Assembly (NCBI GenBank): GCA_020853795.1
Contig: JADYYF010000052.1
Location: 1-47,698, forward strand
Direction: 5' to 3'
Origin: Candidatus Zixiibacteriota bacterium
Lineage (GTDB): Bacteria; Zixibacteria; MSB-5A5; CAIYYT01
Length of the DNA stretch: 47,698 bases
Shown here: piece by piece, positions 1 through 47,698 of the stretch
Layout of the letters: each line of letters begins with the position of its first letter
Position numbering within the stretch: position 1 is the first letter of the stretch
Position numbers and translations under genes: made by a program
The notes under the pieces: model-generated
The model's input: only the letters and a program-made list of their open reading frames with translations
Databases searched by the model: none
What the model was told of the DNA's origin: nothing

Positions 1-1079
1 CCCATCGGATGCGAGTTGCGGTGGACGTCGGCATGGCAGGTGCGGCACATGGTCATCACGTCGCTGTTCACGAGATACCGCGCATTGTCGGCGCCGTGCG
101 GCGCATGACAACTCGAGCACTCCTGGCCCGGATGCGTCATGTACTTCGGCTTGTCCTTCGCCGGCACGTCGGTGAAGTGGCAGCGCGTGCACAACGTTTG
201 TTGGCTCGAGGCCATCAGAGCGCCGACATTGGAAGCGTGCGGATTGTGGCAGTTGGTGCACGACCGATCGCCATCGATATGCGCGTGAAATTCTGCTTTG
301 CGCGCGCCGGCCTGGTCTTCATGACACTTCAGACAGATATCGGCTACTGAACCGCCAATCGCGAATGACTTGCCGCCGCCGGCGTGGCACTCTGAGCACT
401 CTCCGCTTTCGAACGGCGCATGTTGATTGGCCATCAGCAGCCCGCGGTGCGACGAAGCATGGGGATCATGGCAGGTTGAACAATCGGCATCTGCCAGGTC
501 ATAGCCTTTGTGAACAGTCATGAACTGCTGGTTCTGCGGATGGCAATCAAAGCACAACTGCGGAACGGCCTTGGCCAGAATCCCTTGATGCTCGGATCCG
601 TGCGGCGCATGGCACTGCGAGCAGTTGCGATTCGCCACCGGGGAGTGGACCTGCGCCTGCTTCAGCCAGTCAGCGACCGCCGGGTGGCAACTCTGGCACA
701 GCTCGCCTTGCGACTGCACCAGTTGATTGCGGAAATCGGAGGCGTGCGGATCGTGACACGACAAACACTCGCCGTTTGCGGCGGGTTGGTGCTTCGAAGG
801 TAGCGTGGCGACCTGTTTCAGATCTTCGTGGCAACTCTGACACAATTCGCCTGAATTCTCCTTCAGCAGCGCCGCATGGCGCGACGCATGCGGATTGTGG
901 CAGTCGGAACACTTGCCCTCGGCAAAAGCCGTATGCGGACTCTTCTTCTTCAGTTCAACCTGGATATCGTCGTGGCACGCAAGACACACCCCCGGTTCGT
1001 CGACCTTGACGACTTGCGCAATCAGCGGCGCAGCCGCGGCCAGCACCACGATCATCAGTATCGCAAGACGCGTCTTCAT
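1..1079 (-). CDS. Multiheme c-type cytochrome, at least 14 hemes (3' end off the window)
   Basis: Reading the minus strand from ATG at 1079 gives an open frame to the window edge, about 359 residues. A Sec signal peptide (starts MKTRLAILMIVV, hydrophobic to about residue 22) is followed by 14 CXXCH heme motifs (for example CLACH, CSDCH, CQSCH, CFDCH, CRTCH). Motifs of the type LCxxCH alternate with CxxCHxPH, the pattern of the doubled-CXXCH cytochrome family. The start ATG overlaps the stop of the upstream 26-heme gene (ATGA), and a GGAGG lies about 7 nt upstream, so the two are translationally coupled. It is probably periplasmic or at the outer surface and carries electrons as a heme wire. 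The C-terminus is not seen, so the total heme number and any anchor are unknown. Confidence 0.9.
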   Translation of the reverse strand, partial: MKTRLAILMIVVLAAAAPLIAQVVKVDEPGVCLACHDDIQVELKKKSPHTAFAEGKCSDCHNPHASRHAALLKENSGELCQSCHEDLKQVATLPSKHQPAANGECLSCHDPHASDFRNQLVQSQGELCQSCHPAVADWLKQAQVHSPVANRNCSQCHAPHGSEHQGILAKAVPQLCFDCHPQNQQFMTVHKGYDLADADCSTCHDPHASSHRGLLMANQHAPFESGECSECHAGGGKSFAIGGSVADICLKCHEDQAGARKAEFHAHIDGDRSCTNCHNPHASNVGALMASSQQTLCTRCHFTDVPAKDKPKYMTHPGQECSSCHAPHGADNARYLVNSDVMTMCRTCHADVHRNSHPM

Positions 1080-3052
1080 TCCTTGCCTCCGTTCTGCGGA
1101 GTCTCCGTGTGGCAGGCGTCGCACGCTCCGCCGGAGAACGGTTCATGGCCGTTTTTCAGCATCAAAGTGGCTTCCTTGGCGCCGTGGGGATCATGACACT
1201 TGCGGCAGTCGATCTGGCTGCCCGCCAGTCCCAGGTGCTTGCTCCTGAATTCTTGATCGTCGCCGTCATGGCAGGTCAAGCAGGCCATGGGGACCGGTTC
1301 ACTCAGAAGGGAGGTCAACTCGCTCGTGTGCGGCTTGTGACAACTGCCGCATTCATCCTTCGCCGGAGCGTGCGCGACACCCTTGGTCAAGACTTCGTCG
1401 ATATCTTTGTGGCAGTTCAAGCACAGCCGCGGCTCCTTGTCGAGCAGAAGATTCTTGATCTTACCGGCGTGCGGCTTGTGACAGGCGGCGCAATCTCCGT
1501 TCGTCACTGGTTGATGCATGCTGACGGCATTGGCGTCAATCACGTCGGAATGGCACTCGCCACACAACTGCGCCGGAGCCTGCGTCAACAGCCCCTTGAA
1601 GTTGGTGGCGTGCGGAGCATGGCAGGAACTGCAACTGCCCTCCGCAAAGGGGGGATGGACGACGGTGTTGCTGCTGTCCGCAATTACGGCCTGATGGCAA
1701 CTGCCGCAGAGCCGGTCCGGCGCGGCAGCCAGCAGCGGCTTGATCGCGGCGCCGTGCGGATTGTGGCACTTGGTGCACTCGCCCGCCTTAATCGGCAAAT
1801 GGACGCTGGTCTGTCCCATCCAGCTATTGACATCACTATGACATTCGGTGCACAGGTCACCTTCACTCTTACTCAACAGCTTCTCGTGAACCGACCCATG
1901 CGGAGCGTGGCAGTCCGTGCACAGACCGTCGCTGAACGGCGCGTGTTGGCTGGCGGCCGTCATCAAGGCCCCGAGGTCCGAATGGCAGTCGAGACAAAGG
2001 GTGTTCGTGTCCTTCGTAAGCAGATGCTGTTTGGTCTTACCGTGGGCGGCGTGGCACTGTGCGCAATTCTCCCGAACCGGTTGATGCGCCGACACGCCGG
2101 TCAATTGCGACTGCACATCGTCGTGACACTCCATGCACAGCGCGGATTCCTTCTTTGCCAGCAGCTTTGGTTCGCGCGATCCGTGCGGATTGTGGCACGT
2201 CAGACATTCAGCCTCGGCGACCGGCGGATGACTGCCGGCCGGAGCCACTTCGCCACGGTCATGGCACGACAAACACAACTCGTTCCCGTCACCCTGAAGT
2301 GCGAATGGCTCGCCCGTACCCGGCTCCTGGTGGCACGTTGTGCATTCGCCGCCTTCAACCGGCGCATGGATCGAATTGGCGAACAACTTGGGCGATTCCG
2401 AAGAATGCGGCGAGTGGCATAGCCCGCAATCCTTCGTTTCAACGGCGAAGGCGCCGTGTGCCGTCTTGAAAGCCGGGGCAGTGGGACTGTGACACTCGGC
2501 GCAGAGTTCGCCTTGCCCCTTCTTCAGCAGTGCCGGATGATCGCTGCCGTGAACTTCGTGGCACGCCGAGCAGTCCTGCTTCGCCGGGCTATGGACAAAT
2601 TGCTTCTCGTGCTCCGTGCGGTCGTGACAGGTGAAGCACACCTCGCGGGATTTGGCCACCAGCATCCCGGGCTGATCGCCGGCATGGGGGTTGTGACACT
2701 TGGAACACTCGCCCTGCTTCGCCGGCGCGTGCAAATACGCCCGCTCCATTCCCAGTTCCGTTTTGCTGTGACACTGGTAACACAGGGCCGCTCCCGTTTC
2801 CTTGAGTCGCAACATTCCCACCAGTCCGTGCGGCTTATGGCACGATTGGCAGTCCTTGTCCGCGAACGGCTGGTGCTTGTACTTCCCCTTGAAGTCCCCG
2901 ATTGAATGGCACTCCAGGCAGTTGCCTTCCGCTGAAAATCGCTTGCCGCGCTTGACCTGCGCATTCGCCGTAACCGCCGCTAACACGGCGACCGCCAGCA
3001 CCAGCGCTACGATTCGGCGTCTTTGAATCCTTGCGCGGCGTGTTGCGTCCAT
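1076..3052 (-). CDS. 26-heme c-type cytochrome
   Basis: The protein has 658 residues from ATG at 3052, chosen because it begins a clean signal peptide (MDATRRARIQRRRIVALVL, then a hydrophobic stretch ending in ANAQ) with a GGAG upstream. An in-frame extension to 3127 would run into the preceding gene. I count 26 CXXCH motifs, about one per 25 residues, in a regular unit in which LCxxCH is followed some 20 residues later by CxxCHxPHG. The His in the xPH element is a plausible distal heme ligand, as in doubled-CXXCH families. No other domain is visible, so the chain is essentially a heme scaffold. It follows a parvulin gene and a beta-barrel gene on the same strand, which suggests a periplasmic or surface electron conduit partner. 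Heme count is seen; conduit role is inferred. Confidence 0.93.
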   Translation of the reverse strand: MDATRRARIQRRRIVALVLAVAVLAAVTANAQVKRGKRFSAEGNCLECHSIGDFKGKYKHQPFADKDCQSCHKPHGLVGMLRLKETGAALCYQCHSKTELGMERAYLHAPAKQGECSKCHNPHAGDQPGMLVAKSREVCFTCHDRTEHEKQFVHSPAKQDCSACHEVHGSDHPALLKKGQGELCAECHSPTAPAFKTAHGAFAVETKDCGLCHSPHSSESPKLFANSIHAPVEGGECTTCHQEPGTGEPFALQGDGNELCLSCHDRGEVAPAGSHPPVAEAECLTCHNPHGSREPKLLAKKESALCMECHDDVQSQLTGVSAHQPVRENCAQCHAAHGKTKQHLLTKDTNTLCLDCHSDLGALMTAASQHAPFSDGLCTDCHAPHGSVHEKLLSKSEGDLCTECHSDVNSWMGQTSVHLPIKAGECTKCHNPHGAAIKPLLAAAPDRLCGSCHQAVIADSSNTVVHPPFAEGSCSSCHAPHATNFKGLLTQAPAQLCGECHSDVIDANAVSMHQPVTNGDCAACHKPHAGKIKNLLLDKEPRLCLNCHKDIDEVLTKGVAHAPAKDECGSCHKPHTSELTSLLSEPVPMACLTCHDGDDQEFRSKHLGLAGSQIDCRKCHDPHGAKEATLMLKNGHEPFSGGACDACHTETPQNGGKE

Positions 3053-3098
3053 TCCCGGCTTCACTCCAATCCTCTCAGTCTGCCCGCTCCCGCGTCGT

Positions 3099-4745
3099 CT
3101 AATTCCCGGCGCCGAGATAATTCTCAATCGCCTCGTCGAACAGCACTACGGTAGAATTCGCACGCAACCGCTCCAGCGCCGCATCCAACAATTTCGTAAA
3201 CTTGGCCTGGAACATCGCTTCGCGAATCTTCATCTCAACTTCGTCCATCTTCTTCAGTTCCCCCTGCCGCCGGTCCAGAATCTTGAAGATGACCCACCCA
3301 TCTTCCGTCGGATAAGCCTGCGAACTGCCACCCACCTTGAGCTGCTCGAGATCGGCACGGATCGACGGCGGAAATGCCGCCAACGAAACCCACTGGACCC
3401 GTTCGGCCAGTTCCTTGGCATCTTTGCGGAATCGCCCGGCCACGTATTCGAAATCCGCGCCCTCGCGCAGCAACGCCACCGCGCTATCCGCGGCCGCTGC
3501 CGCCGCCACCGTCACTTCGCGAATGTTGATCTGATCCGGATCGCGAAAATCAGCTTCGTGCTCGCTATAGTACTGCTGAAACTCGTCGTGATTGAATTTG
3601 ATCGCGGCGACAATCGTCTCCTTCAAGTAGATCTCGATCAGCGCGCTGTCGCTCGCTGTGACCAATTGCCGGACTATGCGCTCGTCCGTATCCAACCCGG
3701 CGTCGATACCCGCGCGATAGAGGACGGCTTCCTGCAGCAGTCCGTCCAGCGCCTGATAAAGGAGCGTTGCCACCGGAGCGGTGGCATTCGACATCGCCGT
3801 GTGCGCGGTCGCCTGGCGCAGGCGATTCTCGTCGACTAAAGCCTGGCCGGCGATCGTGGCGACGGGTCGCTCGCTGCCATACTGGAAGGTCGAATCCAGC
3901 ACCGAGGTCGTGTTCGCCACAATCGTCGCGATTGCCCCGCTGTCGATCACGACCGCGTAGCGGTCGCGCAGGCTTCCGACAAACCGCTTCCAGGCCGCCC
4001 CTGCGCTCTGTGTCCGCAGTGCCTCTCTGATCAGGCCTCGTAACGCCGGCAACTCTTCCGGATTCGCCGGCGCGGTATCTTCCACCCGCATGATGGCGCT
4101 CACTTGTCGATAGGGGAACGGACCGATCAGCTGACCTTTGGTCGCACCCTGCAGATAATCGCGCAAGTCCAATTCGACATTGGCCCAATACTTGAACGAG
4201 TGTAGCCCGCCCATATAGCGATGAACGTCCAGCGAGCGCTCTTTGGCCAGGCTGTCCATATCCGCGCCGGCCTTGACCTGCGCCACGAGCGATTCTGCCG
4301 CCGCCACGGTCTCGACCGCGATCGTACGGACCCGCACCTTGTGATAGTTGTCGCGAAAATATGCCGCGATGCTGTCCTCGCCGATACTGTCAATCGGCGG
4401 AAGGTTCTTGCGGACGTAAAGCCGTGACACGAGTTCACGCTTTTGCTCATCCAGAAATTCCCGGAAGTAGTCTTCGTCCGGAATTCCCAATGCCTTGGCC
4501 TCCTGAATGATCAAACGGTCGTTAACGAGCTTCTTCAGCAGTTTGTGGTAGTCAAAGTCGCCCTTCTGGCTGGCGGACATTCCGGAATGAATGCCGGCGA
4601 AGATGGCATCGATATCCGTTGTGAAGATTGAGTCACTGTTGACGACCGCCAGAAGCGCCCGCTCCGGCTGTTCCGCACCGGCGCTGCCCGCAAGCGCTAT
4701 CTTCCAAACTCCAAGTAGAAGTACTATCAATGATCGCGCCGACAT
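3099..4745 (-). CDS. Exported peptidyl-prolyl isomerase with duplicated SurA-N/parvulin units
   Basis: The protein has 548 residues from ATG at 4745 (GAAAGGAAA about 10 nt upstream); an earlier TTG at 4764-4766 would give seven extra residues before the signal peptide. After the signal peptide (cleavage near AGSAGAEQ) comes a SurA-N-like segment beginning LLAVVNSDSIFTTDID, then a parvulin-like segment at about residues 120-225. A second helical segment (around VATIAGQALVDENRL) and a second, better conserved parvulin segment follow, covering about the last 140 residues and including WVSLAAFPPSIRADL and DGWVIFKILD. Parvulins of this type assist folding of secreted or outer-membrane proteins. 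Here it lies between a barrel and two giant cytochromes and probably serves them. The stop is 46 nt upstream of the 26-heme start. Confidence 0.85.
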   Translation of the reverse strand: MSARSLIVLLLGVWKIALAGSAGAEQPERALLAVVNSDSIFTTDIDAIFAGIHSGMSASQKGDFDYHKLLKKLVNDRLIIQEAKALGIPDEDYFREFLDEQKRELVSRLYVRKNLPPIDSIGEDSIAAYFRDNYHKVRVRTIAVETVAAAESLVAQVKAGADMDSLAKERSLDVHRYMGGLHSFKYWANVELDLRDYLQGATKGQLIGPFPYRQVSAIMRVEDTAPANPEELPALRGLIREALRTQSAGAAWKRFVGSLRDRYAVVIDSGAIATIVANTTSVLDSTFQYGSERPVATIAGQALVDENRLRQATAHTAMSNATAPVATLLYQALDGLLQEAVLYRAGIDAGLDTDERIVRQLVTASDSALIEIYLKETIVAAIKFNHDEFQQYYSEHEADFRDPDQINIREVTVAAAAAADSAVALLREGADFEYVAGRFRKDAKELAERVQWVSLAAFPPSIRADLEQLKVGGSSQAYPTEDGWVIFKILDRRQGELKKMDEVEMKIREAMFQAKFTKLLDAALERLRANSTVVLFDEAIENYLGAGN

Positions 4746-4749
4746 GGTT

Positions 4750-5874
4750 TCAGTTTCCTTTCTCAATGCTCGTGGTTCCCGTGCGGCTTGGGCCCAGATC
4801 CCGATGTTCTTCCTCGATTAGCTTGTTGCAAGCGTGGTGAACCGCGGCCAAAGTCAATTCGCCGATTGCATACGTCCGGCCAATACCAAACAGCGTTTCG
4901 GTATCGGCGCCATCGCGAACAACCGATGTTGCCGCAGTCAGCTCGCCGGTCCGCGCGTCGATCATTCTCAGCGTCAGCTCGACATGCGGTCCGATTTCGC
5001 TATCACCGCCTCGGGAGGGAAGGAACTCCGTTACGATGCCGGTGACAATCGTGCCGACGCCAAGCTCGGCCGCCAACACGTCCGGCAGAGGGGCCACGGC
5101 GCCGCCCTGAACATTGATCCCAAGTTTCTGCTGCAACCGTGTCAGCTCGCCGGGTTCCAGCAGTCGATAACCGCGGCGGTGCAATTCATAGATCAGCGCT
5201 CCCGTCGCTGCGGCGCCGGCTCCGGCAAAATCGCAGGCGTTGTCAATCTCCACGACGGCGACACGCCCTCGCGCTGCCAGCGCGCGATCCTTCTTGGCCG
5301 GTTCCTCAATGGCGTCAGACCGCTGCGCAATCAGTTTGGCCGCGTCCTTCAACAACCGGTCGAGCACTTTGCTTGTCAGCGTTTCCACGAAGCTGATCCG
5401 GCCAATGCCGAATGCGCCCGCCTCGCCCTCGCCGCTGAGTGCACAGCGATTCAGCCAGACAATTCCTCCGTCTCTACAGTCGTAGGCGCGCAAATTCACC
5501 GCGACTTCGGGGTTCTCTTGCTCAAGATATAGTTCAATTGCGCCGGTCAGGATTACTTCGGCGCCCGTCGCCGCCGCAATCAGCGCGGCGCTGCTGCTGT
5601 CGCATTCTCCGATCAGCCGGAGACGATGACTGCGCATCAAGCCCCGCAGCGTGTCGGCGGCCACCAAGTCGAATCCCGCCGCCGTCAGCCGGTCGCGCAG
5701 ACTCGCCTCAATCGCCTTTGCCCCTTGCATCGACTCAGAGTAGTTTGCCAGTGGGATCAGCGCCAGTCGCGGCAAGGTCGCGGCGATAGCAGTCGCTGTC
5801 GAAAGCAGAGCCAGCAGACACAAAATCATCAGTTTTGCGGGAATTGCGGAGAATCCAAGTCGGCTCGGCAACAT
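4750..5874 (-). CDS. Exported protein with two CsgG/GNA1162-like domains
   Basis: The protein has 374 residues from ATG at 5874, chosen because it starts a signal peptide (MLPSRLGFSAIPAKLMILCL, cleavage near AIAA). The mature chain has two similar alpha/beta units. One starts LPRLALIPLANYSE and contains LRDRLTAAGFDLVAADTL and ATGAEVILTGAI. The other starts RVAVVEIDNACDF and contains LHRRGYRLLEPGELTRL and LGVGTIVTGIVTEFLP. The pattern of an IP/VE strand, a 'RGY/AGFxLV' strand and a 'G..ILTG' strand is that of CsgG-like and LpoB-like periplasmic proteins. No lipobox Cys is present. It begins 5 nt after the lipoprotein gene and ends 4 nt before the parvulin gene, so it is certainly co-transcribed. 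Function is unproven; a periplasmic assembly or structural role at the outer membrane is a guess. Confidence 0.7.
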   Translation of the reverse strand: MLPSRLGFSAIPAKLMILCLLALLSTATAIAATLPRLALIPLANYSESMQGAKAIEASLRDRLTAAGFDLVAADTLRGLMRSHRLRLIGECDSSSAALIAAATGAEVILTGAIELYLEQENPEVAVNLRAYDCRDGGIVWLNRCALSGEGEAGAFGIGRISFVETLTSKVLDRLLKDAAKLIAQRSDAIEEPAKKDRALAARGRVAVVEIDNACDFAGAGAAATGALIYELHRRGYRLLEPGELTRLQQKLGINVQGGAVAPLPDVLAAELGVGTIVTGIVTEFLPSRGGDSEIGPHVELTLRMIDARTGELTAATSVVRDGADTETLFGIGRTYAIGELTLAAVHHACNKLIEEEHRDLGPSRTGTTSIEKGN

Positions 5875-5879
5875 AGCAG

Positions 5880-6458
5880 CTACTTCACCAGCGTCTTGAT
5901 GACCTTGCGCACGCACTTGCGTGCAACCTCGCTCTGCGATCGCTGGCCGGTTCCGAACAGCGAGGCAAAGAATCCGCGGCTGCCCTCGGTATGTGTCGCC
6001 GACCACACCGTTTGTGCGCTTTCGGTTTCAATCATGCGGACGTCGAGCGTCACGACCGTGCCTTCGTTGGCGGCGGCTCGGGCGCCGGACGACTCGTTAA
6101 CCGTCCCCAGAATAATCCCCTGAACCCCCAGCGCTTGTCCCAGTTGCTTCGCCTGCTCTTCCGTCAACAGATCGAATCGGGTGATATTCATCCGGCTCGT
6201 CGCGCTCAACACCTCGCCCGGCTCGACGATGTCAAAGGCGTCGGTTGCCAGCAGCTCGGTGATGAACAAATGCGTCACGCGTGCGCTCGCACCCTGATCG
6301 TTGGAAAGATTCTCGAACGGCAACACGGCGACCCTCTCGACAAACGCGAAGTTATAGTCGCGGTGAATAAAGACCGTGGAGCCCATTCCGGCACACCCGG
6401 CGATGACACCAATGCCAAGAGCCGCGATCATGACTGCAAGGATTCGAAGCTGTCTCAC
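5880..6458 (-). CDS. Outer-membrane lipoprotein, CsgG/GNA1162-like
   Basis: The protein has 192 residues, starting at GTG 6458 with AAGGG about 11 nt upstream. The N-terminus is a lipoprotein signal with lipobox VIAGC (Cys22), followed by GMGSTV. The mature part has the CsgG-superfamily pattern: FVERVAVLPFENLSND, then ARVTHLFITELLATDAFDIVEP, then LGQALGVQGIILGTVNE, and TLDVRMIETESAQTVWS. Residue +2 after the lipid-modified Cys is Ala, consistent with Lol-dependent transfer to the outer membrane. It lies 14 nt downstream of the beta-barrel gene and 5 nt upstream of the two-domain CsgG-like gene. A role as a small accessory lipoprotein of the barrel complex is inferred from position only. Confidence 0.8.
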   Translation of the reverse strand: MRQLRILAVMIAALGIGVIAGCAGMGSTVFIHRDYNFAFVERVAVLPFENLSNDQGASARVTHLFITELLATDAFDIVEPGEVLSATSRMNITRFDLLTEEQAKQLGQALGVQGIILGTVNESSGARAAANEGTVVTLDVRMIETESAQTVWSATHTEGSRGFFASLFGTGQRSQSEVARKCVRKVIKTLVK

Positions 6459-6472
6459 GGATTAGTACCCTT

Positions 6473-8575
6473 TCAAAGCCCGGTTCTCAGCCCAACGTGT
6501 ACGGATTGGTTCTTGCCCCCGCCCGCCGAAGTCAGATCACTCCGGCTGTACGACCCGGTCAGCACCGTCCGTCCCGAAAAGGCATACTCGACCTGCCCGC
6601 TGTATCGCTCGCTGCGCGAGTCGTTGCCGTTTTCATAATCCGACAGATTGACCGCGGCCGCCGTTGTCAGTTTCCGCGACAGCAGCCAACTGACTGAGTA
6701 ATCTTGATTCAGATATCGGGTGTGGTTGTCGCGCGTCAGATCGACGTTGCCGCGTAACTGGATCGCTGCGGTCAAGCGCAAGCCGAAATCGGCGGTATAC
6801 TGATTGCGATTGCGCACATTACCCGCCTGATCCTTGGTGCGTTGATGAAAGTAGCTGCCTTCGGCATCGAGGCCCGGGATTATCCGGCCGTTCACGGCGG
6901 CGCGATAATTCCAATTGTCGAAGCCGGTATTATTGAGCATGACCGTATTGCGACCGCCTCCAAACTCCTGCGTAATCGTCAGTCGTGGAAAGATTTCTCC
7001 GCGGACGCGCGCCGTCGCAAAGTTCATCTCTTGTGATTTCACGTCGGCAATATAATTGTCCCGATGGGCCAGCGACATCGAAAACGTTAGCGTTTCCAAC
7101 GGCCGATACTGCAGGTCATAATTGGCCGCAAGCGTGCGGTCTACGTCCACACGCGAATATTCGTAATCAATCAATCCGATCTGCACGCGCGCATTTTGGC
7201 TCAAGGCCGCATTAGTCTGATTGTGCAGACCGAAGGTATAGTAAGTCTCGTCGCGACCTTGATTCAAGGAACTGCCTCCATCGCGACGCAACGCGACATT
7301 GGCCGATGCACTCCAATTCTTGCTCAGATTGAGGCTGTTGTTCAATGTTGCCAGATGGACCTGTTGTGTGCGCTTGGCGACTCCCGTTTCGTCCAGACGC
7401 AGCAAAGCGGAGAACTCCGTCACCATCACGCTGTCGATTTCGTTCAAGCCCTGGTTGACGGCTTTGATGTATCGTGTCGCCGTCTCCGGGAAGGTCACTT
7501 CATAGCGGCTGAAGCCCGGGCTGTATTGGGAAGTCGCCCCTGCGATGGCTGTCCACAGCAGGTTGTCCTCGGATCCGTAGATATCCCAACGCACATTGTT
7601 GCCCGAAGGACGATCGGTATAGATATAGAGCAGCGAGACTTCCCGCTGGAATCCCAAATCGCCCCCGATATTCTGGTTCACACGATTGTCGCCGATGTCG
7701 ATGCGCGGCAACGTCGCCGCCGTCAGGTCTCCATCAATCAGGGCGCTGACCGAGTCCAAGCTGCCCTGGTCCGGCGTCGCGTCGCTGGCATAAAGCCCGG
7801 TCAGCACGGGGACCTCGATCGGAATCGGATCAAAGGCCAGGTTCTTGTCTTGTTCATGCTTGTAGGTAAAGTCGTAGCTGACCGTCGTCCGGAGCCGGCC
7901 GCCCATCATCATCTGTAGATGTGAGAATTGCGCCCCCAAAAGATTGTTGGTCTGCTCGACGTGCTGCGACCGGTTCAGCGTCTGCTTGTGCGAGTAGTTG
8001 GAGGTAACAGCCGTCGTCGTACCCGTGTAACCGACTCCAAGCATCGCCAGGCGATCCCGCGTATCCCGATCCTGTCGGTTCGCTTCATTGTAGAGCTTCT
8101 CCTGAAGCAGCCGCAAGCGCACCCAGGGACGGTTGACCACCTGCGAGCGCACGGTCACGCCTGCGCTCTCGTTGATCAGGTGGGTCAGGCGGTCATTGCT
8201 CTTGGAATCGCGGCGCATCACCTGTGCCGCGGCCGCAACCCAGCTTTGCGCCCACGTCATTTCGCCCGACGGCTGAAACTCACTTTGCCACGTGTTGGCG
8301 CCGATGGTCTGACTCAGCCCGAAATTGTAGTAACGGACATTGGCGCGCGTCAGCAGACTGCGCAGGAACCGCTTCTGCCAGCCGACATTGTATTCCTGAT
8401 CAACGCTTTCCTGCGTGTTCTGATCCTGCTTGGTTGATCCATAGCCAAGCCGCAAGTCCGCCGTGAGATTATTCGAGATGCGCCCGTGAGCGGATGGCGA
8501 CAAAATCAGCGCCAACAGCGCCGCCAGAAGCAATCGCTCCGCGGCTCTGACTAAATTGACTCTGCTTTGTCGCAT
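6473..8575 (-). CDS. Outer-membrane beta-barrel protein with discoidin-like insert; candidate electron-conduit porin
   Basis: The protein has 700 residues from ATG at 8575 (GGGAG 8 nt upstream; a GTG at 8584 is less likely). A signal peptide (cleavage near PSAHG) is followed by many alternating amphipathic strands rich in Asn, Arg and Tyr, typical of a large barrel, and the chain ends in strand VHVGLRTGL. Between about residues 255 and 395 the barrel pattern is interrupted by a segment resembling an F5/8-type C (discoidin) domain: ALIDGDLTAAT, REVSLLYIYTD, VRWDIYGSEDNLLWT, YEVTFPETATRYIKAVN. It is the first gene of a tight minus-strand run leading to two giant multiheme cytochromes, so I infer a porin-cytochrome conduit like MtrB or Omb/Ext systems, without clear sequence identity to those families. 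Confidence 0.75.
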   Translation of the reverse strand: MRQSRVNLVRAAERLLLAALLALILSPSAHGRISNNLTADLRLGYGSTKQDQNTQESVDQEYNVGWQKRFLRSLLTRANVRYYNFGLSQTIGANTWQSEFQPSGEMTWAQSWVAAAAQVMRRDSKSNDRLTHLINESAGVTVRSQVVNRPWVRLRLLQEKLYNEANRQDRDTRDRLAMLGVGYTGTTTAVTSNYSHKQTLNRSQHVEQTNNLLGAQFSHLQMMMGGRLRTTVSYDFTYKHEQDKNLAFDPIPIEVPVLTGLYASDATPDQGSLDSVSALIDGDLTAATLPRIDIGDNRVNQNIGGDLGFQREVSLLYIYTDRPSGNNVRWDIYGSEDNLLWTAIAGATSQYSPGFSRYEVTFPETATRYIKAVNQGLNEIDSVMVTEFSALLRLDETGVAKRTQQVHLATLNNSLNLSKNWSASANVALRRDGGSSLNQGRDETYYTFGLHNQTNAALSQNARVQIGLIDYEYSRVDVDRTLAANYDLQYRPLETLTFSMSLAHRDNYIADVKSQEMNFATARVRGEIFPRLTITQEFGGGRNTVMLNNTGFDNWNYRAAVNGRIIPGLDAEGSYFHQRTKDQAGNVRNRNQYTADFGLRLTAAIQLRGNVDLTRDNHTRYLNQDYSVSWLLSRKLTTAAAVNLSDYENGNDSRSERYSGQVEYAFSGRTVLTGSYSRSDLTSAGGGKNQSVHVGLRTGL

Positions 8576-8589
8576 TTCGCTCACTCCCT

Positions 8590-8620
8590 AAAAAACGCCC
8601 GACCTCGCGATCGGGCGTTT
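8590..8620 (-). terminator. Rho-independent terminator of the NHL/OmcS-like operon
   Basis: On the minus strand ACGCCCGA (8618-8611) pairs perfectly with TCGGGCGT (8602-8595) around an 8-nt loop and runs into six T residues (8595-8590). The stem can extend by two A-T pairs using the T tract. It lies about 50 nt after the cytochrome stop at 8672 and directly before the barrel gene start at 8575, so it separates the two transcription units. Confidence 0.85.
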
Positions 8621-8671
8621 GGTTTTGCCCTTGCGGGCTTCGAGGTCACTCATCATGACCCGATTTTTCGA

Positions 8672-9727
8672 TTACGGCTCGAACGGAGCGTCGCCGGCAT
8701 CCTTCGCATGGCACTTGTTGCACAGCGAGCGCTGGTTCAAACTCGGATACGGATTCGGAATCGCATACGATCCGGACTCGACACCGTCTTCGTGCAGGAA
8801 GGTGATGTTGAAGTCCCAACGGCCGGCGTTCTGGGCCGAGGTCGCATGGGCGCGATGACAGGTGATGCAGGTCACCTGGCTGGTCGCCGACGGACCATTG
8901 GTCGAGGTCGTCGTGTTGGTCGGATCTTCAAACGGAACCGCCGCAATGTACGCGGTCGCCTGGGTCCCACCCGTCATGTTGTCGGTGCCGTTGTACAGAT
9001 TGTAGATGTTGGCAATCGTACCGCCAATGGCGCGGCCGGTCGGGTGAATCAGCTTGGTCGCGTTGTTGTGGAAATCGCCGTGGCAATTGCCGCACCACGC
9101 ACCCATGCCGCTCTTGTAAGCAGTGTGCATGACATTGGTCTCAGCCGTATTGTAGCTATTGCCTTCGGCATCCGGAGCCGGAGCCGTGAACGTGGCCAAA
9201 CCGTCTTGGATCGGGCCAACGCCGTTCAGCAAACGGAAATTCTGGTTGCCGTGCGGATCATGGCACGACGTGCAACCCAGTTGGCTGGCCGGGAACGTAC
9301 CGCCCGGGGAAACGAGCAACGTTCCGTCCGGACCGGCACCACGACCAGGAGCATTGATATTGTGACCGGCTGCACGGCCCGGAATCGGGCTGGTCGCGCC
9401 GCCGTGACCGTCATTAATATTGTCCTCAGTCAAGAACACGAAGTTGCCGCCGCCCTTTTCGGCCGGCGGGTTCAACGGATCCGTGCCCCACACTGCACCG
9501 CGGCTGGTGGCATGGCACGACAAGCACAGGTCGCTCGCCGACTGGAACTTCAGCAGGTAGGCGTTTCCGTTCGGATGAGCCGGGTCCACCAGGACGCCGT
9601 TGTTCATATTGTGCATCGTATGGCAACCGCCGCAATACGCCACGCCGCCATCATGGAATGCAAACGCAGTGCTTGACAACAATGCCGCCAACGACATCGA
9701 GACAAGGACTAACAAAAGCTTGCGCAT
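8672..9727 (-). CDS. OmcS/OmcE-like hexaheme cytochrome, predicted extracellular nanowire subunit
   Basis: The protein has 351 residues from ATG at 9727, with GGAGG 8 nt upstream. A Sec signal ends at TAFA, so the mature chain begins FHDGG. There are six CXXCH motifs at precursor residues 32, 68, 152, 212, 287 and 336. From memory of Geobacter OmcS, the match extends well beyond heme motifs: the N-terminus FHxGGVAxCxGCHTMHN, then PGGTFPASQLGCTSCHDPHG, WCGNCHGDFHN, the TIANIYNLY region, TAYIAAVPFED, CHRAHA, and the C-terminal LCNKCHAKD. His16 of the mature protein, which in OmcS ligates a heme of the neighbouring subunit, is conserved at the same position. The mature chain of 328 residues is shorter than OmcS but keeps six hemes. 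It follows the NHL gene by 19 nt and a terminator closes the operon. Polymerisation is predicted, not shown. Confidence 0.9.
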   Translation of the reverse strand: MRKLLLVLVSMSLAALLSSTAFAFHDGGVAYCGGCHTMHNMNNGVLVDPAHPNGNAYLLKFQSASDLCLSCHATSRGAVWGTDPLNPPAEKGGGNFVFLTEDNINDGHGGATSPIPGRAAGHNINAPGRGAGPDGTLLVSPGGTFPASQLGCTSCHDPHGNQNFRLLNGVGPIQDGLATFTAPAPDAEGNSYNTAETNVMHTAYKSGMGAWCGNCHGDFHNNATKLIHPTGRAIGGTIANIYNLYNGTDNMTGGTQATAYIAAVPFEDPTNTTTSTNGPSATSQVTCITCHRAHATSAQNAGRWDFNITFLHEDGVESGSYAIPNPYPSLNQRSLCNKCHAKDAGDAPFEP

Positions 9728-9746
9728 GTAAAAAACCTCCGAAAGA

Positions 9747-10886
9747 CTAATCAGATACAAACGAACGTGAATTCAACAAGGGGGTAGTAAACTCCAGACT
9801 CACCTCCTCCTTCTGCGCTTCGCGCTTCCAAGGCTTAAGGGTTGCTGATGAGGTTGGTTTCGCAAACGACTTCACTTGTTCCGCGATGAACTCCGGCAAC
9901 TCGCACACCTGAACCCGATTAAGAAAAATCTGGCTGACATAAATGCGGCCCAGGTTGTCCACTGCCATGCGCTCCGGATGGTAGAACCACCCCAGCGTAT
10001 TTCCCATCCCGCCGAATTCACCGAGAAATTGACCTGCGGTCGTGAAGCAAACCACGTTGAAACGATGTTTATCGAGAACTAAGACTAAAGCGTGATCGAT
10101 GACGTCCACCGCCGTCGGGAAGTTCAGCTCGCCGATGTTGTTGCCGCGCAGCCCAATCCGCCGCACCAGAGTTCCGGAGAGGTCGTAGACATACACAACG
10201 CCAAACATCGACACGGGCAGGTACAGCAGCTCACCGTCAATCCGCGGCGAGCCCATAACAACTTCCTGGCGCTCTTTCTCGGTCATGTCCGTCACGAGCG
10301 GGAACTCACCCTGATATTTCCCCTCAGCGTCGATCTTGACGATGCGGTCAAACGCGCCGCTCATCAGATAGAGAATGTCCTGACTGTCGATCGCGATGTA
10401 CCGCACGTCAAAAGTGTCGGAGTCAGCGAAATCGATCAGTTCCAGGCGTCCCATCAGCGTGCCGTCGTAGTCAAACTTGAAGACCGACCCGGCGCGCTGC
10501 CGCTGCGTTCCGACGACGTAGATGAATCCGTGCGAATCGACAACCAGATCAGTCGGGCTGCCGAATTCGTCACGCCCCGAGAACTGGAACTTGAAAACTC
10601 CCGAGGTGTCGAAAACCGCCACACGATTATTGCCGGTATCGACAATGAACACTTCATTGAAGCGCTGATCGATGAAGACCTGCTGGGGACGGAGGAGACC
10701 ATTGTTGGTTCCGGGAGGGTCGAGCTTGCGCAGGAACACGGCCGGAACCGACTTCTCAGCCTGCGCCTGCAAACCCGCAGGAAGCAGAACAGCAACGAGA
10801 AATGCCGTTAAGACAACGACGCCCACTAGGGCAGTTATAATCCGGATGTTCTTCCCGATACAACTCTGTCGATTCGTCGCTGGCAA
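9747..10886 (-). CDS. Exported or membrane-anchored NHL-repeat beta-propeller protein
   Basis: The protein has about 379 residues. No ATG is available near the 5' end. I chose TTG at 10886 because GGAG lies 9 nt upstream; a TTG at 10910 would add eight residues and has no ribosome site. A hydrophobic segment (ITALVGVVVLTAFLVAVLL) is a signal peptide or anchor. Six NHL-type blades follow, with recurring 'P..V.VD..G.IYV' and 'N.RV.VFD..G.F...F' patterns, for example FIVDTGNNRVAVFD, SPTDLVVDSHGFIYVV and PERMAVDNLGRIYVS. The blades are followed by a charged 60-residue tail. It directly precedes the OmcS-like gene. My recollection is that NHL genes also neighbour omcS in Geobacter, which would suggest a role in filament assembly or surface attachment. 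Confidence 0.82.
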   Translation of the reverse strand: MPATNRQSCIGKNIRIITALVGVVVLTAFLVAVLLPAGLQAQAEKSVPAVFLRKLDPPGTNNGLLRPQQVFIDQRFNEVFIVDTGNNRVAVFDTSGVFKFQFSGRDEFGSPTDLVVDSHGFIYVVGTQRQRAGSVFKFDYDGTLMGRLELIDFADSDTFDVRYIAIDSQDILYLMSGAFDRIVKIDAEGKYQGEFPLVTDMTEKERQEVVMGSPRIDGELLYLPVSMFGVVYVYDLSGTLVRRIGLRGNNIGELNFPTAVDVIDHALVLVLDKHRFNVVCFTTAGQFLGEFGGMGNTLGWFYHPERMAVDNLGRIYVSQIFLNRVQVCELPEFIAEQVKSFAKPTSSATLKPWKREAQKEEVSLEFTTPLLNSRSFVSD

Positions 10887-10924
10887 TTCGGAAGTCTCCG
10901 CACCCGCCAATTAGCAGGAGTAAA

Positions 10925-10940
10925 TGTGAACTATTTCACA
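10925..10940. promoter_or_regulatory. CRP/HcpR-like operator, site 1
   Basis: TGTGAACTATTTCACA is a perfect 6-bp inverted repeat (TGTGAA/TTCACA) around four bases and fits the TGTGA-N6-TCACA consensus of CRP-family regulators. It differs at one base from the palindrome at 32291-32306. It is only 15-40 bp upstream of the candidate NHL start codons, so it could be a repression site, or it marks a very short leader. Confidence 0.7.
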
Positions 10941-10965
10941 ATCTTCGACAAAAGAAACAAAATTA

Positions 10966-10989
10966 GCCCGAGAACACGAGCTTTCGGGC
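10966..10989 (-). promoter_or_regulatory. Leader hairpin followed by T-rich run; possible attenuator or terminator
   Basis: On the minus strand GCCCGA (10989-10984) pairs with TCGGGC (10971-10966) over a 12-nt loop and is followed by TAATTTTGTTTCTTTTG. It sits between the two CRP-like sites, upstream of the NHL/OmcS-like operon. It could terminate read-through from the heptaheme gene, or act as an attenuator in the operon leader. The stem is short, so confidence is limited. Confidence 0.4.
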
Positions 10990-11015
10990 ACTTCGCCTAA
11001 AGAAAAGTAAACTTG

Positions 11016-11035
11016 TATGTGATTATTTTCACATA
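11016..11035. promoter_or_regulatory. CRP/HcpR-like operator, site 2
   Basis: TATGTGATTATTTTCACATA is an inverted repeat with 7-bp arms (TATGTGA/TCACATA) around six bases, matching TGTGA-N6-TCACA. It lies about 130 bp upstream of the NHL start, a normal distance for an activator site. No clear -10 element is visible at the class II distance. Confidence 0.7.
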
Positions 11036-11302
11036 CTTGCATCGAATACAATCTGAGGTAGTTCGGTAGACTCGTCAAAACAGTAACCTCAAAACCGGAG
11101 CAAAACCAACTCGTTGGGGGGATTATAGAGAAGAAAGACCAAATAGGCAAGGGAAAACTTCGATGATTTTGTAGTTTTTTTCAAATGAAGATCGCTCGAA
11201 GCGGTTCATGATATCGTGAAGAGCGAGTCAGTAGATTGACAGGTGATATCGCTTAGATCAGCTAAGTGAGTGATTAATCACAAAATAGATGGCATTGAAT
11301 AA

Positions 11303-12103
11303 TCATGGCTTGACTGTAAGAATTGGTGAATTACCACTAACTCGACCCATGTCGTGACAGTCCGTACACATTCCGTCAGCTATCTGTCGAGCAAGTAGAA
11401 ACTCGTTCTCTGAAACAAGACTATGACAAGTTTGACACTCGATATTACCGTCTATGAGGACAAGAAACTCTGGGATGTCTGAGTTTATCTTCAAGGACGA
11501 TGATGGCTTACGAAATCCGGCAACCAGAGGGACCCCGAAAGCGTGACTGGCGCTGACGTGAAACCGCGGCAGGCCGCTTCCTGCAGAGCCCACGACTGCG
11601 TTCCTGCGATCCGCGTCGTGACAAGATAGACAAAACTGGGACGGTTGTTCTGCGAAGGCAAGATCACGCTGAGAGTGAATCAATCTTGCAGCGCCACGAT
11701 GCCCAGGACTTATCGCTGGACGCGTGCCGACACCATGGCAGTCCCGGCATAACTGAATCGCAGTCTGTGCAAATGAGAGGGACAAGGTGTCATCACTGAT
11801 TGTCAGAAGTTCCGGCGCGTGAAACAGGTGGCATCTGCCGCAATTCTCCGTTAAGTCCGAGTGGAATAATCGGGATTTCTCTGTCGCTTCGCGGTGGCAT
11901 CCACGGCAATCCTGAGATCCGCCATCCAGCTCAGCCTCCTGGTCTGCCGTCTTGGAGTACGCGTGGCATTGCCGGCAAGCGACGTCTTGATGCGGATGGC
12001 GGGCACTCGACTCAGCGGAGCCGTCGGGCAGCAAGCGGCCGAAATAGATCAGCCCGATCAACAGGATCAGCGTGCCCAGAGCAATGGCAGAACGCGTTTG
12101 CAC
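11303..12103 (-). CDS. Membrane-anchored heptaheme c-type cytochrome
   Basis: The protein has 266 residues starting at GTG 12103; no ATG is available upstream before an in-frame stop, and no strong ribosome site is seen. Residues 7-24 (ALGTLILLIGLIYFGRLL) form one transmembrane helix with no clear cleavage site, so it is probably anchored in the inner membrane and faces the periplasm. There are seven CXXCH motifs (CRQCH, CRGCH, CGRCH, CRDCH, CLSCH, CQTCH, CTDCH), with HPHQD just before the first and further His residues that could be distal ligands. Its neighbours are the nanowire-like operon downstream and a two-component system upstream, 164 nt away. It could pass electrons from the quinone pool into the periplasm, as NapC/CymA-type or ImcH-type proteins do, but it is not clearly of those families. 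Confidence 0.85.
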   Translation of the reverse strand: MQTRSAIALGTLILLIGLIYFGRLLPDGSAESSARHPHQDVACRQCHAYSKTADQEAELDGGSQDCRGCHREATEKSRLFHSDLTENCGRCHLFHAPELLTISDDTLSLSFAQTAIQLCRDCHGVGTRPAISPGHRGAARLIHSQRDLAFAEQPSQFCLSCHDADRRNAVVGSAGSGLPRFHVSASHAFGVPLVAGFRKPSSSLKINSDIPEFLVLIDGNIECQTCHSLVSENEFLLARQIADGMCTDCHDMGRVSGNSPILTVKP

Positions 12104-12267
12104 GCTCAGAATATCGACACGGGGAGAGATAGCAGTTACTTACTTCGGCTCAGATTCGCGATTCGGTAACGACAGAAATTTGAACAGGCGCAGCTTTACA
12201 CGCACCGGAAACATTGCTTTCCGAACTGCAACATATCCATCCACGATTGGCCGAAACTGGCAGGTAC

Positions 12268-12984
12268 TCAGGACAGTTCCGAATCGACTTCGCCGGCAGG
12301 CGTGAACTTGTAGCCGGCGCCGCGCAGGGTATGGATGTAGCGGGGGTTGGCCGGGTCCGGTTCGAAGATCTTGCGCAGGCGCAGGATGAAATTGTCGATG
12401 GTGCGCGAAGAGGGATAAACGTGATAACCCCACACTGCGTCGAGAATCATGTCGCGCGAGACGACCTCGTTGGCGTGTTCGACGAGGAATTTCATCGTCA
12501 TACACTCCTTCTGCGACAATTCCACTTCACCGGTCGGGCCCTTGGCGCGGTACGTACGGAAATCCACCCAGTTCTCCGCAAAATCAAAACGCGAGCGATC
12601 CAATTCCACCGTGCCGTACCAGACCTGGCGACGAAAAATCGCCGATACGCGCAGCAACAGTTCCTGGAGATTGAAGGGCTTGGTTATGTAGTCATCGCCG
12701 CCGCTGAGGAAACCGTCGATGCGATCCGACTGGCGGTCGCGGGCGGTCAAGAACAGCACCGGCAGCCGCCCGCCTTCCTGGCGGATTTCCCTGCAAACGG
12801 TGAGCCCGTCCTTGCCGGGGATCATGATGTCCAGAATGATCAAGTCAAACTGTCCTTTGTGGTAAAGGTCGAGCGCGGCGATCCCGTCGGCCGCGACCGC
12901 AACCTCGTAGCCTTCCGCCTCAAGATTCAGCTGCAGCCCTTCGGCAATGTGCTCTTCGTCTTCGACAACTAATATGCGTTTCAT
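12268..12984 (-). CDS. OmpR/PhoB-family response regulator
   Basis: The protein has 238 residues from ATG at 12984. A receiver domain spans residues 1-120, with acidic pair E8-D9, phospho-acceptor Asp52 (in LIILDIMIPGKDG), a Thr in LFLTARD and Lys in ITKPF. A winged-helix DNA-binding domain spans about 140-230 (LSQKECMTMKFLVEH, VSRDMILDAVWG, RTIDNFILRLRKIFE, HTLRGAGYKF). The start overlaps the stop of the histidine kinase gene (ATGA), so the pair is translationally coupled and certainly cognate. The genes upstream in the same run (surface barrel, kinase-like lipoprotein, PAP2) suggest an envelope or phosphate-related signal, but no target site could be identified. Confidence 0.95.
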   Translation of the reverse strand: MKRILVVEDEEHIAEGLQLNLEAEGYEVAVAADGIAALDLYHKGQFDLIILDIMIPGKDGLTVCREIRQEGGRLPVLFLTARDRQSDRIDGFLSGGDDYITKPFNLQELLLRVSAIFRRQVWYGTVELDRSRFDFAENWVDFRTYRAKGPTGEVELSQKECMTMKFLVEHANEVVSRDMILDAVWGYHVYPSSRTIDNFILRLRKIFEPDPANPRYIHTLRGAGYKFTPAGEVDSELS

Positions 12985-14318
12985 GCAACCTTCTCCAACG
13001 GCAGCCGGATGCGGAAGGTACAACCGCGATCGCGACCCTCTGAGTACAGCTCAACCGTCCCGCCGTGCTCGGTAACGATTTGTTTTACGAGAAATAGGCC
13101 GATGCCGGTTCCTTTGACCGAACGCGTGTTCTCCATACCCGTTCGATAGAAGCGCTCAAAGACCTTCTTCAACTCGTGTTTTTCCACACCAACGCCTTCA
13201 TCCACGAACAGCAATTCGGCTTGATCGCCGCGCCGGCGCGCGCTGATGCTCAGCCGGCGCCGTACCTCCGGCGAGTACTTGATCGCGTTATCGACCAATG
13301 CCGTTACGACTCTCCGTAACGCGTGATAGTCGGTCTTGACGATCAGTTCCTTCTCAAGATCGAGGGTCAACTTCATTTTATGACGGTCGATCAGAGCCTG
13401 CAACCCCTCCAGATACTCGACCAGATCATTCGACAGGTTAGTCTCAACCAGCTTGGCCCGATGGCCGCGCTGGGACAATCGCCCGGCCTCCAGAACGTTG
13501 TCGACCAGCCCTTCCAATCTTTCGCAGTCGTCAAGCATGCGCGGGACGAATCCCTTGATCTTCTCCTGGTCAAATTTGCCGGAGGCCATCGATTCCAGGT
13601 ACAACTTGATCGAAGCCACCGGGATTTTCAGCTCGTGCGTAACCGCATGGATGAAGTTCTCCTGCTGATGCTTCAGGCTCTCCGACTGCCGCAGGGTGCG
13701 ATAGATCATGAAGGCGCCCAATAGCGTCAACAATACGAAGAATGATCCCTCCATGGCGAACATGACGACGCGGCGGCGGGCGCGCTCCTGAACTTCCGCG
13801 GTTACCCCCGCTTTGACACTGAACATCGATGGTTCAAACCACGGATTGCGATACTCGCCCTGCCGCGGCGCGGCCGTGAACTGCAAATCGGCATTCAACT
13901 CCGTCGTAAGCTGCGCAGGATAGGTCGGATCCAGAAAGATCGCGGCCCGATGATTCGCGCCGACGCTCAGGTAGAAGCTGGAATCAACCTCCCCGGAAGT
14001 TATCAGCAGCGCTCCCGTCGGACCGAACAACTGGTAACCTCTCACTGCCGGATCGGCCAGCAACAGGTCGAGTGCTGCCCGCAGATGTCCGATATTATCG
14101 ACGCTGACGAACGATTCCGCCTCATACGCCAGCCGGTCATAGGATCGGTTCAGAATCAGCGAAGCCAGTTGTGCTGCCGCCGCCGTCTGTCGCTCGTGGA
14201 ACTCGATCTGTTCCTTGGAAATCATGACTTGAAAGTACACCCACCAGATGATCTGGCCGATGCAGACAATGACAAGCGCGATGAACAGCGCCAGCGCCAA
14301 CCCCGCCGGACGTGCCAA
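12981..14318 (-). CDS. Sensor histidine kinase
   Basis: The protein has 445 residues if read from TTG at 14318. Two transmembrane helices (about 8-31 and 184-206) flank a periplasmic sensor of about 150 residues with no recognised fold. The catalytic part has HisKA with phospho-acceptor His228 (HAVTHELKIPV), N-box VDNAIKYSP, G1 box FVDEGVGVEKHE, F-box FERFYR and G2 box GTGIGLFLVKQIV. A strong AGGAGG (14344-14349, minus) lies 18-30 nt before the TTG, too far for it, but ideally placed for ATT at 14336-14334. That would add six residues in frame (IRIKHR before the L of the TTG), a natural cationic start. The stop overlaps the response regulator start. Confidence 0.93.
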   Translation of the reverse strand: MARPAGLALALFIALVIVCIGQIIWWVYFQVMISKEQIEFHERQTAAAAQLASLILNRSYDRLAYEAESFVSVDNIGHLRAALDLLLADPAVRGYQLFGPTGALLITSGEVDSSFYLSVGANHRAAIFLDPTYPAQLTTELNADLQFTAAPRQGEYRNPWFEPSMFSVKAGVTAEVQERARRRVVMFAMEGSFFVLLTLLGAFMIYRTLRQSESLKHQQENFIHAVTHELKIPVASIKLYLESMASGKFDQEKIKGFVPRMLDDCERLEGLVDNVLEAGRLSQRGHRAKLVETNLSNDLVEYLEGLQALIDRHKMKLTLDLEKELIVKTDYHALRRVVTALVDNAIKYSPEVRRRLSISARRRGDQAELLFVDEGVGVEKHELKKVFERFYRTGMENTRSVKGTGIGLFLVKQIVTEHGGTVELYSEGRDRGCTFRIRLPLEKVA

Positions 14319-14333
14319 TCGATGTTTGATCCT

Positions 14334-14349
14334 AATGATGCACCCTCCT
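14334..14349 (-). promoter_or_regulatory. Strong ribosome binding site facing a non-standard ATT/ATC start
   Basis: On the minus strand AGGAGG (14349-14344) is followed by GTGC, ATC and ATT. The in-frame ATT lies 7 nt after AGGAGG. The nearer GTG overlapping the site reads GTG CAT CAT TAG and stops at once. No in-frame ATG is present upstream of the kinase coding sequence. The site therefore favours an ATT (infC-like) or ATC start for the kinase. Confidence 0.45.
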
Positions 14350-14387
14350 GCCGGATTCGATCTGCGGCAGAATGAATTGCCGCGCCA

Positions 14388-15257
14388 TCACAGGGGCAAT
14401 GTAATCATGAAAATCGGCTTTTCAATACCGTTTGCATCCGAAACGGCCTCGGCCTGGTCGGCCAGACGATAGAATAATTCGGCGAGCAGAGCTCCAGCAA
14501 CAGCGCCGACTGCAACATCGGAAAGAAAATGCTTGTAGCAGCGAATCCGGGTCACACCGACGTAGCTGCTCCAACTGAAAAGAACGGTCGGCGGCAGCCA
14601 TCGCCAGTTGTGGTAGTCGCTGGAAGACAGTCGTTGCCGCATTGCGGTGCGGACCCGCTTGTTCAGGTAGGTCATTGCGAAGAAGGAACTGGAGGCGTGC
14701 CCGGAAAAGAATGACTTGCGCGTCTCGGAATAGTCCGGCTCGTGCCTGCGCGCCGAGTCCGGATAGTAGTATTGAAAAGGTCGTGGGCGTGCGATGAGGT
14801 GCTTGGCGATGCCGGTCACACCGGCCGTTGCCCAGATCCCGCAGTTGTAGAGGTATAGATCCTGCAAAGCATCCTTGCCGGGTCGCCGTTCTGGCCAGGT
14901 AAGATTGACGGCAGCTAATCCCAGAGCACCCGCAACCGGCGTGATCGCTGAACCGATATCGCCATCCAGAAAATTGGACTTGCCCGCAAAGTATCGCCCG
15001 CCCAGCGCATGCGCCGCCCAGTTGTCAAGCAGGATCGGGCGATTGATCAAGGCCGGTTGCGCGCTGTCGTTTGGGGGAAGGGATTGCTCCACAATCAATG
15101 GCACAGCCGCTCCTACCCCGATCAACACGCTCTTGCGTTCGGTCAGATATGTCTTCCGTAAACTTGTCGCTGTGCCGTCGCCCGGCAGGAGTATCAGAAT
15201 CCACGCGACCAGCGCGAGCGACGGTAGCAGAAGAGTGGGTCTGGAGTAAAACCGCAT
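14388..15257 (-). CDS. PAP2-superfamily membrane phosphatase
   Basis: The protein has 289 residues from ATG at 15257, 4 nt after the stop of the upstream lipoprotein gene; a TTG at 15269 is also in frame. The three PAP2 motifs are present: KHLIARPRPF, SFFSGHASSSFF with the catalytic His in SGH, and TRIRCYKHFLSDVAVG with the second His and the Asp. The N-terminus is a signal or transmembrane segment (LLLPSLALVAWILILL), and a weaker hydrophobic stretch follows at VLIGVGAAVPLIV. PAP2 enzymes remove phosphate from lipid substrates such as undecaprenyl pyrophosphate, phosphatidic acid or lipid A. The active site would face the periplasm. It shares an operon with a barrel, a kinase-like lipoprotein and a two-component system. 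Confidence 0.88.
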   Translation of the reverse strand: MRFYSRPTLLLPSLALVAWILILLPGDGTATSLRKTYLTERKSVLIGVGAAVPLIVEQSLPPNDSAQPALINRPILLDNWAAHALGGRYFAGKSNFLDGDIGSAITPVAGALGLAAVNLTWPERRPGKDALQDLYLYNCGIWATAGVTGIAKHLIARPRPFQYYYPDSARRHEPDYSETRKSFFSGHASSSFFAMTYLNKRVRTAMRQRLSSSDYHNWRWLPPTVLFSWSSYVGVTRIRCYKHFLSDVAVGAVAGALLAELFYRLADQAEAVSDANGIEKPIFMITLPL

Positions 15258-15261
15258 TCTC

Positions 15262-16971
15262 TTAATCAAGATGCTCGATACCGACCAACTCCAGTTGCCC
15301 GGTTTCGGGATGGAACCATAGCCACGCGAGTGCCGGTTTGCTCCAGCTGCTGTCGCTGCGTTTGGTTTCGATACGGATTTCGACTAGGTGATCGCGGTCG
15401 GAAGGCGATTTGTGCGCTGCGAAGGCGGCGGCAACCTTCGCGATCAAATCCTGATTCAGCTCAATCGAAGTCTCGGTGAACTGCGTCCATTCGGAGACAG
15501 CGCGATCTCGTGCGCGACACGTCCAGCGGTACTTGGTTGTCGACGCTGTCTCCAAACTGTACCGCACGGCCAGGTCGTCAAATCGCAGTCGCGGTCCGGC
15601 CGGCGATATTTCAAGTGTAAAGTCGTCCAGCGGATTGACCCGACCAAACCAGTAACGGCCGATCTTCTCGCGCCGCTCCATGAGCGTCTTGATCAGATAC
15701 GCTTCGGCTTCAGGATCGGAATACTTACCGGCGGCGACGAGGGCGCGCAAATACTCCTCACGCCATGCCATGACCACCTTGGCGCCCCAATAAGCATCAC
15801 GCGCGGTCAGATTTTCGAAGGCCGGGTTGGGGACAATAACATCCCATTTGTTCGGCTGAAAGATCTCCGACTCGAAATAGCCGATTGTCTTGTATTGGTA
15901 GGGTTGGGCGTCTTCCCAGCCCCACTTCTTCAGCCCCAGTGTGAACCATGACACCAAGACATCGCGGAGGTCGAATATGTTGCAGTATCCCTGCTTCGGC
16001 CCCTTCGGCCGATTGCTGTTGGCCCCGAAGGTCGACCCGAAATCAATCAAATGGTGTTTGACATAGCGGCGCTCGCCTTCGGTCACGTACAAGTCGAGCG
16101 TATTCTGGTCCTTGGCGTCATAGTGATTGATGAGCGAAGCGATCACATACAGCCCGCGCAATTCGCGGCGATTCTCGTGCGGACACCAATCATTGGGGTC
16201 GTCCTTCCTGCGTCCGTCATAGCTGAATGGTCCCACGACCTTGCCGGGGAGTAATTTTGAGGCCAATGAGCGAATGCGGCCATCAGGAAGCCGGTAGACG
16301 TCCTTGAGCATGTCGTCAAGATATTCCTGCGTAAACTCGCGCGTTTTCCCCGAGCGGTCGGTGAAGGTAATTCCGGGCTGAATCTGGAGCTGTTCCGGCC
16401 GCCAATAAACAATGGTCTCCTCCGGGACATTATAACCGCAGGCATGAAAGTAGCGTGAACCCATGGCCGCGGCCGCCGTGGCAATCTCCGGATTATCCGA
16501 TGGATCAAACTTCATGATGTATTGATCGCCGCGCACATCCTTGATCCAGAACCCGATGGTGAAACCCTGTATCTTTGGACGGGAGACAATCCACGGACCG
16601 GTGGTGTCGGGGCCGGGAGCGTCATTCGGACCCCGCTCAACTTCAGCCGGATCGATAGCATCGATGCCGATCCGGTTTGTGAACCAGCTGCTGTTGGCCA
16701 CTCCGTCGAATCGCGTCATGTTGTAAGCTTCACGTGGCCGACCGATCAGCTTGCGGAAGTTGCGATCCATGTCCAGCAACTGCTCGCCCTGTTCCCACAC
16801 CGACCGGTCCAGCGATTGCCAGGCAAGCACCGGATCTGCCAGTTTCGGCGCGGGAATCGTCTGGTTGTCGTGCTCGCTTGACGGTTCTCCCCCCGGATGA
16901 TAGACGAGCTTGTGACTGCTGCAGCCCACCGTCACGGCCGCAATCAGCAGGAGTCCAAACCCAATTCTCAC
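15262..16971 (-). CDS. Lipoprotein with protein-kinase-like (Fam20/HipA/PI-kinase-like) motifs
   Basis: The protein has 569 residues from GTG at 16971, which overlaps the upstream stop (GTGA). It has a lipoprotein signal with lipobox VTVGC (Cys17), so it is exported and lipid-anchored. The central part carries kinase-type motifs in the correct order: Lys154 in YIMKFDP (ATP-anchoring Lys), Glu162 nearby (possible helix-C Glu), His283-Asp285-Lys287-Asn290 in HYDAKDQN (catalytic loop HxDxKxxN) and Asp310-Phe-Gly in HLIDFGSTFG (metal-binding DFG). The last 120 residues look like a beta-rich domain. I do not recognise a named family. An exported atypical kinase, or a dead kinase fold used for binding, are both possible. 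Neighbours are a surface barrel and a PAP2 phosphatase. Confidence 0.7.
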   Translation of the reverse strand: MRIGFGLLLIAAVTVGCSSHKLVYHPGGEPSSEHDNQTIPAPKLADPVLAWQSLDRSVWEQGEQLLDMDRNFRKLIGRPREAYNMTRFDGVANSSWFTNRIGIDAIDPAEVERGPNDAPGPDTTGPWIVSRPKIQGFTIGFWIKDVRGDQYIMKFDPSDNPEIATAAAAMGSRYFHACGYNVPEETIVYWRPEQLQIQPGITFTDRSGKTREFTQEYLDDMLKDVYRLPDGRIRSLASKLLPGKVVGPFSYDGRRKDDPNDWCPHENRRELRGLYVIASLINHYDAKDQNTLDLYVTEGERRYVKHHLIDFGSTFGANSNRPKGPKQGYCNIFDLRDVLVSWFTLGLKKWGWEDAQPYQYKTIGYFESEIFQPNKWDVIVPNPAFENLTARDAYWGAKVVMAWREEYLRALVAAGKYSDPEAEAYLIKTLMERREKIGRYWFGRVNPLDDFTLEISPAGPRLRFDDLAVRYSLETASTTKYRWTCRARDRAVSEWTQFTETSIELNQDLIAKVAAAFAAHKSPSDRDHLVEIRIETKRSDSSWSKPALAWLWFHPETGQLELVGIEHLD

Positions 16972-18257
16972 CAGTCGCTCCCGAGTTCGAAGTAAAGACG
17001 CCAGCTTTCGTCGGAATAGGCGACTTGCGCGCTGAGGACAACCTCCTCGCTACGCCAGACTCGCAAGCCGGTGCCGAGACTTTCCGACCAATTACGCAGC
17101 GTGAACTCCTCGGTCACTGATGAAAAAACCCTTCCCGCCTCGGCGAAGATGAAGGCATCAATCATGTCCCAGATCGGATAGCGATACTCCAGTGTCGCCA
17201 ACATGCGGTCGTTGTCGACGAAGCGGCTGCTGAGAAATCCGCGCAGGTCGTCGCGGCCGCCCAACCGACTCTTGAGGTAGAAGGGAAGCACACCGTCGTC
17301 CTCGTCGGCGTCGACGGTCTCCGCGAGCAAGCGTATCGCCAGGATTCGTTTCTTGTAGATATTGAAGTAGTGCGCGATCTCGCCGGAGACCGCCACGAAC
17401 CGGATGTCATCGAAATGGCCGACGCCGTGGCTGTAGGCAATCGCCAGCCGCTCGCGTCCGCCGGCGGACGGCTGGCCTTTGACATCGCGCCAGTCATGAT
17501 CGATTGCCACGCCGCCGCGGATCAAGCGACTGCGGCGGAAATCGGCCGCCGCCATGCCGAACTTGTCTTGGATTTCATTCAGATCCGTGACCAGAGTCTT
17601 GTTCTTGCCACCGCTGATATTGCTGGCAACAAACGCGGCTTCAAAATCAATCTGCCATTGCGGACCGACGCGCCAGTTGTTGACGGCCGCGAATTCAGTC
17701 TGCTCCAGTGCAAACGAAACCTTGTCCTCATCGCGACTGGTGTATCCGAGGCCATAGAAGTTTTCGCGCGGTCGCCAGCGGTAGGCAGCGCGCAAGCTCA
17801 GACCGGATCGTTTCGAGAATAGCTGCGGCGCGACATAACTGGTTTCGAAGCGCTTATACTGGTGCGTTGAGAGCGTCCCGACGATGCGCCAGCGATCGTG
17901 CGGTGAAAAGACTTGCGTCCTGGTATAGCTGAGGCCAAGCCTGACACCGCCGTTGGAACTGTAGGACACTACCGGTGCCGGGCCCAACGACGGCTGAAAC
18001 GAGAACACATAATTGGCGAACCGCCGCACCGTGGGGTTACGGTAGATGCCGTTCATCGCCGCCCAGCTGAGTCCCTTGCCGACATAGATGGGCGTCTTCA
18101 GGATCGTCTCCGGCACGTCCAGCAGGCGATCACCGAAATTCTTTTTCGGCGCAACTGGTCGAAGATTCAGCGTCGAGTCGGCCTCGGTTTGCGCAGCCAG
18201 CGTCACCTGCAGAAACAGAAGGAGAAGCACACAGCCGGCGGGTATGAGTTTTCGCAA
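16968..18257 (-). CDS. Surface-antigen (Omp85/BamA-barrel-like) outer-membrane protein without POTRA domains
   Basis: The protein has about 429 residues from TTG at 18257, chosen because GGAG lies 10 nt upstream and it starts a textbook signal peptide (LRKLIPAGCVLLLLFLQVTL, cleavage near LAAQ). A GTG at 18278 is an alternative. After a short linker come about a dozen amphipathic strands. The C-terminal half has the Omp85 barrel signature LGGRDDLRGFLSSR, followed by LATLEYRYPIWDMIDAFIFAEAG and LGTGLRVWR. POTRA repeats are absent, so it resembles stand-alone Bac_surface_Ag barrels rather than BamA or TamA. It is the first gene of a run continuing with the kinase-like lipoprotein and PAP2, and is divergent from the large hybrid kinase gene. 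Confidence 0.8.
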   Translation of the reverse strand: MRKLIPAGCVLLLLFLQVTLAAQTEADSTLNLRPVAPKKNFGDRLLDVPETILKTPIYVGKGLSWAAMNGIYRNPTVRRFANYVFSFQPSLGPAPVVSYSSNGGVRLGLSYTRTQVFSPHDRWRIVGTLSTHQYKRFETSYVAPQLFSKRSGLSLRAAYRWRPRENFYGLGYTSRDEDKVSFALEQTEFAAVNNWRVGPQWQIDFEAAFVASNISGGKNKTLVTDLNEIQDKFGMAAADFRRSRLIRGGVAIDHDWRDVKGQPSAGGRERLAIAYSHGVGHFDDIRFVAVSGEIAHYFNIYKKRILAIRLLAETVDADEDDGVLPFYLKSRLGGRDDLRGFLSSRFVDNDRMLATLEYRYPIWDMIDAFIFAEAGRVFSSVTEEFTLRNWSESLGTGLRVWRSEEVVLSAQVAYSDESWRLYFELGSDW

Positions 18258-18402
18258 TTGGGGCAAACTCCGCTCCACGATTAACGTATCAAGACATTCC
18301 GATTCGAAGCGCTGGGAATATAGCCGGAGCAGCAACCCGCGTCAAGCAATAGGAAAATCCGGCGGAGTTTCCGGCTTGTCTGCGCGCCGGCGCACTACTA
18401 TT

Positions 18403-21400
18403 ATGAGTCCAGTTGTGACGGAAATGACGCCAATTCAGGTTCTCTATATCGAGGATGACATGCGCCAGCGGCAGGCGCTGGCAAAGGCTCTGCGACGGCG
18501 CGGTTTTAAGGTGGCGACGGCGCGCTCCGGCAAACACGGCCTGGCCCTGGCGGCGCGCAATCGCTACCACGTCATTCTGACCGATCTGGCGGTCCCCGGT
18601 CTCAAAGGCTTGGAGGTCCTCGAGCAGATTCGCAAGTGCCGTCCGACCGTGCCGGTCATCATTCTCACCGCTCACGGCGGGATTGAGACGGCGGCGGAAG
18701 CGATTCGTCGCGGCGCCTACCACTTTGTGCTCAAGCCCTTCGAAATCGAGGATATCGAACTCACCATCCTGCAAGCGGTGGAAAATAGCCGATTGCAGCA
18801 ACGGCTGCACGAATATTCGGCTGCGCTCGAACTCAAAGTTGCCGAGCGCACCGAGCGGCTTCAATTTGCCTACCGGCAAATGGCGGCCCTGACCGAGGTC
18901 TCCAATCGCTTCACGCGACTGCTGGATGAAGAGACCCTCTGGCTGGAATCGTGTCGGGTCCTGACGGAGACTCTCGACTTCGACCGGGCCGGAATCATGC
19001 TCATCATCGACGGCAAGTTGCAGATCGAGTGCTCGGCATTCGCCCAGGACGACCCCGAGTTAGTCCAGGACTTCTTGCAGGCTGTGGCGGAAGAACGTTG
19101 GAAATTCCCGCCGGCGTTCTACGAGTGCCTGAATCAAAACCAGACCGTCTTCATCGCCGACCTGAACACCGATCCGCGCTGGATTCACGATCCCGAGCGC
19201 CCGACTCGGACGAAGGCGCTGATTCTCACGCCGCTGCGCGAAGCGGGGCGTCCGATCGGCGTGCTCCTGGGAAGCATGCAGCATCACGAACGCTCGATGG
19301 ACGAACAGGACATCGCCCGTTTTGAGATCTTCGCCAACATCGTCAGCCTGACCATTGATCACATTCGCGCCTTTCAGTCCCTGGGGCGGCAGGTGCAGGA
19401 ACGGACCGCCTCGCTGGAAGAGAAGACGCGCGAGTTGGAACGGGTCAATGCCGAACTGCGGGCGGCCAAGTCCGATCTGGAATTGAAGAACGTGCAAACA
19501 CATCGGATGTTGGCCGAGTTGTCGCGCAGCCGGAATGAGCTGCAGGCCGTCTTCGACAGTTCGCTGAGTCTCCTGATCTTTGTCGACATCAACAACCGCA
19601 TCGCCGCCTGCAATCCCCGGGTGACCGACTACTTCGGCCTCGATCCGAAAAAGGTTGCCGGACAGGGCATCGAGGATTTCATCGAGATCATCAGCAACAA
19701 CTGCATCGATGCCGAGCGCGTCAGGCACATTCTTGGCGAGCTGATCGCCCAGCCGCGCGTGGTCGAGGAGATTCGGGCCGACATCCACCGCCTGAATGCC
19801 TTCGTGCTGGAAGTCCTCCGGCCGTCGGTACGAACGTTGGCGCCCTGGGCGGTGCCCGTAGTCGGCCGCCAGGGCGAGCGCCTTGGCGTGTTCTTTGGAT
19901 TCTCGGACATCACGCAATTGAAGCGCGCCGACGAACAAGTGCATGCCATCATCAACGCCGCACCGATTCCGCTGATCATCTCCAGCTATCCCGACGGCGA
20001 GATCCTCTATGCCAACGAGCATCTGAGCGCGCTGGTCAACCTGACGCCGGAAGAGATGGTTGGCCGGCCGGCCCCCGAATTCTATCACGACCCGCGCGAT
20101 CGGATCGAACTCATCAGGATGCTTGCGGAGCGCGGCAGAGCGCACCGGGAAGTGCGCATCAAGACCCCGACGGGCGATTCGAAGTGGATGATCTTCACAC
20201 TGAACTTGACCACCATGGGCGATCGCAAGGTCATTATCGGCGGTTTATATGACATCAGTCAACGTAAGGCGATGGAAGAAGAAGTCCGCCGCGAGCGCAA
20301 CTTCATTACGGCGGTGCTCAACACCGCCGGCGCCCTGGTGATCGTGCTTGATGCTGACGGCCGGATTGTTCAGTTCAACCGCGCCTGCGAGCAGATCAGC
20401 GGCTATCATGCCTCGGAAACCCTCGGCCGACATGTGTGGGATTTCCTCCTGCTGCCGGAAGACGTCGATCGTATCAAGCAAACCTTTGCCGATATCAAGG
20501 CGGAGCGGTTGATCGGCCGGGTGGAGAACTACTGGATCTCGCGCTCCGGCGACAAACGGTTGATTGCCTGGAACAACACGGAATTGCTGACCGAGGACGG
20601 TCGCGTCGAATTCGTGATCGGCACCGGCATCGATATCACCGAGCAACGGGCCGCCGAGGAATCGCTGCGCTTCAGCGAGGAGCGCTTCCGCGGTATCGTC
20701 GAGAACGCCAACGACCTCATCTATCTGCTGGATCAATCCGGACGCTTCACTTATATCTCGCCCAATTGGACGAATCAACTGGGACATCAGCCGGGTGAAC
20801 TCCTCGGCCACCCCTTCATGGAAATGATCCACCCCGATGACCGGCCGCGTTGTGAGGACTGCTTCACCGAAATGATGCAATCGTTACAGCGGATGAGCGG
20901 CATCGAATACCGCGTCTTCCATCGCGATGGTTCGATCCGCTGGCAGAACTCCAGCATCTCCGCCCTCAAAAGCGAGACCGGTGACGTGCGCTACTATATC
21001 GGTATTGGTCACGATGTCACCGAACGCAAGCTCACACTTGATGAACTGGCGCAAGCCTATCGCAATCTGCGCCTGACCCAGGGACAATTGGTGCAATCCG
21101 AGAAGATGGCTTCGCTCGGCATGCTGGTTGCCGGAATTGCCCACGAAATCAACACGCCGATCGGCGCCGTCGCGAGTATGCATAATACCCTGGTGCGCGC
21201 CATCGAGAAACTCACGGCCTTCATCAATCAATTCTCGGCGCACGATCCGGATGAACTGGCCAAGATCAATGAAACCCTCAGGCTGATCCAGGATGCCAAT
21301 CGCGTCATCGTCTCCGGCACCGATCGTGTGGTCAACATCGTCCGGCGGCTGCGCAGCTTCGCCCGTCTGGATGAGGCGGAACTCAAGAAAGTGAACATCC

Positions 21401-21852
21401 ATGAGGGCCTCGAAGACACTCTGACGCTGATTCACCACGAAATCAAGCATAACATCACCTTGACCCGCCGCTTCGGCGACATCCCCGCGATCTCCTGTTT
21501 CCCGGGTCGCCTCAATCAGGTCTTTCTGAATATCTTGATTAATGCCAAGCAGGCGATCAAGGACAAGGGGGAGATTACGATCTCGACCTTCGTCCGCGAT
21601 GGCAAGGTGTGCGTCGAGATTGCCGACACCGGCGTCGGTATCCCGGAGGAAAACCTCGCGCGCATCTTCGATCCCGGATTTACAACCAAGGGTGTCGGCG
21701 TCGGGACCGGGCTCGGACTCTCGATCTGTTATCAGATCATCCAGGATCACCGCGGCGATATTCAGGTCGCCAGCCAGGTCGGCAAGGGGACCCGCTTCAC
21801 CATCACACTGCCGATGAATCTGGACGAGATTCTGGAAGGCGCCCCTTCATGA
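18403..21852 (+). CDS. Large hybrid sensor kinase: receiver, GAF, multiple PAS, HisKA, HATPase
   Basis: The protein has 1149 residues from ATG at 18403; ATG at 18424 is an alternative, directly before the receiver. Order of domains: receiver (about 8-125, IEDDM, Asp61 in VILTDLAVPG, Lys in LKPFE); coiled coil; GAF (about 160-320); coiled coil; four PAS domains (about 375-510, 515-620, 620-745, 750-870), one with WMIFTLNLTTM-type PAC; then HisKA with His914 in AGIAHEINTPIG and HATPase (NILINAKQAI, ADTGVGIPEEN, GTGLGLSICYQI). It has no transmembrane helix, so it is cytoplasmic. The N-terminal receiver suggests it is itself a phosphorelay target. The next gene starts 31 nt downstream. Confidence 0.93.
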   Translation: MSPVVTEMTPIQVLYIEDDMRQRQALAKALRRRGFKVATARSGKHGLALAARNRYHVILTDLAVPGLKGLEVLEQIRKCRPTVPVIILTAHGGIETAAEAIRRGAYHFVLKPFEIEDIELTILQAVENSRLQQRLHEYSAALELKVAERTERLQFAYRQMAALTEVSNRFTRLLDEETLWLESCRVLTETLDFDRAGIMLIIDGKLQIECSAFAQDDPELVQDFLQAVAEERWKFPPAFYECLNQNQTVFIADLNTDPRWIHDPERPTRTKALILTPLREAGRPIGVLLGSMQHHERSMDEQDIARFEIFANIVSLTIDHIRAFQSLGRQVQERTASLEEKTRELERVNAELRAAKSDLELKNVQTHRMLAELSRSRNELQAVFDSSLSLLIFVDINNRIAACNPRVTDYFGLDPKKVAGQGIEDFIEIISNNCIDAERVRHILGELIAQPRVVEEIRADIHRLNAFVLEVLRPSVRTLAPWAVPVVGRQGERLGVFFGFSDITQLKRADEQVHAIINAAPIPLIISSYPDGEILYANEHLSALVNLTPEEMVGRPAPEFYHDPRDRIELIRMLAERGRAHREVRIKTPTGDSKWMIFTLNLTTMGDRKVIIGGLYDISQRKAMEEEVRRERNFITAVLNTAGALVIVLDADGRIVQFNRACEQISGYHASETLGRHVWDFLLLPEDVDRIKQTFADIKAERLIGRVENYWISRSGDKRLIAWNNTELLTEDGRVEFVIGTGIDITEQRAAEESLRFSEERFRGIVENANDLIYLLDQSGRFTYISPNWTNQLGHQPGELLGHPFMEMIHPDDRPRCEDCFTEMMQSLQRMSGIEYRVFHRDGSIRWQNSSISALKSETGDVRYYIGIGHDVTERKLTLDELAQAYRNLRLTQGQLVQSEKMASLGMLVAGIAHEINTPIGAVASMHNTLVRAIEKLTAFINQFSAHDPDELAKINETLRLIQDANRVIVSGTDRVVNIVRRLRSFARLDEAELKKVNIHEGLEDTLTLIHHEIKHNITLTRRFGDIPAISCFPGRLNQVFLNILINAKQAIKDKGEITISTFVRDGKVCVEIADTGVGIPEENLARIFDPGFTTKGVGVGTGLGLSICYQIIQDHRGDIQVASQVGKGTRFTITLPMNLDEILEGAPS

Positions 21853-21883
21853 GTCGTGAGCGGTTGCGCGCGGGAGTCGGCCA

Positions 21884-23407
21884 ATGCTCCGGTCGCTGAC
21901 CCGCGTCTTCGATATACGTCCCGGCGAGCGCCGGCTGACAGCCTTGATGGCGCTCAGCTACTTCCTGCTCCTCTCAACTTTCTATTTCCTCAAATCGGCC
22001 CGCGATTCGCTGTTTCTCTTCAAGCTGACCCCGGAGCAACTTCCGTTGGTCTTTATCGTTTCGGCCTTGGCATCCATCCCGATCGCCGGGTTCTACATCA
22101 GAGCTTCGCGGCGGCTCTCTCTTCTCAATCTGATCGTCGGCACCTCCTTCGTGTTGATTGCCTGTCTGGTTCTCTTGCGCTATCTGCTCGCCGTCGGCTC
22201 AAGCTGGGTCTTTTACGCTTTCTATGCCTGGGTGGGAGTATACGGAATTCTGGTAACGGCGCTGTTTTGGCTCCTGGCCAATGCCGTTTTCGACGTCCAG
22301 CAAGCCAAGCGGCTGTTCACGTTTCTCGGAGCCGCGGGAATCCTGGGTGCGTTCTGCGCCGGTGAAGCGACGAGTCTGTTGATCAATCGGGTTCATCTGG
22401 CGACGGAGAACTTGATCATCCTCGCTGCCGCGATCCTGGTTCTCGCCACGCTGGTCATCGCGCAGTTGGCCAAGCTGCATCACGAGTCCACCCGAGAAAG
22501 AGAGAGCAGCGCAAGGCCCGAAGACGGTTCGACCCTGCCTACGATCGAAGTCTTGCAGACCGTGCGGAAGTCCCGGCTCCTGCAGACGATCGTCGCCTTG
22601 ATCGCTGTCGCCGTCATGACTTCGACCATCATCGACTTTGTCTTTAAGGAGATCTGCTTCAACGCGTACGGGGGCAGCAAGCAGGAGTTGACGGCCTTCT
22701 TTGGCGTCTTCTATGGACGCGTCAGTCTGCTGGCGCTCGTGATTCAGCTGCTGCTCACCTATCCGTTGGTTCGTCGGCTGGGGGTCGGCGGAGTCATCGT
22801 GATCATGCCTCTGACCCTGATCGGTACCTCGCTCGGTGTGATCGTCGCGCCGCTCCTGTTGCCGGCGTTGGCGCTGAAAGGCTCGGAGGGTCTGCTGGAG
22901 TACTCGGCTGATCGCAGTGGCCGGGAACTACTGTTCATGCCGTTGTCGCTGGATCTCAAGAAACGCGTGAAAGTCTTTGTCGATGTCTTCGTTGATCGGC
23001 TCTTTCGCGGCGTGGCCGGCGTCGTGCTGCTGGTCGCCACCGGCGTCTTCGCCTTTGGCGCCCGGCAGATGGCTGTCATTGCCGCCGTCCTGGCGCTGGT
23101 CTGGCTGCTCATCGCGCTGGTCGTCCGCCGGGAATATGTCGAAACCTTCAGGTTGGCAATCGAACATCGCGATATCGACATTTCCGACCTTCGTACCGCG
23201 ATTGATGATTCGCAAACGCTGAAAATGCTGACCGGCTACCTTTCCAGTCCCCATGAACGCCAGGTGACCTATGCGCTCGATCTGCTCAAGTCGGCTCGCG
23301 ATCCGAGTCTGGTCGAGAGCATCAGTTCGCTGCTGCGCCACGCCTCACCCGAGGTCCGCCGGCGCGCGGTCGAGGTCTTGCAGGAATATCATGAGCTTGT
23401 TAAGTGA
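21884..23407 (+). CDS. ADP/ATP-translocase-like (NTT/TLC) or MFS transporter with C-terminal HEAT repeats
   Basis: The protein has 507 residues from ATG at 21884 (GGGAG upstream). Residues about 15-420 carry some 11-12 transmembrane helices with features of the bacterial and plastid nucleotide transporter family: ALSYFLLLSTFYFLKSARDSLF in the first helix, IDFVFKEICFNAYGG, and LLFMPLSLDLKKRVKVFVDVFVDR, a loop typical of NTT-like proteins. The C-terminal 80 residues are soluble and helical (LKMLTGYLSSPHERQVTYAL, SLLRHASPEVRRRAVEVL), that is HEAT repeats. Free-living bacteria carry NTT-like proteins of unknown substrate; ATP/ADP exchange should not be assumed. It overlaps the following HEAT gene by 17 nt, so the HEAT array is in effect continued by the next protein. 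Confidence 0.8.
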   Translation: MLRSLTRVFDIRPGERRLTALMALSYFLLLSTFYFLKSARDSLFLFKLTPEQLPLVFIVSALASIPIAGFYIRASRRLSLLNLIVGTSFVLIACLVLLRYLLAVGSSWVFYAFYAWVGVYGILVTALFWLLANAVFDVQQAKRLFTFLGAAGILGAFCAGEATSLLINRVHLATENLIILAAAILVLATLVIAQLAKLHHESTRERESSARPEDGSTLPTIEVLQTVRKSRLLQTIVALIAVAVMTSTIIDFVFKEICFNAYGGSKQELTAFFGVFYGRVSLLALVIQLLLTYPLVRRLGVGGVIVIMPLTLIGTSLGVIVAPLLLPALALKGSEGLLEYSADRSGRELLFMPLSLDLKKRVKVFVDVFVDRLFRGVAGVVLLVATGVFAFGARQMAVIAAVLALVWLLIALVVRREYVETFRLAIEHRDIDISDLRTAIDDSQTLKMLTGYLSSPHERQVTYALDLLKSARDPSLVESISSLLRHASPEVRRRAVEVLQEYHELVK

Positions 23408-24644
23408 AATTGAAGCGCTCCTGGGCGACGATGATCTGGGAGTGCGGCGCGAGGCCATCTACTTGCTTTACCTCAAAGCTGGAGCGGCAAAAACCGAACT
23501 TCTCCGCCAGTTTCTCAACCACGCCGACCCGCGCTTGCAGACGGCTGTTGTGGCATGTCTGGCCGAGCACCAATTACCGGAAGCTCACGACTTGCTCGAC
23601 GAAGATCGCTTGGAGACGTTTCTCGTTCGCACGGATGGCGATGCCGAGACCGGACGACTGGAAACCGCCAAACTCCTGGGTGTACTGGCGGGCGAGCACT
23701 TCGGCGTCTTTCTTGCCCAGTTGCTCGCCGATGAGTCGCCGGTGGTCGTGCGGGAAGCTATCGCCTCCGCCGGTCGTCGACGTGACGCCAACTTCATCCC
23801 AGCCCTGATCGACAAATTGGCCGATCGGCGCTTCCGCGGCGCAGCTAAACCGGCGCTGGCAGCGTATGGGGCGGAAATCCTGCCCCGCTTGCAGACTCTG
23901 CTCCTCGATCCGGCAACCCCGGATGTGATCCGGCGCAATGTGCCGAGCGTTATTCATCGCATCATCCACCAACAGTCGGTCGATCTGCTCATCGTCGCCG
24001 CCGGTCAGGTGCCGGACCATCAGAAATTCGCCATCGTGCGCGCGCTCAACAAACTGCGGCAGGCTTCGCCGCGGCTACGCTTTCCGCCAGCCGCGATCGC
24101 AGACTTGGTGGTTGCCGAGGCGCGACGCGCGCTCCTGCTGGTGGAGGCCGGCATGATCCTGTCACGCGAAACGACCGACGCGGTCGATCGCCTCTGCCTG
24201 CGCGCCGTCAACGAACGCCGCCGCGACGCGCTGGAATTGGTGTTCCGGCTGCTTGGATTGCTCTATCCGTCGCAGGACATCTACGGCGCGTACCTGCGCA
24301 TCAGCAGCGACCGGCGCGAGCATCAAATCAACGCCGTCGAGTATCTGAGCAATCGCCTGACCGGCGCGGTCCGCGGCCATGTTCTGCCGCTGATCGAAGG
24401 TCACACTCCCGCGGCGATCCTCGAACTGGCGGCGCCGGTCTATCGCCGGCAAATGATGACTCCGGTCGACGCTCACCGCCTGATGCTCGGCAGCGCCGAC
24501 TACTGGCTGAAAGCCTGCGGCCTGTATGCCGCCCGGCGGGTGCCATTCGCCGACCTGCGCGCCCATCTCCGCGACGCCGCCTTTGACAATTCGGCGATTG
24601 TCCGCGAAACGGCGCTGGCGGTTGCCGCTGAACTTGGTTATTAG
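23391..24644 (+). CDS. HEAT-repeat protein
   Basis: The protein has 417 residues from ATG at 23391, inside the end of the transporter gene, with AGGA about 7 nt upstream. It is a soluble alpha-solenoid: repeated helical pairs such as LLSEIEALLGDDDLGVRREAI, LRQFLNHADPRLQTAVVACL, LLADESPVVVREAIASAG, LADRRFRGAAKPALAAYG and LRDAAFDNSAIVRETALAVA. No catalytic motif or signal peptide is seen. The overlap with the transporter gene, which itself ends in HEAT repeats, points to a cytoplasmic partner bound to the transporter. Next comes a cNMP-fold gene 17 nt downstream. Confidence 0.82.
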   Translation: MSLLSEIEALLGDDDLGVRREAIYLLYLKAGAAKTELLRQFLNHADPRLQTAVVACLAEHQLPEAHDLLDEDRLETFLVRTDGDAETGRLETAKLLGVLAGEHFGVFLAQLLADESPVVVREAIASAGRRRDANFIPALIDKLADRRFRGAAKPALAAYGAEILPRLQTLLLDPATPDVIRRNVPSVIHRIIHQQSVDLLIVAAGQVPDHQKFAIVRALNKLRQASPRLRFPPAAIADLVVAEARRALLLVEAGMILSRETTDAVDRLCLRAVNERRRDALELVFRLLGLLYPSQDIYGAYLRISSDRREHQINAVEYLSNRLTGAVRGHVLPLIEGHTPAAILELAAPVYRRQMMTPVDAHRLMLGSADYWLKACGLYAARRVPFADLRAHLRDAAFDNSAIVRETALAVAAELGY

Positions 24645-24661
24645 TATTTGCGGTTGGTGTG

Positions 24662-25108
24662 ATGCTGACGACGATCGAAAAAGTGATTCTGTTGCAGGCG
24701 GTGGATGTCTTCGCCGATGTACCCACGGCCAATCTGGCCTATATCGCCGCCATTGCCGAAGAGGTCAGCTTCGCGGCCGGTACGACAATCTTCAGCGAAG
24801 GTGATCCGGCGACGGCCATGTTCTTCGTCCTCGACGGCCGCGTCAGTCTGCAGCGCGACGGCAACGAAATTGCCGTGGCGGAAGCCAACCAGGGTTTCGG
24901 CGTCTGGGCACTGTTCGACGAAGAGCGGCGCGTGGTCACCGCCACCACCGTCACCACTGTGCGCCTGTTGCGGATCGAAAGTGAGAGCTTTGCCGAAATC
25001 CTTGCCGACCACGCCGAAATCGCCCAGTTCCTCCTCAAGACCCTGACGCGGCGGCTGCGCAGCATTATGGAGCGCCTGCAACTGGAGCATGGCCGCCGTC
25101 CGGCTTGA
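24662..25108 (+). CDS. Cyclic-nucleotide-binding-fold protein (CRP-like effector domain, no HTH)
   Basis: The protein has 148 residues from ATG at 24662; a GTG codon lies directly before it. It is a single cNMP-binding fold: VDVFADVPTANLAYIAA, FSEGDPATAMFFVLDGRVSL, then the position of the phosphate-binding cassette FGVWALFDEERRVVTATT, and the final helix. The usual Glu of the FGExALL cassette and the Arg of R(S/A)A are not in the standard places (VWALFDEERR), so binding of cAMP or cGMP is doubtful. It has no DNA-binding domain and so is not the regulator of the CRP-like sites in this window. As part of the transporter-HEAT run it may gate or regulate that transporter. Confidence 0.82.
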   Translation: MLTTIEKVILLQAVDVFADVPTANLAYIAAIAEEVSFAAGTTIFSEGDPATAMFFVLDGRVSLQRDGNEIAVAEANQGFGVWALFDEERRVVTATTVTTVRLLRIESESFAEILADHAEIAQFLLKTLTRRLRSIMERLQLEHGRRPA

Positions 25109-25143
25109 CATTTGCCCCGTCAAGCATTACCAATTCAAACGGA

Positions 25144-26370
25144 ATGTCGAAGGATAAGGCTGATATCAAGAACCCAGTTAATCCACCTTCGGTCATGATT
25201 GTGGATGACGAGGAAATCGTCCTGACCAGCCTGCAGTCGTTGCTGCGGCTGGACACCGACTATCGCGTCGTCACTTTTCGCTCGCCCGTCGAGGCGCTGG
25301 CGGAGCTGCAGAAACATCCGGTTGACGCCGTCATCTCCGATTTTCTGATGCCGCAAATGAACGGCCTGCAATTCCTCGCCGAGGTCAAGCGCCTGTATCC
25401 CTCCGTGCCGCGCATCCTGCTGACCGGCTATGCCGACAAGGGCAACGCAATTAATGCCATCAATGAAGTGGGTCTGTATCAGTACATCGAGAAGCCATGG
25501 GACAACGATCACATCAAGCTGGTGCTGCGCAATAGCCTGGCGACGAAGTCGCTGGAGGAGACACTGCAACAGAAATTGCGCGAGCTGGACGAGGTGCTGC
25601 GCCATCGCGATGCCCTCGCCACCCGCGAAGGGATGCTGCGGCAGGAGCTCGATCTGGCGCGACAGGTGCAACAAAACCTGCTGCCGCGGCGACTTCCGGA
25701 GGCCAACGGATTGCGCATTGCCGCCAAGTACGAGCCGGTGCTCGAAATCGGCGGCGACTACTACGATATTCAGGAACTCGACGAGAGTCGGCTCGGGATC
25801 CTGGTTGCCGATGCCACCGGCCACGGCATCCAGGCGGCACTCAGTACGGCGTTGCTCAAATTCGCGTTCAGTACGTTGATCAAATCCGGTCAATCGCTGC
25901 CGGAAATCGTTACCGGCATGAATGAGATCCTGGGGCGCGGCCTGCCGGAAAATTCCTTTGTCGCGGCGATCGTCGCGATTCTGGACAAACGGCAGAAGTC
26001 GGTCGAGATCATCAACGCCGGGCTGCCGCATCCGCTGATCTGGCGGCGCGCCGCCACCACAGTCGAGCGGGTCGCCGCCAACGGGTTGTTCCTCGGCATC
26101 GACCTGCCCCTGAGCTACTGCGCCAGCGAAGCGACCACCGTCTCGCTCGGGCCGGGTGATCGTTTACTGCTGTACAGCGACGGCCTCAGCGAAGTGCCCG
26201 GCCGGGACGGCCGCTTCTTCGGCGATGCCACCATGATCGAGGAAATCGAACGACACGCCGCCACTCCACTGGAACAACTGCTCGATTGGCTGCTGCAGTC
26301 CTCGCGCGAGTTCTGCGACGGCTCGCAGGAACCTGACGACACAACCATTGTTGCAATAGAGACAATTTGA
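25144..26370 (+). CDS. Response regulator with PP2C-type (RsbU/SpoIIE) phosphatase output
   Basis: The protein has 408 residues from ATG at 25144; a TTG at 25105 overlapping the previous stop is the alternative. The receiver (about 15-135) has VDDEE, phospho-acceptor Asp in VISDFLMPQMNG, Thr in LLTGYAD and Lys in IEKPWD. A coiled coil (about 140-185) leads into a SpoIIE/PP2C domain (about 200-405) with metal ligands in IGGDYYD, LVADATGHG, LLLYSDGLSE and PDDTTIVA. Such proteins dephosphorylate anti-sigma-factor antagonists or similar partners when the receiver is phosphorylated. No anti-sigma factor or antagonist is encoded nearby. Its receiver is strikingly similar to that of the next gene. 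Confidence 0.93.
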   Translation: MSKDKADIKNPVNPPSVMIVDDEEIVLTSLQSLLRLDTDYRVVTFRSPVEALAELQKHPVDAVISDFLMPQMNGLQFLAEVKRLYPSVPRILLTGYADKGNAINAINEVGLYQYIEKPWDNDHIKLVLRNSLATKSLEETLQQKLRELDEVLRHRDALATREGMLRQELDLARQVQQNLLPRRLPEANGLRIAAKYEPVLEIGGDYYDIQELDESRLGILVADATGHGIQAALSTALLKFAFSTLIKSGQSLPEIVTGMNEILGRGLPENSFVAAIVAILDKRQKSVEIINAGLPHPLIWRRAATTVERVAANGLFLGIDLPLSYCASEATTVSLGPGDRLLLYSDGLSEVPGRDGRFFGDATMIEEIERHAATPLEQLLDWLLQSSREFCDGSQEPDDTTIVAIETI

Positions 26371-26389
26371 TTGGATTCGGAGTCTGACT

Positions 26390-26893
26390 ATGTCGAATAC
26401 TGCCAAAGATTCTTCCGCTCTCGATAAACGCGAGACCATCGTTATCGTCGATGACGAGGAGATGGTCATTACCAGCCTGAGCTCCTTCCTGAGTCTGGAA
26501 ACGGAATACAACGTCAAAGCTTTCACTTCCGTGCAACAGGCGCTCGAATTCATCGGCGCCAATGATGTCGATCTCGTCATGTCCGACTATCTGATGCCGG
26601 AGATGGACGGCATCACGTTTCTGGCCAAGGTCCGCGACCTCAAACCGCAGGTACCGCGCATTATCCTGACCGGCTACGCCGACAAGGAGAACGCCATCAA
26701 AGCAATCAACGAGGTCGGCCTGTTCCAGTACCTGGAAAAGCCGTGGGATAACGACGATATCCTCATTGTCCTGCGCAACGGCCTCGAACGCAACAAGCTG
26801 ATGAAAAAGCTGCAGGAAAAGATCGACGAGATCAACCGCGCCTATGCCGAACTTCAGGTGCTGCAGCGCGAAATCGTCAAAGCGTTCGTCTGA
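26390..26893 (+). CDS. Stand-alone response regulator (RpfG-type receiver)
   Basis: The protein has 167 residues from ATG at 26390, 19 nt after the phosphatase gene. It is a receiver domain (VDDEEMV, Asp in LVMSDYLMPEMDG, Thr in IILTGYAD, Lys in LEKPWDNDD) followed by a C-terminal coiled coil of about 30 residues and no output domain. The stretch VPRIILTGYADKENAIKAIN is nearly the same as in the preceding PP2C regulator, so the pair looks like a duplication. It may compete for phosphate or act as a single-domain adaptor for the large hybrid kinase encoded upstream. Confidence 0.9.
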   Translation: MSNTAKDSSALDKRETIVIVDDEEMVITSLSSFLSLETEYNVKAFTSVQQALEFIGANDVDLVMSDYLMPEMDGITFLAKVRDLKPQVPRIILTGYADKENAIKAINEVGLFQYLEKPWDNDDILIVLRNGLERNKLMKKLQEKIDEINRAYAELQVLQREIVKAFV

Positions 26894-26902
26894 CCCCCTA
26901 AC

Positions 26903-26945
26903 CGGGTTCTGCCCGAGAATTAGCGCGGTATTAACACCCCGCTAA
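26903..26945 (+). terminator. Terminator-like hairpins after the response regulator
   Basis: Two short inverted repeats follow the stop at 26893: CGGG/CCCG (26903-26906/26912-26915) and TTAGCG/CGCTAA (26920-26925/26940-26945). Neither has a U-rich tail, so they may be weak or Rho-assisted terminators. A further small stem CTGTCT/AGACAG (26970-26975/26981-26986) lies in the leader of the receptor gene. Confidence 0.35.
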
Positions 26946-27033
26946 CAGCCGCTTCTACCTTTGCTCCGTCTGTCTGGAGAAGACAGCTCGTCCGGCGCCC
27001 GTCGCGCTGGGCTAAGACTAACGGAGGGAAGGA

Positions 27034-29994
27034 ATGGAAGCAACCTTATCGACCACACGGCGGCCCCGGGCCAGCCGATTCTTCAGTATCGCATTCGCTA
27101 CGTTTGTCGTCTTGCTGCTGTGCGGCTGGTGGAGTAACGTCGCGGCGCAATCGCCAACGACCGGTCGCATCATGGGAAAAGTCGTTACCCGCGACACCGG
27201 TGAGCCACTCATCGGCGCCAGTGTCATGATCGACGGCACCAAACTCGGCGCGATGGCCGATCTTGACGGCAACTACATCCTTAACAATGTACCGCTCGGT
27301 GTCCACCGCCTGATTGTCTCGGCGATCGGTCATACGCGAACGATCATCGACAGCGTTACGGTCGAAGCCGGCCAGACGGCCAAGCTGGATTTTGGCCTGA
27401 AGTCGGAAGCCGTCGTCGGCCAGGACGTTGTTGTCGAAGCCGCCCGCGTCAAAGACACCGAAGCCGCTTTGCTGAATCTGCGGCAGCAAGCCCCGGCGGC
27501 GCAGGATGCTATCAGCTCCGAAGTCATGTCGCGATCCGGTGCCAGTGATGCCGCCGCTGCTTTGACGCGCGTCACCGGTTCCAGCGTGATCGATGGCCGC
27601 ACCGCCGTGGTTCGCGGTCTGTCGGGTCGCTACTCCAATACCCAGTTGAACGGAGCGCAACTCCCCAGCACCGATCCGGACAAGCCCGCCGTCCAATTGG
27701 ACTTGATTCCGGCCGGATTGCTCGACAATATCACCGTCCAGAAAACCTTCACCCCTGACCGGCAGGGCAATTTCTCCGGCGGCGCCATCAATCTGAGCAC
27801 CAAGGATCTTCCCGAGCGGATGACGCTCAAGTTCAGTTCTTCCGTGTCCTGCAATTCGAATGTCTCACTCCATGACGGCGTGCTGACACACTCGAGTGGT
27901 CCCAAGGAGTGGCTGGGCTTTGACGATGGTTTCCGCAGCGCACCTGCGGAGATCGTCGACTCAAGTTTCCGTACCCCCGGCTACACGACCGTCGGCGACA
28001 GTCGCAACGCCGCCGGCGCCGAATACCTCGACCGCATTGCCAAGGCGCTGAGCCGCGACTTCGCCTTCACCGAGCGCCGGGCTCCGCTCAATCAAGGCTA
28101 TGGCCTGTCGTTCGGAAATCTCTACCAGCTCTTCAATCGCCCGCTCGGCGTCCTCGGTTCGCTCACCTACAGCCGCAATAACAGCTACAGCGGTGACGGC
28201 ATCTACCGGCGTTATGAAGTTGAGCGGATCGGCACCGAAGTGACCGGGCTCGGCACCTATCTTGACTACGCCGATCGAAAAGCTTCCGAGGAAGTACTCT
28301 GGGGCGGTCTGCTGACCGCCAACCTGCTGCTCAGTCCCAACCACCGACTGCGCTTCAGCTTCAATCGCAACCAGCACGGCGAGAAGATTTCGCGCCAGGT
28401 GGAAGGCATCTACACCAGTTACACCGTGGAAGCCGGTCAGCGGCTGCGCAGCCATGTCTGGCAGTACACCGAGCGCTCCATGCAGGCCCTGCAGTACGGC
28501 GGCGAGCACTCGGTCAAACTCCCGCTCTTGAACCGCACCCGCATCGAATGGAGTGCCTCGACGAGCCGCAACCGGCAGGACGACCCTGACCTGCGCTTCT
28601 GGACCGATATCGCCAACTATGACGAAAATGACAGCCTGATCTCGGCCGGCATCGTTACCGGGTTTCCTTACCCGACTCACTTCTTCCGCTACCTCACGGA
28701 AACCAATCGCGAGTACAAAGTTGACTTTTCGGTTCCGATCGAATTTGCCAATCCCGGTTCGAAACTGCGCTTCGGAACAGCAATCTTTGACAAGTCGCGC
28801 AGCCAGGACAACTGGTTGATCCGACTGAATCCCTCCGAGCGACCCGACCTGTTCTCGTCCTACAACGGCGATCCCGGCTCCATCCTGACCGACGACAAGA
28901 TCGGCAAGATTGATTCCACTTTCAACAGCTACACCAATTCGTGGAATTACCTCTGGGGCATTGTGCCGGAGAATCTGACCCAGAAAGCGGATGTCTATCG
29001 CGGTGACCAGGATATCCTCGCCTTCTACGGCATGCTCGACTGGAAATTGACCTCGCGCTTTGATCTGATTGCCGGAGCACGGCTCGAGCACACCGACCAG
29101 TGGGTTGAAACCATTGACACGACATCGCTCGATTTCCGTGGCGCCTATAACGTCTCCGATTGGTTGCCCTCCGTCAATCTCGTCTATCACGCCCAGCCCG
29201 ACATGAATTTGCGCGGCGCCTTCAGCATCACCACCGCGCGCCCGACGATTCGCGAGATGGCCCCCTTCTACAGCTACGAATTCCTGACCGGCAATAACAA
29301 CATCGGCAACCCGCGCCTCACCCGTACCCTGATTCGCAACTGGGATTTGCGCTGGGAGTGGTTTACGCGGCCGGGCGAAGTGATCGCTGTCAGTGGCTTC
29401 TACAAACACTTCTCCGACCCGATCGAGCGCTTCAATCTCTCCGAGAACGGCGATATCAGCTTCCTGAATGTCTCGCGCGCACTCGTCTACGGTGCGGAGT
29501 TCGAGGTTCGCCGCCGCCTGGATCATACCGGCATCGCCCCGCTCCGGAACTTGCAGCTCGGCGCCAACCTGACGATTGTCCAGTCCGAGGTTGACATCGA
29601 CGCCCGCGAACTCGCGTACCGTCTGAGCAACGGCTTGACCGACTCCACCGAAACCAAGCGCCCGTTCGGCGGCCAGTCACCATATGTCCTTAACTTCGAC
29701 ATCGCTTACACCAGTCCGGGCGCGACCACCGAGATCGCTTTCTTCTACAACATCTTCGGCGACCGCCTGGCCGAGGTCGGCTATCAAGCGCCCGATATCT
29801 TCGAGAAGTCTCGCCAGCAGGCGGATCTGTCGATCATGCAGCGCGTCTTTGGTCCGCTGACCGCACGATTTGCCGCCAAGAACCTCTTCAATGAAGACCG
29901 CAAGCTCATTCAGACGGCCGCCGGCAAGGAGTACATCCGCTCGCTCAGCCGCGAAGGCCGAACTTATACAATCGGCTTGTCCTACTCGCTATAG
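27034..29994 (+). CDS. TonB-dependent outer-membrane receptor with N-terminal CarboxypepD-reg-like domain
   Basis: The protein has 986 residues from ATG at 27034, preceded by GGAGGGAAGGA. A long signal peptide (hydrophobic about residues 18-38, ending NVAAQS) is followed by a carboxypeptidase-regulatory-like domain (GRIMGKVVTRDTGEPLIGAS, about 45-125), a plug domain (about 130-300, with VRGLSGRYSNTQLNGAQLPS and TFTPDRQGNFSGGAINLSTK) and a 22-stranded-type barrel to the end (TIGLSYSL). This is the Bacteroidetes-like receptor layout. No TonB, ExbB or ExbD is encoded in the window. The substrate is unknown; the next gene encodes a secreted beta-helix protein and may be its partner. Confidence 0.93.
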   Translation: MEATLSTTRRPRASRFFSIAFATFVVLLLCGWWSNVAAQSPTTGRIMGKVVTRDTGEPLIGASVMIDGTKLGAMADLDGNYILNNVPLGVHRLIVSAIGHTRTIIDSVTVEAGQTAKLDFGLKSEAVVGQDVVVEAARVKDTEAALLNLRQQAPAAQDAISSEVMSRSGASDAAAALTRVTGSSVIDGRTAVVRGLSGRYSNTQLNGAQLPSTDPDKPAVQLDLIPAGLLDNITVQKTFTPDRQGNFSGGAINLSTKDLPERMTLKFSSSVSCNSNVSLHDGVLTHSSGPKEWLGFDDGFRSAPAEIVDSSFRTPGYTTVGDSRNAAGAEYLDRIAKALSRDFAFTERRAPLNQGYGLSFGNLYQLFNRPLGVLGSLTYSRNNSYSGDGIYRRYEVERIGTEVTGLGTYLDYADRKASEEVLWGGLLTANLLLSPNHRLRFSFNRNQHGEKISRQVEGIYTSYTVEAGQRLRSHVWQYTERSMQALQYGGEHSVKLPLLNRTRIEWSASTSRNRQDDPDLRFWTDIANYDENDSLISAGIVTGFPYPTHFFRYLTETNREYKVDFSVPIEFANPGSKLRFGTAIFDKSRSQDNWLIRLNPSERPDLFSSYNGDPGSILTDDKIGKIDSTFNSYTNSWNYLWGIVPENLTQKADVYRGDQDILAFYGMLDWKLTSRFDLIAGARLEHTDQWVETIDTTSLDFRGAYNVSDWLPSVNLVYHAQPDMNLRGAFSITTARPTIREMAPFYSYEFLTGNNNIGNPRLTRTLIRNWDLRWEWFTRPGEVIAVSGFYKHFSDPIERFNLSENGDISFLNVSRALVYGAEFEVRRRLDHTGIAPLRNLQLGANLTIVQSEVDIDARELAYRLSNGLTDSTETKRPFGGQSPYVLNFDIAYTSPGATTEIAFFYNIFGDRLAEVGYQAPDIFEKSRQQADLSIMQRVFGPLTARFAAKNLFNEDRKLIQTAAGKEYIRSLSREGRTYTIGLSYSL

Positions 29995-30208
29995 CCGCAC
30001 TCCGAGAACTAATCGGCACCTCATCGCATCCTAACCGAGAGGCGCCATTCTTCTTGCGGATATGGTTGAACGTTACACCAGCGCAAAACCCGCACGTATG
30101 CTTCTCCGCGAGCTCCCGGCGACCTCGCCGCTCAAGAATCTCCGGGTGCCGCGCGCATCCACTCGATTTCGATTTGTGACCCAAGTTGCGAACCAAGAAA
30201 GGAAAATT

Positions 30209-32026
30209 ATGAACAGGAGGAAATCCGTGTATCGTCTGTTCTTGTTGCCACTGACTCTGCTCCTCATGATGGCGAGTTGGGCCTTCGGACAGTGCATAAT
30301 CGAGCCCGGTAAAACCCAGGTCTTAGTACCGATCGGCGACATCACGACCGATCAAACCTGGACTGCCGGCAACGTCTACGTGCTGCAAGGGCCGACCTAC
30401 GTGGTCTCCGGCGTCACGCTAACCATCCAGCCCGGTACCGTGATCAAGGGCATCACCGGTCTGCCGGCCGGATCAGTCGCCTCGCTCATCATCGAGCGCG
30501 GCGCGCAGATTATCGCCAATGGCACCGAGCAAGCGCCGATCATCTTCACCGCCTGCACCGACGACCTGAACGATCCGACCGATCTGGATCGCTCCAATCG
30601 CGGTCTCTGGGGCTCGCTGATCATCCTCGGCAACGCCCCGATCAATGGCACGGTCACCCCGCCGAATACGTGCGCGACCAACTTCATCGAAGGCATCCCA
30701 CCATCGCCAAAAACCGAATATGGTGGCTGCGATGCCTTCGACAATTCCGGCATCCTGCGCTACGTGCAACTCAAGCACGGCGGTTCGATCATCGGCGCCG
30801 CCAATGAAATCAACGGCCTCACCCTCGGCGGCGTCGGCTCCGGAACGACGATCGAGTACGTTGAAGTCTTCGCCAATCTGGATGACGGCTTCGAGTTCTT
30901 CGGCGGAACCGTGAATTGCCGTTATCTCATCTCGGCTTTCAACGACGACGATGCTTTCGATTGGGACCAAGGCTACTCCGGCAAGTTGCAATTCTTGTTC
31001 TGCATCTACGACTCGACCAACGGCGATCGCGCCTTCGAAATCGACAGTGATGATGGCAACGCCGATACGCAGCCGTACGCCCGCCCGACCGTCTACAATG
31101 TGACCGCGTTCGGTCGCGGGGAAGTGCTCACGACCGCGCCGTCTAACCAAAATGCCGCCATTCATTCCAAAGAGAACAATGCCGGTCACTTCCGAAACTC
31201 GATCTTCTACGAATGGCCGCGTAATGGCATCTTCATCGAAGATCAATCCGGCCCGTCGTTCAGCCTGAATCCGATTCCCGACTGCTCGATCCTCGGTGGC
31301 CAGATCGACGCCGAATATCACAGCCGCTGTCTCACCGGCCCGTTCACCAACCCGAATTGGGTCGGGGGTTACAGCAATCAGAATCCAGTCTTCGCAGTGT
31401 CCAACTTCGATGTCTTCGGTACCATCTGGTGTGCGATTAACAGCGCGGCGATCACGCCCACCCTCGTGGCCAGTTCGCAATCCTGGACCGAACAGCGCCT
31501 CTTCACTGATTATCCGTCACTCGGTGGCGCTATCGCCGGTGTCCCCGGCGGAGCTTGGGACAACGTCATCGAAAACCCGATCTTCGCCGGCAATAATCGG
31601 GCCAAGAGCCGCTTCTCTGGACAAAACGCTCTGGACCCGCGCCCGGCCGTCGGCGGACCGGCATTTTCGATTGGACTAAAGGACGCGCCGGCCGAAGATC
31701 CTTGGTTCCAATCCGCACCGTATGCCGGGGCGTTCAATGCCACCAACAATTGGATGATGAACTGGACAAATCTCTGGTTTGCCGACTACCTCAATGAAGG
31801 TCCGGCCGTCAGCGGAAAGTGCGGCGATGCCGACTGCAGCGGTGCATACTCGATCTCCGATGCGGTCTACCTCATCAACTACATTTTTGCCGGCGGCCCG
31901 GCGCCGTGCTCCCCGCTAAACGGCGACGCCGATGTCAGCGGCTCAGTCTCAATCTCCGATGCCGTGTACCTCATTAACTACATCTTCGCCGGCGGCCCGG
32001 CACCGGCCTGTCCAAATTGCAGCTAA
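30209..32026 (+). CDS. Secreted beta-helix-like protein with C-terminal dockerin-type repeats
   Basis: The protein has 605 residues from ATG at 30209 (AGAAAGGAAA upstream). A GTG at 30227, with AGGAGG 6 nt before it, is a credible rival and also leaves a signal peptide (cleavage near AFGQ). The body has Gly- and Asn-rich short strands typical of a right-handed parallel beta-helix (VVSGVTLTIQPGTVIKGITG, GLWGSLIILGNAPINGTV, LTLGGVGSGTTIEYVEVF). The C-terminus holds two dockerin-type I repeats (CGDADCSGAYSISDAVYLIN and NGDADVSGSVSISDAVYLIN) with Ca-loop residues D-x-D-x-S and a downstream D. No enzymatic motif is recognised. The gene follows the TonB-dependent receptor by about 215 nt on the same strand; pairing of the two is inferred. 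Confidence 0.82.
   Translation: MNRRKSVYRLFLLPLTLLLMMASWAFGQCIIEPGKTQVLVPIGDITTDQTWTAGNVYVLQGPTYVVSGVTLTIQPGTVIKGITGLPAGSVASLIIERGAQIIANGTEQAPIIFTACTDDLNDPTDLDRSNRGLWGSLIILGNAPINGTVTPPNTCATNFIEGIPPSPKTEYGGCDAFDNSGILRYVQLKHGGSIIGAANEINGLTLGGVGSGTTIEYVEVFANLDDGFEFFGGTVNCRYLISAFNDDDAFDWDQGYSGKLQFLFCIYDSTNGDRAFEIDSDDGNADTQPYARPTVYNVTAFGRGEVLTTAPSNQNAAIHSKENNAGHFRNSIFYEWPRNGIFIEDQSGPSFSLNPIPDCSILGGQIDAEYHSRCLTGPFTNPNWVGGYSNQNPVFAVSNFDVFGTIWCAINSAAITPTLVASSQSWTEQRLFTDYPSLGGAIAGVPGGAWDNVIENPIFAGNNRAKSRFSGQNALDPRPAVGGPAFSIGLKDAPAEDPWFQSAPYAGAFNATNNWMMNWTNLWFADYLNEGPAVSGKCGDADCSGAYSISDAVYLINYIFAGGPAPCSPLNGDADVSGSVSISDAVYLINYIFAGGPAPACPNCS
31820..32005 (+). repeat. Tandem dockerin-encoding repeat
   Basis: Two units, 31820-31906 and 31919-32005, encode nearly identical 29-residue dockerin repeats ending NYIFAGGPAP. 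DNA identity is high but many third codon positions differ, so the duplication is old and kept by selection on protein sequence. Confidence 0.85.
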
Positions 32027-32055
32027 CGACTTGTTGCCTCACTATTTCGACGAAT

Positions 32056-32081
32056 GGGCGGAGAATCATGGTTCTCCGCCC
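32056..32081 (+). terminator. Hairpin terminator after the dockerin protein gene
   Basis: GGGCGGAGAA (32056-32065) and TTCTCCGCCC (32072-32081) form a perfect 10-bp stem with a 6-nt loop, 29 nt after the stop codon. A true U-tract is missing (TCGCCATTATT follows), but the stem is strong and the position is right. Confidence 0.6.
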
Positions 32082-32290
32082 TCGCCATTATTGGACAAAT
32101 TCCGATAGCTTTTGACGTCTTTCAAGGTTCATTCTTTACCCTCCAAATCTGATACTATTTGTTATATTTTTCACGATCTGAGCCGATAGACACTAATAGC
32201 AAAATAGGATGATTTGTCTACTTTTTGCTTGACATTGATATGCCCAGAAGCTATTTATGCGAGCAGAAACAGGAGAAGAAGCGCCGATCA

Positions 32291-32340
32291 TGTGAATTAT
32301 TTCACAAATAGTATTGGTTCGGTGTCGTACGATTACAGGA
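32291..32340 (+). promoter_or_regulatory. CRP/HcpR-like operator and class II promoter of the redox operon
   Basis: TGTGAATTATTTCACA (32291-32306) is a perfect 6-bp inverted repeat and differs at one base from the site at 10925-10940. A -10-like TACGAT (32328-32333) would start transcription near 32340. The centre of the palindrome (32298.5) would then be at -41.5, the classic class II activator position. The ribosome site AGAGGTGA follows at 32343-32350 before the ATG at 32357. Confidence 0.65.
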
Positions 32341-32356
32341 ATAGAGGTGATACAGT

Positions 32357-33262
32357 ATGGCATTTACACGTCGGGATCTCTTTAAGCTGGCTGCTGCGGG
32401 AAGTGTCTCCGTCCTGGCAGGGAAGCTTGAAGCAAAACAGGATGAGTTTGCGCTTGATTGCAGTCAGACTTATGGCGTGCTCGTTGACACCGTTGTCTGC
32501 ATCGGCTGTCGCAAATGCGAGTGGGCCTGCAATAATGAACACAAACTCGCGAATAAACCACTGACAGCTTTTGACGACAAATCGGTATTTCAGGGGCACC
32601 GTCGCCCGAATGACAATGCCTATACTGTCGTCAATGAGTTCCACGACCCGCAGACATCAAAGGCCTTCACTATGAAAGTGCAGTGCATGCACTGCAATCG
32701 CCCGGCCTGCGTCTCCGCCTGCATCGTCGGCGCACTCCAGAAGAACAAGAGCGGCTCGGTCGATTACGACGCGTGGAAATGCATCGGCTGTCGCTATTGC
32801 ATGGTTGCCTGCCCGTTCCAAATTCCAGCTTACGAGTACCGTGAAGCCCTCAAGCCGCGCGTGATGAAATGTACATTCTGCGCTCACCGGCTGGAAGAGG
32901 GTAAGATGCCGGCCTGCGTCGGCATCTGTCCCAACGAGGCCTTGACCTTCGGTACCCGACAAGAATTGATCGAAGTCGCCAAGGAACGCATCAAGGCCAA
33001 GCCGGATCGTTACTACAATCATATTTACGGCGAAACGGAAGCCGGCGGCACCAGTTGGATGTACCTCGCGCCGGTCGACTTCGTCCACACCGAGTTGCCC
33101 AAGCTCAACAGCCGGCCCATTCCGGAAACGACTGAAACCATCCAGCACGGTATCTTCAAGTCCTTCGTTCCGCCGCTGGCGCTGTACGGATTTCTCGGCC
33201 TGATCATGTATTCGATGCGCGACAATAAGGAAGACAAGGAGTCGGAAAATGACCGCTCATGA
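32357..33262 (+). CDS. Tat-exported ferredoxin-like subunit with four [4Fe-4S] clusters and C-terminal membrane anchor
   Basis: The protein has 301 residues from ATG at 32357. The N-terminus is a Tat signal (TRRDLFKLAAAGSVSVLAG). Four Cys sets follow: CIGCRKCEWAC, CMHCNRPACVSAC, CIGCRYCMVAC and CTFC...CVGIC. This is the HybA/DsrO/NrfC-type electron-transfer subunit. Residues about 265-290 (FVPPLALYGFLGLIMYSM) form a transmembrane anchor, as in HybA. It overlaps the NrfD/HybB-like gene by 14 nt. Together they form a periplasm-facing quinone oxidoreductase module; similar Fe-S plus NrfD plus multiheme sets occur in Hmc and in Geobacter Cbc complexes. Confidence 0.93.
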   Translation: MAFTRRDLFKLAAAGSVSVLAGKLEAKQDEFALDCSQTYGVLVDTVVCIGCRKCEWACNNEHKLANKPLTAFDDKSVFQGHRRPNDNAYTVVNEFHDPQTSKAFTMKVQCMHCNRPACVSACIVGALQKNKSGSVDYDAWKCIGCRYCMVACPFQIPAYEYREALKPRVMKCTFCAHRLEEGKMPACVGICPNEALTFGTRQELIEVAKERIKAKPDRYYNHIYGETEAGGTSWMYLAPVDFVHTELPKLNSRPIPETTETIQHGIFKSFVPPLALYGFLGLIMYSMRDNKEDKESENDRS

Positions 33263-34499
33263 AATCCCCGCGCCGGTAACCCGGGTGCCGTTCTTCACCA
33301 AGGGCACGATCATTGTCGCGGCCGTTGCGGCTTTTGGCATCGCTGCCTATATCTACCGCCTGATCTTCGGCCTGGAGGCCGCCACCAATCTTGATAACCA
33401 GTATCCCTGGGGGATCTGGATTGCCATCGACGTCGCCTCCGGCGTCGCTCTCGCTGCCGGCGGATTCACGACCGCCGCCTTGGCTGACATCTTCCATAAG
33501 GAACGCTACCACTTGATCACGCGGCCGGCACTCCTGACGGCGATGCTGGGCTATACGTTCGTGGTGATCGGTCTGCTGGCCGACCTCGGACGCTACTACA
33601 ATGTCTGGCATCCGATGCTGCCGAGTATGTGGCAGGGCAATTCGGTGCTCTTCGAAGTCGGCATGTGCGTCATGGTCTATTTGACCGTGCTTTACATTGA
33701 GTTTCTGCCGATCGTATCGGAGCGGTTCATCGGCCGGGTCAACCTGCCCGGCCCGCTGCGCGTCTTTAACAAGCTGATCGACGGCTGGTTGCGCATCTGC
33801 CGCACGTTCTTGGGCAAATTCATTTCGATCTTCATCATCATGGGCGTGGTGCTCTCGTGCCTGCACCAGTCGTCGCTGGGGACACTCATGGTCATCGCGC
33901 CGACCAAGATGCACCCGCTCTGGTATTCCCCGATCTCCCCGTTGATGTTCCTGATGTCGGCGATCGCGGTCGGTTTCCCGATGGTGATCTTCGAATCGCT
34001 GCTGGCCTCGCGCTCGTTCAAATTGCCGCCGGAGACCAAAGTGCTCTCCTCGATCGCGACCTATACTCCCGTGCTGCTCGGTGCTTATCTCGCCGTCAAA
34101 GTTGGTGACCTGACTCTGCGCAACGCGTGGCCCTATCTCTTCGAAGGCAGCGTCGAATCCACGATGTTCTTGATTGAAATCCTGCTGGGTGTCGTCGCGC
34201 CGATCCTGCTCCTATCGTCGAGCAAAATCCGGCACTCGGTCAGCGGCCTCTTCGTGTCGGCCTCGCTGGTGATCTTCGGAGTGCTCCTGAATCGCATCAA
34301 CGTCTTCCTGATCGCCTACGAGCCGCTGTATCCCGAAAATACCTACTTCCCGTCGATCTTCGAGATTGCCGTAACCGTTGGTTTGGTGGCGGCTCTCGTT
34401 TTGGTATACCGCTTCTTCGCGTTGAATTTCCCGGTCATCGCGCAGCCGGCCGATCAAGCCGCCGAACGCGAACGGCCGCATGCGGTGAAAGCGGCTTGA
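33249..34499 (+). CDS. NrfD/HybB-family integral membrane quinone-interacting subunit
   Basis: The protein has 416 residues from ATG at 33249, with AAGGAG upstream inside the end of the Fe-S gene. It has about ten transmembrane helices and the HybB hallmarks: NQYPWGIWIAIDVASGVALA near the second helix, LADLGRYYNVWHP, and SCLHQSSLGTLMVIAP in the middle. This family binds quinone and passes electrons to or from a periplasmic Fe-S subunit without heme of its own. Its stop TGA overlaps a possible ATG of the cytochrome gene by one base, so the three genes form one operon. In this context quinol oxidation feeding the 13-heme cytochrome is the likely direction, but this is inferred. Confidence 0.94.
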   Translation: MTAHEIPAPVTRVPFFTKGTIIVAAVAAFGIAAYIYRLIFGLEAATNLDNQYPWGIWIAIDVASGVALAAGGFTTAALADIFHKERYHLITRPALLTAMLGYTFVVIGLLADLGRYYNVWHPMLPSMWQGNSVLFEVGMCVMVYLTVLYIEFLPIVSERFIGRVNLPGPLRVFNKLIDGWLRICRTFLGKFISIFIIMGVVLSCLHQSSLGTLMVIAPTKMHPLWYSPISPLMFLMSAIAVGFPMVIFESLLASRSFKLPPETKVLSSIATYTPVLLGAYLAVKVGDLTLRNAWPYLFEGSVESTMFLIEILLGVVAPILLLSSSKIRHSVSGLFVSASLVIFGVLLNRINVFLIAYEPLYPENTYFPSIFEIAVTVGLVAALVLVYRFFALNFPVIAQPADQAAERERPHAVKAA

Positions 34500-34516
34500 T
34501 GAAAGGACTCAGTTTC

Positions 34517-35665
34517 ATGAACAAGCATCACGCGGCAGTCTGGGGTTTCGTGATTGTCGTCTTGGCGATTGGCCTCGCATTGCCGCTGACCGCACAAAAA
34601 TCAACTATGCCGGCCGCGCCGCAAGTGGACTGCTCCGAATGTCATACGTGTGCCGTGCCGACTCTCTCCGAACCTTGCCTGAAATCGTGCCCGCGCACCA
34701 CGATGGTGCATCAACAGGGACGCCACGATGTCACCGAAGCACCCGACTCGATGTTGATCGACGAGTTGGCCGATCTCTACCAGCCGGTGCGCTTCGGCCA
34801 CAAACTCCACGCTTCCATGGCCGAAATGGGGGCCGAGTGCGCGACCTGTCATCACTACAGCCCGCCGGGACGCATCCCGCCCTGCAAGGAGTGCCATTCG
34901 ACCGCCGCCGAATCACGCGATCTGGCCAAACCCAACCTCAAGGGCGCTTACCACCGCCAGTGCTTGTCATGCCACCGCGAATGGAGCCATGACACCCAAT
35001 GCATTGTCTGCCACCTCCCCAAGGTTGGAGGGGCGCTGGCCGGAGAAGTATCGGACCCGACCGACATCATGGGTATCCCACACCCGGTGATCACCGTACC
35101 GGCGAAGAAGGTCTATGACACGCCGTACAAGCAGGCGCCGATCGTCACCTTCCAGCACAAGGAACATATCGATCTGTTCGGCTTCCGCTGCGTCGATTGC
35201 CACGAGAAAGAGAACTGCGGCAACTGTCATGATATCCAGCAGCCGGCGAAAGGCCAGAAAACCCAGGAACAAGTCCACGCCGTGTGCAATGACTGCCACA
35301 AGCAAGACCAGTGCGCCAAGTGCCACGACACCGTCGAACGGCCGGGTTTCACGCACAATACTACCGGCTGGCCGCTCAACCCTTATCATACCAACTTGGA
35401 TTGTTGGGCCTGCCATCCGACCGGCAAACGCATCTCCAAGCTGAGTCGAATGTGCGTCAATTGCCACAGCGGCTGGAACAGCGAGAATTTCAAGCACGCC
35501 ATTACCGGTATCAAGCTGGACGAAATCCACGCGGAACTGGATTGCACCGATTGTCACAAAGACCGCAAGTATGAAGTCGACCCGGTCTGCGAGGACTGCC
35601 ATGATGACGGCCGTACCGCCGAAACGGCTCCGCCCGGCATGAAGGTCAGGATGCAACGGCATTAA
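34517..35665 (+). CDS. 13-heme c-type cytochrome of the NrfD-type complex
   Basis: The protein has 382 residues from ATG at 34517 (AAAGGA 9 nt upstream); ATG at 34499 would add six residues. A signal peptide (cleavage near PLTAQ) precedes 13 CXXCH motifs, including CATCHH. The N-terminus has an unusual Cys-rich segment, CSECHTCAVPT...CLKSCP, with extra cysteines that are not heme motifs. Several HKLH, HKEH and H-E-H elements in the middle resemble class III cytochrome c3 repeats with His distal ligands. It closes the Fe-S/NrfD operon and is probably the periplasmic electron acceptor of that complex, as in HmcA- or CbcS-like subunits. Confidence 0.93.
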   Translation: MNKHHAAVWGFVIVVLAIGLALPLTAQKSTMPAAPQVDCSECHTCAVPTLSEPCLKSCPRTTMVHQQGRHDVTEAPDSMLIDELADLYQPVRFGHKLHASMAEMGAECATCHHYSPPGRIPPCKECHSTAAESRDLAKPNLKGAYHRQCLSCHREWSHDTQCIVCHLPKVGGALAGEVSDPTDIMGIPHPVITVPAKKVYDTPYKQAPIVTFQHKEHIDLFGFRCVDCHEKENCGNCHDIQQPAKGQKTQEQVHAVCNDCHKQDQCAKCHDTVERPGFTHNTTGWPLNPYHTNLDCWACHPTGKRISKLSRMCVNCHSGWNSENFKHAITGIKLDEIHAELDCTDCHKDRKYEVDPVCEDCHDDGRTAETAPPGMKVRMQRH

Positions 35666-35758
35666 CGCAAAGAGTCGGCTCGCGCCGCGACAGCGTCGCT
35701 TGGTTGCGAGTTGCCTGCTGATCACTTCTCCTCAGTGTGATCTGATCGTGTTGTGGGA

Positions 35759-35787
35759 ACGCCCTCCCGCCAAGAGCGGGAGGGCGT
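35759..35787. terminator. Bidirectional hairpin terminator between convergent genes
   Basis: ACGCCCTCCCGC (35759-35770) and GCGGGAGGGCGT (35776-35787) form a perfect 12-bp GC-rich stem with a 5-nt loop. It lies between the stop of the 13-heme gene (35665, plus) and the stop of the PBP1C gene (35812, minus). No U-tract is seen on either side; the convergent position supports the call. Confidence 0.7.
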
Positions 35788-35811
35788 AGTGTTATCAGTT
35801 GGCTGACTGCA

Positions 35812-38133
35812 TCATCGAATCGTGATCGTGATTTGTGACGAGCGCCCGGCATCATCCATGCAGATCAACTTGTGCCGGCCCGGCGTCAGTGTGATGAAGA
35901 CGCGACTTGCCGGATCGCCCGAGAAGATCAGCTTGCGATTCTGAAACCAGTAGATCGTCCGTGTCTCGTTGGCGACCGAAGCATCCAACAGCAGCTTCTG
36001 GTACTCCCGCGCCACCTCGGGCCGAATCTTGAATTCGGCATCCGCTGCGGGCGACACGATCACCGGTCCGCTGCCCTCGGCAACCGTTGGACATTGCGGA
36101 TTGTGTGCTGGGATCTTGTCAATCGCGTGACCGTGCCGCGCCAGCCACGTGGCAATGTCAGCGGGCCAGCGCGAGATGAGCCGCTCTTCGATCTCGTGTC
36201 CGGCGCGACAGTGATTGCACAACCGCACTCCCGATCGGGCATCGACCAGAATCTGTTCGTGAACATCGCAGGTGCGATTCGGCGAGATGCCCTCAATGAA
36301 CAATTCCTGCTCCGTCGCAACACACAGCGCCGTGGGCGGCATCCCGGACACTGCGCAAACCTGGCGCACCGACACGCGGTCCGGTCGCGCAAACCACTCA
36401 ACCTGCATACCGGTGTTCAGTGATTCGAAAAGCGTGAACAACAACGGTGCGGCAACCTCGGCCCCGACCAACCCCGGACTTCCGCGGCCGTCAAAGTTGC
36501 CGATCCAGACACCGACCGTGTAGTTGCGATTATAGCCAATCGACCAGGCATCGCGCTTGCCCAGCGATGTGCCGGTCTTCCAGGCAACCTTGGGGATATT
36601 CACGGCGGCATCCCAGACGCTTGGAAGCTCGGGCCGCCTCAGTTCCGCCAGTATCTCAGTGACAATGTATGTGGCTTCCGGGGCGAACAGGACTCTCCCG
36701 GCAACCTCGGGCTGGTCGAGTAGCGCCCGGCAGGGAGTGAAGACGCCGGTGTCCGCTAATGCCGAGTAGAGATTCGTCAACTCCAGCAGCGTGACTTCGC
36801 ACCCGCCCAACACGATCGGCAAACCGTATTGCGTCCACGGCTTGTTGAGTGTCGAAACGCCGCCGTTCTTGAGGAGCTTGAAGAACTCCTCGCCACCGAC
36901 AGCCGCCGCCAGGTTGATCGCCGGCACATTGAGCGATCGAATCAACGCTTCCTCCGCGCTGACGACACCGCTGTAACTCTCGTCATAGTTGACCGGCTTG
37001 TAACCTCCGAACTCCACCGGCACATCATTCAGCAGAGTGCGCGGAGAAATCACGCCGCGGCCCAGCGCCAGGGCATAGACGAACGGCTTGAGCGCCGATC
37101 CCGGTGACCGCGGCGACAGGGCACCGTTGACCTGGCCGAAGGCCGTTGAGTCGAAGAAGTCATGCGATCCGGCCAGCGCCAACAGCTGGTGGGAACGATT
37201 GTCAATGATCACCACGGCGCCATTGTTGATGTCGCGCCCTTTCAAGCCGGCGACATGCTGCAGCAGTGCTGTCTCGGCGAGTTCCTGCACGTGGCGGTCG
37301 ATCGTGGTCGCCAACCGCTCGCGATCAGGATAGATCCGGCGCAGGTATTCCGCCAGGTGCGGTGTGCCGAAAGGAAGATCACGCCGCCGCTCCGGGAGGC
37401 TCTCGCTCTCTGCCGCGAGCACTTCTGCCGCAGTCAGGTCACCGCTGTTCTGCTGCAGTTTGAGCACCCGATCGCGCGCCCGCCGCGCTCCTTGTGGGTT
37501 TACGTCCGGTCGATGCCGATTCGGCGAATTGGGAATCGCCGCCAGCAGCGCCGCTTCCCCGCGACTGAGTTGCGCCGGTGCCTTGCCGAAGTACGCCCAT
37601 GATGCGGCGCCGACGCCGACGATATTGCCGCCGTAGGGTGCATGGTTGAAATACAGGGTGAGTATCTCATCCTTGGAGTAGTGCAACTCCAACTGCAACG
37701 CCCGGAAAATCTCGATCAGCTTGCTCATCAACGTGCGCTCTTTCGGCTCGATCATGCGCGCTACCTGCATCGTTATCGTCGAGCCGCCTTGAACGACATG
37801 GCCGGCCCGAAGATTCGCGATTGCCGCCCGAACCAGCGCTGCCAGATTGACACCTGGATGATGGAAGAAGTGGCGATCTTCGTAAGCCAGAACGGCATCA
37901 ACTAGCGCCGGTGCGATCTCGTCACGGCGCACCCGCAACCGCCACATATCGTCCGGCGCCAGAAATGCGCGCAGTAGCTCGCCCTGGTTGTCAAGGACGA
38001 GAGTCGAGGATTTCGGGAAAAGACGGTCGTGCGGCAGCGGAAAGCACAGGTCAAGCGCGACCAAGACGATTGCCGCCGCCAATAACACGATTCCCGCGCG
38101 GCCCGCCGCCCGCCGCCACTGTTTCTTTATCAC
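35812..38133 (-). CDS. pbpC: Penicillin-binding protein 1C (glycosyltransferase/transpeptidase)
   Basis: The protein has 773 residues from GTG at 38133 with GAGGAG 6 nt upstream. A single N-terminal transmembrane helix (14-28) is followed by a GT51 glycosyltransferase domain (EDRHFFHHPG at 85-94, GGSTITMQVARM) and a transpeptidase domain with catalytic Ser346 in SALK, SLN in RSLNVPA and KTG in AWKTGTS. The C-terminus has the PBP1C-specific Cys-containing region and a beta-sandwich tail (BiPBP_C). It polymerises and cross-links peptidoglycan at the inner membrane. It lies 10 nt after the alpha-2-macroglobulin gene, a pairing known in E. coli (pbpC-yfhM) and thought to link wall repair with protease trapping. 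Confidence 0.96.
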   Translation of the reverse strand: MIKKQWRRAAGRAGIVLLAAAIVLVALDLCFPLPHDRLFPKSSTLVLDNQGELLRAFLAPDDMWRLRVRRDEIAPALVDAVLAYEDRHFFHHPGVNLAALVRAAIANLRAGHVVQGGSTITMQVARMIEPKERTLMSKLIEIFRALQLELHYSKDEILTLYFNHAPYGGNIVGVGAASWAYFGKAPAQLSRGEAALLAAIPNSPNRHRPDVNPQGARRARDRVLKLQQNSGDLTAAEVLAAESESLPERRRDLPFGTPHLAEYLRRIYPDRERLATTIDRHVQELAETALLQHVAGLKGRDINNGAVVIIDNRSHQLLALAGSHDFFDSTAFGQVNGALSPRSPGSALKPFVYALALGRGVISPRTLLNDVPVEFGGYKPVNYDESYSGVVSAEEALIRSLNVPAINLAAAVGGEEFFKLLKNGGVSTLNKPWTQYGLPIVLGGCEVTLLELTNLYSALADTGVFTPCRALLDQPEVAGRVLFAPEATYIVTEILAELRRPELPSVWDAAVNIPKVAWKTGTSLGKRDAWSIGYNRNYTVGVWIGNFDGRGSPGLVGAEVAAPLLFTLFESLNTGMQVEWFARPDRVSVRQVCAVSGMPPTALCVATEQELFIEGISPNRTCDVHEQILVDARSGVRLCNHCRAGHEIEERLISRWPADIATWLARHGHAIDKIPAHNPQCPTVAEGSGPVIVSPAADAEFKIRPEVAREYQKLLLDASVANETRTIYWFQNRKLIFSGDPASRVFITLTPGRHKLICMDDAGRSSQITITIR

Positions 38134-38143
38134 CGCTCGCTCC

Positions 38144-41100
38144 TCAGGGCTGCGTCACCGTGATCTTCCCGCTGGACGCCACCGAGCTGATCATCGGTGC
38201 ATACATCGCCTCGGCGCGCACCGATGGCAGGACAAACGTGCCGGCACTCACCACGCGCAGGCCGTAGTAGATCTTTTCTTCCCGACCGGTGGCGAAGTCC
38301 CCATAGATGATCATCCGGTCGTCGCGAATATCCATGTAGCGCGGCTGATACACCTTTTCGCCCATCCATTTGATCGCCTGCCGCGATTGCAGGCGTGGAT
38401 TCTCAATCTCAAATGCGCTCGGCAGCAGATCGACGATCGCCACATTTTCCACCGCCTCCGTCGGCGCCTTGATCGTCAATTCGGCGATGATCAGATCGCC
38501 TTGCCGGAAATTCCCGCCCGTCAGCGGATTTCCGTCCTCATCGAGGAACCGCCGCCGCACCTGCAGGTCACGGTCATACTCATCAACCTTGAGACCGGCC
38601 GGGAGTCCGTCCGCTCTCCAATAGAAATAAGCAGTGCCGCTTCCGGTCAGCGTGATCTCGATCGTCTTCCCGGCCCAGTCCTTGGCGCGAAAATCGTGCT
38701 GGTCGGGTGTCAGTCTGCCGATGATGGCTCCGTCGACTTTGACCGTGCCCGTGTAATTCGCATCTCCTTGTTTGCGGAAGATCTTGCCCAGCGCCATCAG
38801 CGCGAAAGCGTTTTCCTGCGTCGTGTGCCAGCACGAGCGGTCGTTGGCCGATTTCATCAGGCTCTCAACCAGCTTCGGCACCAACGGACTGGCCGGCTCC
38901 ACCTCGGCGAGGATGTCGAGCATGATCGCCTGCGCCCGAACCGGCGAATTGAAGTTGCCGCCCGACTCCCAGCGGTCGCTGGTGTCGCGCGGCGCCAGCG
39001 TGTTCGGCATCAGTGTGCGCGCAGTCACCAAATCCCCCAGCAAGGCATAGGCGCCGGCCAGTTGGTATTGCGAGTACTGCGACAAGCGCTCCAATGCCGC
39101 CGCACGAAGGAAATTCATCGTCGATCGATCCGGCTTGCCCGCTAACGCCAGGACATAATTGGCGTAGGTTGCCGTCTCGTACGAGGCTTGGCGCGCGTCG
39201 GAATAGTATTCGCCGCTGTCATCGCCGTAGTCACGCTCGCGTCGTCCCGGGCTGTGCGCCGGGTAGTTGCGCGCGAAGATCTGCAGCGCGTTCAATGCGC
39301 GATCGTAGACACGATCCGGCACCGTATACCCGGCACGGCGCGCTTCCACCAAAAAATGCGTCGCATACACTGAACTCCAATTGTGCTGGTAGCTGCCTTG
39401 CGGCCAGTACATGAACGCACCCGAGGTCAACTGCATATTGGCCAGTTTCGCGATGCCTTCCTCAATAAAGTAATCAACGCTGTTCTTATTGAACAATTCC
39501 GGCTCGGCCAGTCGCGCCAGATCGTCAAAGTAGAGCATTGGAAACAGCTTCGAGGTTGTCTGCTCCAGGCAACCATGCGGATAGCTCAGCAGATATTGCA
39601 GGCTGCCGGCGAACCGCACAGCCGGGAATGATGAGACGGTCAACGCGTAGTCACCGGTGCCGGGAATGAAATCTGCCGGCAGCTTGAACAGCGCCGGTGC
39701 CGCTGCCGTTACCGAACCTTGGCCGGCAAGCGTCACGAAGGGAACCGGCGGTCGCAGCGGCACATCCTCGGTCACATTCGCCTCGACGCCGTTGCCGCCG
39801 GCGGCAACCGTGAACTTCACCGCCCCCATGCCGTCGCCGGCCTTGATGCGGAAGTACGCCTGCGCCTCGCGGCCGCCGCTAACCTGCAAGGTCTGCGACA
39901 CCTCTCCCAGGACCGTTGCCGGACCCTCGGCTTTCACGCTGACCGTGAACCGCCCATCTCGGCCGGTGCCGTTGTAGATTCCCACCGGGACAATCAACTC
40001 ATCAGTCGAGCTGAGGAAGCGGGGAAACGTCGGTGTCAACACCAGCGGTTCGCGAACGTAAACACGCTTCTCAGTGCTGCCGAAGCGATCACCGCCAAAT
40101 GCCGCCGCCATAATCCGCAACTGACCATTAAACTGCGGCACCTTGAATGTCACTGAACCGGTACCGTCGGCATTCGCTTTGACCAGTCCCGACCAGAAGG
40201 CAACCGGCTTGACGCGGGTCAGACTCGAAGGTGTCAATTGGCGCCGCCGTGCGGCCTCGATATCGCCGGCCGGCGATTTCTTCAGCAGGACCTCCGGCAA
40301 AATCGCGCTGTAAAGATCATATGACTCCACCGCCAGTTTCTTCTTGCTGAAGAAGAATCCGTGCGGATCAGGCGTCTTCATGTCGGTCAATTGGCAGATG
40401 CCCTCATCTACCGCAGCGATCGTGACATACGGCGCCGCCGGCACCATGTCATTGATGTCGAATTTGATTGTGAGGTCCGAATTCGGGCGAATCTCGGACG
40501 GCGTCTGCAAGTCAATCGCCAGTCGTTGGGCATCGGTGTTGATCTTGAGCGGTACCACGCCGAAGGCGCGCACCGGCGTATCGCGTTCGAGCTTATCAGT
40601 CGAGCGAATCAGGTGTGCCGAGACGTACACGTTCGGCTTCCAGTCCTTGGCGATCGCCAGACGCAACGTGGCTGTGTTTTCCTTCAACTGCACAATCTGG
40701 TGGGTGAAGACTTTTTCCCGCTCAACCGTCAGCAGCAGCTTGCCGCTGAACGGCGCTCGCACTTGCACGATCGCCGTCTCGCCCGGGAAATAAGCCTCTT
40801 TATCCAAATCCAACTCGATGCGGTCAGGGTTGTCCATTGCCCAGGGCGAATAGCCCCAGCCGGAGGAGTAAAATTCCAGCGACGCCGAACCGCCGCCTTT
40901 GCTGTCGGTCGCGATGACGCGGTACTTGCCGTACTGGTCCGGTGTTACGTCGAAGTTGCCTATGCCCCCCGTCGATGTGACCGTGAAGCGGTCGACTTCC
41001 TGCACCACCTGCTCCGAAACATACCGATAGTAGCCGCGCGATGGGTCGTTGCGTAGAATGCTCTGCCAATAGATATGCTGCAAGACTACTTCCACGGTGC

Positions 41101-43627
41101 GGCCGCCCATCGGTGAACCGATCGGGTCAACCGCCACAAATTCAAACTTGGTCGGGCGATTCGGCTGGCCGTATCCCTCCTGTGTCTGCCGCAGGCCGAC
41201 GTACGCCGGATAGGGATTAATCGGCGCACCGGTGTAGGCTGTCACTCCCCGCCCGCCCGGTTCAAGCACGGTCACTGAGATGACTCCGCGCAGTGCCGAC
41301 GGCGGCGTCACCGGCGCACTGGTCGGGATCGTATAGGTGAATCGCCCCTGATCATTGAGCTTCGCCTCCGCCAGCGGCGACTTCTGCTCCTTGAACTGCT
41401 TGGTTGCATCCGCGAAATTGAAACTCTTGAACTTCTCGGGCGTGAAGGTGAACGGCTCTACCGTGATCTCGCCTCGGACGGCGCGGCCGGAAGCAGGCGG
41501 CCCGAAGAGCGTGACCGCGTCGACATCCAGCTTGATCGACTCGCCCGCGCTGTACGTCGTCTTGTCGGTCTTCAGCGTCACCTTCATCCGATCCGGCATG
41601 AACTCCTCGACGCTGAAGCGCGCCCGCCCGATCTCGAGATTCTCGCCGATCAACAGCGTTGCCGAGTAGCGTCCGGTCAGCAAGTAGTCGGGAATCGTTG
41701 CGCTGAATTCGGCACCGCCTTGCGAATTGAGCGTCGCCTTCTGCTCATTGATGATTTTGCCGTCCGGCGCGGTCACGCGGAATCGCACCGGGAACGCTTG
41801 GGGCACCTCGGCGTTGGCGCCACGCACAATCGCCGCAAAGTGCGCCGTTTCGCCGGGACGATAGATGTCCCGCTCCAGATAGAGATAGCCCTCGTAACCG
41901 CCGACCAGGAACGGCGCGCCGTCAACATCAAAGTCGGTCGTCGGAATTAGGCGGCGCGTAATCTCTACGAACGACAGGTCCTGCCCCAGGGACGCGAGAA
42001 TCAAGTAGGGTTCCAGCCCCTTGCCCAACGCGGCGAGATCACCGAAGACGGCGATTCCTTCGCCGTTGGTCGTTACTTCTGCCAACTTTTGATTGTTGCG
42101 GCTGAGCAGCGTCACCTTCGCGTTGGCGAGCGGCTGCAACTTGCTCAGCGAATTGACCCAAACCCACAGCTCGTTCTCCGATTTTTTGACGAGAATTCCC
42201 AGGTCGGTGGCAACTACCCATTTGGCGGCGACGTTCCAGCGGTTCTGTCCGTCGCGCGCGGTGAGCCGGTAAATACCGGGACGTTCGGCGTCGAGATAGT
42301 CCCGAACATTGACCGGCGTGACCACCTCGTCATTCGGTCGGTTCTCGACCGGCTGATCCCATTCTTTGACCGTGCGCCCCATCGCCTCCATGTTGTAAAC
42401 CCAATCGTACCACCGCCCGCTTTCGGCCAGGTCATTGGCGTTGAGAAGGTAAACCAGATTGTTGGCAAACACCTGCTGTACCTCGAGCGACACCTTGTCC
42501 ACATTGATCGTCGCTACGCCGACATTCATGTCACCGGTGCGGGTGAGATAGAAACCTTGGCCGACAAAATCTACCTGCGGCGGGATATTCTCGCGTGCCA
42601 AGATCACCGCGCCGGCGAAGTCACGCTTCAACTCCGAACCGTCGATCGCGCGCAGCCCTTTTGTGACCTTGACCTGATAGGTGGTAGTGGCATCGAAGTT
42701 GCCTCGCAAATCGAGGTGACGATGGGTGCCGCTGATTTTGTACGCCACCGGCGGCTCGACCGCAACATACCGGCCCGCAACTTCCGGACTCACCGGCAAA
42801 TTGAATTCGATCCGAATTGCCCGCGTCGCCGGATCATAGGGGGTCGGCAGAACGCTTTCCACCAGCAAATCAGTGCGCCCGGGCAGGTTCAACGGCGTGA
42901 CATGGTCTTCCAGCAACCCGCTGTCGCCGCCGAGGCACTTGAGTCCCTTCGCGATCTTGAGGTAAATCTCCCGCGCCTCCTGCCCGCGCGCCGCATTGCT
43001 CGCCTTCAGGCTCAGGAAGGCGGAATTGTCCTGTGTTTCGACTTCGAAGGGAATCTTGCTGCCGTTGGCATCGACGATGGAAATATTCCTCCCGGCCTCG
43101 CTTGGATCCACCGCGTAGTTGAACTCAACCGATGCCACCAGGTCCGCTTGCTGATCAGTCTCCGGCTTGAGATCATAGCTCAATATCGCCGAGATCACTC
43201 GAAACTGCGGCGTCACAAAAGCAAAGCGCCGCTCCCCACGCAAGACGAATCCGAACTCGGATGTCAGCTTCGATGTCACCTCCGCCGTGTAGCGCGTCGA
43301 CGGTGCCAGCTTGACTTCCGGATAAAACCGCAACTTGTCGCGGGCGATCCACTCGCAACGCCCCGGGAGTTTGGGTGAAAATGCAATCGGCGAAGCTTCG
43401 AGCGCCACATCGAGCAGCGAATCGGGCGCCACCTCACGGGAGAATGTCACCGTGAAATTCGTCGTCTGCGGCACCTCGCCACTGGGACTGAAGGCCTCAA
43501 CCTTGACCGTGTCGCCGCCGGTGCCACTGGTACCGATGTAGATGACTCCCACAATGATGATCAGCGATAGCACCGCAATGATGCTGGTCAACAGCGTCTT
43601 GCTGACACCGCCGCTATTGTTGAGCAT
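38144..43627 (-). CDS. Bacterial alpha-2-macroglobulin with intact thioester motif
   Basis: The protein has 1827 residues from ATG at 43627 (GGAGG 5 nt upstream; ATG at 43639 is weaker). The N-terminus is an uncleaved-looking transmembrane anchor (LLTSIIAVLSLIIIVGVIYIG) and there is no lipobox, unlike E. coli YfhM. MG domains fill the first half (for example YLYLERDIYRPGETAHFAAI). The A2M family domain includes VKPVAFWSGL, and the thioester site GCLEQ is present (Cys1353), followed by the alpha/alpha-barrel TED with its NWSSVYATHFLVEARR segment. Cleavage of the bait region by a foreign protease would expose the thioester and trap it covalently in the periplasm. The partner gene pbpC is 10 nt downstream. 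Confidence 0.95.
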   Translation of the reverse strand: MLNNSGGVSKTLLTSIIAVLSLIIIVGVIYIGTSGTGGDTVKVEAFSPSGEVPQTTNFTVTFSREVAPDSLLDVALEASPIAFSPKLPGRCEWIARDKLRFYPEVKLAPSTRYTAEVTSKLTSEFGFVLRGERRFAFVTPQFRVISAILSYDLKPETDQQADLVASVEFNYAVDPSEAGRNISIVDANGSKIPFEVETQDNSAFLSLKASNAARGQEAREIYLKIAKGLKCLGGDSGLLEDHVTPLNLPGRTDLLVESVLPTPYDPATRAIRIEFNLPVSPEVAGRYVAVEPPVAYKISGTHRHLDLRGNFDATTTYQVKVTKGLRAIDGSELKRDFAGAVILARENIPPQVDFVGQGFYLTRTGDMNVGVATINVDKVSLEVQQVFANNLVYLLNANDLAESGRWYDWVYNMEAMGRTVKEWDQPVENRPNDEVVTPVNVRDYLDAERPGIYRLTARDGQNRWNVAAKWVVATDLGILVKKSENELWVWVNSLSKLQPLANAKVTLLSRNNQKLAEVTTNGEGIAVFGDLAALGKGLEPYLILASLGQDLSFVEITRRLIPTTDFDVDGAPFLVGGYEGYLYLERDIYRPGETAHFAAIVRGANAEVPQAFPVRFRVTAPDGKIINEQKATLNSQGGAEFSATIPDYLLTGRYSATLLIGENLEIGRARFSVEEFMPDRMKVTLKTDKTTYSAGESIKLDVDAVTLFGPPASGRAVRGEITVEPFTFTPEKFKSFNFADATKQFKEQKSPLAEAKLNDQGRFTYTIPTSAPVTPPSALRGVISVTVLEPGGRGVTAYTGAPINPYPAYVGLRQTQEGYGQPNRPTKFEFVAVDPIGSPMGGRTVEVVLQHIYWQSILRNDPSRGYYRYVSEQVVQEVDRFTVTSTGGIGNFDVTPDQYGKYRVIATDSKGGGSASLEFYSSGWGYSPWAMDNPDRIELDLDKEAYFPGETAIVQVRAPFSGKLLLTVEREKVFTHQIVQLKENTATLRLAIAKDWKPNVYVSAHLIRSTDKLERDTPVRAFGVVPLKINTDAQRLAIDLQTPSEIRPNSDLTIKFDINDMVPAAPYVTIAAVDEGICQLTDMKTPDPHGFFFSKKKLAVESYDLYSAILPEVLLKKSPAGDIEAARRRQLTPSSLTRVKPVAFWSGLVKANADGTGSVTFKVPQFNGQLRIMAAAFGGDRFGSTEKRVYVREPLVLTPTFPRFLSSTDELIVPVGIYNGTGRDGRFTVSVKAEGPATVLGEVSQTLQVSGGREAQAYFRIKAGDGMGAVKFTVAAGGNGVEANVTEDVPLRPPVPFVTLAGQGSVTAAAPALFKLPADFIPGTGDYALTVSSFPAVRFAGSLQYLLSYPHGCLEQTTSKLFPMLYFDDLARLAEPELFNKNSVDYFIEEGIAKLANMQLTSGAFMYWPQGSYQHNWSSVYATHFLVEARRAGYTVPDRVYDRALNALQIFARNYPAHSPGRRERDYGDDSGEYYSDARQASYETATYANYVLALAGKPDRSTMNFLRAAALERLSQYSQYQLAGAYALLGDLVTARTLMPNTLAPRDTSDRWESGGNFNSPVRAQAIMLDILAEVEPASPLVPKLVESLMKSANDRSCWHTTQENAFALMALGKIFRKQGDANYTGTVKVDGAIIGRLTPDQHDFRAKDWAGKTIEITLTGSGTAYFYWRADGLPAGLKVDEYDRDLQVRRRFLDEDGNPLTGGNFRQGDLIIAELTIKAPTEAVENVAIVDLLPSAFEIENPRLQSRQAIKWMGEKVYQPRYMDIRDDRMIIYGDFATGREEKIYYGLRVVSAGTFVLPSVRAEAMYAPMISSVASSGKITVTQP

Positions 43628-43693
43628 GGCCGCCTCCATATTTCGTGATGTCCCAGTCGGTCCGACGATTCACTCCATCGGCACCGAGCCCGG

Positions 43694-43718
43694 ATTGTAG
43701 AAACTTGAACATGTTGAA
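43694..43718 (-). promoter_or_regulatory. Possible promoter of the alpha-2-macroglobulin/pbpC operon
   Basis: On the minus strand TACAAT (43699-43694) is a good -10 hexamer about 65 nt upstream of the start codon. The spacer contains AACATGTT (43708-43715) inside the near-palindrome TTCAACATGTTCAA, which could be an operator. No clear -35 hexamer is seen at 17 bp. Confidence 0.3.
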
Positions 43719-43864
43719 ACACCCCTTGAATAAAGATATATGTTGTTGTTTCGATCAGACAAAGCCCTTTACATTTGATCGATTCTTCGCACGACGGATA
43801 CCAGTTCGTCGTGCAGAGAACACTGATTATACACGCGATTGTGCAATTCGACAGAAAATAGAAG

Positions 43865-44356
43865 TCAGCGATGCCGACGAGCAATCAGGCGAGGCAGTAT
43901 CCGTCCAGACCGTTGCCGATAACCCTCGTACTCGTCGTAGCGTTCAAGCAACAACGACTCCTCATGTCGGGATTTGATCTGGAGAAATGCAACGATCAAC
44001 ACCCACAGGATCGTTATTGGAAGAGTGGCATACCAAATCAGGATTCCTGCCGTTACCAATACGACTCCAAGATAGATCGGATGCCGCACGTAGGCATAGA
44101 TCCCGTTTGTCACTAGCCGAGCCCTCTGGTGCGGGGTTGGCACTATGTTAATAATCGAGTCGCGGTTAGCCCTATGATAGACGATCAGCGCGGCCGCCAT
44201 CACCGCAAACCCGCTCAGTGCAACCACGGCGCCAACAAGTGTCTGATATGAGAATCGCTGTATCGGCCGCGTCAACACGACGGCGACTCCCAACGCCGTG
44301 AGCAGTGTCCATTGCGAGGTCATAATCATCGCAAGCTTGAGTTTGCGGCTCATCAT
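43865..44356 (-). CDS. Isoprenylcysteine carboxyl methyltransferase-like membrane protein
   Basis: The protein has 163 residues from ATG at 44356 or the adjacent ATG at 44353; GGAG lies 4-7 nt upstream. It has four hydrophobic segments (about 10-30, 38-60, 95-112, 113-126). The C-terminal half has the ICMT/PEMT-like signature LVTNGIYAYVRHPIYLGVVL, then E in SRHEESLLLERYDEYEGYRQ and GRILP. These enzymes use S-adenosylmethionine at the membrane to methylate lipids or small molecules, and bacterial substrates are mostly unknown. It stands alone; the alpha-2-macroglobulin start is about 240 nt downstream on the same strand. Confidence 0.8.
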   Translation of the reverse strand: MMSRKLKLAMIMTSQWTLLTALGVAVVLTRPIQRFSYQTLVGAVVALSGFAVMAAALIVYHRANRDSIINIVPTPHQRARLVTNGIYAYVRHPIYLGVVLVTAGILIWYATLPITILWVLIVAFLQIKSRHEESLLLERYDEYEGYRQRSGRILPRLIARRHR

Positions 44357-44584
44357 GTATCTCCAGACTTCGTTCGATTGGAGTGCGGTTTCTCGAAGCT
44401 TACGAAAGAAATCCTTTGAAACAAGACCGAACTCTGAATATTTTGTCCAAGAATAACGACGGCGTGCTGGAGGTTTCAGTCTGCAAAATTTGCTCCTTCT
44501 TTTTTCAAACCTGCAGTCATTCGCGTTCCGTCGTGTCTCCGGTTACTCCCGTGAATCCCTGAACTCGACAGAACTGGGCAGCCA

Positions 44585-47146
44585 ATGATCGAAACGCTTC
44601 GAAACGGCACGGAAAAGTTGAGTGGCCTCACCAGTGCTGAAGCCCAGCGCCGCCTGGCGGCCGACGGTCCCAACGCGCTGCCCTCCTCGAAACATCGAAG
44701 TTTCTGGCGAATCGCCTTCGAGGTCGTCAGCGAACCGATGTTCCTGCTGCTCCTGGCCTGCGGCTTCCTCTATTTCATCTCCGGCGATATCACCGAATCG
44801 CTCCTCCTGCTCGGCTTCGTCTTCGTCATCATGGGCATCACCCTCTATCAAGAACGTAAGACCGAGCGCGCGCTGGAGGCGTTGCGCGATCTATCCAGCC
44901 CCCGGGCGCTTGTCATTCGCGATGGCGCCAAGCAGCGCATCGCCGGCCGCGACGTCGTGCGCGACGATCTTCTGCTATTGGCCGAGGGCGACCGCGTCCC
45001 CGCCGACGCAATTCTGCTCGAGGCCAACAACCTGACCATCGACGAATCCCTGCTGACTGGCGAATCGATTCCGGTGCGAAAGAAATCGGGCGCCGGCGAT
45101 GCGCCCATCGCTGCTCCGGGCGGCGATGACTTGCCCTTCGTATTTTCCGGCACCCTGGTTGTGAAAGGGCAGGGAATTGCCCGCGTGGTCGGGATCGGTC
45201 TGAATACCGAAATCGGGAAGATCGGGAGGGCTTTACAGTCGGTCGATACCGAGGGCACGCCTTTGCAGAAAGAAACCGGCCGTCTCGTGCGCACCTTCGC
45301 CTTCCTGGGAATCGCGCTCTGCAGTGCAGTCGTCGTTGTCTATGGTCTCACCCGCAATGACTGGTTGCAGGGCTTTCTCGCCGGTCTGTCCCTGGCCATG
45401 GCGATGCTCCCCGAAGAATTCCCGGTGGTGCTTACGATCTTCCTCGCTCTCGGCGCCTGGCGCATCTCGCGCGCCAACGTGCTGACCCGCAAAGTTCCGG
45501 CGGTCGAAACACTCGGTTCCGCCACCGTCCTCTGCGTCGACAAAACGGGTACTCTGACCATGAACCGCATGTCGGTGCGCGAACTGTACGCCGACGGCGA
45601 GTACCACGACCTGAAGCTGGCCAAGTCTGATATTCCCGAAGTCTTCCACGAGGTCGTCGAATACGCCATCCTCGCCAGCCCCGCCGATCCGTTTGATCCG
45701 ATGGAACGCGCCATGCGCGAACTCGGCCAACGGAAACTGGCCAACACGGAACACCTCCATGATGACTGGACCTTCGAGCGCGAATACCCGCTGACGGACG
45801 AACTCCTGGCCATGACCCGGGTCTGGCGCTCGCCCGACAAGCAAGACTACGTGGTCGCGGCCAAGGGCGCCCCCGAAGCCATTGCCAATCTCTGCCACTT
45901 CTCGATCGACAAGACCAACGGCCTCGCGCGCGTGATCGACAATATGAGCAGTCGCGGCCTGCGCGTCATCGGCGTTGCCCGGGCGCAATTCCATACGGTT
46001 GGATTGCCACCGGGCCAGCACGACTTCGAATTCGAATTCGTGGGATTGCTGGGACTCGAAGATCCCGTCCGGCCGCTGGTCAAGGAGGCGATCAAGGAGT
46101 GCTATGCCGCCGGTATCCGGACAATCATGATCACCGGCGACTATCCCGGTACGGCGCAGAACATCGCTCATCAAATCGGGCTGAGAAACCCCGGGGAGGT
46201 CATCACCGGCGCCGAATTGCAATCGCTCGGCGATCAGGAACTCAGCGCGCGCCTCAAGCACGTCAATCTCTTCGCCCGGATGGTCCCGGAACAGAAACTC
46301 CGGCTTGTGAAAGTCCTCAAGGAGATGGGGGAGGTTGTGGCTATGACTGGCGATGGCGTGAACGATGCCCCGGCCCTGAAATCGGCTCACATCGGTATTG
46401 CCATGGGCGGCCGCGGCACCGACGTGGCTCGCGAATCGGCAGCGCTTGTACTGCTCGAAGACGACTTCGGCTCAATCGTGCAGGCGGTCAAAATGGGGCG
46501 TCGGATCTTCGACAATCTCAAGAAGGCCATGATGTTCATCTTCTCAGTGCACGTGCCCATTGCCGGCTTCTCATTGATTCCGGTGATCCTCAAGTGGCCG
46601 CTGGCGCTGTTTCCGGTGCATATCGTGTTCCTGGAGCTGATCATCGATCCGGCGTGCTCGATCGTGTTTGAAGCGGAGGCCGCCGAGACGAACGTCATGG
46701 ATCGGCCACCTCGCAAGCTCAACGAACCGCTGTTTGGCCGCAAAGCAGTCCTCGTTAGCTTGCTTGAAGGGCTGATTATCCTGACTTCAGTGCTCGTGGT
46801 CTATGGCTTGGCGCTAAACTCCCACACCGAAAACGCCGCGCGCGCTCTCGCCTTTACGACGCTGGTCGTCTGCAACCTCGGCCTGATTCTCACCAACCGG
46901 TCGCAATCTCAGTCAATCCTCAAGACGATCTCCACGCCGAGTCCCACGACCTGGTGGGTAGTCGGCGGCACGGCGGTGTTCCTGTCGCTGGCGCTGTTCG
47001 TGCCATTCTTTCGGGATCTCTTCCGCTTCGACAAACTCCATGCTACCGACCTGATCCTCTGTCTGATCGCTGCTCTCGCCAGTGTCGCCGTGCTCGAAAC
47101 TCTCAAGTGGAAACCAGTGCGGCAGATCCTCGGAATTCGAAAATGA
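44585..47146 (+). CDS. Cation-transporting P-type ATPase (P2-like)
   Basis: The protein has 853 residues from ATG at 44585. It has an N-terminal cation-ATPase segment, actuator motif LLTGESIPV, phosphorylation site Asp319 in DKTGTLTMN, nucleotide-domain motif AAKGAPEAI, hinge [12 protein letters not shown], and a C-terminal four-helix region. The M4 motif is PEEFP rather than PEGLP of SERCA-type pumps. M6 reads [15 protein letters not shown] where calcium pumps have NLxxDxxPA. It therefore belongs to a PEEFP subgroup whose ion is not clear from sequence; Ca2+, Mn2+ or another cation are possible. No regulator or partner is adjacent, and the gene appears monocistronic. Confidence 0.92.
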
Positions 47147-47210
47147 TTTCGCGTCCCGCCTGTCTCGTCAAGACTTTGAAGCCAAGATAGTTACAAATTT
47201 CACAAAGTCG

Positions 47211-47239
47211 TTGCGAAAGAATACTGCCTGGGTTATATT
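47211..47239 (+). promoter_or_regulatory. Probable sigma-70-type promoter of the 3-hydroxyacyl-CoA dehydrogenase gene
   Basis: TTGCGA (47211-47216) and TATATT (47234-47239) are spaced by 17 bp and match the -35 and -10 consensus at 4/6 and 5/6 positions. Transcription would begin near 47246, about 70 nt before the ATG at 47316. An AGTTA-N6-TCACA half-match (47189-47204) lies upstream but is too degenerate to call. Confidence 0.5.
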
Positions 47240-47315
47240 CACGACAATGTTTTGGCCGATATCCATTGTATGAGAACTTTGCCCGGCCATGGGCGCGTGA
47301 TGGAAAGAGGATAAA

Positions 47316-47698
47316 ATGGCGTTAGATAAAATCGTGGTCGTTGGCGCCGGAACTATGGGTCAGGGCATCGCCCGAACCATTGCGGAAACCGGTACGGAAG
47401 TCATCCTCAACGACATCTCCGAGGAAGTCCTGAAACACTCAGTTGAATCCCTCTCAGACTCGTTGAACCGCGAAATCGAAAAGTGGGGTATCACGAAATC
47501 CGAGAAAAAAGCTATTCTTTCGCGAGTCAAAGCCAGCACCGATATCAATATGGTCAAGAAAGCGCGTATCGTGATCGAGGCCATTCCCGAAAGCATCGAA
47601 CTGAAGCGCGATTTGCTGGCACGACTGGATAAGTTCTGTCCGCCCGAAACGATCTTCATCACCAATACTGCGACCCTCTCGATCTCGCAGTTGGCGTC
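47316..47698 (+). CDS. 3-hydroxybutyryl/3-hydroxyacyl-CoA dehydrogenase (N-terminal part)
   Basis: 127 codons are visible from ATG at 47316 (AGAGGATAAA upstream) before the window ends. The NAD-binding Rossmann start is clear: KIVVVGAGTMGQGIARTIAE, then Asp in ILNDISEE. Further on are VIEAIPESIELKRDLLARLD and IFITNTATLSISQLA, the usual TNTSTLSI region with the first Ser replaced by Ala. The family oxidises (S)-3-hydroxyacyl-CoA with NAD in butanoate or fatty-acid metabolism. The C-terminal dimerisation domain is outside the window, so neither a fusion nor the neighbours can be judged. Confidence 0.92.
   Translation, partial: MALDKIVVVGAGTMGQGIARTIAETGTEVILNDISEEVLKHSVESLSDSLNREIEKWGITKSEKKAILSRVKASTDINMVKKARIVIEAIPESIELKRDLLARLDKFCPPETIFITNTATLSISQLA

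Follow-up and report, generated by a model that had tools for sequence, protein, structure and literature searches.

Gene Organization of the Locus

The window is the whole stretch of DNA that was analyzed, 47,698 nucleotides from a Candidatus Zixiibacteriota bacterium (GenBank assembly GCA_020853795.1, contig JADYYF010000052.1). The features of the cytochrome cluster are listed in Table 1. A gene for an NHL-repeat protein, a gene for a hexaheme cytochrome, and genes for the equivalents of OscE, OscF, OscG, OscH, the 26-heme OscI, and OscJ form a single run on the minus strand, in the order found in Geobacter; this is a nearly complete osc (omcS companion) cluster. We infer the Osc letters of the window genes from this order.

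Table 1. Features of the hexaheme cytochrome cluster at one end of the window
Feature	Positions	Strand	Basis or remark
Two-component pair, histidine kinase and response regulator	12268..14318	-	Possible regulator of the cluster
Seven-heme cytochrome with an N-terminal hydrophobic stretch	11303-12103	-	Flanked by the two-component genes and the NHL gene
NHL-repeat beta-propeller	9747..10910	-	Pfam NHL; 20 nt before the start of the hexaheme gene
OmcS-family hexaheme cytochrome gene	8672..9727	-	ORF, six CXXCH, PDB, profile, and fold matches
Terminator-like hairpin with U-run	8590..8620	-	Between the hexaheme gene and the oscE equivalent
OscE equivalent, large outer-membrane beta-barrel, 703 aa	6473..8584	-	AlphaFold; homologues in the same place
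OscF equivalent, CsgG-related, lipoprotein-like	5880..6458	-	Pfam CsgG and synteny
OscG equivalent, CsgG-related	4750..6006	-	Weak Pfam CsgG and synteny
OscH equivalent, PpiC-type prolyl isomerase	3099..4766	-	Pfam Rotamase_2 (E = 1.3e-20) and synteny
OscI equivalent, 26-heme cytochrome	1076..3127	-	26 CXXCH
OscJ equivalent, truncated at the contig end	1..1075	-	At least 14 hemes

The osc operon of G. sulfurreducens has been described with OscH acting in folding, OscE, OscF, and OscG in secretion, and OscD in morphology (PMC13194489, PMC12977616). In the same organism oscC corresponds to GSU2501, oscI to GSU2495 (26 hemes), and oscJ to GSU2494 (PMC13194489, PMC12977616), and the osc machinery has been tied to the folding and secretion of OmcS in Geobacter (PMC13194489). 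The locus of a Geobacter relative (G074), whose OmcS shows 76% identity across the first 152 residues, was used as the reference for this genus. This relative has the same gene order, which also recurs in lineages ranging from Krumholzibacteria to Nitrospirota and Rokubacteria. A homologue of the NHL gene adjoins the OmcS gene across phyla, and two-component genes also lie upstream of several of the homologous clusters. The conserved block had been considered as a newly discovered operon dedicated to the export of OmcS; it is the osc cluster that has already been published.

The OscE equivalent was modeled using AlphaFold with a pLDDT of 89.3, and a non-barrel insertion appears near the middle of the model. 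The best match in the PDB is MtrB (6r2q_B, E = 3.5e-10) at a TM score of only 0.38, and for the predicted structure this match supports the description "large outer-membrane barrel" and nothing narrower. The true start of the OscG equivalent may lie downstream of the start of its open reading frame. The count of 26 hemes in OscI is kept almost everywhere among the homologous clusters, and full-length homologues of OscJ carry 15-16 hemes. In two other loci, L042 (Gemmatimonas) and L041 (an unclassified bacterium), a 42-heme cytochrome is found before the NHL and OmcS genes, where it replaces the 26-heme OscI.

The window cluster differs from that of Geobacter in several respects. It contains one hexaheme gene, compared with two or three in Geobacter; the Geobacter relative has two, one at the place of OmcS and one at the place of OscC. 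The OscJ equivalent is truncated by the end of the contig. Unlike in Geobacter, OscD was found neither in the cluster nor in the genome. When the genome was searched with an OscD profile, propeller fragments only were obtained, and full-length OscD was recovered with the same profile in the controls (the Geobacter relative G074, a Krumholzibacterium, and two other Zixibacteria, with G060 among the controls). A search of the genome with a single OscD sequence, run without a positive control, was empty. The NHL gene was considered as a candidate for OscD and has no similarity to it; an OscD hidden elsewhere in the genome was rejected on the basis of the profile search with its positive controls.

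The segment between the hexaheme gene and the oscE equivalent (8585-8671) is predicted to fold strongly, with a z-score of -5.2. The hairpin within it was found by reading and folding the sequence and was not listed by a generic terminator scan. Comparable hairpins of unrelated sequence occupy the same position in about ten other loci. The hairpin of the window is a probable attenuator, and its recurrence elsewhere suggests that the proportion of subunit to export machine is under conserved control.

Sequence and Heme Ligands of the Hexaheme Cytochrome

The hexaheme gene starts with an ATG at position 9727, preceded by a GGAGG ribosome site about 10 nt upstream, ends with a stop at 8672, and encodes 351 amino acids with exactly six CXXCH motifs. 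The signal peptide ends in ...STAFA, and the mature chain of 328 residues (34.0 kDa) begins with FHDGGVAYCGGCHTMHN, of which F1 corresponds to genomic position 9658. The original prediction had described this product as a six-heme nanowire cytochrome of the OmcS/OmcE type, with a mature start laid out as in OmcS and including His16. The heme count agrees, and His16 of the mature chain, which is residue 39 of the precursor, lines up with His16 of OmcS. The stretches quoted in that description, SQLGCTSCHDPHG, CHRAHA, and LCNKCHAKD, are all present.

When the single sequence was searched against the PDB using phmmer, OmcS was the sole match (E = 1.9e-39). Relatives at 62-67% identity occur within the same class, and these two results together exclude a chance resemblance. 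A family profile was built from 57 rows that cover Zixibacteria, Krumholzibacteria, Fibrobacterota, Gemmatimonadota, Nitrospirota, Acidobacteriota, Rokubacteria, Myxococcota, Desulfuromonadales, and others. This profile matched OmcS over residues 1-407 with E = 2.3e-120, and the next PDB entry followed at E = 0.006. An AlphaFold model was calculated from the 57-row alignment as a single chain without heme (pLDDT 83.5, pTM 0.84). A Foldseek search of this model against all PDB chains gave one match, OmcS (6ef8_A), with E = 4.9e-19 and a TM score of 0.78. The profile and structure searches thus returned OmcS and no other family. The window protein is a member of the OmcS family.

Wang et al. are said to have identified, in 2019, His16 as the ligand of OmcS that is supplied by the neighboring subunit. 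The cryo-EM structure of OmcS contains 12 histidine ligands, 11 provided by the subunit itself and one, on heme 5, by the neighbor (PMC6584659). These twelve comprise H2, H13, H16, H51, H110, H144, H147, H243, H257, H332, H335, and H404, and all of them, His16 included, align with histidines of the window protein. The distal ligands of the latter are H2, H16, H99, H136, H205, and H271 in mature numbering. The six CXXCH histidines together with H2, H99, H136, H205, and H271 are invariant in 57 of 57 rows, and H16 is present in 53. No other ligand among the twelve varies. The compact OmcS-type protein with a conserved candidate inter-subunit ligand that had been proposed is supported by the profile and structure searches and by the complete set of aligned ligands.

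The window protein resembles OmcS (6EF8, 6NEF) in its six hemes, twelve ligand histidines, and predicted fold, and the two share the start FHxGGVAxCxGCHTMHN and the ending motif LCNKCHAKD. About 40% of the aligned columns are identical (126/316). The two chains differ in length by 79 residues (328 aa and 34.0 kDa versus 407 aa and 42.9 kDa), close to the 80 estimated beforehand. The residues missing relative to OmcS lie mainly between hemes 3 and 4 (-39), hemes 5 and 6 (-23), and hemes 4 and 5 (-14); the spacings of the heme motifs are 36, 84, 60, 75, and 49 in the window protein and 38, 93, 99, 89, and 72 in OmcS. The tail after the last motif has 11 residues, compared with 3 in OmcS.

A wider superfamily was also encountered (L080-L098 and L008-L020), with about 25-30% identity and 6-7 hemes, often as tandem paralogues. 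The position of His16 is kept in most of its members. The hosts include Chloroflexota, Planctomycetota, other Zixibacteria, and one contig titled Heimdallarchaeota, a label that may reflect a binning error.

Phylogeny and Distribution

In the tree of the family, the window protein falls in a clade of 27 rows with a support of 100/100, in which nearly every member is about 325-340 residues long. The clade lies outside both the OmcS clade and the OscC clade, and one-to-one orthology with OmcS was not recovered in this tree. As judged from the branching, the window protein is equally related to OmcS and OscC. It groups with proteins from other families of the class rather than with those from its own genus or family, a pattern suggestive of transfer or differential loss.

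The hexaheme gene is the only member of the OmcS family found in its genome, which is 99.93% complete, and its product is therefore the sole candidate for export by this machinery. A relative of the same class (G054) carries an OmcS paralogue (L016) identical in sequence to one from Candidatus Zixiibacteriota bacterium Bin_224 (L035), and of ten named genomes compared, Bin_224 has the most similar RNA polymerase beta subunit (65-69%), in line with a placement in the Zixibacteria. Among the 133 genomes of the class, 19 carry a family member, so the presence of the family within the class is patchy.

Proposed Filament and Alternative Assignments

The window protein is predicted to polymerize outside the cell into a filament with a heme core. 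We assign this reading a probability of about 0.72; it is supported by the family membership, the fold, the full ligand set, the assembly cluster, and the status of the protein as sole candidate cargo. The position outside the OmcS and OscC clades and the absence of OscD were counted against polymerization. OmcS is known as a filament, and the window protein is known here from its sequence and a model. His16 was rejected as proof of a filament, as the OscC-type paralogues of Geobacteraceae keep all 12 heme ligands, His16 included. The osc cluster, which the original prediction did not mention, is stronger support for a nanowire subunit of the OmcS type than His16 is. Published caution also applies: no member other than OmcS is known to form a wire, and the same authors warn that their sequence models would fail to recognize authentic OmcS beyond the genus (PMC12977616). 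What OmcS wires do physiologically is itself disputed (PMC11077965).

In the proposed mechanism, the secreted hexaheme would polymerize for extracellular electron transfer. By extension from the work on OmcS in Geobacter, hemes 1-6 would stack in one chain, and by homology with OmcS, His16 of one subunit would ligate heme 5 of its neighbor. The Geobacter osc studies suggest that OscH would assist folding and that OscE together with OscF and OscG would provide the route of export through the outer membrane. Delivery of electrons to the wire is probably the task of OscI and OscJ, a step that is our own suggestion. A thinner sheath would be expected around an unchanged heme core because about 79 loop residues are gone around an unchanged ligand set. 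The hairpin after the hexaheme gene would allow a large number of subunits to be made for each export machine.

The hexaheme could instead be a companion protein of the OscC type (GSU2501-like), a partner of the export cluster that is perhaps periplasmic and forms no wire. Such a protein would belong to the same family, its gene would stand directly before the export genes, as the window gene stands directly before oscE and next to the place of OscC in Geobacter, and His16 would be retained, as it is in OscC, which has been listed as periplasmic (PMC13194489). The window gene also directly follows the NHL gene, however, which is the place of OmcS in Geobacter, and the genome provides no second hexaheme to serve as the cargo. 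The tree places OscC in a separate clade, with no grouping of the window protein with it, and the OscC proteins of Geobacteraceae end in LCYKCH. Single-hexaheme clusters also occur in several phyla. On balance the assignment as a companion protein is unlikely. Much less probable is a surface cytochrome that is monomeric or forms short oligomers, in which heme 5 would be five-coordinate or would receive its second ligand from within the chain. The single-chain models leave room for this arrangement, and two further histidines, H178 and H197 of the mature protein, occur in about 70% of the homologues. Neither is invariant, whereas His16 is found in nearly all rows, and the only fold match is OmcS, which is a filament protein.

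OmcE (7TFS) and the archaeal cytochrome filaments (8E5F, 8E5G) have been published as bis-His multiheme homopolymers. Membership of the window protein in these groups was considered and rejected. OmcE has a heme packing like that of OmcS and an inter-subunit ligand, and the two proteins have no sequence similarity (PMC9473688). No OmcE or archaeal filament entry was returned by the family profile at E ≤ 10 or by the fold search, and there are six hemes here versus four in OmcE. The probability of a filament of the OmcE or archaeal type is accordingly close to negligible, and the OmcE half of the original description falls away while the OmcS half stands.

Paralogues Lacking His16

OmcS-family paralogues without His16 were found at L035:1222-2217 (= L016), L071:2318-3244, L074:10073-11272, L075:10088-11317, and L118:1714-3024. 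The other eleven ligand histidines are kept in all four of the aligned rows that lack His16. The tree indicates at least two independent losses of His16, all in paralogues. In those Zixibacterium and Geobacteraceae genomes that were examined, a copy bearing His16 is present as well. In Geobacteraceae, the gene without His16 follows OscJ and a second NHL gene, at the distal end of the osc cluster. These paralogues may be chain-ending or anchoring subunits, and they offer a ready natural test of whether the inter-subunit heme ligand controls chain growth.

Relation to Published Systems

OmcS homologues in many lineages have been published (PMC10954620), and the title of Shen et al. 2025, as cited in PMC13194489, announces a "widespread and ancient" machinery for the assembly of OmcS homologues. 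The window protein is therefore not a new kind of protein. Descriptions were not found of the compact clade, the single-hexaheme cluster without OscD, the recurrent hairpin, or the restriction of ligand variation to His16. A broader proposal is offered tentatively, with the odds against it as a whole: Zixibacteria, Krumholzibacteria, and their neighbors would retain a minimal system for nanowires, made up of one compact hexaheme and the rest of osc and in some cases lacking OscD, that resembles the state before the split of OmcS and OscC, and the paralogues that lack His16 and retain the other eleven ligands would be dedicated chain-ending or anchoring subunits.

If the window protein polymerizes, the product would be a clearly more compact wire of the OmcS type than that of Geobacter, and a nanowire assembly system would be placed in an uncultivated phylum. 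Environmental studies connect Zixibacteria with iron cycling (PMC8478452). The single-copy cluster without OscD offers a simple setting for asking which parts are needed for export.

Other Genes in the Window

On the plus strand, positions 30062-35662 encode a 654-aa protein with one CXXCH and no Pfam match, followed by a 4Fe-4S protein, a membrane protein of the NrfD type, and a multiheme cytochrome with about 12 hemes. This module looks like an inner-membrane quinol:cytochrome oxidoreductase and could feed the nanowire system. A TLC-type ATP/ADP transporter domain (Pfam E = 1.6e-14) is encoded at 21884-23404 (plus strand), overlapping an open reading frame with HEAT repeats, in a genome of 3.6 Mb. 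At 35812-43639 (minus strand), a gene for a protein like penicillin-binding protein 1C adjoins one for a bacterial alpha-2-macroglobulin, which is the usual pairing of these two proteins.

Follow-up and report, generated by a model that had tools for sequence, protein, structure and literature searches.

The window, by which the whole analysed stretch of 47,698 nucleotides is meant, carries two palindromes upstream of a putative nanowire operon, and thus raises the question of which protein recognizes them and what that protein senses. An earlier note described the palindromes as lying 75 bp apart, and both are indeed present: the extended form of the second begins at about 11016, which leaves 75 bp to the first, and their centres are 93 bp apart. 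The note proposed that they are bound by a protein of the CRP/FNR family sensing cAMP, redox state or NO. A third palindrome ends 50 bp before an operon for a 4Fe-4S protein, an NrfD-like subunit and a multihaem cytochrome, and the HmcB/HybA-like gene has its ATG 66 bp after the start of this palindrome (Table 1). The analysis summarized below indicates that the palindromes are very probably operators of Rex, the repressor that senses NADH/NAD+, through which it would control the filament and HmcB/NrfD operons.

Table 1. Positions of the features discussed in the text
Feature	Position	Strand	Basis or remark
Remaining collinear gene run	1076-8584	-	Order and spacing
DmsE/GSU2203-like multihaem cytochrome	1076-3127	-	
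PpiC-like protein	3099-4766	-	Assigned from sequence only
Two smaller exported proteins	within 1076-8584	-	Export predicted from the sequence alone
703-aa protein of no known family	6473-8584	-	
OmcS-like hexahaem cytochrome (six CxxCH)	8672-9760	-	PDB 6ef8 (OmcS), E 2.5e-39
NHL beta-propeller exported protein	9747-10910	-	Pfam NHL; first gene of the nanowire operon
Proposed Rex operator 1, TGTGAACTATTTCACA	10925-10940	.	26.9 bits; followed at about 39-54 bp by the probable NHL start
Hairpin with U-rich 3' arm, between operators	10955-10998	-	-18.4 kcal/mol, z -2.6; terminator-like match
Proposed Rex operator 2, core TGTGATTATTTTCACA	11018-11033	.	19.6 bits; extended palindrome to 11015-11036
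Candidate promoter, TTGCCT-17-TATAAT	11122-11150	-	10/12; upstream of both operators; chance expectation about 0.9 matches of this quality
Stand-alone protein with a cNMP-binding domain and no HTH	24659-25108		
Response-regulator-type proteins	25105-26370, 26390-26893		Beside the preceding protein
Secreted 654-aa protein	30062-32026		Just upstream of palindrome 3
Degenerate Rex-like site, TGTTATATTTTTCACG	32160-32175		12.8 bits; 131 bp upstream of palindrome 3
Proposed Rex operator 3, TGTGAATTATTTCACA	32291-32306	.	31.1 bits
Quinol-dehydrogenase-type operon	32357-35665	+	HmcB/HybA-like 4Fe-4S protein, NrfD/HmcC-like membrane subunit, multihaem c3/c7-type cytochrome

The pattern TGTGAN4-6TCACA is found three times in the window against 0.11 expected, a number reached in none of 100 shuffles. 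The genome scanned is a 3.56-Mb draft, 99.9% complete, of which the window lies on contig C52; TGTGAN6TCACA occurs in it at 13 sites, against none for the reversed control pattern. Most of the 13 have the form TGTGAA-N4-TTCACA or are one base off, and the three palindromes of the window fit this core at 12 of 12 positions (10925 and 32291) or 11 of 12 (11018). The 117 genomes of the class contain, in sum, 406 copies of the exact core, versus 7 of the reversed pattern. That the palindromes are fortuitous, or act as RNA-level hairpins without a DNA-binding protein, is scarcely credible given these numbers, even though extended palindrome 2 also scores as a terminator-like stem. It is the sequence itself, beyond mere pairing, that is conserved, and an RNA hairpin was rejected as the main function on the ground that this conservation extends across loci of unrelated context. 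The note had likewise judged a chance origin very unlikely. Sites equally frequent inside genes, which it regarded as damaging to a regulatory role, are not what the genome displays: 12 of the 13 are upstream of genes, and the single intragenic one scores below 9 bits.

The motif alone could not decide between Rex and a CRP- or HcpR-type protein, because Rex sites have been described as identical to those of HcpR1 (PMC5701242), and both regulators were therefore tested. TGTGA-N6-TCACA is the consensus of both E. coli CRP and Desulfovibrio HcpR1 (PMC5701242), which speaks for a CRP, HcpR or FNR protein that would respond to cAMP, NO or redox, bind the palindromes and activate the filament operon. 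In the same sense, a single Crp-type HTH in the genome exceeds the cut-off, that of the one Crp/Fnr protein, on contig C79, and a site is present in the divergent region between its gene and iorA. Such an activator nevertheless appears highly improbable. CRP-like HcpR specificity is recognized by R-E-R at positions 1, 2 and 6 of the recognition helix (PMC5701242), and the helix of the C79 protein reads SETLSR, with the first Arg missing. Genes of this type are linked to another box: at SETLSR-type loci a perfect FNR/DNR box, TTGAYN4RTCAA, adjoins the gene in 19 of 20 cases versus 1 for the reversed control, and TGTGAN6TCACA is found in 2 of 20. The SETLSR protein and its box thus constitute, as judged from this association, a separate FNR/DNR-type circuit, and the C79 protein is predicted to bind TTGACTTAAATCAA and not the palindrome fragments. 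The distribution of the sites also argues against this family. G058 encodes neither a Crp HTH over the cut-off nor any cNMP-binding domain, yet perfect sites precede both its electron-export operons; G011 similarly has sites and neither of these domains; and G101, in which Crp is present and Rex absent, has no sites. Finally, the sites lie at or downstream of predicted promoters, a position that favours a repressor over a CRP-type activator. A CRP/FNR gene with a matching helix, put forward in the note as a check on its proposal, was thus not found in the genome; redox control survives from that proposal as sensing of NADH/NAD+ by Rex, while the CRP/FNR/HcpR protein, cAMP and NO are unsupported. 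The FNR/DNR box is at L018:1736-1749 in this genome (L093-L119 in relatives), where the neighbouring gene encodes a membrane protein of ferredoxin type that is NapH/CcoG-like by eye. As for the cNMP-binding-domain protein of the window, it cannot itself be the DNA-binding protein since it lacks an HTH.

One Rex, with a winged helix and an NAD(H) Rossmann domain, is encoded in the genome (contig C169:228-878; NF003995, 264 bits; PDB 3wg9, E 1.9e-45). Both this gene and that of the C79 protein are outside the window, in agreement with the note, which had stated that the regulator is not encoded in it. The residues that match the DNA contacts of T. maritima Rex are kept (Arg12, Ser33, Gln46, Arg48, Lys49, Ser52, Gly58, Arg60, Gly61 and Tyr64), as is the one that matches its NAD contact Tyr100; the positions of T. 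maritima Lys43 and Asp191 seem to be occupied by Thr and Asn. Directly upstream of the genome's own rex is a perfect site, TGTGAAAGCTTTCACA, and the motif precedes rex in 29 of 30 loci, comprising this genome's and those of 29 relatives, as is characteristic of autoregulation. At the rex loci the core mostly follows a TTGACA-17-TATAAT-like promoter by a few bp, which corresponds to the geometry of a repressor. The 28 operator copies found in relatives within 150 bp of rex were used, with this genome excluded, to build a matrix. Applied to the window, this matrix ranked 32291 first, 10925 second and 11018 third, followed by a site at 12.8 bits; about 0.017 places at 19.6 bits or more are expected per window.

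Genomes of family f2 encode Rex and contain no exact TGTGAAN4TTCACA. They were considered as a counter-example and set aside, as rex is preceded in two of them, G028 and G054, by a variant operator, (A/C)GTGAA-N4-TTCACG. The operator has drifted in these genomes to CGTGAATGAATTCACG / AGTGAATGAATTCACG (L288:190-230 region; L286), and in other members of the family no palindrome was seen in the rex stretch examined. It is possible that Rex and its operator have co-evolved in this family.

The genes downstream of the first two palindromes belong to a run (1076-10910) whose order and spacing suggest co-transcription. The cytochrome encoded by its second gene is of the OmcS type, with six CxxCH motifs and homology along most of its length, and its haem motifs are invariant in 14 homologues. 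Its closest named records are from Candidatus Zixiibacteriota and neighbouring uncultured phyla, and most of the OmcS homologues found belong to bacteria known only from metagenomes. The NHL gene probably starts at a TTG at 10886, with GGAG upstream.

In relatives, a site of at least 15 bits was found upstream of NHL-OmcS in 10 of 12 genomes, and an eleventh has one of 11.9 bits; the reversed matrix gave none and column-permuted matrices a mean of 0.12. No site precedes this operon in G008, which has Rex. Such conservation, together with the homology to OmcS, bears out the view of the note that regulatory sites stand before an OmcS-like nanowire operon. The HmcB/NrfD operon is preceded by a site of at least 14 bits at 26 of 29 loci, mostly 57-72 bp before the start codon, and the controls gave none. 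The exceptions include G085 and G070, both of which have Rex, and G005, which has neither Rex nor Crp and was found to be devoid of sites, before its HmcB operon as elsewhere. The whole arrangement is found in G058, a genome that is 100% complete: Rex with a rex operator, TGTGAAAGGGTTCACA before NHL-OmcS and a 31.6-bit site before the HmcB operon. In several relatives, a weak second site similar to the degenerate one upstream of palindrome 3 is found about 100 bp further upstream than the main site and ends with CTCTTGA or CACTTGA. On the other hand, most OmcS homologues from other phyla have no site, with sites found at 6 of 64 loci. Control by Rex as a general property of OmcS homologues was rejected on this basis, and the wiring of the filament to Rex is, as far as the distribution of sites indicates, limited to this group of lineages.

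The note had suggested a genome-wide scan for redox genes downstream of the sites, and these proved to be strongly enriched. Pattern searches identified at least the following targets. Among the matches listed, exact or Rex-type sites precede rex, nuoA, gltA, sucC and the genes for malic enzyme, acetyl-CoA synthetase and glutamate dehydrogenase, as well as a kor-like cluster, iorA and glnA; cydA (16 bits) and a nuoE-like gene (11 bits) have weaker scores. The electron-export targets among the matches listed also include a DmsE-like decahaem cytochrome operon and a further multihaem protein. The motif is therefore found upstream of genes for NADH metabolism, respiration and central carbon metabolism, and the kor and ior ketoacid:ferredoxin oxidoreductases are among those that it precedes. 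As read from these sites, the target set is the published profile of Rex, widened by electron-export genes.

How Rex would act depends on where transcription starts. The promoter of the nanowire operon is likely to be at 11150-11122, in a scan for which about 0.9 promoter and about 0.5 terminator matches are expected by chance, and both operators would then be in the leader. Consensus matches in several relatives likewise put the sites downstream of promoter-like sequences. The hairpin between the operators may be the terminator of the upstream cytochrome gene, an attenuator or a leader structure. These features are compatible with a refinement of control by Rex, namely that Rex is one input among others and perhaps acts differently at operators 1 and 2, the other inputs being an OmpR-type two-component system (12268-14318) or the hairpin acting as an attenuator. 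Genes for a response regulator and a histidine kinase lie immediately upstream in the same orientation, the hairpin has a z of -2.6, and the number and spacing of the sites vary among relatives, from one to three that are 39 bp apart in one family. However, a binding site for the response regulator was not identified, and we regard such additional inputs as a tentative proposal, somewhat less probable than their absence. The 39-bp arrays consist of two or three Rex-type sites upstream of NHL (L067, L068 and L069), with a spacing of exactly 13 codons or 3.7 turns. Read in frame, they would give a C-E-x-x-H peptide repeat with which an extended ORF begins; a coding repeat was considered and rejected, as the likely signal peptides begin later, which makes operators in a leader the better reading of the arrays.

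We infer that Rex physically binds its operators, represses the two operons and responds to NADH, and that the cytochrome forms a filament. When NAD+ is high, a Rex dimer would bind TGTGAA-N4-TTCACA and block the NHL-OmcS filament operon via two sites and the HmcB/NrfD/cytochrome operon via one, by roadblock or by occlusion, with operators at or downstream of the predicted promoters. A scarcity of electron acceptors would raise NADH and make Rex leave the DNA, so that the cell would produce the exit at the inner membrane and the cytochrome wire on the outside alongside the products of nuo, cydA and the TCA genes. This model suggests that the bacterium builds cytochrome wires when its internal electrons exceed its disposal capacity.

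Much of this regulation has precedents. The published Rex operator is TTGTGAAW4TTCACAA, which Rex binds more tightly with NAD+ and leaves with NADH (PMC2883068). The operators of Staphylococcus aureus and Streptomyces avermitilis, known as ROP, have the same inverted repeat, TTGTGAA-N4-TTCACAA (PMC2883068; PMC5355995), and are located inside or downstream of promoters. In S. avermitilis the targets include nuo, cydA and rex, classes that are found again here, and an operator downstream of the start site has been footprinted at cydA1 (PMC5355995). In contrast with these two systems, the predicted regulon of the present genome, from an uncultured Zixibacteria-type lineage, adds the OmcS-like filament, HmcB/NrfD/cytochrome and decahaem cytochrome operons, and its core is flanked by A or T. 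A Rex from a Gram-negative anaerobe, DVU_0916 of Desulfovibrio vulgaris, is cited in PMC5701242 as binding sites identical to those of HcpR1, the ambiguity that misled the earlier note; the target named for it there is sulfate adenylyltransferase, unlike the targets found here. The five-base half-sites and their spacing are shared with HcpR1 and E. coli CRP. Unlike in those systems, no protein with an R-E-R helix was found in the genome, and the conserved A/T beside the half-site (TGTGAA) is the form typical of Rex. The hexahaem cytochrome is homologous to OmcS of Geobacter sulfurreducens, and the filament is putative here; the physiological role of OmcS filaments is disputed (PMC11077965).

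While Rex and its operator are well known, the nanowire target appears to be unreported in the open-licence literature, in which no link between Rex and omcS or OmcS-type filaments was found. For one group, the Rex operators provide a testable answer to the question of what triggers cytochrome-filament expression, that wires are made when NADH accumulates, since operators of a known NADH sensor precede the genes of the wire as well as those of its likely feeder in the inner membrane. It is reasonably probable that, in Zixibacteria and related uncultured lineages, the electron-export line as a whole, made up of an inner-membrane quinol dehydrogenase and a cytochrome wire outside the cell, is switched directly by NADH/NAD+ via Rex in concert with complex I, cytochrome bd and the TCA cycle, and that nanowires are an outlet for NADH overflow. 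When TGTGA-N6-TCACA palindromes are encountered in such genomes, the presence of Rex should be checked before the sites are assigned to CRP or HcpR. Finally, the secreted 654-aa protein encoded just upstream of palindrome 3 carries at its C-terminus two repeats (GDADCSG..SISDAVYLINYIFAGG) that, judged by eye, resemble dockerin.

Follow-up and report, generated by a model that had tools for sequence, protein, structure and literature searches.

The window analyzed here (the whole stretch of 47,698 nucleotides, part of a 3.56-Mb draft genome) encodes an exported, lipid-anchored protein that is predicted to adopt a kinase fold and whose phosphotransfer site, on sequence and model evidence, is intact. 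By the gene for this protein, which we call KIN, the closest relatives of the source organism belong to the candidate phylum Zixibacteria. On balance we favor, by a modest degree, the reading that KIN is a phosphotransferase working outside the cytoplasm and that an NTT-type transporter provides its ATP by ATP/ADP exchange. Whether KIN, a POTRA-less Omp85 barrel, an ATP-exporting exchanger, and an opposing exported phosphatase together form a widespread bacterial extracytoplasmic ATP-driven phosphorylation system is, in our judgment, an evenly balanced question. KIN lies in a run of genes on one strand:

16968-18335, minus strand: POTRA-less Omp85-type 16-strand outer-membrane barrel (PF01103, 3.8e-14; structure model)
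15262-16971, minus strand: KIN, a 569-aa exported lipoprotein predicted to have a kinase fold; GTG start
14388-15269, minus strand: PAP2-superfamily phosphatase/phosphotransferase (PF01569, 1.5e-20; 8-nt overlap with KIN)
12981-14318, minus strand: sensor histidine kinase of the KIN operon (PF00512 and PF02518; gap of 69 nt)
12268-13023, minus strand: OmpR-type response regulator of the KIN operon (PF00072 and PF00486)

An ORF check placed the GTG start codon at 16969-16971 and the stop codon at 15262-15264, in agreement with the reading frame, strand, and coordinates given in a preliminary description of this DNA, and the gene positions and Pfam matches likewise agree with its placement of KIN between an upstream barrel gene and a downstream PAP2 gene. 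The GTG start and the end of the barrel gene share 4 nt (GTGA). Since the successive gaps from the barrel through KIN, PAP2, and the histidine kinase to the response regulator are -4, -8, +69, and -43 nt, these genes look like a single operon. Downstream of it, genes at 8672-9760 and 11303-12103 on the minus strand encode proteins that resemble multihaem c-type cytochromes and contain many CxxCH motifs. The parts of KIN itself are as follows:

16921-16971, minus strand: signal peptide and lipobox ending in Cys17 (..AAVTVGC-SS; conserved Cys, hydrophobic segment)
15652-16593, minus strand: kinase core, residues 127-440 (predicted secondary structure; VIA-align matches span 118 to 449)
16510-16512, minus strand: Lys154, the invariant beta-3 lysine (81/81; aligned with the HipA_2 lysine)
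16042-16119, minus strand: catalytic loop D285-x-x-x-x-N290 and Asp310 of D310-F-G (81/81; HipA_2 alignment)
15301-15636, minus strand: C-terminal fibronectin-III-like (FN3-like) domain, residues 446-557 (VIA-align, Foldseek)

The only hydrophobic segment of KIN spans residues 1 to 19 and forms a signal peptide with a lipobox Cys, the Thr at position -3 making for a weak lipobox in the window member. A Cys aligned with C17 is found in 61 of 75 homologues, which upholds the earlier view of an exported, lipid-anchored protein. Because the homologues without this Cys mostly keep a signal peptide-like N terminus (judged by eye), export appears to be a trait of the family as a whole.

The AlphaFold2 model of KIN (pLDDT 84.9, pTM 0.87; 29-sequence alignment) is a two-lobed kinase followed by the FN3-like domain, so that the two-lobed core on which the preliminary description had staked its kinase reading is present in the predicted structure. 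The best PDB matches retrieved by Foldseek were Fam20C, Fam20A, and CtkA, and VIA-align gave Z scores of 13.8 for CtkA, 13.3 for Fam20C, 12.5 for PI4KIIalpha, 12.1 for CotH, and 9-11 for HipA-type proteins, with kinase matches covering about 230-260 residues at 4-5 A rmsd. The families that come out on top are thus the very ones (Fam20, HipA, CotH, and PI-kinases) that had been named beforehand for such a search. Matches of the C-terminal domain to cytokine-receptor and FN3 domains reached a Z of about 8 in VIA-align and were also found by Foldseek. Profile alignment against HipA_2 (PF20613; probability 95%, E 2.7e-8) pairs K154, D285, N290, and D310 with the corresponding K, D, N, and D of HipA_2, an equivalence drawn from profile alignment and not from residue-level structure alignment. 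KIN is accordingly predicted to combine a two-lobed core with the beta-3 Lys, catalytic Asp, metal-binding Asn, and DFG-type Asp of a kinase fold.

At the level of sequence searches, the window protein had no match above the curated HipA_2 and HipA_C Pfam cut-offs; sub-threshold HipA_2 matches were found in 9 of 42 family members, the best of them weak (E 0.004). There was no Pfam match between KIN and CotH (PF08757), and hhalign with a small, divergent CotH set gave a probability of 0.3%; Pfam and PDB sequence searches detected no homology to Fam20, despite the matching folds. Neither the protein nor the family profile matched a kinase among PDB sequences, and KIN bears no curated Pfam or NCBIfam name.

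A scan of species genomes retrieved 252 related stretches, of which 80 were kept, giving a set of 81 sequences from about 15 phyla. The kept set covers Zixibacteria, Calditrichota, KSB1, Latescibacterota, Acidobacteriota, and Gemmatimonadota, as well as Poribacteria, Eisenbacteria, Krumholzibacteria, Omnitrophota, Nitrospira, and others; in Zixibacteria, 35 of 132 genomes carry a homologue, and no relative was found in viral contigs. The window protein reads K154, E162, H283-Y-D285-A-K287-D-Q-N290, and D310-F-G at the motif positions. K154, D285, N290, H306, D310, F311, and G316 are each present in all 81 homologues, H283 is found in 74, and position 287 holds K in 65 sequences and R in another 15. 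In a 42-sequence alignment (34-53% identity), 27 of 569 columns are invariant, including all four catalytic positions, and the chance that four preselected positions fall in such columns is about 4e-6. The two glutamate positions behave differently: position 162 is E in 66 of the 81 homologues and Gly in 10, and the helix-C Glu of HipA_2 aligns by profile not with it but with position 168. At that position, 50 of the 81 have E, whereas Ala stands there in the window protein and in most of its close relatives. Thus, of the kinase-type motifs claimed in the preliminary description, Lys154, Asp285, Asn290, and Asp310 stand, whereas Glu162, not being the helix-C Glu, falls; its phrase "full set" was an overstatement, as the site is complete for phosphate transfer and not for the Lys-Glu pair. 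Degenerate paralogues lacking the full catalytic set occur at loci L178, L184, L186, L189, and L192, with an intact copy in the same genomes.

The barrel is the most constant neighbor of KIN. Across the 81 loci, 69 same-strand barrel-KIN pairs were counted, the two genes mostly lying within a few nucleotides of each other; contig edges and missed ORF calls account for several of the exceptions, and L071 and L107 each hold two such pairs. The model of the window barrel (pLDDT 86) has 16 strands after a short helical N terminus, lacks POTRA domains, and matches TamA and BamA best (E 1e-15). With an Omp85 barrel (PF01103) and no POTRA, it agrees with the noNterm Omp85 proteins, which are known by sequence and have no firmly assigned function (PMC4104836), but it differs from them in being translationally coupled to a kinase lipoprotein. 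The constancy of this pairing, together with the Ala in place of the helix-C Glu and the existence of degenerate paralogues, would also fit a noncatalytic pseudokinase, that is, a lipoprotein that partners or regulates the barrel. We think this quite improbable, as the four catalytic residues do not vary among homologues from diverse phyla and a scaffold has no need of the D285 and D310 pair.

The gene that follows KIN varies among phyla. In Zixibacteria, it usually encodes a PAP2 protein, sometimes after an exported protein (c6), and in other phyla, it often encodes a calcineurin-like phosphoesterase that bears a signal peptide or lipobox. With only about 19 loci in which it is close to KIN, mainly from Zixibacteria, PAP2 was rejected as a universal partner. 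This restricted distribution also bears on another reading, in which KIN is an exported kinase-fold enzyme that uses a donor other than ATP, for example undecaprenyl diphosphate or polyphosphate, or catalyzes some other transfer reaction. Kinase-fold proteins can perform other chemistry, and a PAP2 gene does adjoin KIN in the window. A precedent for such a donor is LpxT, which phosphorylates lipid A in the periplasm and is linked to undecaprenyl phosphate synthesis (PMC2229476). However, such an enzyme would not be predicted to show the strong transporter association described below, and we consider this reading rather unlikely. In 11 Zixibacteria loci, an exported family of about 420 aa without a Pfam match lies between KIN and PAP2 or the NTT (e.g., L032:11692-12972, L047:4306-5529, and L038:4158-5438); it is possibly a substrate or partner of KIN.

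The nucleotide transporter of the window and the genes that follow it lie on the opposite strand from KIN:

21884-23407, plus strand: TLC/NTT ATP/ADP-type nucleotide transporter and start of the HEAT region (PF03219, hydrophobic segments)
23391-24644, plus strand: HEAT-repeat part of the NTT-HEAT unit, in a separate overlapping ORF (PF13646, 1.7e-9)
24659-25108, plus strand: cyclic-nucleotide-binding-like protein, 3' of NTT-HEAT (PF00027, 1.3e-18)
25105-26370, plus strand: response regulator with a SpoIIE phosphatase domain (PF00072 and PF07228)

The transporter has multiple hydrophobic segments and belongs to the TLC/NTT family by its PF03219 match (54.1 bits against a cut-off of 21). It lies 4.9 kb from KIN in a separate operon. 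In relatives, the NTT-HEAT unit forms one ORF of about 930 aa, whereas in the window it is divided between two overlapping ORFs, the second starting with an ATG at 23391 within the end of the first; the split may reflect fission, frameshift, or assembly error. Response regulators follow the unit at 25105-26370 and 26390-26893 on the plus strand, as they do in several relatives.

A TLC gene lies within 8 kb of KIN in 42 of 81 loci, and in 23 of the 35 loci that have at least 6 kb on both sides of KIN, against an expectation of about 1% under a rough null of 3 transporters placed at random in 4 Mb. Some of these neighboring transporters carry fused HEAT repeats and precede a gene for a cNMP-binding protein. 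The window transporter, with its HEAT region and following cNMP-binding gene, has the architecture already known for this family (PMC5381601). An assignment of the neighboring cluster to two-component genes was rejected, the Pfam matches being to TLC transporters.

The association extends from gene neighborhoods to whole genomes. In Zixibacteria, the transporter is present in 30 of 35 genomes with KIN and in 3 of 97 others (P 3e-21); counted by genus, the corresponding table is 22, 4, 2, and 57 (P 3e-14). The Acidobacteriota sample gave 45 of 50 against 50 of 247 (P 4e-21), Calditrichota (the phylum of L062) gave 7 of 7 against 0 of 33, and the phylum of L102 gave 4 of 4 against 0 of 3. In Calditrichota, the same 7 of 40 genomes carry both genes, mostly on different contigs. 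Among other phyla, the transporter was found in 35 of 36 KIN genomes reached through loci, and it was absent from all 14 well-known control genomes. CotH, taken as an exported-kinase control, showed a weak transporter link (odds ratio 3.4 versus 35 for KIN). The link is one-sided, in that KIN nearly implies the transporter but not vice versa; 50 Acidobacteriota genomes have the transporter without KIN, and the transporter must therefore have further roles. These counts are not fully corrected for phylogeny and come mostly from draft metagenome assemblies, with completeness figures for Zixibacteria only, which makes absences soft; as a genomic association, they suggest functional coupling and are not proof of it. 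Counts of this kind leave some room for the link to be a phylogenetic coincidence, as KIN-positive genomes may form few clades in some phyla; KIN would then be an exported kinase whose donor supply has nothing to do with the NTT. Its recurrence in independent phyla and at the genus level, and a physical proximity far above chance, make such a coincidence very improbable.

The 10 KIN genomes without a detected transporter in the Zixibacteria and Acidobacteriota sets add a further observation. Every KIN copy lacks Asp285 and/or Asp310 in 4 of these 10 genomes (all copies being degenerate in G095, G097, G188, and G235) and in 0 of 75 with the transporter (P 1e-4, for a criterion chosen post hoc and small numbers). 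The broader statement that transporter-less kinases are generally degenerate proved too strong, as the four-residue test in Acidobacteriota was not significant (P 0.18) and only the loss of Asp285 and/or Asp310 in all copies separates the two groups of genomes. Intact KIN without a detected transporter occurs in the draft assemblies G069, G091, G191, G353, and G402, and also at L079; the KIN of G094, which lacks the transporter, keeps the four residues and has DFD. Transporter-positive genomes also hold degenerate copies beside intact ones.

The characterized NTTs, from intracellular bacteria or parasites and from organelles or plastids, are importers, and the role of NTTs in free-living bacteria is reported as unknown (PMC5381601). 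The transporter link could then stand for uptake instead of ATP supply: KIN would bind nucleotides outside the inner membrane as a receptor or processing enzyme for nucleotide salvage or sensing, an exported phosphoesterase would trim them, and the NTT would import them. The calcineurin-like phosphoesterases that adjoin KIN and the cNMP-binding and signaling proteins close by fit such a role. Nonetheless, pure binding does not call for a catalytic Asp, while K154, D285, N290, and D310 are retained in 81 of 81 homologues, and where the transporter is missing, the residues that tend to disappear are the catalytic Asps; we therefore regard this reading as unlikely.

Returning to the phosphotransferase reading, we infer catalysis, the ATP donor, the export direction of the transporter, orientation, the phosphatase role, and the substrate from computed features, namely, fold, export, conservation, co-occurrence, barrel coupling, and transporter proximity. 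KIN would be a lipoprotein kinase that is outer membrane or periplasm facing, with the nucleotide held by Lys154, Asn290, and Asp310 in a two-lobed fold of the HipA/Fam20/CotH/PI4K type. Asp285 would act as the catalytic base in transferring phosphate to an extracytoplasmic substrate, which might be a protein, lipid, or glycan handled together with the coupled Omp85 barrel. An inner-membrane NTT-type transporter would carry cytosolic ATP out and return the ADP made by the kinase, a direction that is assumed, since characterized NTTs are importers. An exported phosphatase (PAP2 in the window, calcineurin-like elsewhere) would reverse the phosphorylation.

The passage of ATP across the inner membrane into the periplasm has been described as unresolved (PMC7432876). 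Extracytoplasmic kinases have been deemed implausible in bacteria for want of ATP, and the KIN-NTT link suggests a possible route; that an NTT is encoded in the window, as in almost all genomes whose KIN is intact, offers a candidate answer to this objection. A literature search whose scope excluded most subscription journals and all of bioRxiv found no paper linking an exported bacterial kinase to an NTT, and the paper that describes the NTT-HEAT architecture makes no mention of such a link, the word "kinase" being absent from it (PMC5381601). The link among an exported kinase, an NTT, and a POTRA-less Omp85 barrel brings three questions into one testable system in about 15 phyla. If correct, the system would be a counterpart to Fam20C of the eukaryotic Golgi and would provide one function for the NTTs of free-living bacteria.

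Among known systems, the best structural match is to the HipA-like kinases (HipA_2, PF20613; HipA_C, PF07804; Helicobacter pylori CtkA, Z 13.8), which share with KIN the K, D, N, and D by profile and the D-x4-N and IDxG pattern. KIN differs from them in scoring below the curated cut-offs, in being exported and larger, in its FN3-like domain, and in its coupling to a barrel and link to an NTT. The secretory-pathway kinases Fam20C and Fam20A, the best Foldseek matches (E 7e-5; Z 13.3), act outside the cytosol, as proposed for KIN, but KIN has no sequence-level match to them and is a bacterial lipoprotein. The CotH spore-coat kinases (PF08757; Z 12.1) have the same broad fold, are bacterial, and act outside the cytoplasm, but their profile alignment with KIN is not significant, and their co-occurrence with the transporter is weak. 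CotH is without a DFG motif (PMC12189002). Acidobacteriota also have, at L133 (G450:C156) and L134 (G446:C39), another exported family that is kinase-like and about 350 aa long; it has no Pfam match, gives weak profile matches to KIN, and carries the motifs VKLG, LNSWDLKxxNN, and DVGSSLG or DIGTTFG.

Follow-up and report, generated by a model that had tools for sequence, protein, structure and literature searches.

Gene clusters and palindromes in the window

The window, by which we mean the whole stretch of 47,698 nucleotides analysed here (contig JADYYF010000052.1 of a Candidatus Zixiibacteriota bacterium), carries a nanowire operon and an NrfD-type operon, with candidate Rex operators upstream of both. 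Its relevant features are:

1076..8584, minus strand: rest of the nanowire cluster, with genes for a 703-aa protein, a CsgG-like protein, a 418-aa protein, a PPIase and a cytochrome with 26 CXXCH motifs (Pfam, motif counts)
8672..9760, minus strand: six-haem cytochrome of OmcS-like sequence and candidate subunit of the filament (phmmer E 2.5e-39 to OmcS, 6ef8; 6 CXXCH)
9747..10910, minus strand: NHL-repeat protein, first gene of the nanowire operon (PF01436, 6.6e-9); the true start may lie inside the ORF
10925..10940, no strand: candidate Rex operator nearest the nanowire operon, exact TGTGAANNNNTTCACA; sites are also found at related NHL-OmcS operons
11018..11033, no strand: second, distal candidate operator of the nanowire operon, TGTGATTATTTTCACA, which deviates at 1 position from the 12 fixed bases
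32229..32257, plus strand: predicted sigma-70-type promoter TTGACA-N17-TATTTA, best in the region with 9/12 letters; start expected near 32264
32291..32306, no strand: candidate Rex operator TGTGAATTATTTCACA, exact match; centre 58 bp before the start codon
32328..32333, plus strand: TACGAT, the -10 element of the earlier note, 4/6 letters to TATAAT; not conserved in orthologues
32357..33262, plus strand: first gene of the NrfD-type operon, iron-sulfur protein, HmcB/HybA-like (Pfam Fer4_11), with a twin-arginine-type leader (by eye)
33249..34499, plus strand: NrfD-type membrane subunit, HybB/HmcC-like (PF03916, 1.4e-21)
34496..35665, plus strand: multihaem cytochrome c with 13 CXXCH motifs (PF02085, 5.3e-16; motif count)

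The three ORFs of the NrfD-type operon overlap end to end, the cytochrome ORF sharing 4 bp with the NrfD gene, and the nearest named relatives are Zixibacteria records. The first product showed homology to HmcB (NCBIfam, 2.3e-97), HybA (3.7e-75) and PDB 1kqf_B (7e-38), and the membrane subunit to PRK10881 (1.1e-101) and HmcC (2.4e-90), with all four NCBIfam matches under their curated cut-offs. The iron-sulfur and NrfD subunits resemble HmcB/HmcC of the Hmc complex (HmcABC) and HybA/HybB of hydrogenase-2. However, the bit scores for HmcB (325.8/420), HmcC (303.5/550) and HmcA (49.9/400) all lie below the curated cut-offs, the 13-CXXCH cytochrome is weakly like HmcA, and the three ORFs include no hydrogenase gene. 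A 654-aa protein encoded between a TonB-type receptor and the NrfD operon (30062-32026, plus strand) had no Pfam match at E 0.001.

The genes of the nanowire cluster at 1076..8584 are presumably co-transcribed, judging from their common strand and close spacing. By homology the product of 8672..9760 belongs to the OmcS type, and as a candidate filament subunit it would polymerise into extracellular filaments. The cluster ends with the 26-CXXCH cytochrome (1076-3127, minus strand), whose best PDB match is 6r2q_A; the name given there, cystathionine beta-synthase, is apparently a mislabelling of the molecule. Like the OmcS/oet-type clusters of Geobacter and syntrophic sulfate reducers, as far as the source at hand describes them (PMC10553843), the cluster has an OmcS-like cytochrome beside further multihaem cytochromes. 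Unlike those, the Zixibacteria cluster begins with an NHL-repeat gene, and one to three operators lie near the start in 9/12 loci.

The last base of TGTGAATTATTTCACA lies 51 positions before the ATG at 32357. The earlier note had described this palindrome as differing by one base from a site about 21 kb away, and our analysis confirmed its exact position, the difference (1/16 bases) to the copy at 10925-10940 and the separation (21.4 kb). The 11018-11033 site, which adjoins the 10925 copy, is a perfect TGTGAN6TCACA. Searching the window for TGTGAATTATTTCACA with up to 3 mismatches revealed 5 matches (3 places, two counted on both strands) compared with 0.24 expected, and 0/100 shuffles reached this number. 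A weak palindrome at 32160, with 2 mismatches to the 10 half-site bases and 3 to the 12-base consensus (by eye), was treated as chance.

In the whole genome (3.56 Mb, 215 contigs) TGTGAN6TCACA occurs at 13 sites and its reversed control at none. Three of the 13, two of them neighbours, lie in the window, which makes up 1.3% of the genome (binomial P 6e-4). With at most one mismatch to TGTGAANNNNTTCACA, 23 sites were found versus 1 control; about 7.9 would be expected for uniform bases. Twelve of the 13 TGTGAN6TCACA sites precede ORFs, and the inner AA/TT are both kept in 6/13, where less than one would be expected.

Recurrence of the site at related operons

A search for the NrfD gene revealed 62 matches, 60 of them with readable upstream sequence; the 62nd (G075) is at a contig end. 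We analysed the 30 best-scoring of the 62 matches (29 with upstream sequence) as a first set and 31 more as a second. L145 (identical to L021), where the start was estimated across a deletion and a two-mismatch site lies 55 bp before it, was counted as the sixtieth locus. The palindrome was present with at most one mismatch in 22/29 best-matching loci, 28-87 bp before the start, and missing at this threshold from L089, L097, L099, L100, L102, L104 and L105. The other 31 loci contain it in eight cases (L137, L142, L143, L156, L157, L159, L160, L161), 54-71 bp before the start apart from L157 (191 bp), which gives 30/60 for all NrfD loci with upstream sequence. Among the lower-identity loci it was found in 3/9 at 55-60% identity and in 5/21 below 55%. 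By eye, L099, L100 and L102 have two-mismatch palindromes that abut TTGACA and lie nearer -43. L089 displayed an outer-swapped form, AGTGAAATGCTTCACT, near its NrfD start.

The 22 loci were chosen for having the palindrome, so that its 12 fixed bases are conserved by construction. At positions outside this selection, the outer T was found in 16/22, the outer A in 14/22, and A/T at the spacer positions in 20, 18, 14 and 21 of 22; the bases flanking the operator carry little information in these loci. Three genomes (G024, G025, G026) have two NrfD-operon paralogues each (L141/L156, L146/L159, L144/L161), with the operator only on the paralogue that is less like that of the window. Regulation and closest homology therefore diverge there. 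Outside the phylum, no site with one mismatch or fewer to the 10-base pattern was found in the NrfD relatives from Hydrogenedentota, Desulfovibrionales, Prolixibacteraceae and Salinivirgaceae or in the unplaced L028; the best palindromes there, in L027 and L029, have 2 mismatches (L030 is without upstream sequence).

For the nanowire operon we surveyed 22 OmcS-like loci, of which five have too little upstream sequence and 12 have the NHL gene upstream, as confirmed by tblastn. These NHL-type loci carry the site at up to one mismatch in 9/12; L108 and L117 have two-mismatch sites and L112 has none. OmcS-like paralogues without the NHL gene have the site in 0/5 loci. Two or more copies with at most one mismatch are also present at L114, L115, L116 and L119. 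In L113, L116 and L119 one site may fall within the first codons of the NHL gene.

Both upstream regions are readable in nine genomes with an NHL-type nanowire operon, and in six of them (G000, G016, G019, G052, G084, G088) both operons carry the palindrome with up to one mismatch. In G043 and G067 it precedes the NrfD operon, with a two-mismatch palindrome in front of the nanowire operon, and in G086 it was found at the nanowire operon only. The proposal that the two operons belong to one regulon is therefore supported. The earlier note had gone on to see in the two operons two ends of one chain, a claim for which our support is weak. In its favour, an NrfD-operon match is commoner in nanowire genomes (14/18 versus 43/114, Fisher P 0.002, with the relatedness of the genomes ignored). 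On the other side, complex I, TCA-cycle and amino-acid genes are part of the regulon as well, and co-regulation alone is thus no proof of a direct electron path.

Rex, its probable gene set and the distribution of the candidate operator

Published Rex operators have the consensus TTGTGAANNNNTTCACAA (PMC5317091), also given as TTGTGAAW4TTCACAA for Rex under the control of NAD+/NADH (PMC2883068). TGTGAANNNNTTCACA is identical to the published operator. TGTGAATTATTTCACA matches 12/12 inner fixed bases of TTGTGAANNNNTTCACAA; its outermost 5' base is A instead of T and its outer 3' base is A.

The genome has a single rex gene, at C169, with E 1.9e-45 to a solved Rex. Ten of the twelve DNA-contacting residues named for T. 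maritima Rex in PMC8836258 are identical in its product (alignment by eye), including Arg48, Lys49, Arg60 and Gly61, and the GxGxxG nucleotide motif is present as GVGNIG. The gene has its own exact operator. An exact operator lies 22-90 bp before the PF06971 match in 30/31 rex loci (the 30 best-scoring and our own), and a site is found beside rex in 17/19 Rex-bearing genomes with a full site listing, the misses being G001 and G009.

The genes behind the sites of our genome are rex, nuoA, and those for citrate synthase, the succinyl-CoA ligase beta subunit (sucC) and glutamine synthetase. Further sites precede a DmsE-like cytochrome, a multihaem cytochrome with weak similarity to ExtKL, and an unnamed ORF that has a 2-oxoacid:ferredoxin oxidoreductase behind it. 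Malic enzyme lies behind a one-mismatch site. Other one-mismatch sites, inspected by eye, precede what we take to be glutamate dehydrogenase, acetyl-CoA synthetase and an Rrf2-type regulator, and a few have no obvious target. The sites L011 2051, L012 1513 and L013 1779 (before DmsE-like cytochrome, succinyl-CoA ligase and glutamine synthetase) share a deviation, TGTGAANNNNGTCACA, on the plus strand.

We compared the distribution of the exact site with that of Rex and CRP in 132 genomes, which were treated as independent. Rex was found in 118 of them and some CRP-type HTH match (E 1e-3) in 115, with 93 over the cut-off. Exact sites occur in 119/132 genomes, 453 sites in total compared with 9 for the controls, as follows:

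Rex without a CRP match: sites in 11/11 genomes
Rex and CRP both: sites in 98/107 genomes
CRP, no Rex found: sites in 7/8 genomes
neither found: sites in 3/6 genomes

The 14 genomes in which no Rex was found, 10 of which still have sites, are mostly incomplete. Three of them are at least 90% complete: G069 (CRP present) and G125, both without a site, and G102 (90% complete, CRP present), which has four and is a genuine exception if its rex has not simply fallen into an assembly gap. Conversely, the exact site is absent from 9/118 Rex genomes, including G050, G121, G123 and six of family f19. In this family (G125-G131) 6/7 genomes keep rex and none has an exact operator; the recognition helix of L076 is almost unchanged. 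An outer-swapped form, AGTGAANNNNTTCACT, was considered as a shifted motif of f19 and rejected, as 2/7 f19 genomes have one copy each. The same sequence is present three times per genome in G076, G077, G083, G086 and G087 (chiefly family f8), mostly with A/T-rich spacers, and may be the target of a different regulator. Motif, gene set and co-occurrence together point to the repressor Rex as the binder of the palindrome.

Promoter geometry and a possible Rex-controlled route

To locate promoters, the best TTGACA-N16..18-TATAAT was sought within a stretch reaching 120 bp upstream and 90 bp downstream of the operator centre at the 22 sites of the best-matching NrfD set, with sequence resampled from dinucleotide frequencies as control. 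The predicted promoter of the window consists of TTGACA at 32229-32234, 17 bases and a weak -10, TATTTA, at 32252-32257, and the operator centre lies at +35. At least 10/12 promoter letters were found in 20/22 NrfD loci compared with 7% in resampled sequence. The best promoter-like match lies upstream of the operator in 21/22 loci (operator at +13 to +67), and in the remaining one the operator covers the -10. Relative to the predicted start the operator centre is at -10 once, at +13 to +15 three times, at +32 to +40 eleven times and at +56 to +67 seven times. In L077-L106 these distances are not evenly spread and cluster near +14, +35 and +66, as if helical phase mattered.

For rex, the operator centre falls between +1 and +11 relative to the predicted start in 25/29 scored loci, and the rex promoters reach at least 10/12 letters in 12/29 versus 7% for resampled sequence. 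A position over or after the predicted promoter, as is compatible with a repressor, was found at all 22 NrfD sites and, at +1 to +11, at these 25/29 rex sites. The scans at nanowire operators were barely above resampled sequence, with at least 10 letters in 2/15 (both L114; 4% expected), and those at the remaining sites of our genome were mixed.

The earlier note had instead placed the palindrome at the class II position of an activator, with TACGAT as the -10 element. The arithmetic of this proposal is correct, as TACGAT occupies 32328-32333 and the palindrome centre lies 41.5 bp before 32340. The activation itself was not supported: at the class II -10 position the 22 loci scored a mean of 2.77/6 compared with 3.19 in resampled sequence, and the predicted promoter lies upstream of or overlaps the operator in 22/22. 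Of random sequences, 5% score as well as TACGAT when the position is fixed and 26% when six neighbouring positions are considered, and TACGAT is probably a chance occurrence. On these predictions we reject the activator geometry of class II and prefer a Rex operator in a putative repressor position.

The geometry also bears on a CRP/FNR-family activator, encoded at C79, as the protein that would bind the palindrome at class II (-41.5) and activate both operons. TGTGAN6TCACA is also the CRP consensus, which the palindrome fits, and E. coli CRP class II promoters have the outer half-sites TGTGA/TCACA, as do our sites. The genome encodes one CRP-type HTH over the cut-off, whose likely ATG follows a palindrome at a distance of about 220 bp; the spacing of TACGAT suits class II, and the genomes with a CRP match and no Rex found have sites in seven of eight cases. 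We nevertheless regard this reading as quite improbable. In contrast to E. coli class II promoters, our sites have the inner AA/TT, a mark of Rex kept in both halves in 6/13 sites, they follow the promoter-like match, and they need no CRP gene, as all 11 genomes with Rex and no CRP match at E 1e-3 have them. The class II -10 is not conserved, and at each of the 22 loci the site follows or overlaps the promoter-like match. E. coli CRP has Arg180 in its recognition helix, and the helix of C79 has a serine at this position (by eye). Finally, the sister genome G003, in which no CRP gene was found, keeps the operator upstream of iorA. For this reason CRP autoregulation at C79 was set aside and iorA is the likelier target of that site, although its distance in G000 (346 bp) is long. 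Elsewhere in the window (24659-25108, plus strand) lies a gene for a stand-alone cyclic-nucleotide-binding domain protein, which has no CRP-type HTH match and is closely followed by a response regulator with a SpoIIE phosphatase.

Two further explanations leave CRP aside. Rex might bind and yet activate, or act dually, at some promoters such as that of the nanowire operon, where two or three sites are spaced at 39 to 209 bp. The several operators near the start of that operon, with no convincing promoter placement, would fit this view, as would the three distant NrfD loci with sites that abut the -35. But the operators of rex and of the NrfD operon coincide with the predicted start or follow it, and the literature at hand treats Rex as a repressor, which makes an activating role improbable, if slightly less so than CRP. 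That the two copies resemble each other by chance, or as a generic palindrome without function, is hardly credible. Some sites do look accidental, such as that of C213 within a 351-aa ORF, and the site is missing from half of all related NrfD loci; against this stand the excess of matches over expectation in the window (5 versus 0.24), that of exact sites over controls across the 132 genomes (453 versus 9), and the presence of the site, 28-87 bp before the start, in 22/29 best-matching NrfD loci.

Judged from sequence, the palindrome thus very probably represents an operator for the NADH/NAD+-sensing repressor Rex, which would control the HmcB/HybA-NrfD-cytochrome operon at 32357-35665. Other Rex proteins are known to bind DNA with NAD+ and to let go of it with NADH (PMC2883068, PMC8836258). 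By homology to these studied proteins, a Rex dimer would occupy the operator when NAD+ prevails. As the operator lies just past the predicted transcription start, bound Rex should block RNA polymerase there. NADH accumulation would cause Rex to leave the operator, and the NrfD-type operon would be expressed. Common Rex operators would place the OmcS-like nanowire operon, rex, complex I, TCA-cycle and other cytochrome genes under the same control, so that an NADH surplus would simultaneously switch on NADH-to-quinone entry, the proposed step from quinol to cytochrome, and the extracellular wire. The sequences themselves show the operator and its recurrence, where it stands with respect to promoter-like sequence, rex with its own operator, and the set of genes, whereas we infer binding by the genome's own Rex, the sign of the regulation and the direction of the electrons, with quinol as donor to the NrfD complex and the wire as outlet. 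Several observations speak against the Rex reading: the operator is present in only half of the NrfD loci, some genomes have sites with no Rex found or Rex with no exact site, the -10 of the window is weak, and the promoter scans barely exceed resampled sequence at the nanowire operators and are mixed at other sites. We lean towards the broader view that in Zixibacteria the entire path of electrons from NADH out of the cell is under Rex control, with complex I, TCA-cycle entry, the NrfD-cytochrome complex and the OmcS-like nanowire operon.

As far as the sources at hand describe them, the Rex regulons of Staphylococcus aureus, Streptomyces avermitilis, Thermotoga maritima and Caldithrix abyssi are similar in their palindrome, Rex DNA contacts and central energy targets, and in the operator before rex itself, which is present in C. 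abyssi too. They differ in that an OmcS-like nanowire operon and an NrfD-cytochrome complex, which are among the targets here, are not named for the known regulons in these sources. The closest precedent in the literature at hand is the Rex proposal for Calderihabitans maritimus. There, genes that rise with CO, among them a Kor cluster and three genes for extracellular multihaem cytochromes, are preceded by Rex-like motifs, and a rise of NADH/NAD+ was proposed as the cause of the CO induction (PMC7306483). Common to both systems are Rex-like motifs before multihaem cytochromes, which in C. maritimus are raised at an excess of reducing power (CO). Unlike the present case, C. maritimus is a Firmicute for which expression was measured, whereas our data are sequences, and the part of the paper at hand describes no OmcS-type nanowire, NrfD operon or phylum-wide recurrence (PMC7306483). 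In Lactiplantibacillus, growth on an electrode acts on Rex and adhE according to PMC13185627, and PMC13367045 names extracellular electron transfer solely in its reference list. Rex control of extracellular cytochromes has thus been proposed before, and among the open-licence papers listed for Rex with extracellular electron transfer, nanowires or multihaem cytochromes none dealt with Rex control of nanowires.

The signal that switches nanowires on is of practical interest, and the genomes analysed here are largely assemblies of uncultured bacteria. A well-understood NADH sensor with operators on the wire and on an inner-membrane complex offers a concrete and testable hypothesis: if it is true, wires would be built when the NADH/NAD+ ratio signals electrons without an outlet. 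It would extend the link between Rex and extracellular cytochromes, proposed for one Firmicute (PMC7306483), to nanowires. The genes behind the operator would also provide a route to further electron-transfer genes in the phylum.
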